Assembly: GCF_025698545.1 (NCBI RefSeq)
Contig: NC_068577.1
Span: 620,001 to 684,000 of the forward strand
Source of the DNA: Gossypium raimondii
Lineage: Eukaryota > Streptophyta > Magnoliopsida > Malvales > Malvaceae
DNA length: 64,000 nucleotides
Reading direction: 5' to 3'
The notes below the pieces were generated by a model, which saw only the letters and a list, made by a program, of their open reading frames with translations, had not been told where the DNA came from and searched no databases. A program made the translations under genes and the position numbers. Positions 1-64,000 of the stretch are shown one piece after another (positions within the stretch are counted from its first letter, which is position 1; each line of letters begins with the position of its first letter).

Positions 1-203
1 ATTATGATTTTAGTTAGCATGCAACAAATTTAATATATGAAAATTAAAGAAGATATAAGCAAATCATATCAATTTTATTCTCATATATTTACAATTCAAA
101 TCTAAATACATTACATTGTTTAAACACACAATTAATAAGTAGCAACCATTAACAATAACCACACACTGTCTTGTTCTGAAATTGAAGTCGCAATTTTTAG
201 TAT
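1..203. other. 3' flank of DC1 gene 1
   Basis: This AT-rich DNA lies downstream of the minus-strand DC1 gene. It matches 13961-14160 downstream of DC1 gene 2 almost base for base, so the duplicated unit extends beyond the left edge of the window. Confidence 0.7.
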
Positions 204-2204
204 CTACCACTGATATCTGCATTTCCAATGAGCAATATAGTTACATCTTGGTTCTGCACATTCAAGAGAAAGATCTTCACAGGGCTTATCACATTTAACA
301 CATTTAGGATAGTAATGAATCTTCTTGACAAAAGCGAGAGGGTGTTCATGGTTTCCCTCATTGTAGGTGCTTCCGAGTTTGATGAATGAATATTCTCCAA
401 GAACGCAATTCACGTGAACAGAAGTGTCACAAGTTTCACACTGGTAAAACCAGTACTTTGGATCCCTTTCTTTCTCACAAATGTCACAATAATGATATTT
501 TGCATAATCATTAACCTTGTCATAAGTGAGTGCAAGAATATGTTCATCGCATTTGTGTCTAACTCTAGTTGGTCGTATAACACATAAATTGCATAAATTA
601 AAATTGCAATCCTTGCAACGAAATGCGCAAGAGATATCCCCCCCACAACCACTACACTGCTCCTGATAATCATAATAGAGAAGAAGAGGGTGTTTATGCC
701 CTGGAATTTTTACATCATTTTGGAGAGTTGCACATTGAACGCACCTGTGAATTCCACATTCATTACATTTATAAGAAAATCCATTAGAAAGGTACCCGCA
801 TATATCACATTCGAACATGCAGTCTGAAGTAAGGATGAAGGATTTTGATCCAGAAAAAGGCTTTCCAGCACAACGATGATCCAAAATAAGGTCCATCTTA
901 GGTAATTCAGCACAAGATTTATGAAGAAAGAAATCACACCGCATGCAATGGTAGAACTTAGCGGAGATCAATAACAAGCACCCATCACAACATTTATCAC
1001 CATGCTCGCTGATTTTGTCACTTAACATCAAGTAGTGCCTATGCTTGCAATGTTCTATGAGTGTGGCTTCTCCAGCATCATTCGTCTCAAGAACCTTAGT
1101 GATGGAGTTAACAGGTATATCAAGAGACTTGTCATCTTCATTTTCCTGTGATACTATGCAATACCACTCCTTTTCTTTTAATGCACAATTCACATGGAAT
1201 ATAACATTACAATCTGCACAGAAGTAACTACCGTACTCTGTATCGACAACTTCATGGCACCATATGCAATTCAAACTTTCAGAATATTCCTTGTGAATGA
1301 AATACGTGTGAAAAACACGATGGACATGGAACACGTGTTGGATAATGCTTGGCAATGAAATGCATTTTTTATGGACCATAATACTGCATGTACAACATGC
1401 ATAGGCAACATGATGTCCTTCGGTGCCACAAGCATCACAAATGAATGGAATTTGTCTCCAAAACAAGGTGAATGGGTGTTGATGACTTTTATCTTCAATA
1501 ACTGGTAATGGCGATAAACAATCAATATGAATAGCCAAATTACAAGTTGAGCAACCATACAGAAAGCCTCTTTGTTGGGTTACTTGGCATATCTTGCAAG
1601 AATGCTGTTCACTATTAAATTGCAGAAGAAGAGGATGTTTGCGATGGCACACATGACCCATTTTGGCAGGAAGCTCAGCACATTTCTTATGCAAATTAAA
1701 CCCACAATCAAGAGAGAAGTATGTATAAATTGCTAATGGTTCCCAACACGCAAAGCACTTACCCAGGTTTCCACCATCGTTCTTAGAGGAAAACGATGGA
1801 TCCTCAAGGGCCACATGCTCAAGCTCTTTCAAATTTCTTTCAGCAATATTAAATGTAAACAAAGCACATTTAATATGAAAGTTCAAGCCACAAGAGCAAT
1901 GGTAAATGAATTTCTCACATGTTTCATCACAGAAATCGCAAACGCACCTTGTGTAAGAAGATGGTGGATTCTGCAAAAGCAGGAGAGGATGGTGGCGATG
2001 AAAAGGATGATTAAGCTCCAAAGGTGCCTGGGCACACGTCTTGTGGAGGTAAAACCCACTGCACTCCACACAGCTAAAACATGGAGCTGACACCTTCTCC
2101 CCACACCTTGAGCAATCAACAACTCCATTGCCATTGCCAAGCAACTGCTCTTCATTTAACATCAACAGTGGATGTTGATGCCCGTAGTTCTTTAGCTCTT
2201 CCAT
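204..2204 (-). CDS. DC1 (Cys/His-rich C1) domain protein, copy 1
   Basis: This single open frame encodes 666 aa, beginning MEELKNYGHQHPLLMLNEEQ and ending KCRYQW. It is a string of about 11 C1-like zinc-binding modules. Each has a His-Pro-Leu-type start, CxxC pairs and an HxxC ending, for example CSRCGEKVSAPCFSCVEC with FYLHKTCA near residues 31-57 and CDACGTEGHHVAYACCTC near residue 255. The family is plant-specific, usually intronless, and linked to zinc or lipid binding and to stress or defence signalling; the exact role of this copy is unknown. No signal peptide or membrane segment is seen. The start codon is shared by all seven DC1 5' ends in the window. The first about 475 residues nearly match the copy at 43300-45228, but the last third differs. 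Confidence 0.93.
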   Translation of the reverse strand: MEELKNYGHQHPLLMLNEEQLLGNGNGVVDCSRCGEKVSAPCFSCVECSGFYLHKTCAQAPLELNHPFHRHHPLLLLQNPPSSYTRCVCDFCDETCEKFIYHCSCGLNFHIKCALFTFNIAERNLKELEHVALEDPSFSSKNDGGNLGKCFACWEPLAIYTYFSLDCGFNLHKKCAELPAKMGHVCHRKHPLLLQFNSEQHSCKICQVTQQRGFLYGCSTCNLAIHIDCLSPLPVIEDKSHQHPFTLFWRQIPFICDACGTEGHHVAYACCTCSIMVHKKCISLPSIIQHVFHVHRVFHTYFIHKEYSESLNCIWCHEVVDTEYGSYFCADCNVIFHVNCALKEKEWYCIVSQENEDDKSLDIPVNSITKVLETNDAGEATLIEHCKHRHYLMLSDKISEHGDKCCDGCLLLISAKFYHCMRCDFFLHKSCAELPKMDLILDHRCAGKPFSGSKSFILTSDCMFECDICGYLSNGFSYKCNECGIHRCVQCATLQNDVKIPGHKHPLLLYYDYQEQCSGCGGDISCAFRCKDCNFNLCNLCVIRPTRVRHKCDEHILALTYDKVNDYAKYHYCDICEKERDPKYWFYQCETCDTSVHVNCVLGEYSFIKLGSTYNEGNHEHPLAFVKKIHYYPKCVKCDKPCEDLSLECAEPRCNYIAHWKCRYQW

Positions 2205-2420
2205 TTCTCCTTCCTCTCTGTATCTTTCGATGTGGTAGAGAAAGAAAAATTGAAATTGAATAACTCAAAGAAAGCAGAAAATTAGAAGGGAGAGATTCCA
2301 AATGTTTATTTGTAGGAGTCTCTTTGAACTTGCTATGGTACTTTGCTTCGACGGTGTGTTGCCTATACCCATATATGTTTCTTCTTTATAATTACTATGA
2401 ATGGGATGCAATGGGTTTGA
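2205..2420 (-). promoter_or_regulatory. 5' UTR and core promoter of DC1 copy 1
   Basis: This segment is conserved upstream of all seven DC1 5' ends. A CATATATG TATA-like element lies at about 2370-2377, some 165 bases before the ATG, and a GA-rich leader lies next to the start. Promoter assignment is inferred from position and conservation only. Confidence 0.4.
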
Positions 2421-2908
2421 GTGTACTCTTAAGTAAATTATCAATTTTTTTCCTTTATTCTTTGCTTTGTGGATTAACTAATTTTGTGGATTAGATAATG
2501 AATATTCTGATATTGTTTGTGTGTAAAAATATAAGATAATAAGATGAAAGGTATTTTTATAGGTTACGAGTTTTTCAATTGAGAATGATATCAAACAATC
2601 AAATTATTCTAAAAAATTTGAATCAAACAATCAAACCATTTATCTAATCGAAAATTAAAAGCCTATTTAATTTATTCGGTGATTAGAATAAAAAATTTTG
2701 AACAAAGCTAGATAGATTAATTATACAATTACCGAGCCACCAATCGGCTCTCTTAGGATAATCACATGTAAATTACTCTTAACTCCCTTGGTATTTGCTC
2801 AACCACTTCAATCCCAATGGGGTCATCGTTCATTAAACTAACCATATAATTAGATGTGAATGAGACATCTTTATTATAGGAATGATCCACATTCACGTCT
2901 GCAAAGAC
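2421..2908 (-). other. Upstream spacer with small-frame remnant
   Basis: AT-rich spacer of the DC1 unit. From about 2756 it holds the C-terminal part of the small unknown frame seen whole at 16648-16974 (DDPIGIEVVE type). The copia element at 2914 and the solo LTR behind it cut this frame. Confidence 0.6.
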
Positions 2909-2913
2909 AAACT

Positions 2914-5900
2914 TGTTGGTGCAACAACGAATCAAGCAGACTCAAGAAGTATCTTGTCGAGCAAGCCTCAAACTTGCTTGAGCAAACAAACAATTTCGAG
3001 TTAAAGAAAGAAGAGAATAAGTCGGGAAATTTGAGAGAATATTGATGAACAAAACTGATTTGATTCATACATAAAACAATGGCTTGAAGCCAAGACATAA
3101 CTCAAGCATAAGGCTTGTCAAAATCAACAAGTAATTACCTACCTCCACTAATTACATAGAAACTTGAAATCTTAGCTTGTAAACTTATACAAAGCGTGTT
3201 TACAGCTCATACATAAGCTAATTACATCAATCGAAAGCTAACTTAGTTAGAAATGAACTAACACTCATTTCATCAACTAAATATAACAAAATGAACAAAA
3301 TGAGCTTGCATCGCAGCCTTGCATCTGCTCCACTTTGCTTGGTCTTCATGGCCTGTATGGAATCGAGTGTTGGCTTCATGACCTTTCATCAAATACCACA
3401 TCCTCGCATCGACACTTTGTTTGTTGAAGGATCCAAGATCCTATAGCCCTTCTTAACAAAGGTCAGTAGCCCACCGTAAGACCGTGTCGAGCCCTTTCGC
3501 ATAATTTGTCCCTTTTAACAGCGGTACATGTGTGTAACATATGCATCCAAAGACCTTCAGATGAGCCGTGATGGCTTGAAGCCAAACCAGCCTCGAATGG
3601 AGTCTTCGATCCAAAGCCTTGGTTGGAAGTCTATTTTGAATGTATGTTGCGGTGTTAATCGCTTACGCCCATAGTGCTTTAGGCGATTCTTCCAATCATT
3701 AAGCACCGCCATATCCATTAAGCTCCTATTCTTCCTTTCACTTACACCATTCATTGAGGTGTATAAGTGTTGGTAAGTGGTGTTTGATGCCCGCCTTATC
3801 ACGAAGGCTTGGGCGAGAAATGAGGTGTACTCGGTCCCATTATCGACCTTATGGTCTTCACTTGCGACTGCTTCGCATCTCAAAGCAGCTTTAAACTTCC
3901 AAAACACAGTGGCCACTTCTGATTTCTGTTTTAAGAAGTAAAGCCAGCAATATCTAGAGAAATCATCAATAAACAGTATGAAATGGCAATACTTAGTGAC
4001 TCAGTCCTCATAGGGCCACACACATCAGTGTGCACCAGTTGGAGTTTTTCGAGGCTCTCCGTGCTTGATTCATGGAAATGGCAATCGCTGCTTTTCCTAG
4101 TGACACACTTCACACACATCATCATGGTCCACCGAGTTGATGAAGTTTTCACCAGTCTTCTCGACCATTCGGCCATCGATCCGAAGTTGGCATGTCCTAG
4201 CCTTTGATGCCACAACTTAGATTCATCGATGTGGTCTGTAGGCAATGTCGACTTCTTTGTCCATCAACCACAAAGCTCTTATCACCATAGGATCGCCATC
4301 GCTTTGGATCCACTTGGATCACCGATTTGGCATCGCTTGTCCTTGAACACCACAGAGTAACCTTTCTCCAAAGAATTGAGCTATCTTTGAGTAGGTTTCA
4401 TCAATTTCGTGCACCAGAGCACATTTGAGATCATTTTGGCACTGTGGAGTGCATATCAAGACATCACCTTTGCCTTCACTTGAATAAAGTGCCCATTACC
4501 AATTTTGACTTTGGTTCTACAGTTTACGTCTAAAAACTTGAAGATTGCAAGATCGGTGTCATGTGATTGGTGCATCCATCGTCTAGGAGCCAACCAGATG
4601 AGAGCCTTTCTGAGCGGTGGCGTGACACAAAGAAAGACTTGCTCCTCTTGGTCACCGTCCTCCTTAGCTACTCGAGCCTCAGCTTTCATCTGTTGAGACT
4701 GGTTCTGTCTTGATTTGGTCTTGCTCTTGCAAACTCTCTCAACATGACCCTTCTTCTTACAATGTTGACACACAAGATCTGGATTGAACCAAAGATTTTC
4801 TCTTCGGATGACCAAATTTCTGCGGTGCTTGCAAGTTTGACCTTCTCTTCGCAAAGATCATTCTTTGGCTTGTCTCTCCAGCCTTCTTGCCTTTGTAGGC
4901 GATTTGTCCTTGCTCGAAAGGCACCTTCTTGATGCTCTTCCAGTCTACTTGCTCTCCTCTGCTCTTGAGCATATAGAGCATTGATCAACTCGGTCGGGAA
5001 ATGGTGGATGATCCTTGAGTCCTCGAGAGATGATTTTTGCCTCATACCTCTCGTGCAGAGTTGCTATTACTTTCTCCACTATCCTAGCTTCATTAAACCG
5101 CTCTCCAAGGAGCTCGATGCTATTAACCACGACCATAATCCTGCGAATATTGCTTGACGCTTTCTTCTTCCTTCATCTTTAAATTCTCAAATCTCTCCTC
5201 AAATTCAATGAATCGCTCTTCGCCTTGTCCTCTCTGTCCTTGAAACTCTTCTTGCAACTTATCCCAGTTCTTTTGGTGATTCACAGCCATAATCCTTGTG
5301 AAAATCACATCCGACATCGAGTTCAATGCAAGACATGGCCTTGTGCCTCTTGGTCCTCTCATCAAGATGTCTTTGCTGATCCGAGCCATTTGTTGGATTG
5401 CCTCTAAGTGGTTACGGTTCAACATCCGAGTTGACCACCTCCCACGGATCATAAGCCCGCAGTAAGTCTTCATTTTGACCACCCATATGTGATAGCCTTC
5501 TCCATTGAATACTTGAGGTGCAAATGGTGAAAAGCTTGATGAAGCCATGGATTTGTATAACAGTCCCTTTAGAAATAAGCTCTAGATACCAATTGTTGGT
5601 GCAACAACGAGAATCAAGCGACTCAGCAAGTATCTTGTCGAGCAAGCCTCGAAACTTGCCGAGCAAACAAACAATTTCGAGTTAAAGAAAGAAGAGAATA
5701 AGTCGGGAAATTTGAGAGAATATTGATGAACAAAACCGATTTGATTCATACATAAAACAATGGCTTGAAGCCATTACATAACTCAAGCATAAGGCTTGTC
5801 AAAATCAACAAGTAATTACCTACCTCCACTAATTACATAGAAACTTGAAATCTTAGCTTGTAAACTTATACAAAGCGTGTTTACAACTCATACATAAGCT

Positions 5901-6079
5901 AATTACATCAATCGAAAGCTAACTTAGTTAGAAATGAACTAACACTCATTTCATCAACTAAATATAACAAAATGAACAAAATGAGCTTGCATCAATGACC
6001 CTTGCATCTGCTCCACTTTGCTTGGTCTTCATGGCTCAGATGGAATCGAGTGTTGGCTTCATGTCGACCAACTTCAACA
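2914..6079 (-). mobile_element. Ty1/copia LTR retrotransposon 1 (broken)
   Basis: The element is on the minus strand and has paired LTRs (about 2914-3390 and 5594-6079) with TGTT...AACA ends. The target-site duplication is AAACT at 2909-2913 and 6080-6084. A primer-binding site like the end of initiator tRNA-Met (TTGGTATCTAGA on the minus strand) lies at 5581-5592. Parts seen are a copia gag (about 4900-5550), a CCHC zinc knuckle (about 4740-4780) and GAG-pre-integrase plus integrase core (about 3560-4250). No RT or RNase H part was recognised. It is heavily broken and shorter than its relatives at 18138 and 38343. The LTRs are alike by eye, so insertion is fairly recent. It sits exactly at the edge of the solo LTR at 6084 and is absent from the sister block at 45935. 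Confidence 0.88.
5594..6079 (-). repeat. 5' LTR of copia 1
   Basis: 486-bp LTR copy that pairs with the one starting at 2914. TG...CA ends and the adjoining primer-binding site fix the border. Confidence 0.85.
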
Positions 6080-6083
6080 AAAC

Positions 6084-6569
6084 TGTTGGAACACCGCAAA
6101 ACAACCAAACAATGAAACACTAAGAGCATAAGCTCTTCAAACAAAAGCGAAACACAAAGCATCAAGAGCATAAGCTCTCGGTTAACAAAAGAAAAAAAGA
6201 AAAGAAAGAACAATGGCGGCACTCTTAGAAAAGAACAAAACAGAGAACAAAGGAGGAAGAAACAAAATAATTTACTTGCTCACAAACGCAAAAAGGAAGC
6301 AATCTAAGTTTCTGGATATGCTTAATTTTTCAATAAGAAAAACAATACATTTATAGCCAACCACATCGCTTATTACTACCTAATACCACTAAGTAGCCTA
6401 GTAACTTTAAAAACATTGCTTGTACACATGGATAAGTCGACTTATCACTCAACCAACCCATCAAAACATCAACATCAAAGTTCATTCTCAACCAAACTAA
6501 ATTACGAATCATCATAGTACCATGCATTTTAACAAAAACATAATAGCAACATGGTTGGCCATTTTAACA
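6084..6569 (-). mobile_element. Solo LTR of a copia-type element (left block)
   Basis: A TGTTGGAAC...TTAACA LTR without internal sequence. Its target-site duplication is CAAAC (2908-2912, displaced by copia 1, and 6570-6574). The same LTR at the same site is at 45935-46437, so it arrived before the block duplicated. Its ends resemble the LTR of the copia at 38343. Confidence 0.85.
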
Positions 6570-6886
6570 CAAACCGAATCTACAAGCTAATGATAGAAAC
6601 ATAAACCAAAATATATAGTACATTGTTTGATTAAAATTGAAAACATGGTTCATATTTGTCCACCGTAATGTTCAGTGTTCAATAACATGCAAAAGATATA
6701 TATATATATATAGTCTAATGACGACTTCAAGTTTATCTAAGCAAATACGAATATATCACCCAAAACTTCCCACGAAACTCAAATTTAAGTACTAATAAGT
6801 TCATAAAACAAGTTAAACGAAAGATTACATCAAGGAAAAAGACAATCCGGACAAGTAACTATACCGATACTCATATTTAATCGAAC
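6570..6886 (-). other. Small-frame 5' remnant and NET4-type 3' flank
   Basis: Holds the N-terminal part of the small unknown frame (FNFNQTMYYIFWFMFLSLACRF type), a short TA microsatellite near 6693-6711, and the DNA that follows the NET4 stop codon in all copies. Confidence 0.55.
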
Positions 6887-8056
6887 TCATAAAGCGATAA
6901 ACGCTTGTCGTTTGTGCTTGAGGAATGTCTGAAGCTCTTTATAACCACTCTGTAATGGTCCGGCATCAATGTAAGTCGTCTTATTACCTCTCTTTCTCTT
7001 CGACACATCTAAGATCATGTTCCTTTGCTTATCCACTTCCTTCTCAAGGTCCTTTATCTTCAATTTCAACTCATCTTCTAGATTCTTTGTTAGTGCATAT
7101 GTTCCTTGCTTAATTGTTGTAAATGATCCTCCATTTGTCCGATCAGAAATCACGAGAACGAACCTCGGCCACGAGATTGTTTTATTCTGCATAACACAAT
7201 CTTTGTCTTTCATAAGCATATCATATTTCAATTTCATTTTGTCAAGGTTCTTATTCAAAGCTTCTATCTCAGATACCTTTCTCATTAAGTTCGGTCTTCA
7301 ATTGATTGATCGACCTTGTAAGTTGGTTTCTTGTACAGCAAGCAAGCTTTCGATAACCGGTAATGGCGACGGACAATCAATGTGAATAGCCAACTCACAA
7401 GGTGAACAACCATACAAATATCCTCTTCGTTGAGTTACTTGGCATATTTTGCAAGCACGCCGTTCACTATTAAATTGCAAAACAAGAGGATGTTTGCGAT
7501 GACACGAATGATCCATTTTGAGAGGAAGCTCAAGACACCTCTTATGCAATTTAAACCCACAATCAAGAAAGAAGTATGTATACATTGCTAATGGTTCCCA
7601 AAGACACAAAACACTTACCAGTTTCCACCATCGTTTTAGAGGAAAACGATGGATCCTCAAGGCCACATGCTCAAGCTCTTTCAAATTTCTTTCAGCAATA
7701 TTAAATGTAAACAAAGCACATTTAATATGAAAGTCCAAGCCACAAGAGCAATGGTAAATGAATTTCTCACATGCTTCATTCTGAAATCGCAAACGCACCT
7801 TGTGTCGAAGTGTAAGGTGGATTCTGCGAAGCGAGGAGAGGATGGTGGCGGTGAAAAGGATGATTAAGCTCCAAAGGTGCCTCGGCACATGTCCCGTGGA
7901 GGTAAAACCCACAAGACTCCACACAGCTAAAACATGGAGTGACACCTTCTCCCACACCTTGAGCAATCAACAACTCCATTGCCATTGCCAAGCAAGCGCT
8001 CTTCATTTAACATCAACAAGTGGATGTTGATGCCCGTAGTTCTTTAGCTCTTCCAT
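6887..8056 (-). pseudogene. DC1-NET4 chimera, copy A (apparently frame-disrupted)
   Basis: Sister of the intact fusion at 46758-47939. The 5' part (about 7355-8056) encodes the first four DC1 modules from the usual MEELKNYGHQ start. The 3' part (6887-7354) encodes the NET4 C-terminal coiled coil ending KHKRQAFIAL. As written, several frameshifts break it. Nearly all differences from copy C fall on CAG or CTG triplets, for example near 6960-6985, 7140-7205 and 7815-7835, while the rest matches base for base. The disruptions may therefore be consensus error rather than true decay. If the frame is real it would make a protein of about 390 aa. Confidence 0.75.
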
Positions 8057-8615
8057 TTCTCCTTCCTCTCCGTATCTTTCGATGTGGTAGAGAAAGAAAA
8101 ATTGAAATTGAATAACTCAAAGAAAGCGAGAAAATTAGAAGGAGAGATTCCAAATGTTTATTTGTAGGAGTCTCTTTGAACTTGCTATGGTACTTTGCTT
8201 GACGGTGGGTTGCCTATACCTATATATGTTTCTTCTTTATAATTACTATGAATGGGATGCAATGGGTTTGAGTGTACTCTAAGTAAATTATCAATTTTTT
8301 CCTTTATTCTTTGCTTTGTGGATTAACTAATTTTGTGGATTAGATAATGAATATTCGATATTGTTTGTGTGTAAAAAAATAAGATGATATGATGAAAGGT
8401 ATTTTTACAAAGTTACTTAATTTTTCAACCGAGAATGATATCAAACAATCAAATTATTCTAAAAAATTGAATTAAACCATTTATCTAATCGAAAATTAAA
8501 ACCTATTTAATTTATTTTGGTGATTAGAATAAAAAATTTGAACAAAGCTAGATAGATTAATTATACAATTACCGAGCCACCAATCGGCTCTCTTAGGATA
8601 ATCTGCTCTGAAATT
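8057..8615 (-). promoter_or_regulatory. 5' UTR and promoter of chimera A
   Basis: Copy of the conserved DC1 upstream region, with the TATA-like CTATATATG near 8219-8228. Function is inferred from similarity to the other six copies. Confidence 0.4.
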
Positions 8616-8618
8616 ACT

Positions 8619-8870
8619 CTAACTCCTTGGTATTTGCTCAACCTCTTTAATCCCAATGGGGTCATCGTTCATTAAAGTAACCATATAATTAGACGTGAAT
8701 GAGACATCTTTATTATAGGAATGATCCACATTCATTGTCCTGCAAGACAAACCGAATCTACAAGCTAATGATAGAAACATAAACCAAAATATATAGTACA
8801 TTGTTTGATTAAAATTGAAAACATGGTTCATATTTGTCCATTGCAATGTTCGATGTTCAATAACATGCAA
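8619..8870 (-). CDS. Small unknown frame, copy 2
   Basis: An 83-aa frame related to the 108-aa frame at 16648-16974, with the hydrophobic stretch MYYIFWFMFLSLACRF followed by DHSYNKDVSFTSNYMVTLMN. The N-terminus and tail differ from the longer copy because the sequence here shows the regional CAG/CTG anomaly. No family was recognised. The hydrophobic N-terminal segment could be a signal peptide. It may be non-coding. Confidence 0.3.
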   Translation of the reverse strand: MHVIEHRTLQWTNMNHVFNFNQTMYYIFWFMFLSLACRFGLSCRTMNVDHSYNKDVSFTSNYMVTLMNDDPIGIKEVEQIPRS

Positions 8871-9062
8871 AAGATATATATATATTTAGTCTAATGACGA
8901 CTTCAAGTTTATCTAAGCAAATACACATATATCACCCAAAACTTCCCACGAAACTCAAATTTAAGTACTAACAAGTTCATAAAACAAGTTAAACGAAAGA
9001 TTACATCAAGGAAAAAGACATTCAAGACAAGTAACTATACCGATACTTGTATTTAATCGAAC

Positions 9063-9580
9063 TCACAAAGCGATAACCGCGTGTCGTTTGTGCTTGAGGA
9101 ATGTCCGAAACTCTTTATAACCACTCTGTAATGGTCCGGCCGAAAGTAAGTCGTCTTATTACCTCTCTTTTCTCTTGAGATACATCTAAGATCATGTTCC
9201 TTTGCTTATCCACTTCCTTCTCAAGGTCCTTTATCTTCAATTTCAACTCATCTTCTAGATTCTTTGTTAGCTTCATATGTTCCTTGCTTAATTGTTGTAA
9301 ATGGTCCTCCATTTGTCTCGATCTCAGAATCACGAGAACGAACCTCGCCACGAGATTGTTTATTGTTGCGATAACACAATCTTTGTCATCATAAGCATAT
9401 CATATTTCAATTTCATTTTGTCAAGGTTCTTATTCAAAGCGTCTATGTGTATACCTTTCTCATTAAGTTCTGTCTTCAATTGATTGATCTGACCTTATAA
9501 GTTTGTTTCTTGTACAACAGGCAAGCTTTCGATTTCCCATTTTTTGGTCTCACGTTGCCTTATTTTTTCCTCCAATACAC
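9063..9580 (-). pseudogene. NET4 3' fragment truncated by unrelated DNA
   Basis: Matches the last about 170 codons of the NET4-like gene (48859-50736), including the coiled coil and the C-terminal tail, with the stop at 9063-9065. The match ends near 9577, within the leucine-zipper-like stretch, where an unclassified segment begins. The same junction occurs at about 35177, so the two fragments are duplicates of one event. Several frame disruptions are present, mostly at CAG/CTG sites. It has no promoter or start of its own. Confidence 0.8.
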
Positions 9581-9790
9581 TTCCAAGCAGGGAAAGAGCT
9601 ATCGAGGGCGGAACTTGAAGGTGTTCTGGTTTTTGTTGAACCTTTTTTGTTTCATGTCAATGGGACCTTATCCAATTGGCAATGGTGGGAAAACAAAGTT
9701 TGCCATTTTGATCCATTTGTAAGGTTAAGTCACTTGGCAGTGGGGGTTTCGCAGTTGAGTGGCAAGGGCTACAGAACTTTTATTTATAGT
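9581..9790. repeat. Unclassified duplicated segment X, copy 1
   Basis: About 0.2 kb repeated at about 25641-25830 and 35178-35370. It has a partly open plus-strand frame (SRAELEGVLVFVEPFLFHVN) that I cannot assign to a family. Confidence 0.7.
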
Positions 9791-10339
9791 TGAGCTCCGT
9801 AGATTCAACAATACAACAATATTAAATTTTATATTTATGGAACTTTAAAATCATGTAGTAGTTTATTTATGTTGAAAATTTGAGAGTTAATGATATTTGT
9901 GAAAATTGTCATTGTTGAGAAATTTAAATTCTTGGTGTTATTTTGTTGGGTTGAAGTTATTGATGTTAGATGTATGTATGTGTGTGTTGTATGGTAGATA
10001 TTGTATATGGTTGATATTTTAAGTTCTATGGAATCTGGCTCTTTTTGAAGTAAATGATTGAGGTCAATTTGTTGAGTTGAAATATGTAGGATATGGCATT
10101 TGAATTTTATGATTCCTATTTGTGGAGCAAGATAAATGTATGATTTGGTTAAGGTTGCTTGCCTTTGTATGTGATGTTTGAAATGTGGTGCTAATGAGGG
10201 CTATGTTGGTTAGGTTCTTATATTGTATGAAATTGACATGTTTTGACTTGTTTTGAGGTGTATTTGATGACATTTTTAGAGTGGTTATAGGCTTGGTTTG
10301 GTAGCCAAGATAGGTTTGAAATTTGCCTTGTTTTGGAAG
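9791..10339. repeat. Spacer repeat, AT-rich part, copy 1
   Basis: Follows segment X and matches about 26470-26990 and 35880-36370. No gene is seen. This copy is shorter than the other two just after segment X. Confidence 0.65.
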
Positions 10340-10640
10340 CAAAAATTGGTGCACATGGTCAGGGATACAGGCTATACATGGTCTACCCTCGGTCCCATAC
10401 GGCCGTGTGTCCTAATGATTTTAGGTGCAGGGCACACACGGTCTAAGACACAACCAGCGACATGGTCGTGTGACCCAAAAACAAATACACACACGGGCAG
10501 TCACACGGCCATGTGACCTTAATTTGAATATACACATGGGTGGGCACACAGTCGTGTATCTCGACTTTGAATGTCCACACAGTCTAGGCTATTACACACG
10601 GCCATGTGTCCCTTGTTTTAAAAATTTTCATCTTTTTTCC
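10340..10640. repeat. ACACGG/CCGTGT palindrome-rich repeat, copy 1
   Basis: Dense short inverted motifs around ACACGGCCGTGT, in a style common in LTR-type repeats of cotton. It is repeated at about 26990-27290 and 36370-36640. No terminal structure could be fixed, so the element class is uncertain. Confidence 0.55.
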
Positions 10641-12170
10641 TAACTTTTCCGTTTTGTTCCAAATTGACCCTAGAATGTTTCTAATTTACTTTTAGGGCTC
10701 CGTAAACTCAGTTTAAGGCCTGTAAATGTATGTTTATTGTGAATTGATTGTGATTTGATTAATTGTAATTATATTGAATAATTGTTTTTAAGTAGTGTTA
10801 AATGTTTGAAATGTTATAGTAATACTCCATGACTTTAATTCAAATGACATAACCTTTGGTTCGTATGCTTAAGTTTAAATTATCTTTTATAAATTTTATA
10901 TAAATGCATGAAAAATACAAAAAGAAACACTCTATAATAATATTTATTAATCATTAAAACTTAGTTTTTTAATATACTTTTCTTGATCGAGTTAGTGTCG
11001 AGCTAACTCATGATACTGTCTAAATTCATGACGCCAATTCAATCATACACTTAAATAATAGTAAAAATGTTATTATTTATGAAAAGATCAAAATATCAAT
11101 GTTGAATCCCAAAATGAAATCAGCAATTAAGATTTGAAATATAAGTAGAGATGGTAATGGAGTGGGGCGGAATGGTTTTTTGTCCACCTGAACCGATATA
11201 CCTCTAACATAATCCGACTTTGATCCAACTCAAAATTAAATATTAATTTACTTATCTTGAACCTTACTCGAAAAATTAAAGTTATACCCTATTTCGATCA
11301 ATATACCAATACTTTTAATTGTTTTTATATGTTTTTATTAAAATAGAATAATAGTTTTAAAGTTTTTAACGACAACATTACTTTTTTTTTGTAGTTATAG
11401 TTATGGTAGGGAAAATATTTTTATAATTATCATATTTTATAATCTAATATTATATATAAATGTTTATTTTGGTAATTACGGGCAAATTTTTCTAAATCGG
11501 AGAAAGAATTATATGAAATTGTGATTCCACGTTATCGTATCATTTTCTAATCTGAAAATGACAAATCGAATTTAAGATTTAATCCATGTACTTTAAAAGT
11601 TAAAATTTCAATTATCCTACTTCTACGATTTAAAAATTCTAGTCCAATTATTATTATTTGTAATTTTTTGTCAAAAAATCAACTAACATCATATGAAATG
11701 TTATATGATGGCAGTCTAATCAACATGCCAAATTGGAAGATTTTGATGGAAATTATTAACAATGTTAAAGATTAGAATGAAAATTTTAAATCAGAAAAGT
11801 AATATGACTAAATTTTAAATTTTATCTAAGCCAAAGGGACTAGCAACATATTTTCACAAAAGAAATTGATAGACTAATTAATTTAGGTTTTAGACTAAGC
11901 AAAATTGTCATTTCCAACTATATTCAACTTGTATAAATACGGAAGCTAATAACTTTTCATGGAATCTAAGGACAAAAATAATTAACATACTGCATGTAAG
12001 AAAAAGAAGAAATAAGCAAATCATATAAATTTTATTATCATATATTTACAGTTCAAACCTCACAATTTTCAGCCTTAAAACATTACATTGATTAAACATA
12101 CAATTAAAAAGTATCAAGCTTTAAGAACAACCACAATTTTTTTTTTTTGGTGAAACTGAAGCCTCAATTT
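10641..12170. other. AT-rich spacer and DC1 3' flank
   Basis: No gene is seen. It matches about 27290-31600 (minus the insert at 28180-30930) and 36650-38180. The last 170 bases are the 3' flank of a DC1 copy. Confidence 0.6.
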
Positions 12171-12846
12171 TCAGCACCTACCACGGATGGTTGATTTTCT
12201 GCATTCCCAATAAGCAATATACTTGCATCCTAGTTCTGCACATTCAATAAAAATATATTTACAAGGCTTACTACATTCAACACATTCAGGATAGTAAGGA
12301 AAGTTCTTGACAAAGTGAGAGGGTGTGGATGGTCTCCCTCATTGTAGGTGCTCCCGAGTTTGATGAATGGATATTTTCTAAGAACGCAATCTACATGAGC
12401 AGAAGTGTCACAAGTTTCACAATGATAAAACCAATTCTTTGAATCCCTTTTTTTCCTCACAAATGTCACAATAATGATATTTTGTATAATCATTAATCTT
12501 GTGATAAGTGAGGTTAAGAGGATGATCATCTCAATTGTGTCCGATTCTAGTTGGTCGCATAACACAATGAAGGCATAAACCAAAGTTACAATCTTTACAA
12601 CCATATGTGTTACTGAGATCCGTCCCACAACCACTACACTGCTCCTCGAAATGATAATAATCATAATAGAAAAGAAGAGGGTGTTTATGCCCTGGAATTT
12701 TTAGATCTTATTGGAGAGTTGCACACCGAACGCACGTGTGAATTCCACATTCATTACATTTATAAGAAAATCCATTAGAAAGGTAGCTGCATTGATCAGA
12801 TTCGAACATGCAGTCTGAAGTAAGGATGAAGGGTTTTGATCCAGAA
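12171..12846 (-). pseudogene. DC1 gene 3' fragment
   Basis: Encodes the last four or so C1-like modules of a DC1 protein, including YHYCDICEEK-like and HCETCDTSAHVDCVL motifs, ending KSTIRGRC. It resembles the 3' end of the copy at 43300-45228 (with 38181-38342) rather than copy 1. The match stops abruptly at about 12846, and no 5' half or promoter is present. The frame shifts at least twice and one conserved Cys/His codon region is changed to a stop, so it is dead. Confidence 0.85.
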
Positions 12847-14160
12847 AAAATAGATGCATATAGTCTATACCTTTTTTTCTTGGTAAAAAAAGGTCATTGC
12901 GGTCCCAATCAGATATACCTTTCTTTATTGGGATAATATAGTTTTTGGCCCTTAAACTTAATAATTAAATTTTCTTTGATACTTGTATTTTTTTTACTTT
13001 GGTCTTTGAATTTGATAACTAAATTCATTTTGATCCTTAAACTTGGTACTGGAGCATTTTATGAATTTTAATTATTTATTAAATTATTATTGGTCCAACA
13101 GTTGTCTTGATCGAATTGAGAATCGGTGATCTCGGTTATTAAAACACTAAATTTGACACTCTTAAAATTAATGTGTAGTTAAATTTTATTTTGACCCCAA
13201 AATGAAAAAAAATCATTTCAGTCCTTTTATAAATAAAGAAATTATAAATCAATATATAGTAAAATTTCTCTTTAGCCCCTAAAATGAAAAAATTATGTTT
13301 AATTGCTTAAAAATCATGAAATTATAAATTAATACATAATAAACTTATTTTTATCTATGAAAAATTGTAATTAATTTAGCCTTGTTAAAAAATTTCTAGA
13401 TTCGCCCTACCAAAGTGAATGTTTAGGGTCAAAATTATATTATCCCTTCTTTATCTTTCATTTTATTTTCCATTTTTTTACAATTTTGGTATTTAATTAA
13501 GAGAAAATTGGCCCTCATTTTCATCTCTTATCTCAAGGTATTCACGGTTAAAAATTAAGAGAATTAAGAGAATTTTGAGAGGTTAAAGCTAAAATTCTTG
13601 CATTAAAATAAATATTAAACTTTTGAAAGGATCAAAATGAAAAACTTTCATTTAACAAAAACAATTTAAAAAGAATTAAATTGAATTTTTAATATTTTAG
13701 AAAGACTAAAATTAAATTGTATCATTTAATCAAGGTTCATATTCTTCTTATAAACCAACCCTTTATTTATTGAAATATATATTTGTTTCTCTGAAAATAT
13801 TTCATAAAAATATTTTCAAAAATTTGCCATGGATTCTAAATAAAATTTCTTGTGAAACAAATGGATTGTAAACATTTTTTTATATCTAACTATATCCAAC
13901 TTATATAAATATGGAAGGTAGCACATAAGGACTAATTATTCATGGAATCTAAGGATTTTTATGATTTTAGTTAGCATGCAACAAATTTAATATATGAAAA
14001 TTAAAGAAGATATAAGCAACTCATATCAATTTTATTCTCATATATTTACAATTCAAATCTAAATATATTACATTGTTTAAACACACAATTAAAAAGTAGC
14101 AACCATTAACAACAACCGCGCATTGTCTTATTCTGAAACTAAAGCCGCAATTTTCAGTAT
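12847..14160. other. AT-rich spacer
   Basis: No gene or clear element is seen to about 13960. From 13961 to 14160 it is the DC1 3' flank, matching positions 1-203. Confidence 0.6.
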
Positions 14161-16173
14161 CTACCACCGATTTCTGCATTTCCAATGAGCAATATAGTTA
14201 CATCCTAGTTCTGCACATTCAACAGAAAGATCTTCACAGCGCTTACCACATTTAACACATTCAGGATAGTAATGAATCTTCTTGACAAATGTGAGAGGGT
14301 GTTCATGGTTTCCCTCATTGTAGGTGCTCCCGAGTTTGATGAATGAATATTTTCCAAGAACGCAATCCACGTGAACAGAAGTGTCACAAGTTTCACAATA
14401 GTAAAACCAGTGCTTTGGATCTCTTTCTTTCTCACAAATGTCACAATAATGATATTTTGTATAATCATTAACCTTGTCATAAGTGAGTGCAAGAATATGT
14501 TGATCGCATTTGTGTCTAACTCTAGTTGGTCGTAGAGCACACAAATGGCATAAGTGAAGATTGCAATCCTTACAACGAAATGCGCGAATGATATCCCTCC
14601 CACAAGCACTACACTGCTCCTCATAATGAAAATAGAAAAGAAGAGGGTGTTTATGCCCTGGAATTTTTACAGCATCTTGGAGAAATAGATCAAGACATCG
14701 AAGGCAGTCGGCTTCTCCACATTCATTACATTTATAAGAAAATCCATTAGAAAGGTACCTGCATAGATCACATTTGAACATGCAGTCTGAAGTAAGGATG
14801 AAGGGTTTTGGTCCAGAAAAAAATTGCGTTCCTCCACATAAATGTTTTGAAAAAGACTTCATCTTAGGCAATTCAGCACAAGATTTATGAAGAAAGAAAT
14901 CACACCGCGAGCAATGGTAGAACTTAGCGGAGATCAATAACAAGCACCCATCACAACATTTATCACCATGCTCTCTGATATTGTCACTTAATATCAAGTG
15001 GTGCTTATGCTTGCAATGTTCTATTACTGTGGCTTCTCCAGCATCATTCCTCTCAAGAACCTTATTGATGGAGTTAACAGGTATATCAAGAGACTTGTCA
15101 GCTTCATTTTCCTGTGATACTATGCAATACAACTTCTTTTCTTTCAATGCACAATCCACATGGAATATAACATTACAATCTGCACAGAAGTAACTACCGT
15201 GCTCTGTATCGACAACTTCATGGCACATAATGCAATTCAAACTTTCAAAATATTCCTTGTGAATGAAATACGTGTGAAAAACACGATGGACATGGAAAGA
15301 GTGTTGGAGAATGCGTGGCAATGAAATGCATTTTTTATGGACCATAATACTGCATGTACAACATGCATAGGCAACATGATGTCCTTCGGTGCCACAAGCA
15401 TCACAAATGAATGGAATTTGTCTCCAAATCAAGGTGAATGGGTGTTGATGACTTTTATCTTCAATAACTGGTAATGGCGATAAACAATCAATGTGAATAG
15501 CCAAATTACAAGTTGAGCAACCATACAGAAAGCCTCTTCGTTTGGTTACTTGGCATATCTTGCAAGAAAGCCGTTCACTATTAAATTGCAGAAGAAGAGG
15601 ATGTTTGCGATGGCACACATGACCCATTTTGGGAGGAAGCTCAGCACATTTCTTATGCAAATTAAACCCACAATCAAGAGAGAAGTATGTATGAATTACT
15701 AATGGTTCCCAACACGCAAAGCACTTACCCAGGTTTCCACCATCGTTTTTAGAGGAAAACGATGGATCCTCAAGGGCCACATGCTCTAGCTCTTTCAAAT
15801 TTCTTTCCGCAATATTAAATGTAAACAAAGCACATTTAATATGAAAGTCCAAGCCACAAGAGCAATGGTAAATGAATTTCTCACATGTTTCATCACAGAA
15901 ATCGCAAACGCACCTTGTATAAGAAGTGTAAGGTGGAGTCTGCAGAAGCAGGAGAGGATGGTGGCGATGAAAAGGATGATTAAGCTCCAAAGGTGCCTGG
16001 GCACACGTCTTGTGGAGGTAAAACCCACTGCACTCCACACAGCTAAAACATGGAGCTGACACCTTCTCCCCACACCTTGAGCAATCAACAACTCCATTGC
16101 CATTGCCAAGCAACTGCTCTTCATTTAACATCAACAGTGGATGTTGATGCCCGTAGTTCTTTAGCTCTTCCAT
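14161..16173 (-). CDS. DC1 (Cys/His-rich C1) domain protein, copy 2
   Basis: One open frame of 670 aa with the same start as copy 1, ending KCRNRW. About 11 C1-like modules run along its length. Each offers Cys and His ligands for zinc, for example CDLCRYLSNGFSYKCNEC and CDICEKERDPKHWFYYCETC with the VHVDC ending. No membrane segment is seen. It differs from copy 1 in scattered residues and, around residues 455-520, in module 8, which has an insertion (GGTQFFSGPKPF and ADCLRCLDLFLQDAV). This is the cleanest whole member of the array, with an undisturbed upstream region and small frame. A signalling or stress role is family knowledge; the ligand is unknown. Confidence 0.93.
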   Translation of the reverse strand: MEELKNYGHQHPLLMLNEEQLLGNGNGVVDCSRCGEKVSAPCFSCVECSGFYLHKTCAQAPLELNHPFHRHHPLLLLQTPPYTSYTRCVCDFCDETCEKFIYHCSCGLDFHIKCALFTFNIAERNLKELEHVALEDPSFSSKNDGGNLGKCFACWEPLVIHTYFSLDCGFNLHKKCAELPPKMGHVCHRKHPLLLQFNSERLSCKICQVTKRRGFLYGCSTCNLAIHIDCLSPLPVIEDKSHQHPFTLIWRQIPFICDACGTEGHHVAYACCTCSIMVHKKCISLPRILQHSFHVHRVFHTYFIHKEYFESLNCIMCHEVVDTEHGSYFCADCNVIFHVDCALKEKKLYCIVSQENEADKSLDIPVNSINKVLERNDAGEATVIEHCKHKHHLILSDNIREHGDKCCDGCLLLISAKFYHCSRCDFFLHKSCAELPKMKSFSKHLCGGTQFFSGPKPFILTSDCMFKCDLCRYLSNGFSYKCNECGEADCLRCLDLFLQDAVKIPGHKHPLLFYFHYEEQCSACGRDIIRAFRCKDCNLHLCHLCALRPTRVRHKCDQHILALTYDKVNDYTKYHYCDICEKERDPKHWFYYCETCDTSVHVDCVLGKYSFIKLGSTYNEGNHEHPLTFVKKIHYYPECVKCGKRCEDLSVECAELGCNYIAHWKCRNRW

Positions 16174-16640
16174 TTCTCCTTCCTCTCCGTATCTTTCGAT
16201 GTGGTAGAGAAAGAAAAATTGAAATTGAATAACTCAAAGAAAGCAGAAAATTAGAAGGGAGAGGTTCCAAATGTTTATTTGTATGAATCTCTTTGAACTT
16301 GCTATGGTACTTTGCTTCAACAGTGGGTTGCCTATACCTATATATGTTTGATCTTCTTTATAATTACTATGAATGGGATGCAATGGGTTTGAGTGTACTC
16401 TAAGTAAATTATCAATTTTTTTCCTTTATTCTTTGCTTTGTGGATTAACTAATTTTGTGGATTAGATAACGAATATTCTGATATTGTTTGTGTGCCAAAA
16501 AAAACAAGATGATATGATGAAAGGTATTTTTACAGGTTACAAATTTTTCAACTGAGAATGATATCAAACAATCAAATTATTCTAAAAAAATTGAATTAAA
16601 CCATTTATCTAATCGAAAATTAAAACCTATTTAATTTATT
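16174..16640 (-). promoter_or_regulatory. 5' UTR and promoter of DC1 copy 2
   Basis: Conserved DC1 upstream block with TATA-like CTATATATG near 16338-16346, about 165 bases before the ATG. Inferred from position and repetition. Confidence 0.4.
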
Positions 16641-16647
16641 TTGGTGA

Positions 16648-16974
16648 TTAGAATAAAAAAATTTGAACAAAGCTAGATAGATTAATTATACAATTACCGA
16701 GCCACCAATCGGCTCTCTTAGGATAATCTGTTACAGAAATTACTCTTAACTCCCTTGGTATCTGCTCAACCACTTTAATCCCAATGGGGTCATCGTTCAT
16801 TAAAGTAACCATATAATTAGACGTGAATGAGACATCTTTATTATAGGAATGATCCACATTCATTGTCCTGCAGTACAAACTGAATCTACAAGCTAATGAT
16901 AGAAACATAAACCAAAATATATAGTACATTGTTTGATTAAAATTGAAAACATGGTTCATATTTGTCCATTGCAA
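16648..16974 (-). CDS. Small unknown frame, longest copy
   Basis: A 108-aa frame starting MQWTNMNHVFNFNQTMYYIF. A hydrophobic run (about residues 14-30) ends in ACRF and could be a signal peptide. It is followed by DHSYNKDVSFTSNYMVTLMN, DDPIGIKVVEQIPREL and DYPKRADWWLGNC. I do not recognise the family. The frame lies between the DC1 promoter and the NET4 3' end in every unit. Copies lie at 8619-8870, 34198-34431 and 48444-48635, with interrupted copies around 2756-6660 and 45684-46555. Small size and decaying copies argue for caution: it may be a relic exon of a lost gene. Confidence 0.4.
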   Translation of the reverse strand: MQWTNMNHVFNFNQTMYYIFWFMFLSLACRFSLYCRTMNVDHSYNKDVSFTSNYMVTLMNDDPIGIKVVEQIPRELRVISVTDYPKRADWWLGNCIINLSSFVQIFLF

Positions 16975-17191
16975 TGTTCAGATGTTCAATAACATGCAAA
17001 AGATATATATATATAGTCTAATGACAGCTTCAAGTTTATCTAAGCAAATACACATATATCACCCAAAACTTCCCACAGAAACTCAAATTTAAGTACTAAT
17101 AAGTTCATAAAACAAGTTAAACGAAAGATTACATCAAGGGAAAAAGACAATCAAGACATGTAACTATACCGATACTCATATTTAATCAAAC

Positions 17192-18137
17192 TCACAAAGC
17201 GATAACCGCGTGTCGTTTGTGCTTGAGGAATGTCTGAAACTCTTTATAACCACTCTGTAATGGTCCGCATCGAAAGTAAGTCGTCTTATTACCTCTCTTT
17301 TCTCTTGAGACACATCTAAGATCATGCTCCTTTGCTTATCCACTTCCTTCTCAAGGTCCTTTATCTTCAATTTCAACTCATCTTCTAGATTCTTTGTTAG
17401 CTGCATATGTTCCTTGCTTAATTGTTGTAAATGGTCCTCCATTTGTCTCGATCAGTAAATCACGAGAACGAACCTCGCCACGAGATTGTTTCTCGCTGCG
17501 ATAACACAATCTTTGTCTTTCATAAGCATATCATATTTCAATTTCATTTTGTCAAGGTTCTTATTCAAAGCTTCTATCTCAGATACCTTTCTCATTAAGT
17601 TCATCTTCAATTGATTGATCGACCTTGTAAGTTGGTTTCTTGTACAAAGAAGCAAGCTTTCGATAACTCGGTAATGGCGACACACAATCAATGTGAATAG
17701 CCAACTCACAAGGTGAACAACCATACAAATATCCTCTTCCTTGAGTTACTTGGCATATTTTGCAAGCACGCTGTTCACTATTAAATTGCAAAACAAGAGG
17801 ATGTTTGCGATGACACGAATGATCCATTTTGAGAGGAAGCTCAAGACACCTCTTATGCAATTTAAACCCACAATCAAGAAAGAAGTATGTATACATTGCT
17901 AATGGTTCCCAAACACAAAGCACTTACCGGGTTTCCACCATCGCTTTTAGAGGAAAACGATGGATCCTCAAGGGCCACATGCTCAAGCTCTTTCAAATTT
18001 CTTTCAAAGAATATTAAATGTAAACAAAGCACATTTAATATGAAAGTCCAAGCCACAAGAGCAATGGTAAATGAATTTCTCACATGCTTCGTTGCAGAAA
18101 TCGCAAACGCACCATGTGTAAGGAGTGTAAGGTGGAT
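17192..18137 (-). pseudogene. DC1-NET4 chimera, copy B, 3' part
   Basis: The 3' part of a third DC1-NET4 fusion. The NET4 tail and coiled coil lie at 17192-17660 and DC1 modules 2-4 at about 17661-18137. The gene is interrupted at 18138 by copia 2, and its 5' end continues at 23117-23356. The frame also shifts several times within 17260-18060, and these differences again fall mostly on CAG/CTG triplets. The copia insertion alone is enough to disable it. Confidence 0.85.
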
Positions 18138-18626
18138 TGTTGAAGTCAACCCCCATGCAACAGCCAAGGTGACCATGCAAGGTGGCCATGCAGGGATCGT
18201 GCTTTAACAGCAAACCGAAACTGCATTGTTTCATTTGGTTACTCAAATGAACATTTTGTATTTTAGTTTGTTTTGAACTAAGTTGGTAACTGTATTTTGA
18301 TGTAATTAGGTGCTGAATGACAAGTTTAGGTAGAAGTTTATGTTTTCAATCAAGTTTACCAAGTTACTAGGCAATTTAGTGGTGTTAGGTATGTTATTAG
18401 GTGGCAACTTGTTTGTTTTGCTGTTGTTATCTCATATATGTATTGGTATTATGGCTTGTAAAAATGTTAATGAAAATTCAGCTCATTTTCATTCAATTTC
18501 ATCTCTTTCTTTTCTGTTCTCCATTGCAAAATTTCTTTCTTCTTCTTCAATAGTTTATTCAGCAAGGCTCGACACTTGCTGTGCAAGCAAGCTGAAACCA
18601 TCTTGCTATTACCTCTTGCACCAACA
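18138..18626 (+). repeat. 5' LTR of copia 2
   Basis: 489-bp LTR with TGTTGAAG...CCAACA ends, nearly identical to 22628-23116. Confidence 0.93.
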
Positions 18627-21600
18627 ATTGGTATCTAGAGCCGTTGTCTTAGTGGACCTGTTGCTTCAAACCAAGGAACCTGATGGCTTCTTCAGGATTT
18701 TCACCAGCAGCCCCACCAGTCTTCAATGGAGAAAGCTTTCACATATGGCTGGTAAAGATGAAGACTTACCTGCAGGCCTTTGATCTGTGGGAAGTTGTTA
18801 ACACAGATGCTGAGCCAGCACCACTGAGGGCTAATCCCACAGTAGCTCAGATCAGACAACATGCTGATGAGAGGACCAAAAGGCACAAAGCCATGTCCTG
18901 CATTCAGAACTGTGTATCAGATGTCATCTTTACCAAAATTATGGCCTGTGAGACTCCAAAACAGGCCTGGGACAAGCTTAAGGAGGAGTTTCAAGGCACT
19001 GAGAGGACAAGGCAACAACAGCTGTTGAATTTGAGAAGGGATTTCGAGAATCTGAAGATGTAGGAAGAAGAAACAGTGAAGCAGTATTCAGATAGAATTA
19101 TGGCAGTGGTTAACAGTATAAGGCTCCTAGGTGAGCACTTTGATGAGGCAAGAATTGTGGAGAAAGTCCTCTCCACTTTGCCTGAGAAATATGAAGCAAA
19201 GATATCCTCCCTAGAGGACTCAAGAGACCTTGCTAGCATCTCTTTGACTGAGTTAATCAACACCTTCTATGCTCAGGAACAAAAGAGAGCTAGCAGAGCT
19301 GAAGATCACCAAGAAGGTGCATTTCAAGCCAAGGCCAGAGAAGCCTCGAGCACCAATGCTCAAAGAGGCAAAAAGCCTTGGAAAAGCAGGCCTAAGCCTG
19401 ATGCTGCAAGGAGCAATGACCAGCCCTGCAGATATTGCAAGAAGCTAGGCCATCCAGAAGACAGATGTTGGTTCAGGCCAGAAGCAGTATGCCAGCACTG
19501 CAAGAAGAAGGGCCATGTTGAAAGGGTTTGCAAAAATAGAACCAAGCCAAGGCAGAGCCAATTTCAACAACCAAAGGTTGAAGCTCGAGTAGCTGAGGAC
19601 AGTAGTGACCAAGAGGAGCAGGTCTTTGCTGTTTCTTGCTTAACTGCTGAGAAGAAATCTTCAAAAGGTTGGCTATTGGACAGTGGTTGCACTAACCACA
19701 TGTCACCAGATGCCTCCTTGTTTAAAACCTTGGATAGAAGTTGCAAAACCAAGGTCAAGGTTGGAAATGGCCAGTTTATAAAGGCTGAAGGAAGAGGAGA
19801 GGTGCTGATATGTACTCCTACAGGTAACAAGGTCATACCAAATGTGCTTTTGGTGCCTGAGATTGACAGAAACCTTCTCAGCATAGCCCAATTGCTTGAG
19901 AAAGGTTATTCTGTTGTATTCAAGGATAAACAGTGCCACATTGCAGATCCAAGTGGATCAAGCCTTATGACAGTCACAATGACTGATAAATGCTTTAAGG
20001 TTCATTGGTCAAATGACTCAAAGTCAGCATATACAGCCTCTATAGATGACTCCAAACTCTGGCATAGAAGGCTTGGACATGCCAACTTCAGGTCAATGGG
20101 TCGAATGGCCAGTGAGGGCTTGGCTGAGAACTTCACCAACTCAGTGGAGTATGATGATGTGTGTGAGGTCTGCCAGATGGGGAAACAGGCAAGATTGCCA
20201 TTTTCTACAAATGCAGCATGGAGAGCTACTGAAAGACTGCAGCTGGTGCACTCTGATGTATGTGGCCCGATGAGGACTGAATCACTCAGCAAAAACAGGT
20301 ATTTCATCCTCTTCATTGATGATTTTACAAGGTTTTGCTGGATTTTCTTCTTAAAACATAAGTCTGAGGTAGCTCAAGTGTTTGTGAAGTTTAAAACTAC
20401 TGTAGAAACAGAAACAGGTTGCAAGCTGAAATCGATAAGGTCAGACAATGGCACTGAGTACACTTCAGCTCAGTTTCAAGCCATTTGCAAGGATGCTGGC
20501 ATCAAACACCAGCTTACAAATGTCTACACACCTCAGCAGAATGGGGTATCTGAAAGAAAGAACAGAAGTCTGATGGACATGGCCAGGTGCCTGTTGTTTG
20601 AGAAGAAACTGCCCAAAGCCATGTGGGCTGAGGCAGTGAACACTGCTGTTTACCTACAGAACAGACTTCCAACCAAAGCTCTTACTCACAAGACACCTTT
20701 TGAGGCATGGTTTGGTTTCAAACCTTCATTGGCTCATCTAAAGGTGTTTGGTTGCTTGTGTTATACACAGATACCAACAGTAAAGAGGGATAAGCTATCA
20801 AAGAGAGCTCAGGCTGGCATCCTAGTTGGCTATAGCTTAGTCAAAAAAGGATATCGGATCCTGGACCCCTTGACAAGTAAAATTCAAGTGAGTAGGGATG
20901 TGATTTTTGATGAAAAGGCATGCTGGAATTGGGATAAGAATTCACCAGAAGCTGAGGTAAATGAAATGGTGCCTAACCAAGCTGAACTTGAGCAACTTTG
21001 TCCTGAAGTGGACTTTGATGATGTGCCTGTAAGAGGCACAAGGCTCTTGGATAAAATTTATGAAAGAGCACAGGTTGCCAAAGTTGAACCTACCTGTTTT
21101 GAAGAAGCTGAGACAGATGAAGGTTGGAAGCAAGCAATGGCAAAAGAGATCAGCATGATTGAGAAGAATCAGACTTGGGAACTGGTTGAAAAACCTGTCA
21201 ACAGAAGGATCATTGGAGTAAAATGGGTTTATCGAGTCAAGCACAATGCAGATGGAAGCTTAAACAAACTGAAAGCTAGACTGGTTGTAAAAGGCTTCAG
21301 TCAAAAATATGGTTTGGACTACATGGAAACATTTGCTCCAGTAGCCAGACTTGATACAATCAGATTGCTTGTGGCTCTTGCTGCTCAAAACCAGTGGTCA
21401 ATTCACCAGATGGATGTAAAGTCTACATTTCTCAATGGCTTTCTGGAAGAGGAGATATATATTGAACAACCTCCAGGTTTTGTAATGCCTAGTAGAGAAC
21501 ACTTGGTATACAGGCTCAAAAAGGCCTTGTATGGCCTAAAACAGGCTCCTAGAGCCTGGTATGCTCGAATTGATTCATACCTGATCAGCTTAGGATTCGA

Positions 21601-22627
21601 AAGAAGTTCTAGTGAACCAACTCTTTATGTTAAGAAGAATCAAGCAGAAACACAGCTTATTGTGTCTCTTTATGTGGATGATCTCCTTGTGACAGGAGGA
21701 GACAAGACTATGTTAGAAGATTTCAAAGGAAAAATGAAGGAGATGTTCGAGATGTCAGATTTGGGGTTGATGACTTATTTCCTTGGAATAGAGATACAAC
21801 AAGCTGATCAAGGGATCTTTTTGGGACAAAAGGCATTTGCTTTGAAAGTTTTATCCAAGTTTTCAATGCAAAATTGCAAGCCAACATGCACACCTATGGC
21901 AGTTGGCATAAAACTGTCGAGCCAAGAAGAACATGAGCCTGTCAATGAATCATTTTATAGGAGCCTTGTTGGTTGTTTTCTGTATTTAACAGCAACAAGA
22001 CCTGACATTCTGTTTGCTGTGAGCATGCTATCAAGGTTCATGCACTGCTGTAACCAGCAACATTACAAGGCTGGGAAAAGGGTGCTAAGATACATCAAAG
22101 GTACCTTAAACCATGGAATATAGTTTAGAAGGGCTGAAGAGTTGAAACTGATTGGCTACACTGATAGCGATTGGGCTGGTTCAAAGGATGACATGAAGAG
22201 CACTTCTGGCTATGCTTTTACACTTGGCTTAGCTATAATATGTTGGAGCTCAAGAAAACAAACAATGGTGGCTCAATCAACAGCAGAAGCAGAGTATGTA
22301 GCAGCTGCCAATGCTGTTAATCAAGCTATGTGGCTGAGAAAAATTTTGAGCGATTTGAATCTACAGCAGAATGAAGCAACTGTGATACATTGTGACAACA
22401 AGTCAGCAGTTGCTATTGCTAAAAATCCTGTCTTCCATGGCAGGACAAAACATTTCAACATTAAACTCCATGTGATAAGAGAAATGGAACAAGCTCGAGA
22501 GATCGAGCTAATTCATTGCAGCTCAGAAGGTCAGATCGCCGATATCTTCACAAAATCACTTGGTACATCGAGATTTCTAAACCTAAGGAAGCAGCTAGGA
22601 GTCTGCTGCATAGAAGCTGAGGAGGAG

Positions 22628-23116
22628 TGTTGAAGTCAACCCCCATGCAGCAGCCAAGGTGACCATGCAAGGTGGCCATGCAGGGATCGTGCTTTAACAG
22701 CAAACCGAAACTGCATTGTTTCATTTGGTTACTCAAATGAACATTTTGTATTTTAGTTTGTTTTGAACTAAGTTGGTAACTGTATTTTGATGTAATTAGG
22801 TGCTGAATGACAAGTTTAGGTAGAAGTTTATGTTTTCAATCAAGTTTACCAAGTTACTAGGCAATTTAGTGGTGTTAGGTATGTTATTAGGTGGCAACTT
22901 GTTTGTTTTGCTGTTGTTATCTCATATATGTATTTGTATTATGGCTTGTAAAAATGTTAATGAAAATTCAGCTCATTTTCATTCAATTTCATCTCTTTCT
23001 TTTCTGTTCTCCATTGCAAAATTTCTTTCTTCTTCTTCAATAGTTTATTCAGCAAGGCTCGACACTTGCTGTGCAAGCAAGCTGAAACCATCTTGCTATT
23101 ACCTCTTGCACCAACA
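22628..23116 (+). repeat. 3' LTR of copia 2
   Basis: 489-bp partner of the 5' LTR, directly after the purine-rich tract. Confidence 0.93.
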
Positions 23117-23356
23117 TGGATTCTACAGAAGCAGGAGAGGATGGTGGCGATGAAAAGGATGATTAAGCTCCAAAGGTGCCTCGGCACATGTCTTGTGGAG
23201 GTAAAACCCACAGCACTCCACACAGCTAAAACATGGAGCTGACACCTTCTCCCCACACCTTGAGCAATCAACAACTCCATTGCCATTGCCAAGCAACTGC
23301 TCTTCATTTAACATCAACAGTGGATGTTGATGCTCATAGTTCTTTAGCTCTTCCAT
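23117..23356 (-). pseudogene. DC1-NET4 chimera, copy B, 5' part
   Basis: Encodes the first about 77 residues of the DC1 fusion from the standard start (MEELKNYEHQ). It is cut off from the rest of the gene by copia 2 at its 3' side. The first DC1 module is intact. Upstream, the usual DC1 promoter block is retained. Confidence 0.85.
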
Positions 23357-23866
23357 TTCTCCTTCCTCTCCGTCTCTTTCGATGTGGTAGAGAAAGAAAA
23401 ATTGAAATTGACTAACTCAAAGAAAGCAGAAAATTAGAAGGGAGAGGTTCCAAATGTTTATTTGTAGGAATCTCTTTGAACTTGCTATGGTACTTTGCTT
23501 CAACAAAGGGTTGCCTATACCTATATATGTTTGATCTTCTTTATAATTACTATGAATGGGATGCAATGGGTTTGAGTGTACTCTAAGTAAATTATCAATT
23601 TTTTCCTTTATTCTTTGCTTTGTGGATTAACTAATTTTGTGGATTAGATAACTAATATTCGATATTGTTTGTGTGCCAAAAAACAAGATGATATGATGAA
23701 AGGTATTTTTACAAAGTTACTTAATTTTTCAACCGAGAATGATATCAAACAATCAAATTATTCTAAAAAATTGAATTAAATCATTTATCTAATCGAAAAT
23801 TAAAACCTATTTAATTTATTCGGTGATTAGAATAAAAAATTTGAACAAAGCTAGATAGATTAATTC
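23357..23866 (-). promoter_or_regulatory. 5' UTR and promoter copy of chimera B
   Basis: Conserved DC1 upstream block. It ends abruptly at about 23866, where unrelated AT-rich DNA begins, so this unit lost its small frame and NET4 part. Confidence 0.4.
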
Positions 23867-25189
23867 TAACATTTTGTGAGGCTAAACCATAATTTTACCA
23901 TATATTAACTTAATATTTTATAAAATTTAGGAGATTAAAGCAACAATTAGAAAGATATAAATCCCAACGTGTTTAAGCACATATTTTTCTTTAATTTAAA
24001 ATTATGAAAAATTATAAATAAAAGTTAATTATATTATACTCTAAAGTCTATTCTTTGTCATAAAGTATTCAACTTTTGCAGCCGACAATATTAAGAAAAA
24101 ATTTGTTCCTCCAACAATCACTTTCTTTTATAATTAAAATTTGAATTTTGATTTTCAAAGCCCTTAATATTTCAAACAAGTTGGTGGAAATTTCCAAATC
24201 GTCCCTTTATTATAAAGATTTGTTTGATTTAGTCTCTATATTATTAAATGAATTGATTTAGTCCGTGTACTATTAAAAAGTATCAATAAGGAAAATTGGA
24301 AAATACTTAAATATTTACTATATAAAAATGTCATTTATTGTTTCGTATTTTTAAATTTTTACGGTTCAGAAATGAAATCTTGTGTTTTGAAAAAAATATT
24401 TTCAAGACATTTTTATATTGTTAACTTTGTTACAAATTAGACAGACTTAAATTTTTTGATAGTATAGAGACTAAATTTATTTATTTAATAATAGAAATTT
24501 TAATTTGGTCCAATCCCTATAATACAAGGAACTCACGGGACAAACACAATAAATTTGATGCTAACCTATGAAGTTTTGAAAATTAATGTATGCAATTATA
24601 AAATGATACATGCGTAGTTGACTATGTCAAAATGGGAAGTAAATGGGATAAATCTCAAAATTATACATACATGAACTTTATTTTGGTGCAATTATAGACG
24701 TGAAACGCTATTGTGATTCAAATGTATATTTGAAACTTTAATTTTGATTTAATCATACACATTTAAAGAAATAAAGTCAAGTTTTATTTTTATATTGTAT
24801 AAAAATAATATTTATGTATGCAATATATAAACATAAAATGATGTTATATCAATAATCATGTTAATAATTTAAAAGAATAGGATCAAATTAAAATTTCATG
24901 TATATAATTGCACATTAAATCATAGTTCGTATATAATTTTGAAATTTATCCATAAATAAATTAGTTAAATTTTTAATTGGATTTAACCTCTCTTTGCACA
25001 TATTATAATTTATTCATGGAGCTTCACAAAAAGCATAATCGTAATCAAAATCAAGATTATGGAGTTTAAAATGATAAAGTTTTTGAAAATCGTAATATTT
25101 TAGATTTAAATTTCATCATTAGTAGGTTTGATGTTTTAGTCTATTAGTTCATGATACTAACTTGATTAGAAATTTTCAGTTGGAATAAT
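23867..25189. other. AT-rich spacer
   Basis: No gene, terminal repeats or RNA gene is seen. Phrases of the kind TTTAGTCTCTATATTATT suggest old degenerate repeat DNA. Confidence 0.5.
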
Positions 25190-25342
25190 TTGTCCACTTC
25201 AATTGTACAAACTATTAAAAAAACCCATAAATATATAAAAATATATATATATATATTCAACCATAAATTTATATCGATTCATAGATCAATCGATCCAACT
25301 TCTTATTTCGAACTGATACCTCAATTAGAAGTGTCCATGAGA

Positions 25343-25640
25343 CTTGCAATATACATGGGGCATCTGCACAGCTCACTCCCGATCAAGCAAGCATCGAATT
25401 CTTCGAAACCGTGCAGCATTAGTAAGGAGACATTTTTTCAAAGTGAGGCATAAGAAAATTCGGATTCTTTGTAGTCCCTCAAATCTCCGTGCAAGGAACC
25501 ATACAGGATCATGTTGGTTCCAAGAGATCTTCCTTAGTTCCTTATATGCACTCTTAACAGTGAAGTCACCATCAAATGATTGCGAAGTAGGTCCCACTTC
25601 CATGAGTTGTCATTCATCATATAGTGCGCACCTTCATGAA
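25343..25640 (-). mobile_element. LINE-like relic, RT zinc-binding (zf-RVT) domain
   Basis: The minus-strand frame reads GDFTVKSAYKELRKISWNQ, then a hydrophobic FLCLTLKKCLLTNAARFRR. This pattern fits the zf-RVT region near the C-terminus of plant non-LTR retrotransposon ORF2 proteins (usual form FSVKSAY...W...FLW...LLT). Only this piece is present, and no RT core is seen. It directly abuts segment X. Confidence 0.55.
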
Positions 25641-25830
25641 GCAGGGAAAGCGCTATCGAGGGCGGAACTTGAAGGTGTTCTGGTTTTTGTTGAACCTTTT
25701 TTTGTTTCATGTCAATGGGACCTTATCCAATTGGCAATGGTGGGAAAACAAAGTTTGCCATTTTGATCCATTTGTAAAGGCAAGTGACTTGGCAGTGGGG
25801 GTTTCACAGTTGAGTGGCAAGGGCTATGGA
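25641..25830. repeat. Unclassified duplicated segment X, copy 2
   Basis: Same segment as 9581-9790 and 35178-35370. Here it joins a LINE-like relic instead of a NET4 fragment, so the shared segment starts at about 25641. Confidence 0.7.
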
Positions 25831-26989
25831 GGCGGAAGCTTCTTTTTGTCTGTATTTTTTTAGTTTTATGTAATTTCGTTGATAGGATAGAATGGTTAAA
25901 GTGATATGTTCAGGGTGAGAATCCAACTTGAGTAACTGTTCACCTGCACTGAATAACTTGTATGATGAATGACGAATGATATAAATGAGGTGGGGAAGAA
26001 TTTTATTTATAGTAAAGCTCTATAGATCCAAGATTGAATTACATTATGATTCGAATTTAATCTTATTTATGACATTGATCCCTAAAGAATTTAAATTTTC
26101 TATTATCTTATCCTTGAGATTATAAAACTACACTAGTAAAATTCAAATTACCCAAGCATCTACAACTGCACCATGTTTCAAGTAGGATGGGCATTCAGAA
26201 TGTTTCAAAAATAGGATCAATCTCGATAGCTTAAGCAAGCCTAATTTAATCAAATGATCTCTTTAAGTTATTATGTGCACATTGAATTTTATTATAATAA
26301 AACATAAATTAAGTCAATTATATTTTTATAATAAAAATAGATAGTGGAGAAGTGAACAAAGAAAGAAGAATAAAAACAAAACATTATTTCTTCTTTATGG
26401 TCTTGCATGCCGAAATGGTGAGGGAAGAAAAGGGATTTTCGTCTATTGTTGTTTAAGTTTGGAAGCTCAATTTGGTTGGTATGTTTTGTTCTTTTTTATT
26501 AAATTTTATATTTTTGGAATCTTAAAATCATGTAGTAGTTTATTCATGTTGAAAATTTGAGAATTAATGATACTTGTGAAAATTGTCATCGTTGAGATTC
26601 AATTTCTTAGTGTTATTTTGTTGGGTTGAAGTTATTGATGTATGTATGTTTAGTATGGTAGATATTGTATATGGTTGATATTTTAAGTTGTATGGAATTT
26701 GGCTCTTTTGAAAGTAAATGATTCAGTTCAATTTGTTGACTTGAAATATGTAGGATATGGCATTTGAAATTTATGATTCCTAATTGTGGAGCAAGATAAA
26801 TGTATGTATGACTTGATCAAGGTTGAATGTCTTTGTATGTGAGTGTTTGAAATGTGGTGCCAACGAGGGCTATATTGGTTAGGCTCTTAGATTGTATGGA
26901 ATTGACATGTTTTGAGATGTATTTGATGACATTTATAGATTGGTTATAGGCTTGGTTTGGTAGCCAAGATAGGTGTGAAAATTGCCTTG
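25831..26989. repeat. Spacer repeat, AT-rich part, copy 2
   Basis: Matches 35371-36370, with a shorter counterpart at 9791-10339. No gene is seen. It carries about 130 bases after segment X that are not in the other copies. Confidence 0.6.
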
Positions 26990-27290
26990 TTTTGGAAGCA
27001 AAAATTGGTGTACATTGCCAGGGACACTGGCTGTACACGGCCTACCCACATGGTCGTGTGTCTTAATGATTTTAGGTGCAGGTCACACACGGTCTAAGAC
27101 ACAGCTAGTGACATGGTCGTGTGACCCAATATCAAATGCACACATGGGCAGGCGCACGGCCGTGTGACCTTGATTCAAATATACACACGGGCGGACACAC
27201 GGTCGTGTGTCTCGACTTCAAATGTCCACACAGTCTGGGCTGTGACACATGGCCGTGTGTCCCTTATTTTCAAAATTTTCATCTTTTTCC
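26990..27290. repeat. ACACGG/CCGTGT palindrome-rich repeat, copy 2
   Basis: Many CACACGG and CCGTGTG motifs facing each other. Same repeat as 10340-10640. Confidence 0.55.
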
Positions 27291-28174
27291 TAACTTTTCT
27301 GTTTTGTTTCAAATTGGCCCTAGAATGTTTCCAATTTATTTTTAGGGCTCCGTAAACTCAGTTCAAGGCCCATAAGTGTATGTTTATTGTGAATTGATTG
27401 TGAATTGATTAATTGTAATTATAATGAATAATTGTTTTTAAGTAGTGTTAAATGTTTGAAATGTTATCGTACTATTCCGTGACTCCAATCCGATGACAGA
27501 CACTGGTTTCTTAAGTTTAAATTGTCTTTTATAAATTTTAGATAAATGCATGAAAAATACAAAAGCACTCTATAGTAATATTTATTAATCATTAAAACTT
27601 GATTTTTGAATACTTTTCTTGATCGAGTTAGTGTTGAGCTAAGTCATGATACTATCTAAATTCATTATGCCAATTCAACCATACACTTAAATAATAGTAT
27701 AAATGTTATTGTTTATGAAAAGATCAAAATATCAATGTTGAATCCCAAAATGAAATCAACGGTTAAGATTTGAAATATAAGTAGAGATGGTAATGGAGTG
27801 GGGCAGAATGGTTTTTTGTCCACCTGACTTGATACATCTCTAACATAATCTGACTTTGATCCAACTCAAAATTAAATATTAATTTACTTATCTTGAACCT
27901 AACTCGAAAAATCAAAGTTATACCCAATTTCGAATGATATACCACTACTTTTAATTGTTTTTATATATTTTTATTAAAATAGAGTAAAAGTTTTAAAGTT
28001 TTTAATGATAACATTACTTTTTTTTGTAGTTATAGTTATGCTAGGGAAAATAATTTTATAAATTGTTATTATCATATATTATAATCTAATATTATATATA
28101 AATGGTTATTTTGGTAATTACGGGGCAAATTTTTCTAAATCGGAGAAAGAATTGTATGAAATTGTGATTCTACC
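27291..28174. other. AT-rich spacer
   Basis: Continues the thrice-repeated spacer. No gene is seen. It is interrupted at 28180 by the large TG...CA element. Confidence 0.55.
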
Positions 28175-28179
28175 TCATC

Positions 28180-30930
28180 TGTAACACCCCTTACCCGAGA
28201 CCGTTTCCGGAGTCGAGCACGAGGCATTACTTAGCTTATCTTACCAATTCGGAGCATAAAAACTAGGTTTGAAAATTTATTTCACTATTTACAGCAAATC
28301 TGTCCAATCGCGCAGCAGTTACTAAATTAATTATAACTTGAGCTACAGAACTCGAAATTTAATTCCGTAAATTTTCCCTGAAACTAGACTCATATATCTA
28401 CTCACCATAAAATTTTTAGAATTTTGGTTCAGCCAATTAGTACAGTTTATTAGTTAAAGTCTCCCCTGTTTCACCATTCGACTATTCTGACCTCTTGTTA
28501 CTAAAAATAACTTTTCTCGTTATAGGATTTTCATATGCTATTCCCACTTGTTCCTACAGAAAATAGACTCATTAAGGAATCTAAGCATGTAAATTTCAGC
28601 TCATAACCATTTTTGTACAATTTGTAATTATTTTCTAAACTCAGAACAGGGGACTCCAAAAACTGTTCTGACCCTGTCTCACGAAAATTCACATATCTTA
28701 AAATATAAATTTCCTTTTTCTACACCGTTATTTTTCTATGAAAATAGACTCAACAAGCTTCAATTCCATATATCATTCACCCTATAATTCATTTTATACT
28801 ATCTTGGGTGATTTTTCAAATTCACGTCACTGTGCTGCCTGAATTCTGTTTCTTTGCAAAATTTTATCCTTTCATGATTTCCATGCATAATTTATCACCT
28901 AATCTTTCATAACAACAAACACCTTCATCCTTAACCATTTTAATGACCATACATCATCAAATACTTACACATCACTCATTAGCAAAATCATCATTACAAA
29001 CATACAAAAAACTAAATCCCTATACATGCCATAACTCAAACGTGTTTCGATATAAAATACCGAAGCGGTTGTAGTTGATAGTGTGGACGATCTCCGACTT
29101 CTTTAGGATCCTTGAAGTAGCTTTGCAATACTATAAGAGAAAGAGAAATAAAAGAAGTAAGCATAAAGCTTAGTAAGTTTACTAGCAAATAAATAACAAT
29201 ATTTAACTTAAATAATTAAACTCAATGTCTATATCTCTAGTTTACTCTTTAGTTAATCTCATACTAGTTCTCTTACTTGTTTACTTAGAATACTTGTGTG
29301 CATAACTTACTCAATCCTTGCTGCATCGTTGAACATCAATTGATAGTATAATAAGTTCTTAAGTCTTACAACTTACCGAGCTTGCCATTTATGCTTTAAA
29401 CCGAACTTTCATGAACATGATTCATTTACAAGCCCGTTGAGCTACATTGGAATAATAAGGATACTCGGGTCTCTTCGATAATAACATGCCAAAGCCATGT
29501 CCCGGACATGGTCTTACATGGGATGTTCTCATGTTAGTGCCCATGCCATGTCCCGACATGGTCTTATAGGGACCTCTCATCTCGATATAACGCCATGTCC
29601 CAGACATGGTCTTACATGGGACCTCTCGTCTCGGTGCCCATGCCATGTCCCGACATGGTCTTCTGAGGACCTCTTATGATCTTAAGGATGCCAATGTCAT
29701 GTCCCGACATGGTCTTACATGGGATCTCTTTACCCAAATGTCATGACATTCGTATCAAAGACCATCCTTATGTATCAACGGGACTTTTAAATTTTAATTC
29801 TCTATCATTTCATGCTTAGATCATCATCAAATAAATTCATAAAATAAATTCATAGTTGCTGGAAAATAACAGCATTGATAATAAATATGGAAATATTGCA
29901 TTTATTTACCGTAAACTTACCTCGGTACCAATTATAGCCAAATTCACCAACTTAGTCTTCAACTTTATTCTTCCCTTTGTCTAACCTCGAGTTTCAGACT
30001 TCTTGATCTAAAATAGTAAATTTAACTTATTTAATACTCACATTCAACAAAACAGCCCTTGACTCTAACTTTTCAAAATTACAATTTTGCCCTAAACTTT
30101 TACATAATTACATTTTTGCCCCAAGGCTCAGAAATTAAACTTCATCTCTTATTCTTATGTTTTATAACATTATGAACATTTTTCCTTCTATGGCAACATC
30201 AAATTCCCACTCTAACATGTACTTATGAACATTAGGTATTTTTACCGATTATGTCGTTTTACTCGCTTTCACTTAAAATCGCTTAGCAAAAGTTGTTTAA
30301 CATAATTTCTAGCTTCATATTCTATCATAAAACATCAAAATAAACACTTTTCACCTATGGGTATTTTTCCAAATATAAACCCTAGGTTAAATTATTGCTA
30401 GAATAAGCTAAATTAAGCTACCGGATCTCAAAACGTAAAGAACATTAAAACGGGTTTGGGATCACTTACTATGGAGCTTGGAAGCTTGAAAACCCTAACT
30501 ATGGCTTCCCCCCTTGCTGATTTCGTTCATATGAAGAAGATGATGATTTTTGCCATCTTTTTCCCTTTTAATTCATTTTAATTACTAGATTACCAAATTG
30601 CCCCTAACTTAAAAATTTTCTATTTCACTTATCTCATGTCCATTTTTGTCTACCAAGTTACCAATGGTATAATTACCATATAAGGACCTCCAATTTAAAG
30701 TTTCATAACAATTGGACACCTCTAACATGTAGAACTCAACTTTTGCACTTTTACAATTTAGTCCTTTTGACTAAATTGAGTGCCCAAACGTCGAAATTTT
30801 CGAACGAAATTTTCACGAAATCATTTTGTGAAATTGTAGACCATAAAAATATAAGAAAAATAAAATTTTTCTCATCGGATTTGTGGTCCCGAAACCACTG
30901 TTCCGATAACCTCAAATTTGGGCCATTACA
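28180..30930 (+). mobile_element. Large TG...CA element, probable solo LTR
   Basis: A 2,751-bp insert starting TGTAACACCCC and ending GGCCATTACA. The target-site duplication TCATC lies at 28175-28179 and 30931-30935. The empty site is visible in the sister spacers near 11530 and 37535. It has no coding capacity. A tandem repeat lies at about 29485-29735. Size, ends and 5-bp duplication fit a solo LTR of a long-LTR element, possibly Gypsy type; a non-autonomous LTR element is the alternative. A relative lies at 53751-56630. Confidence 0.75.
29485..29735. repeat. Tandem repeat inside the large element
   Basis: About five units built on CCATGTCCCGACATGG, itself a hairpin, followed by TCTTACATGGGA. 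Unit length is roughly 45-60 bases with variation. Confidence 0.75.
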
Positions 30931-30935
30931 TCATC

Positions 30936-31617
30936 TGTATCCTTTTCTAATACGAAAATGACAAATCAGAATTTAAGATCTAATCCATGTACTTTAAAAG
31001 TTAAAATTTCAATTATCCTACTTCAACAATTTAAAAATTCTAGTTCAATTATTATTATTTGTAATTTTTTTTGTCAAAAAAAAATTAAACTTAACATGTT
31101 TATTTTTTATCAATCATATGAAATATTATATGATGGCAATCTAATTAACATGCCAAATTGGAAAATTTTGATGGAAATTATTAACAATATTAAAGATTGG
31201 AATGAAATTTTTAAATCGAAAAGTAAAAGAACCAAATCTCAAATATTATCTAAGTCAAAGGACTAACAACATATTTTCACAAAAGAAATTGATAGACTAA
31301 TTTAGGTTTTAGACTAAGCAAATTTTACATATCCAACTATATTCAACTTGTATAAATATGGAAGCTAGCATATAAGGATAATAATTTTTCATGGAATGTA
31401 AGGACAAAAAAAAATTAACATTCTAGCATGTAAGAAAAAGAAATAAGCAAATCATATAAATTTTATTACCATATATTTACGGTTCAAACCTCACCATTTT
31501 CAACCTAAAAACATTACATTGTTTAAACACACAATTAAAAAGCTAAATAAAAGTAGCAATCATTAACAACAACACACTGTTCTTTTGTGAAACTGAAGCA
31601 ACAATTGTCAGCATTTA
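30936..31617. other. AT-rich spacer and DC1 3' flank
   Basis: Continues the spacer after the insertion. From about 31380 it is the DC1 3' flank seen in the other units. No gene is seen. Confidence 0.6.
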
Positions 31618-33633
31618 TCACAGCATCGCTGATTTTCTACATTTCCAATGAACAATATAGTTGCATCCTGGTTCTGCACATTCAAGAGAAAGATCTTCAC
31701 AACGCTCACCACATTCAATACATTCAGGGTAGTAAGGAAATTTCTTGACAAAAGTGAGAGGGTGTGGATGTTCTCCTTCATTGTAGATGCTCCCGAGTTT
31801 GATCAATGGATATTCTCCAAGAACGCAATCCACGTGAGCAGAAGTGTCACAAGTTTCACAATAGTAAAACCAGTTCTTTGGATCCCTTTCTTTCTCACAA
31901 ATGTCACAATAATGATATTTTGCATAATCATTAATCTTGTCATAAGTGAGTGTAAGAAGATGTTTATCGCATTTGTGTCTAACTCTAATTGGTCGCAGAA
32001 CACACCATGGGCATAAATGAATATTACAATCCTTACAACGAAAAGGGCAAACGACATCCTTCCCACAAGCACTACACTGCCCCTGATAATTATAATAGAG
32101 AAGAAGAGGGTGTTTATGCCCTGGAATTTTTACAACATCTTGGAGACTTAGAGCAAAACATCGAAGGCATATCGGACTTCCACATTCATTACATTTATAA
32201 GAAAATCCATTAGAAAGGTACATGCATAGACCACATTTGAACATGCAGGCTGAAGTAAGGATTAAGGGTTTTAATCCAGAATAAAATTCCGTTTCTCCAC
32301 AAGCATGTTTCGAAAAAAGCTTCATCTTAGGCAATTCAGCACAAGATTTATGAAGAAAGAAATCACATCGCGAGCAATGGTAGAACTTAGCGGAGATCAA
32401 TAACAAGCACCCATCACAACATTTATCACCATGCTATCTGATGTTGTCACTTAACATCAAGTAGTGCTTATGCTCGCAATGTTCTATGAGTGTGGCTTCT
32501 CCAGCATCATTCGTCTCAAGAACCTCAGTGATGGAGTTAACAGGTATATCAAGAGACTTGTCAGCTTCATTTTCCTGTGATACTATGCAATACAACTGCT
32601 CTTCTTTCAATGCACAATCCACATGTAATATAACACTGCAATCTGCACAGAAGTAACTACCGTGCTCTGTATCGACAACTTCATGGCACCATATGCAATT
32701 CAAACTTTCAAAATATTCCTTGCGAATGAAATACGTGTGAAAAACACGATGAACATGGAACGCGTGTTCGATAATGCGTGGCAATGAAATGCATTTTTTA
32801 TGTACCATAATACTGCATGTACCACATGTATAGGCAACATGATGTCCTTCAGTGCCACAAGCATCACAAATGAATGGAATTTGTCTCCAAAACAAGGTGA
32901 ATGGGTGTTGATGACTTTTATCTTCGATAACTGGTAATGGCGACGCACATTCAATGTGAATAGCCAACTCACAAGGTGAACAACCATACACAAATCCTCT
33001 TTGTTGAGTTACTTGGCACACTTTGCAAGCAAGCCGTTCACTATTAAATTGCAAAACAAGAGGATGTTTGCGATGGCACAAAAGATCCATTTTGAGAGGA
33101 AGCTCAGCACACCTCTTATGCAAATTAAACCCACAATCAAGAGAGAAGTATGTATACATTGCTAATGGTTCCCAACACCCAAAGCACTCACCCAGGTTTC
33201 CACCATCGTTTTTAGAGGAAAACGATGGATCCTCAAGGGCAACATGCTCAAGCTCTTTCAAATTACTTTCAGCAATGTTAAATGTTAACAAAGCACATTT
33301 AATATGAAAGTACAAGCCACAAGAGCAATGGTAAATGAATTTCTCACATGTTTCATCACATAAATCACAAACGCACCTTGTGTAAGAAGATGGTGGATTC
33401 TGCAAAAGCACGAGAGGATGGTGGCGATGAAAAGGATGATTAAGCTCTAAAGGTGCCTCGGCACATGTCTTGTGGAGGTAAAACCCACAGCAGTCCACAC
33501 AGCTAAAACATGGAGCTGACACCTTCTCCCCACACCTTGAGCAATCAACAACTCCATTGCCATTGCCAAGCAACTGCTCTTCATTTAACATCAACAGTGG
33601 ATGTTGATGCCCATAGTTCTTTAGCTCTTCCAT
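31618..33633 (-). pseudogene. DC1 domain gene, copy 3, with one nonsense codon
   Basis: The frame is continuous over 672 codons from the usual start to KCRKSAML, except for one in-frame TAG at 32434-32436, where copy 2 has a Glu codon (NIREHGDKCC). Both sides keep intact C1-like modules: about six before the stop and five after. The expected product is a 399-aa protein with six modules, unless the stop is read through. No splice sites suited to skip it were seen. The TTCGATAACTGG at about 32924-32935 makes this copy the one most like the DC1 donor of the fusion genes. Confidence 0.85.
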
Positions 33634-34190
33634 TTCTCCTTTCTCTCTGTCTCTTTCGATGTGGTAGAGAAAGAAAAATTGAAATTGAATAACTCAAAGA
33701 AAGCAGAAAATTAGAAGGGAGAGATTCCAAATGTTTATTTGTAGGAGTCTGTTTGAACTTGCTATGCTACTTTGCTTCAACAGTGGGTTGCCTATACCTA
33801 TATATGTTTGATCTTCTTTATAATTTCCATGAATGGGATGCAATGGGTTTGAGTGTACTCTAAGTAAATTATCATTTTTTTTCCTTTATTCTTTGCTTTG
33901 TGGATTAGCTAATTTTGTGGATTAGATAATGAATATTCTGATATTGTTTGTGTGTAAAAAAAAATAAGATAACATGATGAAAGGTATTTTTACAAGTTAC
34001 GAATTTTTCAATTGAGAATGATATCAAACAATCAAATTATTCTAAAAAAATTGAATTAAATCATTTATCTAATCGAAAATTAAAAACCTATTTAATTTAT
34101 TCTGGTGAGAATAAAAAAATTTGAACAAAGCTAGATAGATTAATTATACAATTACCGAGCCACCAATCGGCTCTCTTAGGATAATCTGTT
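33634..34190 (-). promoter_or_regulatory. 5' UTR and promoter of DC1 copy 3
   Basis: Conserved DC1 upstream block with TATA-like CTATATATG near 33798-33806. Inferred. Confidence 0.4.
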
Positions 34191-34197
34191 ACAGAAA

Positions 34198-34431
34198 TTA
34201 CTCTAACTCCCTTGGTATTTGCTCAACCACTTCAATCCCAATGGGGTCATCGTTCATTAAAGTAACCATATAAGTAGATGTGAATGAGACATCTTTATTG
34301 TAGGAATGATCCATATTCACTGTCCTGCAGTACAAACTGAATCTACAAGCTAATGATAGAAACATAAACCAAAATATATAGTACATTGTTTGATTAAAAT
34401 TGAAAACATGGTTCATATTTGTCCATTGCAA
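34198..34431 (-). CDS. Small unknown frame, copy 4
   Basis: A 77-aa frame starting MQWTNMNHVFNF and ending EQIPRELE. It matches the 108-aa frame at 16648-16974 but ends earlier after a frame change. Family unknown; coding status uncertain. Confidence 0.3.
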   Translation of the reverse strand: MQWTNMNHVFNFNQTMYYIFWFMFLSLACRFSLYCRTVNMDHSYNKDVSFTSTYMVTLMNDDPIGIEVVEQIPRELE

Positions 34432-34649
34432 TATTCAGATGTTCAATGACATGCAAAAGATATATATATATATATATAGTCTAATGACAGCTTGAAGTTT
34501 ATCTAAGCAAATACACATATATCACCCAAAACTTCCCACAGAAACTCAAATTTAAGTACTAACAAGTTCATAAAACAAGTTAAACGAAAGATTACATCAA
34601 GGGAAAAAGACAATCAAGACAAGTAAATATACTGATACTCCTATTTAAT

Positions 34650-35177
34650 CGAACTCAAAGCGATAACCGCGTGTCGTTCGTGCTTGAGGAATGTCTGAAA
34701 CTCTTTATAACCACTCCTGTAATGGTCCAGACTGAATGTACGCTGTCTTATTACCTCTCTTTTCTCTTCAGACACATCTAAGATCATGTTCCTTTGCTTA
34801 TCCACTTCCTTCTCAAGGTCCTTTTTCTTCAATTTCAACTCATCTTCTAGATTCTTTGTTAGCTGCATATGTTCCTTGCTTAATTGTTGTAAATGGTCCT
34901 CCATTTGTCTGATCCGTAAATCACGAGAACGAACCTCGGCTACGAGATTGTTTACTGTTGCAGTAACACAATCTTTGTCTGTCATAAGCATATCATATTT
35001 CAATTTCATTTTGTCAAGGTTCTTATTCAAAGCTTCTATGTGTATACCTTTCTCATTAAGTTCTGTCTTCAATTGATTGATCTGACCTTGTAAGTTGGTT
35101 TCTTGTACAACAAGCAAGCTTTCGATTTCCGAATTTTTGGTCTCACGCTGCCTTATTTTTTCCTCCAATACACTTCC
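34650..35177 (-). pseudogene. NET4 3' fragment truncated by segment X, copy 2
   Basis: About 170 codons of the NET4 coiled coil (EEKIRQRETKNSEIESLL onward) are open to the C-terminal HERHAVIAL. The native stop is lost by a small deletion, and the frame runs a few codons further, to 34641. Upstream, the NET4 match ends at about 35175, where segment X begins, exactly as at 9580. Without promoter, actin-binding domain or proper start it is presumed dead. It has few other changes, unlike 9063-9580. Confidence 0.8.
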
Positions 35178-35370
35178 AAGCAGGGAAAGCGCTATCGAGG
35201 GCGGAACTTGAGGGTGTTCTGGTTTTTGTTGAACCTTTTTTGTTTCATGTCAATGGCACCTTATCCAATTGGCAATGGTGGGAAAACAAAGTTTGCCATT
35301 TTGATCCATTTGTAAAGGCAAGTCACTTGGCAGTGGGGGTTTCGCAGTTGAGTGGCAAGGGCTACAGATG
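35178..35370. repeat. Unclassified duplicated segment X, copy 3
   Basis: Third copy of the segment at 9581-9790 and 25641-25830. Confidence 0.7.
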
Positions 35371-36369
35371 AGGCAGGAAATACTTTTATTTATAGTTGAG
35401 TTCCGTAAATTCAACAATATAACAATATTATTACATTATCAGTTCGGATTTAATCTTATTTATAACATTGATCCCTAAAGAATTTAAATCTTCTATTATC
35501 TTATCCTTAAGATTATAAAATTACACTAGTAAAATACAAGTTACCAAAACTTCTACAAGTGCACAATGTTTCAAGTAGGATGAGCTTTCAGAATGTTTCA
35601 AAAATAGGACCAATCTCGGTGGCTTAAGTAAACCTAATTTAATCAAATGATCTCTTTTTTAAGTTGTTATGTGCACATTGGATTTTATTATAATAAAATA
35701 TAAATTAAGTCAATTATATTTCTATAATAAAAATAGATAGCGGAGAAGTTAATAAAAGAAAGAAGAATAAAAACAAAACATTATTTCTTCCTTATGGTCT
35801 TGCATGCCGAAATGGTGAGGGAAGAAAAGGGATTTTCGGCCATTGTTGTTTAAGTTTGGAAGCTCAGGTTTTGGTTCTTTTTTATTAAATTTTATATTTT
35901 TGGAACTTTAAAATCATGTAGTAGTTTATCTATGTTGAAAATTTGAGAGTTAATGATATTTGTGAAAATTATCATTGTTGAGAAATTTAAATTCTTGGTG
36001 TTATTTTGTTGATGTATGTGTGTGTTGGATGGTAGATATTGTATATGGTTGATATTTTAAGATCTATGGAATTTGGCTCTTTTTGAAGTAAATGATTGAG
36101 GTCAATTTGTTGAGTTGAAATATGTAGGATATGGCATTTGAAATTTATGATTCCTATTTGTGGAGCAAGATGAATGTATGATTTGGTTAAGGTTGAATGC
36201 CTTTGTATGTGATGTTTGAAATGTGGTGCTAATGAGGGCTATGTTGGTTAGGTTCTTAGAATGTATGAAATTGACATGTTTTGACTTGTTTTGAGGTGTA
36301 TTTGATGACATATATAGAGTGGTTATAGGTTTGGTTTGGTAGCCAGATAGGTGTGAAATTTGCCCTGTT
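35371..36369. repeat. Spacer repeat, AT-rich part, copy 3
   Basis: Matches about 25980-26990. No gene is seen. Confidence 0.6.
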
Positions 36370-36640
36370 TTGGAAGCAAAAATTGGTCCACGTGGCCTGG
36401 GGTATAGGCTGTACAAAGCCTCCTCACAAGGCCGTGTGTCTTAATGATTTTAGGTGCAGGGCATACATAGTCTAAGACACAACCAGCGACCAACAAATGC
36501 ACATACGGGCAGTCACACGGCCATGTGACCTTAATTTGAATATACACACGGGCGAACACACAGTCGTGTGTCTGACTTTGAATGTCCACACGGTCTGGGT
36601 TGTTACATACAACCGTGTGTCCCTTATTTTTCAAAATTTT
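36370..36640. repeat. ACACGG/CCGTGT palindrome-rich repeat, copy 3
   Basis: Third copy of the palindrome-rich stretch, somewhat shorter than the others. Confidence 0.5.
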
Positions 36641-38180
36641 CATCTTTTTTCTAACTTTTCCATTTTGTTTCAAATTGACCTCAGAATATTTCTAATTTAT
36701 TTTTAGGGTCCCGTAAACTCAGTTTAAGGCCTGTAAGTGTATGTTTATTGTGAATTGATTGTGATTTGATTAATTTTAATTATATTGAATAATTGCTTTT
36801 AAGTAGTGTTAAATGTTTGAAATGTTATCGTAATACTCTGTGACTTCAATTCGACGACAGGCACTCTTTAGGGGCGTTAAGTTTAAATTGTCTTTTATAA
36901 ATTTTATATAAATGCATGAAAAATACAAAAAGAAACACTCTATAATAATATTTATTAATCATTAAAACTTAGTTTTTTAATACTTTTCTTGATCGAGTTA
37001 GTGTCGAGTTAACCAATGATACAGTCTAAATTCATGACTCCAATTCAATCATACACTTGAATAATAATATAAATGTTATTGTTTATGAGAAGATCAAAAT
37101 ATCAATGTTGAATCCGAAAATGAAAACAACGGTTAAGATTTGAAATATAAGTAGAGATGGTAATGGAGTGGGGCGGAATGGTTTTTTGTCCACCCGAACT
37201 GATATACCTCTAACATAATCCGATTTTGATCCAACTCAAAATTAAATATTAATTTACTTATCTTGAACCTGACTCGAAAAATCAAAGTTATACCCTATTT
37301 CGATCGATATACCAATACTTTTAATTGTTCTTATATTTTTTATTAAAATAGAATAATAGTTTTAAAGTTTTTAATGATAAAATTACTTTTTTTGGTAGTT
37401 ATAGTTATGGTAGGGAAAATATTTTTATAATTATCATATATTATAATCTAATATTATATATAAATGGTTATTTTGGTAATTACGGGCAAATTTTTCTAAA
37501 TCGGAGAAAGAATTGTATGAAATTGTGATTCCACATTATCTCGTATCATTTTCTAATACGAAAATGACAAATCGAATTTAAGATTAAATCCATGTACTTT
37601 AAAAGTTAAAATTTCAATTATTCTACTTCTACGATTTAAAAATTCAATTCAATTATTATAATTTGTAATTTTTGTCAAAAATTTAACTTAACATCATATG
37701 AAATGTTATATGATAGCAGTCTAATCAACATGCCAAATTGGAATATTTTGATGGAAATTATTAACAATGTTAAAGACTGGAATGAAATTTTAAATTAGAA
37801 AAGTAAGATAACTAAATTGAAATTTTAGCTAAGTCAAAGGGACTAACAACATATTTTCACAAAAGAAATTGATAGACTAATTTAGGTTTTAGACTAAGCA
37901 AAATTTTCATTTCCAACTATATTCAACTTGTATAAATATGGGAGCTAGCATATAAGGATAATAACTTTTCATGGAATCTAAGGACAAAAAATAATTAACA
38001 TACTAGCATGTAAGAAAAAGAAGAAATAAGCAAATCATATTAATTTTATTATCATATATTTACAGTTCAAACCTCACAATTTTCAACCTTAAAACATTAC
38101 ATTGATTAAACAGACAACTAAAAAGTATCAAGCTTTAAGAACAACCACATACTTTTTTTGTGAAACTGAAGCCGCAATTT
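36641..38180. other. AT-rich spacer and DC1 3' flank
   Basis: No gene is seen. It holds the empty site (about 37535) for the insert at 28180-30930 and, from about 37970, the 3' flank of a DC1 gene. Confidence 0.6.
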
Positions 38181-38342
38181 TCAGCACCTACCACGGATTG
38201 TTGATTTTCTGCATTCCCAATGAGCAATATACTTGCATTCTGGTTCTGCACATTCAAGAAAAAGATCTTCACAAGGTTTACCACATTTAACACATTCAGG
38301 GTAGTAAGGAAATTTCTTGACAAAAGTGAGAGAGTGTGGATG
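38181..38342 (-). pseudogene. Severed 3' end of DC1 copy 4
   Basis: Encodes the last C1-like module (YYPECVKCGKPCEDLFLEC and HWECRKSTIRGRC). It was separated from the rest of its gene (43361-45228) by copia 3. The GGATG duplication at 38338-38342 and 43361-43365 proves that the two parts were contiguous. Confidence 0.9.
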
Positions 38343-38843
38343 TGTTGAAAGCTGGACTGCAAAGCAACATGTGGCCAGCAGCATGGTTGGCTATTGAGCT
38401 TGGTGATATTGCTTGGCGTGCAAGACTGAAGCTGAACCAGATGAAGCAATCAACTTTGGATGTTTTGTTCTTTTGTAATTTAGTTTAGTTCAACTTTAAC
38501 TAGTTTCCAAAGTTAGTTGGATTAAGTTTGTGATTGGATTGATGATGTAAAAGTCGATATGTCGACTTATTTTGTATTTGACTTAAGCTTGTATTAGTTT
38601 AGTTTAAGTGGGAGCAGTTATGTCATTAGGTAATCTGTCAAATGAATCAAATTTGTAACTCTTTTATATGTTCAAATTTTGAATGAAAATAGGTAATGTT
38701 CGTTACAATTTCTTTGAGTATTCAATTTTTGTTCACTGTTTTTGCTTTGCTTTGTTTTTCTTTTGCTTCGATACTTCTTGCTTCAGTTTTGCAAATTTTG
38801 TTTTGCAACCTTGTTTTCTTTTGCTGCTGCCATTGTTCCAACA
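38343..38843 (+). repeat. 5' LTR of copia 3
   Basis: 501-bp LTR, TGTTGAAAGC...TTCCAACA, paired with 42861-43360. Confidence 0.92.
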
Positions 38844-41800
38844 AATGGTATCATGAGCCCGAGTCTTTGAGGGGCCTTTGTATGCAATCTGTTGTGTTCA
38901 AATCAAAACCAACAGCAAGTTCAAAATTTGGTAAGATCGAAGCATCTGGATTCAGTCTTGCAGGATGAGTTTCACTCCACCACCTCTATCTGTGTTCACT
39001 GGAGAAAACTATCACATTTGGATAGTTAAAATGAAGACTTACCTTCAGGCACATGATCTCTGGAGTGTGATCGAGAATGATACTGAACCATCTCCATTGA
39101 GAGCCAATCCCACTATTGCACAGATGAGGCAACATGCTGAGGAACGAGCTAAGAAGCACAAGGCTATGGCCTGTCTGCAGAGTGGAGTGTCTGATGTGAT
39201 ATTCACACGCATCATGGCATGTGACACACCTAAGCAGGCCTGGGACAAGCTGAAGGAGGAGTTCATGGGGACTGACAAGACAAGGCAACAGCAGGTGATC
39301 AACCTCAGGAGAGACTTTGAAAATTTGAAGATGAGGGAGTCTGAGACCATCAAGCAGTACTCAGACAGGATAATGGCCATTGTCAACAGCATTAGGCTCC
39401 TGGGAGTGGACTTCACAGAGAGCAGAGTTGTTGAAAAAGTCATTACAACTCTCCCTGAGAAATTTGAGTCAAAAATCTCTTCACTTGAGGACTCGAGGAT
39501 TTATCACCATTTCATTGTCTCGAGTGATAAACTCCCTGTATGCACTTGAACAAAGGAGGGCAAATAGGCGGAGGAGAATCTGAAGCGCCTTCCGTGCTAA
39601 AGCCGTGAAGGCTCGAGTGTGAGTGCAAAAGGCAAGAAGCCTTGGCACAACAAAAGGGTCAAGTCGGAAGAGATGAAGCAAAAGGGTGTTCCCACCATGT
39701 GTTCATTGCAAGAAGACAACACATTCTGAAAAGTATTGCTTGGTTCAGGCGGATATTCATGTAGAAAGTGTAAGCGGTTTGGCCATGTGGAGAAGGTGTG
39801 CAAGGGCAAACCAAGGGAGGCCGCTCTGCAACAAGCTAGACTCACTGAGGACATTCAAGCTCGGGAGGAGCATGTGTTCACAAAGAACTTGTTTTGTTGG
39901 CACAACCAAGGCCAAGAATGATTGGCTACTAGACGGTGGTTGCTCACACCATATGGTCGCATATGAGAAGTCGCTCAAGGGCCTAGATAGAAGCTTCCAC
40001 TCGAGGATTAGAATTGGAGATGGCAGGCTGATTGAGGCTAAAGGCAAGGGCAATGTGTTGATTAGCACTGGTTCAGGTAATAAGCTGATCTCAGATGTGT
40101 TTTTTGTACCTGACTTAGACCAGAATCTGCTTAGTGTTGGCCAATTAGTTGAAAAGGGCTATACATTGGTTTTTAAGGATGGTTGCTGTATTGTTCAAGA
40201 CATGAATGGTCTGGAGATAGTCACTGTCTCTATGACTGATAGGTGCTTCATGCTGGATGTTAGCAAAATAGAAAGAAAGGCATACACCAGCCTTGTTGAA
40301 AGAACTGACTTGTGGCATAGGAGACTAGGCCATGCAAATTTCAGATCCATCGATCTACTACATAGGCTGAATTTGGTTGATGACATTTCAAAAATTGAAG
40401 TTAGTGGGAATGTTTGTGAAGTTTGTCAGCTTGGTAAGGTGCTAGATCGCTTTTTCTCACGACAAGGCTTGGAGAGCTCGAAACAAGCTCGAATTGGTGC
40501 ACTCGATGTTTGTGGCCCTATGAGAACACTTTCAATCGGTGAGAACAGTACTTTGCCTGCTTATAGATGATTTAACAAGGTTGTCTGGGTCTACTTCTTG
40601 AAGCAAAAGTCAAGTGTTTGAGGCCTTCGCAAATTCAAGGCATATCTTGAAAATCGGTCAGTCGCAAAATTAGAGCCTTGAGGATGATAATGGCTCAATA
40701 TGTGTCGAGAGATTTGAAGCTTTGTGATAGTGCTTGAATTCACCATCACTCACAATGATCTATACTCCTCAATGAATGGAGTCTGTGAGAGGAAAAATAG
40801 GATCGTGCTAAATATGGCTAGGTGTCTATTATTTCAAGGCAAGCTTCCAAGCCGGTTTGAGGCAAGGCGGTCAACACCTCAGAGTATCTGCTCAATAGAC
40901 CGCCAACTCGAGCGATGGGGATGAAACACCTTTTGAGGCTTGGCATGGAGTCAAACCTATGGTAACACATTTAAAAGTGTTTGGTCAGATATGTTATGCT
41001 CTTATTCCAGTAGAGAAGAGGACCAAGCTCGAGAGCAGGGCTACTCCAGGAATCTTTGTTGGCTACAGCAGCAACAAGAAGGGTTATAGAGTGTATGATC
41101 CTACAGCAAAGAAGGTCTTAGTCAGCAGGGATGTAAAGTTTGATGAAGAAAAAGTGTGGAATTGGAATGGTGTTGAAGCTGACATGTCTGAAATGGACCA
41201 GATGGACTTGGTTGATGAACCTATAGAAGAGGGACCAAGTGAAGATGCTGTAGATGACATACCAGTGAGGGGCACCAGGACTTTGGCTGATATCTATCAG
41301 AGGTGCAATGTTGCTGTGATTGAGCCCTCAGACTTTGAAGAGGTCGCCAAGATGTAAGTCGGATGAAAGCTATGGAAGATGAGTTAGAAATGATCAACAA
41401 AAATCAGACTTGGGAGTTGGTGAGCAGACCAGAACACAAGAAGGTCATTGGAGTTAAATGGGTGTACCGGGCCAAGTACAATGCTGATGGCTCACTGAAC
41501 AAGCACAAGGCCAGGCTTGTGGTGAAGGGCTACAGTCAGCAGTATGGTGTGGACTACTTGGAGACTTTTGCTCCAGTGGCAAGACTGGATACAATTAAGC
41601 TGTTGTTTGCTTTAGCAGCTCAGAAATAGTGGAAAGTTCACCAATTGGATGTCAAATCAGCATTCCTAAATGGTTTTCTCAAGGAGGAGATCTTCATTGA
41701 GCAACATGTAGGTTTTGAAGTTGCTGGGCATGAAGACAAAGTGTACAAGTTAAGAAAGGCCCTCTATGGCCTGAAACAGGCACCAAGGGCCTGGTATGAC

Positions 41801-42860
41801 AGAGTTGATGCTTATCTGACCAAGCTTGGATTTGTGAAGAGCCTTAGTGAACCTACTCTGTATGTTAAGAGGTCAGAATTTGAAACCTTGCTGATTGTCT
41901 CCTTGTATGTGGATGACTTGTTAGTGACAGGGAGCAAAGTTGAGCTCATTGATGAGTTCAAGGTCCAAATGCAGCAAGTGTTTGAGATGACAGACTTGGG
42001 GATTATGACTTACTTCCTTGGCATGGAAGTTCACCAGTCTGATCGAGGTATTTTCATCAGCCAACACTCATTTGCTTTGAAGATCCTAGACAAATTTTGC
42101 ATGCATAATCAGAAGCGCCAAGACACCTGTGGCTCAAGGTGAAAATTGACCAAAGAATGGTGATCAGCAAAGGGTTGATGAGAGGCATTATCGAAGCCTA
42201 GTAGGTTGCTTGTTGTATCTAACAGCAACTAGGCCAGACATTATGTTTGGTGTTAGTCTGCTATCAAGGTTCATGCATTGCTGTAATGAGGCGCATTTGA
42301 AGGCTGCCAAAAGGGTTCTTAGATACATCAAAGGCACAGCTAACTTTGGTGTAATGTTTGGAAGAGGGAAGGAACTGAAATTAGAAGGTTACTCTGATAG
42401 TGATTGGGCAGGATCCCTCGATGACATGAAGAGTACCTCTGGATACTTCTTCACACTTGGATCGGGCATGTTTTGCTGGAGTTCAAAGAAGCAACAAACT
42501 GTTGCTCAGTCCACAGCTGAAGCAGAGTACATTGCAGCTGCAGCAGCAGTCAATCAGGCCATTTGGCTCAGGAAATTGCTTCAGGACCTTAATGAAACAC
42601 AAGCTGAAGCAACTGAAATTTGGGTGGACAATCAATCAGCAGTTGCTATAGCTAAGAACCCTGTGTTTCATGGGAAAACTAAACATTTTAAGATAAAGTT
42701 ACACTTTGTTCGAGAGGCTGAACAAACTAAAGAGATCAGCCTTGTTCATTGTAGCTCAGGGGCACAATTAGCTGATATGCTGACTAAGCCCTTAGGAGCT
42801 GCTAGGTTTGATGTATTGAGAAATGGAATTGGTATGTGTTGCTTACAGTCCAAGGAGGAG

Positions 42861-43360
42861 TGTTGAAAGCTGGACTGCAAAGCAACATGTGGCCAGCAGC
42901 ATGGTTGGCTATTGAGCTTGGTGATATTGCTTGGCGTGCAAGACTGAAGCTGAACCAGATGAAGCAATCAACTTTGGATGTTTTGTTCTTTTGTAATTTA
43001 GTTTAGTTCAACTTTAACTAGTTTCCAAAGTTAGTTGGATTAAGTTTGTGATTGGATTGATGATGTAAAAGCTGATATGTCAGCTTATTTTGTATTTGAC
43101 TTAAGCTTGTATTAGTTTAGTTTAAGTGGGAGCAGTTATGTCATTAGGTAACTGTCAAATGAATCAAATTTGTAACTCTTTTATATATTCAAATTTTGAA
43201 TGAAAATAGGTAATGTTCAGTTACAATTTGCTGAGTATTCAATTTTTGTTCACTGTTTTTGCTTTGCTTTGTTTTTCTTTTGCTTCGATACTTCTTGCTT
43301 CAGTTTTGCAAATTTTGTTTTGCAACCTTGTTTTCTTTTGCTGCTGCCATTGTTCCAACA
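42861..43360 (+). repeat. 3' LTR of copia 3
   Basis: 500-bp LTR. Its outer 60 bases supply the altered C-terminus of the DC1 copy 4 frame. Confidence 0.92.
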
Positions 43361-45228
43361 GGATGGTTTCCCTCATTGTAGGTGCTCCCGAGTTTGATGA
43401 ATCGATATTTTCCAAGAACGCAATCCACGTGAGCAGAAGTGTCACAAGTTTCACAATGATAAAACCAGTTCTTTGAATCCCTTTCCTCCTCACAAATGTC
43501 ACAATAATGATATTTTGTATAATCATTAATCTTGTGATAAGTGAGGTTAAGAGGATGATCATCGCAATTGTGTCCGACTCTAGTTGGTCGCATAACACAA
43601 TTAAGGCATAAACCAAAGTTACAATCCTTACAACGATATGTGTTACTGAGATCCGTCCCACAACCACTACACTGCTTTTCAAAATTATAATAATCATAAT
43701 AGAAAAGAAGAAGGTGTTTATGCCCTGGAATTTTTACAGCATAAGGGAGAGTTGCACATCGAACGCAACTGTGAATTCCACATTCATTACATTTATAAGA
43801 AAACCCATTAGAAAGGTACGTGCATTGCTCACATTCGAACATGCAGTCTGAAGTAAGGATGAAGGGTTTTGATCCAGAAAAAGGCTTTCCAACACAACGA
43901 TGATCCCAAATAAGGTCCATCTTAGGTAATTCAGCACAAGATTTATGAAGAAAGAAATCACACCGCAAGCAATGGTAGAACTTAGCGGAGATCAATAACA
44001 GGCACCCATCACAACATTTATCACCATGCTCGCTGATTTTGTCACTTAACATCAAGTAGTGCTTATGCTTGCAATGTTCTATGAGTGTGGCTTCTCCAGC
44101 ATCATTCGTCTCAAGAAACTTAGTGATGGAGTTAACAGGTATATCAAGAGACTTGTCATCTTCATTTTCCTGTGATACTATGCAATACCACTCCTTTTCT
44201 TTTAATGCACAATTCACATGGAATATAACATTACAATCTGCACAGAAGTAACTACCGTGCTCTGTATCGACAACTTCATGGCACCGTATGCAATTCAAAC
44301 TTTCAGAATATTCCTTGTGAATGAAATACGTGTGAAAAACACGATGGACATGGAACACGTGTTGGATAATGCTTGGCAATGAAATGCATTTTTTATGGAC
44401 CATAATACTGCATGTACAACATGCATAGGCAACATGATGTCCTTCGGTGCCACAAGCATCACAAATGAATGGAATTTGTCTCCAAAACAAGGTGAATGGG
44501 TGTTGATGACTTTTATCTTCAATAACTGGTAATGGCGATAAACAATCAATATGAATAGCCAAATTACAAGTTGAGCAACCATACAGAAAGCCTCTTTGTT
44601 GGGTTACTTGGCATATCTTGCAAGAAAGCTGTTCACTATTAAATTGCAGAAGAAGAGGATGTTTGCGATGGCACACATGACCCATTTTGGCAGGAAGCTC
44701 AGCACATTTCTTATGCAAATTAAACCCACAATCAAGAGAGAAGTATGTATAAATTGCTAATGGTTCCCAACACGCAAAGCACTTACCCAGGTTTCCACCA
44801 TCGTTCTTAGAGGAAAACGATGGATCCTCAAGGGCCACATGCTCAAGCTCTTTCAAATTTCTTTCAGCAATATTAAATGTAAACAAAGCACATTTAATAT
44901 GAAAGTTCAAGCCACAAGAGCAATGGTAAATGAATTTCTCACATGTTTCATCACAGAAATCGCAAACGCACCTTGTGTAAGAAGATGGTGGATTCTGCAA
45001 AAGCAGGAGAGGATGGTGGCGATGAAAAGGATGATTAAGCTCCAAAGGTGCCTGGGCACACGTCTTGTGGAGGTAAAACCCACTGCACTCCACACAGCTA
45101 AAACATGGAGCTGACACCTTCTCCCCACACCTTGAGCAATCAACAACTCCATTGCCATTGCCAAGCAACTGCTCTTCATTTAACATCAACAGTGGATGTT
45201 GATGCCCGTAGTTCTTTAGCTCTTCCAT
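43300..45228 (-). CDS. DC1 domain protein, copy 4, C-terminus replaced by LTR
   Basis: 642-aa frame from the usual DC1 start. Residues 1 to about 622 are DC1 sequence with about ten C1-like modules. The last about 20 residues (after NEGNHP) are read from the antisense strand of the copia 3 LTR and end VAKQNLQN. The final DC1 module is cut off and lies at 38181-38342. The first about 475 residues are nearly identical to copy 1 (204-2204). The remainder matches the 12171-12846 fragment type instead, so the gene is a mosaic. All module Cys/His positions before the insertion look intact. The protein may still fold; whether it is expressed cannot be told. Confidence 0.85.
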   Translation of the reverse strand: MEELKNYGHQHPLLMLNEEQLLGNGNGVVDCSRCGEKVSAPCFSCVECSGFYLHKTCAQAPLELNHPFHRHHPLLLLQNPPSSYTRCVCDFCDETCEKFIYHCSCGLNFHIKCALFTFNIAERNLKELEHVALEDPSFSSKNDGGNLGKCFACWEPLAIYTYFSLDCGFNLHKKCAELPAKMGHVCHRKHPLLLQFNSEQLSCKICQVTQQRGFLYGCSTCNLAIHIDCLSPLPVIEDKSHQHPFTLFWRQIPFICDACGTEGHHVAYACCTCSIMVHKKCISLPSIIQHVFHVHRVFHTYFIHKEYSESLNCIRCHEVVDTEHGSYFCADCNVIFHVNCALKEKEWYCIVSQENEDDKSLDIPVNSITKFLETNDAGEATLIEHCKHKHYLMLSDKISEHGDKCCDGCLLLISAKFYHCLRCDFFLHKSCAELPKMDLIWDHRCVGKPFSGSKPFILTSDCMFECEQCTYLSNGFSYKCNECGIHSCVRCATLPYAVKIPGHKHLLLFYYDYYNFEKQCSGCGTDLSNTYRCKDCNFGLCLNCVMRPTRVGHNCDDHPLNLTYHKINDYTKYHYCDICEEERDSKNWFYHCETCDTSAHVDCVLGKYRFIKLGSTYNEGNHPVGTMAAAKENKVAKQNLQN

Positions 45229-45683
45229 TTCTCCTTCCTCTCTGTATCTTTCGATGTGGTAGAGAAAGAAAAATTGAAATTGAATAACTCAAAGAAAGCA
45301 GAAAATTAGAAGGGAGAGATTCCAAATGTTTATTTGTAGGAGTCTCTTTGAACTTGCTATGGTACTTTGCTTCGACGGTGTGTTGCCTATACCCATATAT
45401 GTTTCTTCTTTATAATTACTATGAATGGGATGCAATGGGTTTGAGTGTACTCTTAAGTAAATTATCAATTTTTTTCCTTTATTCTTTGCTTTGTGGATTA
45501 ACTAATTTTGTGGATTAGATAATGAATATTCTGATATTGTTTGTGTGTAAAAATATAAGATAATAAGATGAAAGGTATTTTTATAGGTTACGAGTTTTTC
45601 AATTGAGAATGATATCAAACAATCAAATTATTCTAAAAAAATTTGAATTAAATCATTTATCTAATCGAAAATTAAAAGCCTAT
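45229..45683 (-). promoter_or_regulatory. 5' UTR and promoter of DC1 copy 4
   Basis: Nearly identical to 2205-2700 upstream of copy 1, with the same CATATATG near 45394-45401. Inferred. Confidence 0.4.
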
Positions 45684-46555
45684 TTAATTTATTCTGGTGA
45701 TTAGAATAAAAAAAATTTGAACAAAGCTAGATAGATTAATTATACAATTACCGAGCCACCAATCGGCTCTCTTAGGATAATCTGCTACAGAAATTACTCT
45801 TAACTCCCTTGGTATTTGCTCAACCACTTCAATCCCAATGGGGTCATCGTTCATTAAACTAACCATATAATTAGATGTGAATGAGACATCTTTATTATAG
45901 GAATGATCCACATTCGCTGTCCTGCAGTACAAACTGTTGGAACACTGGCAGCAACAACCAAACAATGAAACACTAAGAGCATAAGCTCTTCAAACAGCAA
46001 GCAGAAACACAAAGCATCAAGAGCATAAGCTCTCGGTTAACAGGCAGAAAAAAGAAAAAGAAAGAACAATGGCAGCAGCTCTTAGAAAAAGAACAAAACA
46101 GAGAACAAAGGAGGAAGAAACAAAAATAATTTACTTGCTCACAAACGTGCAGCAAGGAAGCAATCTAAGTTTCACAACTGATATGCTTAATTTTTCAATA
46201 AGAAAAACAATACATTTATAGCCAACCACATCAGTTATTACTACCTAATACCACTAAGTAGCCTAGTAACTTTAAAAACATTGCTTGTACACATGGATAA
46301 GCTGACTTATCAGCTCAACCAACCCATCAAAACATCAACATCAAAGTTCATTCTCAACCAAACTAAATTACAGAATCATCATAGTACCATGCATTTTAAC
46401 AAAAACATAATAGCAGCATGGTTGGCCATTTTTAACACAAACTGAATCTACAAGCTAATGATAGAAACATAAACCAAAATATATAGTACATTGTTTGATT
46501 AAAATTGAAAACATGGTTCATATTTGTCCACTGTAATGTTCAGGTGTTCAATAAC
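45684..46555 (-). pseudogene. Small unknown frame, split by solo LTR
   Basis: The C-terminal part (VNVDHSYNKDV onward) lies at 45684-45934 and the N-terminal part at 46438-46555, with a solo LTR between them. The first Met codon seen in other copies is also changed. Not functional in this form. Confidence 0.6.
45935..46437 (-). mobile_element. Solo LTR of a copia-type element (right block)
   Basis: 503 bp, TGTTGGAAC...TTTAACA, with CAAAC duplicated at 45930-45934 and 46438-46442. The empty site is visible at about 16870-16890 and 34325-34340. It is the sister of 6084-6569. Confidence 0.9.
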
Positions 46556-46757
46556 ATGCAAAAGATATATATATATATATAGTCTAATGACAGCTTCAAG
46601 TTTATCTAAGCAAATACGAATATATCACCCAAAACTTCCCACAGAAACTCAAATTTAAGTACTAATAAGTTCATAAAACAAGTTAAACGAAAGATTACAT
46701 CAAGGGAAAAAGACAATCCAGACAAGTAACTATACCGATACTCATATTTAATCGAAC

Positions 46758-47939
46758 TCATAAAGCGATAAACGCTTGTCGTTTGTGCTTGAGGAATGTC
46801 TGAAGCTCTTTATAACCACTCCTGTAATGGTCCAGACTGAATGTAAGCTGTCTTATTACCTCTCTTTTCTCTTCTGACACATCTAAGATCATGTTCCTTT
46901 GCTTATCCACTTCCTTCTCAAGGTCCTTTATCTTCAATTTCAACTCATCTTCTAGATTCTTTGTTAGCTGCATATGTTCCTTGCTTAATTGTTGTAAATG
47001 GTCCTCCATTTGTCTGATCTGTAAATCACGAGAACGAACCTCGGCCACGAGATTGTTTACTGTTGCAGTAACACAATCTTTGTCTTTCATAAGCATATCA
47101 TATTTCAATTTCATTTTGTCAAGGTTCTTATTCAAAGCTTCTATCTGTATACCTTTCTCATTAAGTTCTGTCTTCAATTGATTGATCTGACCTTGTAAGT
47201 TGGTTTCTTGTACAGCAAGCAAGCTTTCGATAACTGGTAATGGCGACAGACAATCAATGTGAATAGCCAACTCACAAGGTGAACAACCATACAAATATCC
47301 TCTTCCTTGAGTTACTTGGCATATTTTGCAAGCACGCCGTTCACTATTAAATTGCAAAACAAGAGGATGTTTGCGATGACACGAATGATCCATTTTGAGA
47401 GGAAGCTCAGCACACCTCTTATGCAATTTAAACCCACAATCAAGAAAGAAGTATGTATACATTGCTAATGGTTCCCAGCACACAAAACACTTACCCAGGT
47501 TTCCACCATCGTTTTTAGAGGAAAACGATGGATCCTCAAGGGCCACATGCTCAAGCTCTTTCAAATTTCTTTCAGCAATATTAAATGTAAACAAAGCACA
47601 TTTAATATGAAAGTCCAAGCCACAAGAGCAATGGTAAATGAATTTCTCACATGCTTCGTTACAGAAATCGCAAACGCACCTTGTGTAAGGAGTGTAAGGT
47701 GGATTCTGCAGAAGCAGGAGAGGATGGTGGCGATGAAAAGGATGATTAAGCTCCAAAGGTGCCTCGGCACATTTCTTGTGGAGGTAAAACCCACAGCACT
47801 CCACACAGCCAAAACATGGAGCTGACACCTTCTCCCCACACCTTGAGCAATCAACAACTCCATTGCCATTGCCAAGCAACTGCTCTTCATTTAACATCAA
47901 CAGTGGATGTTGATGCCCATAGTTCTTTAGCTCTTCCAT
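46758..47939 (-). CDS. DC1-NET4 fusion protein (intact chimera, copy C)
   Basis: 393-aa open frame. Residues 1-238 are four DC1 modules (two full pairs near 8-60 and 67-120, then 143-190 and 192-236), starting MEELKNYGHQ like the neighbouring DC1 genes. Residues 236-393 match the C-terminal coiled coil of the NET4-like gene next door, ending KHKRQAFIAL. The NET4 IRQ motif is kept (EVIRQL, residues 360-365). The join lies in VIE at residues 236-238, where the 6-base TTCGAT (47226-47231) is common to both parents in the same reading frame. The NET4 actin-binding (NAB) domain is absent. The DC1 promoter block is upstream. In NET4 proteins the IRQ region is reported to bind RABG3-type vacuolar GTPases, so a DC1 module set tethered towards the tonoplast is a plausible inference. 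Expression is not known. Confidence 0.88.
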   Translation of the reverse strand: MEELKNYGHQHPLLMLNEEQLLGNGNGVVDCSRCGEKVSAPCFGCVECCGFYLHKKCAEAPLELNHPFHRHHPLLLLQNPPYTPYTRCVCDFCNEACEKFIYHCSCGLDFHIKCALFTFNIAERNLKELEHVALEDPSFSSKNDGGNLGKCFVCWEPLAMYTYFFLDCGFKLHKRCAELPLKMDHSCHRKHPLVLQFNSERRACKICQVTQGRGYLYGCSPCELAIHIDCLSPLPVIESLLAVQETNLQGQINQLKTELNEKGIQIEALNKNLDKMKLKYDMLMKDKDCVTATVNNLVAEVRSRDLQIRQMEDHLQQLSKEHMQLTKNLEDELKLKIKDLEKEVDKQRNMILDVSEEKREVIRQLTFSLDHYRSGYKELQTFLKHKRQAFIAL

Positions 47940-48420
47940 TTCTCCTTCCTCTCTGTCTCTTTCGATGTGGTAGAGAAAGAAAAATTGAAATTGAATAACT
48001 CAAAGAAAGCAGAAAATTAGAAGGGGGAGATTCCAAATGTTAATTGGTAGGAGTCTCTTTGAACTTGCTATGGTACTTTGCTTCAACGGTGGGTTGCCTT
48101 TACCTATATATGTTTCTTCTTTATAATTACTGTGAATGGGATGCAATGGGTTTGAGTGTATGCTAAGTACATTATCAATTTTTTTTCCTTTATTCTTTGC
48201 TTTGTGGATTAGATAATGAATATTGATGGCGAAAGTGTTCTGATATTGTTTGTGTAAAAAAATAAGATAATATGATGAAGGTATTTTGACAGGTTACGAA
48301 TTTTTCAATTGAGAATGATATCAAACAATCAAATTATTCTAAAAAAATTGAATTAAATCATTTATCTAATCGAAAATTAAAAACCTATTTAATTTATTCT
48401 GGTGATTAGAATAGAAAAAT
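47940..48420 (-). promoter_or_regulatory. 5' UTR and promoter of fusion gene C
   Basis: Conserved DC1 upstream block, with the TATA-like CTATATATG near 48103-48111, slightly rearranged near 48215-48240. Inferred. Confidence 0.4.
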
Positions 48421-48443
48421 TTGAACAAAGCTAGATAGATTAA

Positions 48444-48635
48444 TTATACAATTACCGACCCACCAATCGGCTCTCTTAGGAATGAGAATGAGACATCTTT
48501 ATTATAGGAATGATCCACATTCACTGTCCTGCAGTACAAACTGAATCTACAAGCTAACGATAGAAACATAAACCAAAATATATAGTACATTGTTTGATTA
48601 AAATTGAAAACATGGTTCATATTTGTCCATTGCAA
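48444..48635 (-). CDS. Small unknown frame, truncated copy
   Basis: A 63-aa frame that keeps the N-terminus MQWTNMNHVFNF through VNVDHSYNKDVSF and then changes frame after an internal loss relative to 16648-16974. Family unknown, probably not functional. Confidence 0.3.
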   Translation of the reverse strand: MQWTNMNHVFNFNQTMYYIFWFMFLSLACRFSLYCRTVNVDHSYNKDVSFSFLREPIGGSVIV

Positions 48636-48858
48636 TGTTCAGATGTTCAATAACATGAAAAAGATATATATATATATATATAGTCTAATGACAGCTTCAA
48701 GTTTATCTAAGCAAATACACATATATCACCCAAAACTTCCCACAGAAACTCAAATTTAAGTACTAATAAGTTCATAAAACAAGTTAAACGAAAGATTACA
48801 TCAAGGGAAAAAGACAATCCAGACAAGTAACTATACCGATACTCATATTTAATCGAAC

Positions 48859-50736
48859 TCATAAAGCGATAACCGCTTGTCGTTTGTGCTTGAGGAATGT
48901 CTGAAGCTCTTTATAACCACTCCTGTAATGGTCCAGACTGAATGTAAGCTGTCTTATTACCTCTCTTTTCTCTTCTGACACATCTAAGATCATGTTCCTT
49001 TGCTTATCCACTTCCTTCTCAAGGTCCTTTATCTTCAATTTCAACTCATCTTCTAGATTCTTTGTTAGCTGCATATGTTCCTTGCTTAATTGTTGTAAAT
49101 GGTCCTCCATTTGTCTGATCTGTAAATCACGAGAACGAACCTCGGCCACGAGATTGTTTACTGTTGCAGTAACACAATCTTTGTCTGTCATAAGCATATC
49201 ATATTTCAATTTCATTTTGTCAAGGTTCTTATTCAAAGCTTCTATGTGTATACCTTTCTCATTAAGTTCTGTCTTCAATTGATTGATCTGACCTTGTAAA
49301 TTGGTTTCTTGTACAACAAGCAAGCTTTCGATTTCCGAATTTTTGGTCTCACGTTGCCTTATTTTTTCCTCCAATACACTTCCATGTAATTCCCATTCCT
49401 TGAGTCTTGCTTCTAAGAGAGTCTCTTTTTCTAACAAACCAAAAATTTCTGATTGAAAGCTTGCTTTCTGTATAGAGAAATTATCTCTAGCATCACATAA
49501 TGCACCCTTTAGTTCTTCAACTTCGTGACCTCGGTTCAATAGATCGTTTTCGTACCTCAAATTTTGTGCATTTAACATTACAATCTCTTCTTCTGATGCT
49601 TTGATATTTTCTTTACTTGTAGAAAGCTCCTCCATCAACCTCATAACTTCAGAGTTCGAGTTTGAAAAACAAGCTTCGAGCTCAATTATCTGTTTTTGCA
49701 ATTCCAATTCGAGTGACTCACTCTTCTTGAGCTTTGTATTCAACTTCACAATTTCTTCTTCTGCAAGTAAGAGTTTTAGGTTCGAATCCCTTAACTCTTC
49801 TTCATACCTAGTGAGCTTTTCATTCAATTCTTCATACCTTCGGTTTTCCCTCATCTTCGATTTATCAGTATCCATCGCCGAACTCAAGTAAACGTTGACA
49901 GATGAGATGAAAGATTCAGAGTCAGAATCTGATGAAAACGAAGACGATTCGGTCCCTTCTTTCTCAGAACTACCACCAACAGAACTGAAAGATGAAGCTT
50001 GTTGAACAGGCTTATCAGGTGTAACCATTGGAGAGATTTGATCCAAACCACTATCAGGGCCTTGAGTTTTACGCAGTTCCCCAGTCAAATGATCATACCG
50101 CTCGGCCAAATTTCGATAAATACGGTAGAGTTCTTGAACTTGGACAATCACCTTGGATTTAGTCACATCTTCACTGTTGTCTTCCACCAATTTCACTATT
50201 TGTTTAACATTCAGGTCCATTTCTGCAAGTCAAGAATCATTTTATCATTTACAAGATGCCAACAAGAATCCATAACAACAAGAATGGTGAAACATGGTAA
50301 AAGTACCAAGACCCCTAGGAGTCAATTTGCAATTTGCCCTTTTTACTCAAAAAATAGGTAAATTAGTCCATATACATTAGATTAAAAAACAAATTGATCC
50401 TTTTCGTGCCACGTCTTCCTCATGGAGGATCATATTTTAATAGTAAAAATAGATGATATTTTTAACAAAAGGATCAGTTTACTTTTTTTATCTAATATGC
50501 AAAAATTAATTTATCCATTTTTCCAATAGAAAGGACAAAATGCAATCTAACTCGTGGTACAAAAGCCTCCATTATACTTTTACCTGTAAAACATAAATGC
50601 AAGAACTTCAAAAGTTAATTGTTTTACCTTTTGAATTTTCAGCTAGCCATTCAGAATTTTCAGGATTGAGATGACTATCCCACCAACATGATTTCAAGTT
50701 CTTTGAATCAACTTTGTTCATCATATCTACTTCCAT
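48859..50736 (-). CDS. NET4: NETWORKED 4-like actin-binding protein (two exons)
   Basis: Exon 1 is 50628-50736 and exon 2 is 48859-50222. The intron has GT at 50626-50627 and AG at 50223-50224, and it joins AENSK to EMDLNVKQ in frame. The product is 490 aa. The NAB (KIP1-like) actin-binding domain spans about residues 17-87, with the signature CWWDSHLNPENSEWLAENSK and the ending LAERYDHLTGELR. A Ser-rich linker (about 105-155) follows, then a long coiled coil (about 160-455) and the IRQ motif (I459-Q461) near the C-terminus. NET4 proteins link actin filaments to the vacuolar membrane. The intron and the complete NAB domain mark this as the parent of the fragments and fusions to its left. The length is slightly below that of the Arabidopsis proteins. 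Confidence 0.93.
50223..50627 (-). other. Intron of the NET4-like gene
   Basis: 405-base GT-AG intron after codon 36. Its position right after the WLAENSK motif of the NAB domain agrees with the family. Confidence 0.85.
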
Positions 50737-52260
50737 TTTTTGTCTTCAAAACAATATAAACATCTTTGTATAAGATTTCCCAAAAATAAACTCAGGGAAG
50801 AACAATTCCAAAAGATGATAGATTAATTATGTTCTTGGTGTCACATTATTGAAACAACAAACACATCTGATAAACCATAAAATGCCTCGATAAGGAAGAA
50901 AAACGCAAGTTGGCACCTTAGAAACTTCGAAACATTATAGCAATAACACTCCATAAAAACAACCATGCTCAATAAGAGAGTAAAATCAAAATAACAACGA
51001 AAATAAAAAATCGAGCACACTCCTTAGCATCGCACCTTAAATGCAAGATCATACCTTAACGTAGACAACATAGAAACTCCGAAACATTATAGCAAGAATA
51101 CTCCGTAAAAACAACCAAGCTCAATAATAGAGTAAAAACAAAATAACAACGAGCACTCCTTAGCATCACACCTTAAATGTAAGATCATCCCTTAACATAG
51201 ACAACCTAGAAACTCCGAAACATTGTAGCAAAAATACTCCATGAAAACAAAAGAAGAACAAAAATTAGAAATCAAGCACACTCCTTAGCATCACACCTTA
51301 AATGTAAGATCATACCTTAACATAGACAACCTAAAAACTCCAAAAAATTGTAGCAAGAATACTCCATAAAAACAAAAGAACGACGAAAATTAAAAATCGA
51401 GCACACTCGTTAGCATCACAAAACATCAGATCCTGTATTCTTTTTCGCAACACTAAAAGGAAATTGCAGAATGCAGACAATACAGTACAGATGCTTGAGC
51501 TGACCATAGCCCACGGTATATAAACATGAACAAAAAGCTCAAGGGTTTAGAAGAAAACACCCCCACAATAGTAAATTAGAAACCCAACAAGCAATCTAAA
51601 TTACAAACTTAAATTTTCGTAGAAAAAAAAAAGGCTATAAAGGATTTGTATATAGCTACTTCAATTTAAGATAAGGTGAAAACTTAGAACCTCGTAGAAG
51701 ATTTGTACTGACGATTGATGATTATACTTTAGCTTAAAGGAAACGATTATAAACCCCAACAAACAAGTATGGCCTTTATCATTTTGTTCATAAACAGAAA
51801 AGAAATCTAAGAGAAACCCAGTTTTTGTTTCAGCATTCTCTATATTAACTTCCATAAAAATCGATCGAAGTAACTCAAATACCATGAAATCTAAACTACA
51901 ATTAGAAAGAAAAACGAAAACTAATAAGTGTATCATATAGGGAATAGATACCTTAGTGAAAAGAATGAAAGTAAGAGCAGAGCAGAGCAAAAGTGAAAGA
52001 TAGGCTTAGAACATAGCTTTTGAATAAATTTTGAGAGAATTATAATTATAAAGAAACAAATAAATAAGATAAAATGGAGAAAGAGGACAAGGAGATGAAG
52101 GGTGTGAGAGGGAACAAAGGCTATTGAAATTGAAAATTGAAAGGCAAGCGAGTTTGGACTTTTCTTATTTTCCTTTTCTTCACTTTTCAAATTTCCCTCT
52201 TCTTTTCCTTTCCTTTCACTCTCTCTTTCATCCCCAAATTTCAAAACTTTGACTATAATT
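50737..52260 (-). other. NET4 upstream region
   Basis: No separate gene is seen. It holds the minisatellite at 50916-51424 and, at about 52150-52235, a stretch that is GA-rich on the minus strand and could be leader or promoter. The transcription start is not visible. Confidence 0.5.
50916..51424. repeat. Minisatellite upstream of NET4
   Basis: About four tandem units of roughly 124-135 bases. Each contains CTCCTTAGCATC, CACCTTAAATG and GAAACTCCGAAACATT. Units differ by small changes and internal length. Confidence 0.85.
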
Positions 52261-53429
52261 AATTTTGATAATATACAGACTATTATTTGCTTTGCTTTTG
52301 TCTAACAATTATTATAATAGCGGATTGAATCTTGTTTCGATTAATATCGACATTATTGTCAGCACGAAGAAAGTAAATTTTAAATAGTTGATAAGCATTA
52401 TTTTTTATTTGCATTATATAAAAAAGAACATATATGATAAAAACTTATAGATATTATAATAAATTATTGGGTTAACTCTAATGCTGTAAATAGTTAAACG
52501 AAACTATCTTGATTTACAAACAACAATTATTAAAGTTTTTAGTAACGCTTCGTTTGATATTGGTTTAAACTGTGTTACCAATATCTCTCCACCTAATATT
52601 AAAAGAAAGTAGTTAATGAAGTTTTGTCATTACTAACAAAAGTTAAGATTTTAAGTAAGTTCGAGTTTCATACATAAATCTCATATGTGAGTACCCACTC
52701 ATATTATTTTGGGTTTAGCTCTTACCACGCGTAAATGTTCTCTAAATTTATTTCGATTTAATCTGATTCCTAATTATTAATTTGTCGAACAAGTATTATT
52801 TAAGGATTATAATATAACTTTACAATAAGACCAATTACTTTTTGGGATTCGAGAACTTACAATATCGAATAGCCATAATGAATTTAAAATAAATTTAAAG
52901 TTCAATTAAATTTTAAACGAGATAAATACGCTAACGATGTTTTATTCTTTTACAATCTAACACGATTATAAAATTTTTAATTGAATTTAGTATCGCAAAT
53001 TAAATATAATCAATTAATTTTTTTTAAAAATTATATATTTAAAAATAAAATTGAATTAAGTAATAGCGACTAAAATAATTGGAAAAATATATTCAACCAA
53101 CAAACCCACCAGCCAATAAGTTGATTAGAAAAGAGGCGGGAAAATGTAGGGCCCATGTGTTTGATATTTAGCATTTGGAAATATAATAATCACAACTGTA
53201 AATGGGCAAATGGACAAATATCCCCATCACTCGCCATCCAACTAGAATCCTAGGCTTTGCTTTCAAATTTTCAACTTCACTTTATTACAAACAAATAGTA
53301 CAACGTCGCCGTCGTTAGATTTTTAATATTTGAATGATTAAAATAAAAAAAATTAATAAAAATAAAATTGTAAAAATTTTGTTTGGATGATTAAAAAGAA
53401 AATGTTTTAAAAGTTGAATGATAGATTAA
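52261..53429. other. AT-rich intergenic DNA
   Basis: No gene or element is recognised. Confidence 0.5.
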
Positions 53430-53708
53430 GGGTAGGTTTGGATGAGCGATTGGGTGCGGGGCGGTATGTTTGGCTTACTTTTTGTCTCACGCTATAAGAT
53501 CGCTATAAGATTTTAATCTCATACCATCATTGTTTTTACACTAACCGCAGTAAACGACGCCCATCCGAACTCACCTCGAGTGGGTTTGGATAGGCGGTGT
53601 GTTTACTGCTAGTAGTATAAAAACAATGATGATGAGATTAGATCTCATGAAGCGTGAGACAAAAAGTAAGTTAAACGCACCGCACTCAATCGCCCATCCA
53701 AACCCACC
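53430..53708. mobile_element. Foldback MITE (PIF/Harbinger-like)
   Basis: 279-base near-perfect palindrome. The left end GGGTAGGTTTGGATGAGCGA mirrors the right end CGCCCATCCAAACCCACC, and the arms pair throughout, with the centre near 53579. It is flanked by TTAA (or TAA) on both sides. The GGGTGGGTTTGGATGG-type end resembles Tourist-like MITEs. It has no coding capacity. Confidence 0.8.
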
Positions 53709-53750
53709 TTAAATAGTTTACCTTAAAAATGTATTTTTTTAAATACTAAA

Positions 53751-56630
53751 TGTAACACCCCTTAACCGTATCCAACACCGGAATAGGGTACGAGGCATTA
53801 CCAAAACACATACACTTGTAAACGTATTTAACCGAGTTATAAAATTTCATCAAAATTAAAACTTTCAAAATAATTAACATGTTTCTATAACTTTTCACAA
53901 TATATCCTCAAAATATTATAATCATAATAATTAGGGCCTGCGAGACCCGATACATACTCATGCAATTTAATGCTTCATTTCCATTTCATTCAATTCGCAA
54001 TTTCTCATGCTCATAATTTAAATCATATCACTAGCAATTTCCATTTAATTCACGTACAATTCAATGACATCAAATTCAAAACTAACACGTATTTACCATT
54101 TAACTCAATGTTTATTGATTATACCATTCAATAACACATTTATGAAATTCTCAATTTAGCAATGAAAATATCACTTTAGTTTGAATAACAACATCGTCCT
54201 GATATAAATAGACTACCACTTATCCATTTACTTTAATTCTTTCGGGCCCATTTGTCACTTACCATCCTTAATCAAATTAGGGAACGGTCACGGAAAATTG
54301 AGTACTTCACTTTCACTTTGCCATAGTATAACTATGGTCTTACGTATGATCACTTATCACTTGTCCCTGATCAGATAAGTGTAGCCACCTATCACTTTGT
54401 TTCTGATCAGATAAGTGTAGCCACTTATCACTTTGTTTCTTGATCAGATAAGTGTAGCCACTTATCACTTTGTTTCTTGATCAGATAAGTGTAGCCACTT
54501 ATCACTTTGTCTCTTGATCAGATAAGTGTAGCTAAAGCTATTACTTATCACTTTGTCTCTTGATCAGATAAGTGTAGCCACCTATCACTTTGTTTCTTGA
54601 TCAGATAAGTGTAGCCACTTATCACTTTGTCTCTTGATCAGATAAGTGTAGCCACTTATCACTTTTCACTTTCCACTTGTCACTTGATCAGAAGTACTCA
54701 AATCCGGCGTTCCGCTCAATTTGATCATTTATTCATATATCAGGCTTACCAACATGTGTTAATTCATAAACCATTCATGGTATTATTTCATGCCAAATCA
54801 TATACTGAATATACCATACACACATACTATGAAACTTTATTTTCACACATGAGCTTAAACCATGACCAATAATGCACAAAAATAAGCATCATTCATATTT
54901 CATCGTTTATGAGTTATAATCAAACATATGACCATTTATACACGAATCATTCATATATTTCCCAATTTTCCTCCTCCTCCTCTCCATTCCACATCCTTAA
55001 TGTGTATAACACACTTAAACAACATTAACCATAATTTCAATATTCACTAACATGTATATTCAAAGCTGTTTATCCGAGTCAGAGTCACTAAATTATTTTT
55101 ATCCGGAGCTACAGAGCTCCAAATTAAGATCCGTTAATTTTCCCTGAAATTAGACTCACATATTTTCATACCATAAAATTTTCATAATTTTTGGTTCAGC
55201 CAAATAGTACAGTTTATTCTTTAAAGTTTCCCCTGTTTCGCTGTCTGACAGTTCTGACCACTCTTCACTAAAAATTAATTATCTCATTGTACAGAATTCG
55301 GATGATGTTTTAGCTTGTTTCTTATAAAAATAGACTCATTAAGGATTCTAACCATATAAACTATAACTCATAATCATTTTTTACAATTTTAATGATTTTC
55401 CAAAGTCAGAACAGGGAACCTGAATTCATTCTGACCTTGTCTCACAAAATCTATTATATCTCATGATTTACAATTCCATTGCTTACATCATTTCTTTTAT
55501 AAGAAACTAGACTCAATAAGCTTTAGTTTCATATTTTATTCATCCTCTAATTCAATCTCTACAATTTTTGGTGATTTTTCAAAGTTACACTACTGCTGCT
55601 GTCCAAAACTGCTTTAGTGCAAAATGTTGATTTCCATTTTGCCCCAAATTTCACAGTTTATACAATTCGGTCCTTTCTCAATTAACCCCTCAATTAATCT
55701 AATTTTCTCAATTAGTACTTTACTAGACATTATAAGTTGTTACACAACTATTGAAATTCAGAATTTCCACATATAACTCTATCTTCAAACTCTTTTACTA
55801 TTAGGTCCCAAACATTCACTTTCTATTCAATTCTTTCAATAAAATCAGCATATGAACAATTTAAAGCTCTAATTTCATGCTAAATCATCATATACTTCCA
55901 GCACATATTCATATCAACTTTCAACTTCTTTCATAAAATCAAAAACTAATGAATTTAACAAGTGGGCCTAGTTGTAAAAGTCATAAAAATACAAAAATTT
56001 CAAGAAATAGTCAAGAATTGAACTTACTTGTAATAAAAATATGAAGAACCAGCTTGAAGAAGCCCTTCCATGGTGTTTTAGCTGATGAGAATTCAGAAAA
56101 ATGAAGAGAAATCTAGATAATTCCACTTGGGTCCTAACTTTATTAAGCAAATTTTGCAATTTTCCAATTTTGCCCTTAATTCTCCTTACTTTCTTGCTGA
56201 TTTCATGCCTCTGTTGTCCAGCCCAAATAGACCTTGGGTCTATTTGTCTTTTAAGCCCTCTTCCTTTTATCATTTAAGCTATTTAATCATTTCCCAAAAT
56301 TTTGCATTTGTTACAATTTAGTCCTTTTTGTTCAATTAATTATCGGAACTTTAAAATTTCTTAACGAAACTTTAATACTAACTTTTTAACACTCCATAAA
56401 TATTTATAAAAATATTTATGGCTCAGTTTAAAATCCCCGAGGTCTTGATACCTCATTTCGATTCTAATTATTTTAATATTTATTTCTAGTGCACTATTCA
56501 CTATTTCAAAAATTTTCCTAACTTCATATTTAACTTATACTTACTAAATTAATAATATTTTCTACCCATTTGTCGAATTTAGTGATCTCGAATCACCGTT
56601 CCGACACCTCTGAAAATTCAAGCCATTACA
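53751..56630 (+). mobile_element. Large TG...CA element 2, probable solo LTR
   Basis: 2,880 bp starting TGTAACACCCC and ending AGCCATTACA, related to 28180-30930 in its ends and in phrases such as ACAGTTTATT, TCCCTGAAA and AGACTCATTAAGGA. It has no coding capacity. A 37-base tandem repeat lies at 54348-54692. No clear target-site duplication is seen. At 56639-56680 there is another copy of the terminal part of this family, so it may have landed in, or recombined with, a relative. Confidence 0.65.
54348..54692. repeat. 37-base tandem repeat in large element 2
   Basis: About eight or nine units of GATCAGATAAGTGTAGCCAC followed by TTATCACTTTGTTTCTT. GATAAGTG and CACTTATC are mutually complementary, so every unit can form a hairpin. 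Confidence 0.88.
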
Positions 56631-57769
56631 TTTTTTTTCGTCGGATTTGTGGTCCCGAAACCACTGTTCCGACTAAGCCTAAAATCGCGGATAATAAAAT
56701 TAAATCATCTAAAAGCGAATTTATAAAAACCATGATTTTAATAGTAGAAGTAATATCGTAAAAATAGACTAAATTATTGATTTTCAATTCAAAGGGTTTT
56801 AAAAAAATAGAATCTAAATAATAGTTAAAAAGAGTAGGCTCTTCAATTGATGAATTTTTAATTTAATCCTTTAAAAATTATAAAGCTATAAGCTAATAAA
56901 ATGGTGAAATTACATTTTAGCTCTCATTAAAATATGTGACTCAATTTTGACCCCCTCCCAAAAAAAATTTTCTAGCTCCGTTCTTGCTACCAATAGCAAT
57001 ATATTGAAATAAATGACACCGTGACTTGAAAATCGAGATATGAGTGAGAGAGAATAAAGAATCCCCAAAGTCGAATCTTAAATTTTAGGCATCGGTAAAA
57101 TTATATTCTTTGGAGTGTAATTAAATTCAATGAGCTAGAAAACGTGACATAATAAAAGTAACTAGTCAAAGCAAGCATAATATAAAGCAAAGAGATGGCA
57201 AGAAGCAAATGGTATCATGTTATACCTTGCTAGAAACATATCTTACCTAAAGCACATTTTGCTCACCATAGATATCTCACTGTATTGATTATACCTTATT
57301 AAGGAGTTATATCTCACATTGTGCAACATGCTTCACAAACTTTATGACTTGTGAGCTTCACTTAGACTATCAGAATTTACTCAAGTAGACATGACCACTC
57401 ATAGCTATTGAAGACATGCCTAAAGGACACTATGACTTATCAAGCCTACTAACTAGAGGACAACTAGCAACACGAGGATTATTGTAATAGACATAATCTT
57501 AGTGTTTCATAGTACATGAACTCAACGATTGACAAACATGCAATTAGGATCTATATAGGTTGTAAATTTTGTATAATTGAGGGTGTAATCTTAATCTTTC
57601 ATTTTTATTTGTACAATTATATAAAATCTCATTATTGCTTGAGAGAATAGTAAAGATTATTTCGCTTTTTCTTCTTCTTCTTTTTTCACTCTCACAGCAG
57701 CAAGCAAACTTCTCATCTCTTTCTTTCAACCTTTTTTTTTCCTCAATTAATATGGAATCAAAACCTATT
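56631..57769. other. AT-rich intergenic DNA with element remnant
   Basis: 56639-56680 repeats the end of the TGTAACACCCC family (TTTGTGGTCCCGAAACCAC). The remainder has no recognised gene. A CT-rich stretch lies at about 57660-57740. Confidence 0.5.
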
Positions 57770-58345
57770 TACTCTCACCGCTTAATACCGTTAGAAAGTC
57801 CAACTCAATCGACTTATTTGGCCAAACCTCCTCGTTGAAAGTCGTGCATGTGACTCACACACACTACCCATAACTTTTTGCCTCTCTAATGTTCTAACGT
57901 GTGAGCACTTTTTTTCCCACTTTCTTCTCTTAGATTTTCTCTGATGTCTTATGCAATGATTTCTTTGGTTCACATGCTATTACTACCGCCAAATTACAAG
58001 GTAGCAATAGTTATGTTTCTTGGGTCACTTTTGTTGACTTGTGGTTTATAGGGCAAGGATACAAGGATCATTTAGAAATAAAATACTAGTAAAATTGATA
58101 AAAGAAAAGATGCTTAGGCCAGAATTGATGTAGTATTATGTTTTTTTATTGTGGACTTCTCTTGAGTCGAAATTACTTACTTTGTTTTAGTTTTAAAAAA
58201 CCTAGTACGAATTTTAGATTAAGTCCAAGACTTCATACACTAATTTTATTCAACAAATTTATCCAATCTTGCTTATTTGCAGCAAAATTATTCGGTTCAT
58301 GTCAAAACTTTGAAAGATGAATACAATGTTGTCAAGAGCAAATCT
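57770..58345 (+). mobile_element. Ty1/copia gag relic
   Basis: Degenerate plus-strand piece with LQGSNSYVSWVTFVDLWFIG and QGYKDHLE, a pattern typical of the N-terminal gag of another plant copia lineage (GSNYLSW...WLKGQGYEDHL). It is old and heavily broken. No LTRs were assigned. Confidence 0.55.
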
Positions 58346-60345
58346 AGAAAAAATTTTAAAAGAGATCGGGATTGAATCATAAACTTTTGAGGGGTCAATA
58401 TATAATTTATCGTATATTACTTTATGATTAAATTATTTTTGAAAAGAATTAAATATATATTTTTTCATTTTGAGGACAGTGTAATTTTGTCTTATATAAA
58501 TTTATTATTTAATAATTTTAAGAGGAGTGAAGTATAATTTTTCATTTTAGGGACTACTGAATCACAACGCTTCTACCTTCCCCTTCGAAATCGCTCTTGA
58601 ATGTTGTTATGCAATCAACAGGTACATTTTTCAAAAAAACAATTGTTCTTCAGTCAAAGTGGATCCATTTAAAATTCATCAAGTTGCCACCATCAGAAAA
58701 GAAATTGCAAATTGCAAAAGTAGCACTGTCTCGCACTCATGGATACAACCAAACATGGCTTCACTCCTTTCTTTGCTGCACACTTCACAACGTATTATAT
58801 ACGTACACCTCAAATTGAGCAAATGAAACATGCAACATGGTCCACCAGCAAGATGTCGAAACCCACGAATTGATACGAACAACATCATAATTTTTTCATA
58901 CAATATCTAAAATTAGGTATAATCTCTTCTTAATTCTTAGATAAGAAGATAATCGTACTTCAACGTGCTTAAATTTATATCCTCTTATATCAATAACAAT
59001 ATTACTTAATCACTTTATAAATTTTTTTTTATACATTATAATACCCTTACAATAAAATGTAAGAATTATTTTATATATATAAAATAGATGTGACATGTAA
59101 TAAATATTGGTGTTACAAAACTGACAAGCAACCTCACCCAGTTGCCAGTCTCACATCAAATGCTTTCTTAGGATTACCAATTAAGATCCTCTTTCCGGTT
59201 GAAAAATGAAAGCAATTGGCTTGAATAATTTCCAAATCAGTAGCTTTAACATTTAGTGCATGGAAGGCTTCAATGTCCAATCCAATTTTCAGCTTCTAGC
59301 CTTTTGATTGTTGGCTTTTCATTTGCATTATTAATTTAACAAGATCATGGCCTGCCTTCCTTTTTGATAAACACCCTACCCTAATCTTTATCACTTGCAT
59401 TTTCAGCCATATATACATTGGTTTGTAAACTAAATATATATTCTACTAAAAGAATCGCACAAAAGTTTTTAACATAGTTCATAACATTGTTATGTTTAAC
59501 TTAATTTCAAAATTAAACAAATTAATTAAACAAATTATCCCCTACTAAAAAATGGACCAATTTAAACATTTCAATTCAAAAGTGAACAATTAAAGATAGT
59601 TAATCACGACATGAGTACTTTTAATCAACTGTACATAATTTTAATTGATATAGTAATAAATTTAACCCAGATTACACAAACTGATAATAATTTATCAAAT
59701 GTAGCCTAAACATTTACATAAAATGTGTAAATGGTAAAACTAAATTAGTTGGTTTTTAAAATCTAAATCAAATTGACAAATTATGCAAACATCAACAGCT
59801 AAATTTGTTATTATACCAATCAAAATTATATACAATTGACTGAAAAAATTGATGTCATTCTTGATTGCCCAAATTTAAAATTGAGAAGGACATGAGAGGT
59901 CTCTTTACCCATGTATTTCATTATGAAAAACTTTTAAAAAATTCAAAACCCTCACCTGAATCCGAATATCAATAAAAAACTGACATGAATATAGAAAACA
60001 TTGATATCCATAACCTATCTTAAGGTTTACCACAATCGATAGATTAAAAACGTTTCCTTCCTTTCTTCTCACTTTTCTTTCTACCAAACAGAAAGATGGT
60101 CAGACTGGATACAATATGCACACAATTGAAAGGGCGAATCAACAAATTTATTTTACCGAAAATGGAGACACTGTTCCAAATTCATTTATTCCATATGAAT
60201 AACAAAACACCAACTCAAACGGTAAGATACTAATCAGATCCCAAACAAAAAACATGATTCATCATTGGATCGAACCACAATAAATTTGCATCTAAAACAT
60301 AAAAGCTCAGAGTTACTCCGATAAAAGGGATGCTTCCTGAGGTTT
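58346..60345. other. AT-rich intergenic DNA
   Basis: Nothing recognised. Short open frames at 58597-58903 show no family features. Confidence 0.5.
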
Positions 60346-61939
60346 TTAATACCTGTGTTCCAATTTCTCCTTTTCTTTGAAGTTCTGGACATATCTGCAC
60401 CCAGTTGCATAAAACATGTAAATCGACTGAGAAGATACGTGAAAGCAGTTATTGTGATTAACAAAATGTGAACGCTATGCATGTAAGTCGACTCCAACAG
60501 AGCTCAACAATCATCATTAAGTATTCTCAGGTCATGCAGAGAATACATGTAAAATGATGCCAAAACTGTTGCCATGCATAAGCAAGAGCAATCCATTCCA
60601 TACTACTGGAGAAGACAGAATGGTCCCTACAAACTATAACAAGATGTCATCCCATGCTTGCAGACATGTTCCAACTAATGCAGATGGAATTAGAAACAAC
60701 AAACTAGAAAGTTATTGCTCCACTCTGAAACAACAGCTCTAAAACCATTTCTTTCTTCTTTCTTTAGTTTGAAGAGATCAATGCCTCAAATATAAACAAT
60801 TATTTACTATAATTAGTAGCAAGGACTAAGTTAGAAATAACTTTTTATTGCAGTTAAATTAGATATATCTACAGTTACATCATCCTGACCAACAGCCAAA
60901 GAATGTAAAAGCAGTTAACACCTTAGGCGTGAAAAACATATTTCAATGGAAACTGCCAAAGTTGTGTACAAAAGGCATGTTCCCAAGTTCCAAAAACAAG
61001 AGCAATGGCATCTGCTTGGGTAGAAACTCAGTATACCCCATCTAACTCTTCTCCTGTCCAAAGTCTAAACCCTAAACCAAATGAGAAGCAAACCAAGCAA
61101 CAAAGTCTAGTTATCTTCTCCATCAAATAAAACCCTAAAATCAGAAGTCCAAAATTAGACTTTGTACTGACTCCGGATGTTAGTCGAACAAGAATAGAGA
61201 CAATCTTCTACATATATAAATAAACTAACTAGCTAGACAGCGTTGGGACTAAACCAAATAGAAAGAACATTAAGTTGATAGTTATATTCTTCTATAAATA
61301 GGTTTGTTGAGCATTACGAACCCTCAACATATCTAGTATTATCCCTTATCAGGGTTGATTTATTCAAAAGCCCTAGTGGATTCACAGAGTAAGACCCGAT
61401 GACCAACGGCATATAGGGGAGCATGCTACCACTGGTGTGCCTCGGCTCTGCCTAGGGCCATACAGGTTCACAGGCCAAGGAATGCATCAACAGGTTCATA
61501 TTTAACTACGACTTCCTTTTTTCATGAATAATAGCAATGGGTATGATCGAATTTCAAATATAAGAAATCATGAGAGGCGAAATCATCAAAGAAATCCATA
61601 AAACTAATAGATAGATGACAGATCCATAAAGCGATTTGATGAAATGAACCCTAAGTGAAATTAAACAAAACGAAAGATATGTAAAAAACCCTAAATTTTA
61701 ATTGAAAAAAGGGAGAATGATTATATTACGGTAGTATTCACTCAATATCAATAGAAAAAGGGAAATTACGCGTAGGTTCCAACGAGAGGAGTAAGGAGAA
61801 GAGTAGCGCTGATCCAATTCTCGGAAACCTTGTGAGAGATCTTGCCCGGCAGATCCTTCCACAGCCCACTCATAATCTTCTGTTGAAACGGCGACAAAGC
61901 GTATACCACCGCCCTCATCTTCACCGGCTGTTTCCCCAT
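60346..61939 (-). CDS. QCR8: Cytochrome b-c1 complex subunit 8 (two exons)
   Basis: Exon 1 is 61770-61939 and exon 2 is 60346-60394, separated by a GT-AG intron of 1,375 bases. The joined product is 72 aa. It begins MGKQPVKMRAVVYALSPFQQ, continues KIMSGLWKDLPGKISHKVSE and NWISATLLLTPLVGTYAYVQ, and ends KEKEKLEHRY. This matches plant QCR8 (ubiquinol-cytochrome c reductase ubiquinone-binding subunit), a small inner-membrane subunit of mitochondrial complex III, at its usual length. One membrane helix spans about residues 43-60. The second exon is only 49 bases and easily missed. Codon phase across the junction (GC|A, Ala) is correct. Confidence 0.93.
60395..61769 (-). other. Intron of QCR8
   Basis: 1,375-base intron with GT at 61768-61769 and AG at 60395-60396. 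No other gene is seen in it. Confidence 0.85.
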
Positions 61940-63395
61940 TTTCCTCTCAAAGTAATTTCACTATTCGATTATGATTTGATCGAATGCAAAAGTCCAATGG
62001 TTCTCAATAAATTCTAGGGAAAACTTGTAAAGGCGTGCGGTGCCTGCTTGTTCTTGGACTTGGTTAATTAACCAAACAAATCATGGGCTTTGGTCTTTGG
62101 GTCCAAACCTAAACTAAGGCCGCTGTTTTATAACGTTGTTGCTGATTTTTTGGATAAAAAAAAATTAGTTACTTTGGTAATTTTTTTATAAAAATTTTTT
62201 CAGTCCTTTTAATTTTGAAATTGAGCAAATTGGTCCCTATAAAAAAATTGGAGCAATTTATTCTGTGTTAATTTTGAAAGTTTAGCAATTAAGGATAATT
62301 GATCATAGTGTTATTGTTTTCCGTTAGTTGTATATCTTTTGATTGGTATAACAACAAATTTAGTTATTAACATTTACATGTTAATTTGGTCTTAGTTCTA
62401 AAAGTTCAACACATTTAGCCTCAACATTTACACATTTACACAAATGTTGTAGGCTAAATTTGTTAAATCGGGCTATATAAACAAAATGTCTAAACTTTTA
62501 TAGCTAAATTTCTTATTATACCAATCAAAATTATGAACAATTGACAAAAATCATTAAGATCGAGACTAGTTGTCCTTTAATTTCTCACTTTAAAAATGAC
62601 AGGGGTTAAATTGGTATTAAAAGAGGTCTTTTACCATAATTTTTAATTTTGGTCTTTGAATTTTTTTGTCCACGTTTAGTTTTAGAATTTGACAAGATTT
62701 CCTAATTTAATCCTTGCACTTGGATTCCATTAAAGTATGATTACCTAATTTTAAAAAAATATATATATGTAGATTTTATATAATATTTTAAATTACCAAG
62801 TGAGGATGTGTCATAATGTTAAATGCCATGTTATCAAGTTTAGGGACTAAATTGAAAAAGGATATCAAATTTAGGGACTAATATGAAAAATAGGACTAAA
62901 TATTTTTTATCTCTTTCTTTTATTAAAGTTATAAATTAAAGGAGAAATTTCAATTATAATCCATCAGTATATTCGTGATCGCAATTATTGAACTGATAAT
63001 CTAGATTTCTTATGGGAAATTATTACTCATGCATAGGGAAATTTGAACTTTTCAAGGTCTCATTAAGTTAAAGTTCCATAAGCGTGTTTTGCTGACCTAT
63101 ACACACTTTAGCCATGGTTAATATATATATATATATATTATACATACATTTATATCTATATACTCTATTTGAAGGGTTGATTGAGTACGTGGTTGAGTAA
63201 AAGTAACCCATTTGCGCATCAAGTATTCAAGTGTTCTTTCCCTCACCCCCACCACCGCACCTCTTTTCTTGGTGATTTCTTAAAAGAACAATAATGAATC
63301 TTTTTCCACCAATATGATAGCATGGATTCTTTAGTTTGTCATTGTTGCAGCTAATTTGTTCTTCCCTGCAAAGCCATTGCCTGTCTTACTTTGCA
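61940..63395. other. Intergenic DNA between divergent genes
   Basis: Separates QCR8 (minus) from the receptor kinase gene (plus), so it should hold both promoters. It is AT-rich, with a TA microsatellite at 63120-63139. No other gene is seen. Confidence 0.6.
63120..63139. repeat. TA microsatellite
   Basis: About ten TA units, some 260 bases before the receptor kinase start; it may overlap its promoter. Confidence 0.8.
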
Positions 63396-64000
63396 ATGAC
63401 CATGAAGACGAATGTCAGCAGCTACTTTCAAATGATCACACTTTTGATTCTCCTCCTCATTCCATCGTCATACCTTGTTGACGCTGAAATCATAGATTAT
63501 CCATCATTTGTTAATGGCCCGAATTCATGGAGAAACACTCCTTCATCCGACTTTAGTTTCTGGGAATCAGCCGGTGTGAGGCCGATCCTTGTTAATGGGA
63601 AGTTTGTCTTTGGTTTCCAATGCAGCTTTGAGGGTGACAACTGCCTAATTGTTGTCTCCATCTTCAAGACCAGTTCTGATGGCAATTCTAGATTTTCTCC
63701 ACAAGTGGTATGGGCCGCTAATCGGAACAATCCAGTTGAGATTCAAGCACTGTTGGAGCTTACTTCTCAAGGCCAACTTATCTTGAAAGATGCTAATGAT
63801 ACTTTGGTTTGGTCCCCAAGCACTGCAAGCAAGTCCATTTCAAGGTTAACCCTGGGTTCTGAGGGAAACCTCAAGTTGTTAGACAAAACCAACCTCACGG
63901 TTTGGCAGTCATTTGACCACCCTACGGATGTTTTAGTTCTTGGTCAAAAGTTAGCATCAGGGCAGAAGTTGAGGTCAAGTGTATCGCCATTCGATTCTAG
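63396..64000 (+). CDS. G-type lectin S-receptor-like protein kinase, 5' part
   Basis: The open frame runs off the right edge, with about 201 codons visible. It starts MTMKTNVSSYFQMITLLILL, where a hydrophobic signal peptide ends near residue 30 (LVDA). A second in-frame Met lies two codons later at 63402. A bulb-type (B-)lectin domain follows, with the marks VVWAANRNNPV, LTSQGQLILKD, LGSEGNLKLLD and VWQSFDHPTDVLVLGQKL. Family members carry S-locus glycoprotein, PAN, membrane and kinase parts further on; none is in the window, so a secreted lectin without a kinase (EP1 type) is possible. No intron is seen so far. Confidence 0.88.
   Translation, partial: MTMKTNVSSYFQMITLLILLLIPSSYLVDAEIIDYPSFVNGPNSWRNTPSSDFSFWESAGVRPILVNGKFVFGFQCSFEGDNCLIVVSIFKTSSDGNSRFSPQVVWAANRNNPVEIQALLELTSQGQLILKDANDTLVWSPSTASKSISRLTLGSEGNLKLLDKTNLTVWQSFDHPTDVLVLGQKLASGQKLRSSVSPFDS

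Follow-up and report, generated by a model that had tools for sequence, protein, structure and literature searches.

The fusion gene and its neighbours

The DNA analysed here (the window) is a stretch of 64,000 nucleotides of Gossypium raimondii (NC_068577.1, positions 620,001 to 684,000) with a tandem array of DC1 genes and genes related to NET4 (NETWORKED family 4). On the minus strand, positions 46758..47939 hold F3, a single open frame without introns that runs from ATG to TGA over 393 amino acids. Its DC1-derived part (residues 1-236; 47232..47939, minus strand) consists of four C1_2 stretches, its NET4-derived part (residues 239-393 and the stop codon; 46758..47225, minus strand) of a coiled coil and the IRQ tail, and between them residues 237-238 (47226..47231, minus strand) are encoded by 6 bp, ATCGAA, common to a D3-type DC1 gene and to NET4. 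F3 keeps a 5' flank homologous to those of the DC1 genes (47940..48481, minus strand) and the NET4 3' flank.

In a Pfam search with a threshold of E 0.1, C1_2 (PF03107) was matched in all four stretches of F3 (73.7 bits against a cut-off of 26; whole-protein E 1.4e-20), C1_1 fell just short of its cut-off (26.0 versus 26.5 bits), the matches to FapA, PHD, Filament and MIF4G_like_2 were all weak and below cut-off, and no KIP1/NAB match was found up to E 0.1. In an alignment with D1-D4, the window's four DC1 genes, F3 keeps all 38 of their Cys/His columns. Over the final 155 residues, 4 changes separate it from N4, the NET4-like gene next to it, of which 1 lies within the last 47 residues, and the EVIRQL motif is kept; the IRQ tail is compared here with N4 of the same window. 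The preliminary description of this DNA had read the locus as an open 393-codon frame that joins four DC1 modules to the NET4 coil and IRQ motif, without the NAB domain and beside a NET4 gene, and that reading holds.

The 13 matches of the fusion to solved structures up to E 1 are weak, the best one (E 0.00077) being a PDI-like hypothetical Arabidopsis protein. In the AlphaFold model of the fusion, built with 7 sequences from the window, mean pLDDT is 47 and the coil is the sole usable part, the tail forming helices at residues 234-349 and 356-392; the DC1 half, with pLDDT below 50 for residues 1-245, is unusable.

The fusion is flanked on both sides by genes of the parental types on the same strand, the gene order being D4-F3-N4 here and D1-F1-N1 around a second copy; the D3-N3 block is without a fusion. 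N4 (48859..50736, minus strand; 490 aa) is NET4-like, with an exon 2 at 48859-50222 and an exon 1 at 50628-50736, which, like its splice sites, is predicted from GT-AG borders; with this exon spliced on, KIP1/NAB is matched at 50.1 bits (cut-off 33.9). D4 (43300..45228, minus strand; 642 aa) contains 9 C1_2 stretches at E 0.1, and its C-terminus is cut by a copia-type element; at E 0.001, D1 has 7 such stretches and D2 has 6. D3 (31618..33633, minus strand), the DC1 gene closest in sequence to the head of the fusion, has an in-frame stop that leaves ORFs of 399 and 262 aa in the same reading frame. The copia-type element at 38342-43370 has LTRs that are 97.5% alike and an RVT_2 match in 41645-42139, and the D4 frame now ends in its LTR sequence.

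The junction and its three copies

At the junction, the DC1 genes read ...CCAGTTAT(C/T)GAAGAT..., the NET4 copies ...GAAATCGAAAGC... and F3 ...CCAGTTATCGAAAGC...; D3 alone of the window's DC1 genes has all six letters of ATCGAA. The break point falls, on the DC1 side, directly 3' of the strongest C1_2 match in the fusion (residues 187-230) and, on the NET4 side, inside the NET4 coil. Where further modules continue in the DC1 genes of the window, the fusion has the coiled coil and IRQ tail instead.

The fusion is not single, a point missed in the preliminary description: self-comparison revealed the identical junction three times, at 7349-7354 (F1), 17659-17664 (F2) and 47226-47231 (F3). F1 (6886..8056, minus strand) has a frame disturbed mostly at CAG/CTG sites. 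F2 consists of a 3' portion (17197..18138, minus strand) and a 5' coding portion (23117..23356, minus strand) that has been split off by a copia-type element, E2 (about 18139-23116), with LTRs 99.2% alike and a 1015-aa open gag-pol frame of the copia type. When 2 mismatches were allowed, a pattern of 20 bases for the junction matched F1, F3 and also D3, which is not a fusion, and missed F2, which has an additional base at this place. Patterns run against non-plant collections were uninformative on distribution in plants: a 23-base junction pattern gave 0 matches in a bacterial and archaeal contig collection, and a peptide pattern matched 7 stretches in viral contigs, with no relative among them. 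Downstream of F3 lies a solo-LTR-like insertion (45937..46440, strand unassigned) with a 5-bp target duplication, CAAAC, which has a copy 3' of F1 at 6086-6572; F2, N4, N3 and N1 have an empty site at this position.

Divergence of the two halves and history of the copies

For the divergence counts, events of the CAG/CTG type and indels were masked in F1, F2 and N1, which removes about 13% (F1) and 6% (F2) of the codons of the DC1 part and 15-21% of the tail codons in F1, F2 and N1. In the DC1 part thus masked, F3 differs from F1 at 7 of 618 bases and from F2 at 7 of 669, and the fusion copies differ from one another by 1.0-1.5%. The closest DC1 relative of the F3 head in the window is D3 (37/708 bases, 5.2%; dS 0.077) rather than the neighbouring D4 (dS 0.153), D1, D2 and D4 all showing 47-48 differences and dS of 0.14-0.15; the DC1 gene that lies nearest is thus not the best donor. 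In the tree of the DC1 part, the three fusion copies split from the four DC1 genes with a support of 98. The F3 tail differs from N4 at 5 of 465 bases (dS 0.012), so that the head is farther from any DC1 gene of the window than the tail is from N4. Given this mismatch, the present neighbours D4 and N4 do not suffice as sources of both halves, and simple duplication from them was rejected, the head being closer to D3; gene conversion or a lost donor could possibly lie behind the unequal closeness.

The tree of the tail places F2 with the NET4 copies (support 31 for N3-F2, 71 for N3-F2-N1 and 90 with N4 added), and in the tree of the 3' flank the N copies and F2 are grouped with a support of 98, apart from F1 and F3. 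At one position, tail offset 86, all three fusion copies agree against all three N copies; at 11 positions F2 sides with a NET4 copy rather than with F1 and F3, and 10 of these lie from offset 389 on, several of them at CAG/CTG. In a history with a single fusion, this grouping requires gene conversion or a second event. We read it as replacement of the end of F2 by gene conversion; a second fusion that arose separately at precisely this base would be possible, though less simple.

The array is a mosaic, since the 5' flank of F3 is 6.5-7.7% from each of the four DC1 flanks (about 505 bases compared) and those of F1 and F2 are near that of D2 (1.5 and 1.4%). The simplest history compatible with the sequences would comprise one fusion, after which F2 split from the lineage of F1 and F3, and duplication of the D-F-N block at a later time, as suggested by the solo-LTR-like insertion that only F1 and F3 have and by the near-identity of D1 and D4, with 1 difference in the 708 bases compared.

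Lesions of F1 and F2

As assembled, the frames of F1 and F2 are closed. Difference events touching CAG or CTG were counted and compared with the random expectation, given here in brackets. They comprise 35 of 63 events (8.2) in F1 and 28 of 68 (8.4) in F2, both relative to F3, and 18 of 34 (4.7) in N1 relative to N4. By contrast, counts were near random for F3-N4 (2/11; 1.3), N3-N4 (3/24; 2.8), D1-D2 (16/115; 11.8), D3-D2 (21/172; 17.9), D4-D2 (12/104; 10.8), D1-D4 (9/52; 6.0), F3-D2 (6/61; 5.5) and F3-D3 (3/53; 4.1). When F1 and F3 were recounted in both directions, 34 of the 63 events fell at CAG/CTG of F3 and 5 at those of F1 itself. The recount also revealed an unexpected mild excess at the F3 sites in F3-N3 (7/25; 3.4) and F3-N4 (4/11; 1.5), as well as in unit U3-U2 (15 and 14 of 141; 9.4 and 7.3), unit U1-U2 (12/116; 6.5) and, in one direction, the E3 LTR pair (4/7; 1.5). 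In the other LTR pairs the counts were 5/9 (0.8) for E1 and 1/4 (0.5) for E2, and the 5' piece of F2 had merely 6/31 relative to F3 (3.5) and 7/21 relative to D2 (2.0). Viewed along the window, departures from sister copies that are largely CAG/CTG, with many indels, form islands at 5593-9585, 16875-18138 and 23117-23868.

Within the ORF, with the ends trimmed, CAG/CTG accounts for 23 of 33 events in F1 and 18 of 30 in F2, and none of the 23 or of the 18 is a pure C-to-T or G-to-A change (2 of 18 in N1). Frame-changing events lie at CAG/CTG in 12 of 16 cases in F1 and 10 of 11 in F2; the 4 others in F1 include 3 in base runs, and F2 has 1 such event. F2 also has a CAG read as TAG beside a 6-bp duplication. 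At offsets 61, 163, 208, 216, 353 and 382 of the NET4 part, departures from the common reading vary from copy to copy, and at offsets 43, 83 and 409 they are alike.

Errors of nanopore consensus sequences have been reported to cluster at 5mC in CC(A/T)GG, the Dcm analogue of the present case, which accounted for about 70% with the ONT callers then current (PMC6591954); among the matches listed in our literature search there was no paper that demonstrates such errors at plant CHG sites. We consider it likely that the CAG/CTG departures of F1, F2 and N1 are nanopore miscalls at CHG-methylated cytosines, to which uneven polishing of near-identical repeats may add. F1 may then be really open, and F3, which lacks the pattern at the places affected in F1 and F2, may be free of CHG methylation; F2 is broken irrespective of CAG/CTG, the inserted element alone being enough.

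Selection and age

Pairwise dN/dS was tried as a measure of selection and abandoned, the substitutions being too few to show it. The tails of F3 and N4 are separated by 5 changes, 4 of which alter the amino acid (dN/dS 0.92); dN/dS is 0.50-0.74 between the fusion copies and D3 and, for the DC1 part, 0.48-0.62 among the fusion copies (7-9 changes) and 0.29-0.44 among the DC1 genes. Some 3.7% of random point changes, with transitions weighted, create a stop, and if 0.08-0.15 indels are assumed for each substitution, the probability that a neutral frame remains open after 10 substitutions is 0.18-0.34. The open frame accordingly does not prove use and, at the age of F3, is weak evidence for function.

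Alternative explanations

Perhaps the most serious rival, to which we assign a little less than an even chance, is that F3 is a real fusion but a neutral side effect of turnover in the tandem array, unexpressed or devoid of a role and too young to have decayed. The truncated genes and copia-type insertions of the cluster are compatible with such a history, as are the fairly frequent survival of an open frame by chance at this age and the higher dN/dS of the DC1 part among the fusion copies than among the DC1 genes. Nevertheless, the complete set of Cys/His columns in F3, the retention of several fusion copies and the absence from F3 of the CAG/CTG pattern of F1 and F2 are not readily accommodated. 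A related, more doubtful scenario views F1 and F2 as true pseudogenes and F3 as all that is left of a declining family: neither of the two is open as assembled, F2 is split by an element and carries a TAG beside a duplication, and a minority of the frame-changing events (4 of 16 in F1, 1 of 11 in F2) lies off CAG/CTG. Genuine decay, however, sits poorly with the concentration of ORF events at CAG/CTG, with the lack of pure C-to-T or G-to-A changes among these and with the differences between copies at some identical sites.

That the F3 junction arose through mis-joining in the assembly, a doubt raised at the outset, is conceivable in a repetitive region in which copies as close as D1 and D4 could be mis-joined, but it is now very improbable. 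The identical junction is common to three copies, on which ground this explanation was rejected and the doubt mostly answered; moreover, the surroundings of these copies differ, E2 splitting F2, E1 adjoining F1 and the solo-LTR-like insertion being present at F1 and F3 only.

Origin and possible function

In the reading that we favour, at a probability of about 0.5, F3 is a young chimeric gene that arose by rearrangement in the DC1/NET4 tandem array, and its protein, if made, would be a RABG3 binder without a link to actin. The join and the 6 bp shared across it are observed; the mechanism would be a rearrangement through these 6 bp that connected a D3-type gene, in the linker following its DC1 module 4, in frame with the final exon of NET4. 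The fused unit would then have been copied along with its surroundings, yielding the three copies that are observed. F3 is likely to be transcribed in the DC1 pattern because it keeps a DC1-type 5' flank; of the DC1 promoter previously proposed, about 500 bp of such a flank are indeed present, but, since this flank differs by 6.5-7.7% from that of every DC1 gene, DC1-like expression is an assumption.

Residues 464-511 of NET4B have been reported to bind active RABG3a, NAB not being needed, and recruitment to the tonoplast to require the IRQ domain (PMC10511709), in agreement with the earlier statement that IRQ regions bind RABG3. The fusion shares with NET4A and NET4B the coiled coil and the C-terminal IRQ tail, the position mapped as RABG3-binding in NET4B, and differs from them in lacking NAB/KIP1, four DC1 modules standing in place of about 335 N-terminal NET4 residues. 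The protein is assumed to dimerise through the NET4 coil; its IRQ tail would, by analogy with the NET4B mapping, bind GTP-RABG3 and carry the zinc modules to the tonoplast or late endosome without a NAB link to actin. Conceivably, such an actin-uncoupled RABG3 binder would compete with NET4 or re-target partners of DC1. With plant DC1 (C1_2, CHP/CHR) proteins, such as VLG, the fusion shares the C1_2 stretches, the 38 Cys/His columns, the DC1-type 5' flank and the intronless frame; VLG has been placed at the PVC/MVB (PMC9301471) or at the membrane of the vacuole (PMC10707348). Since other DC1 proteins have been reported in the nucleus, cytoplasm or cell membrane, DC1 modules do not generally have a vacuolar role. 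The fullest form of the proposal appears unlikely: a new family of RABG3 binders in which F1 has an open frame in the living plant, F2 had one before its element inserted, F3 is expressed and the protein brings its DC1 modules to the tonoplast and, competing with NET4 but lacking NAB, uncouples RABG3 from actin.

Chimeras formed in tandem arrays are of a known kind. In Drosophila yakuba, tandem duplication has been reported to combine likewise the 5' part of one gene with the 3' part of a same-strand neighbour, the new gene lying between them (PMC5460883); in comparison with those chimeras, the plant array bears signs of later gene conversion, and the best DC1 donor is not a present neighbour. 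The 2014 paper on NET evolution describes domain architecture as consistent inside each clade (PMC4046492). Among the matches listed in our search of open-access papers, we found no description of a DC1-NET4 protein, the one cotton paper with both 'DC1 domain' and 'networked' naming separate genes in a table. If F3 is expressed, it would represent a natural domain swap that parts the RABG3-binding half of NET4 from the actin-binding half and so tests the role of each. The locus also shows that a plant tandem array has generated and multiplied a new domain architecture, and so recently that the join and its relatives are still directly legible, and the CAG/CTG pattern serves as a warning that the frameshifts of 'pseudogenes' in such arrays can be artefacts.

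Other features of the window

An LTR element at 2914-6063 has LTRs that are 95.6% alike. A third array unit of ~2-3 kb recurs at 9820-12331, 25985-28180 and 35368-38342, and two of its ORFs gave no Pfam match. Direct repeats with an offset of about 150 bp occupy 50919-51420, immediately upstream of the NET4-like gene, and a partial B_lectin (D-mannose binding lectin) gene at 63321-63998 runs to the end of the window.
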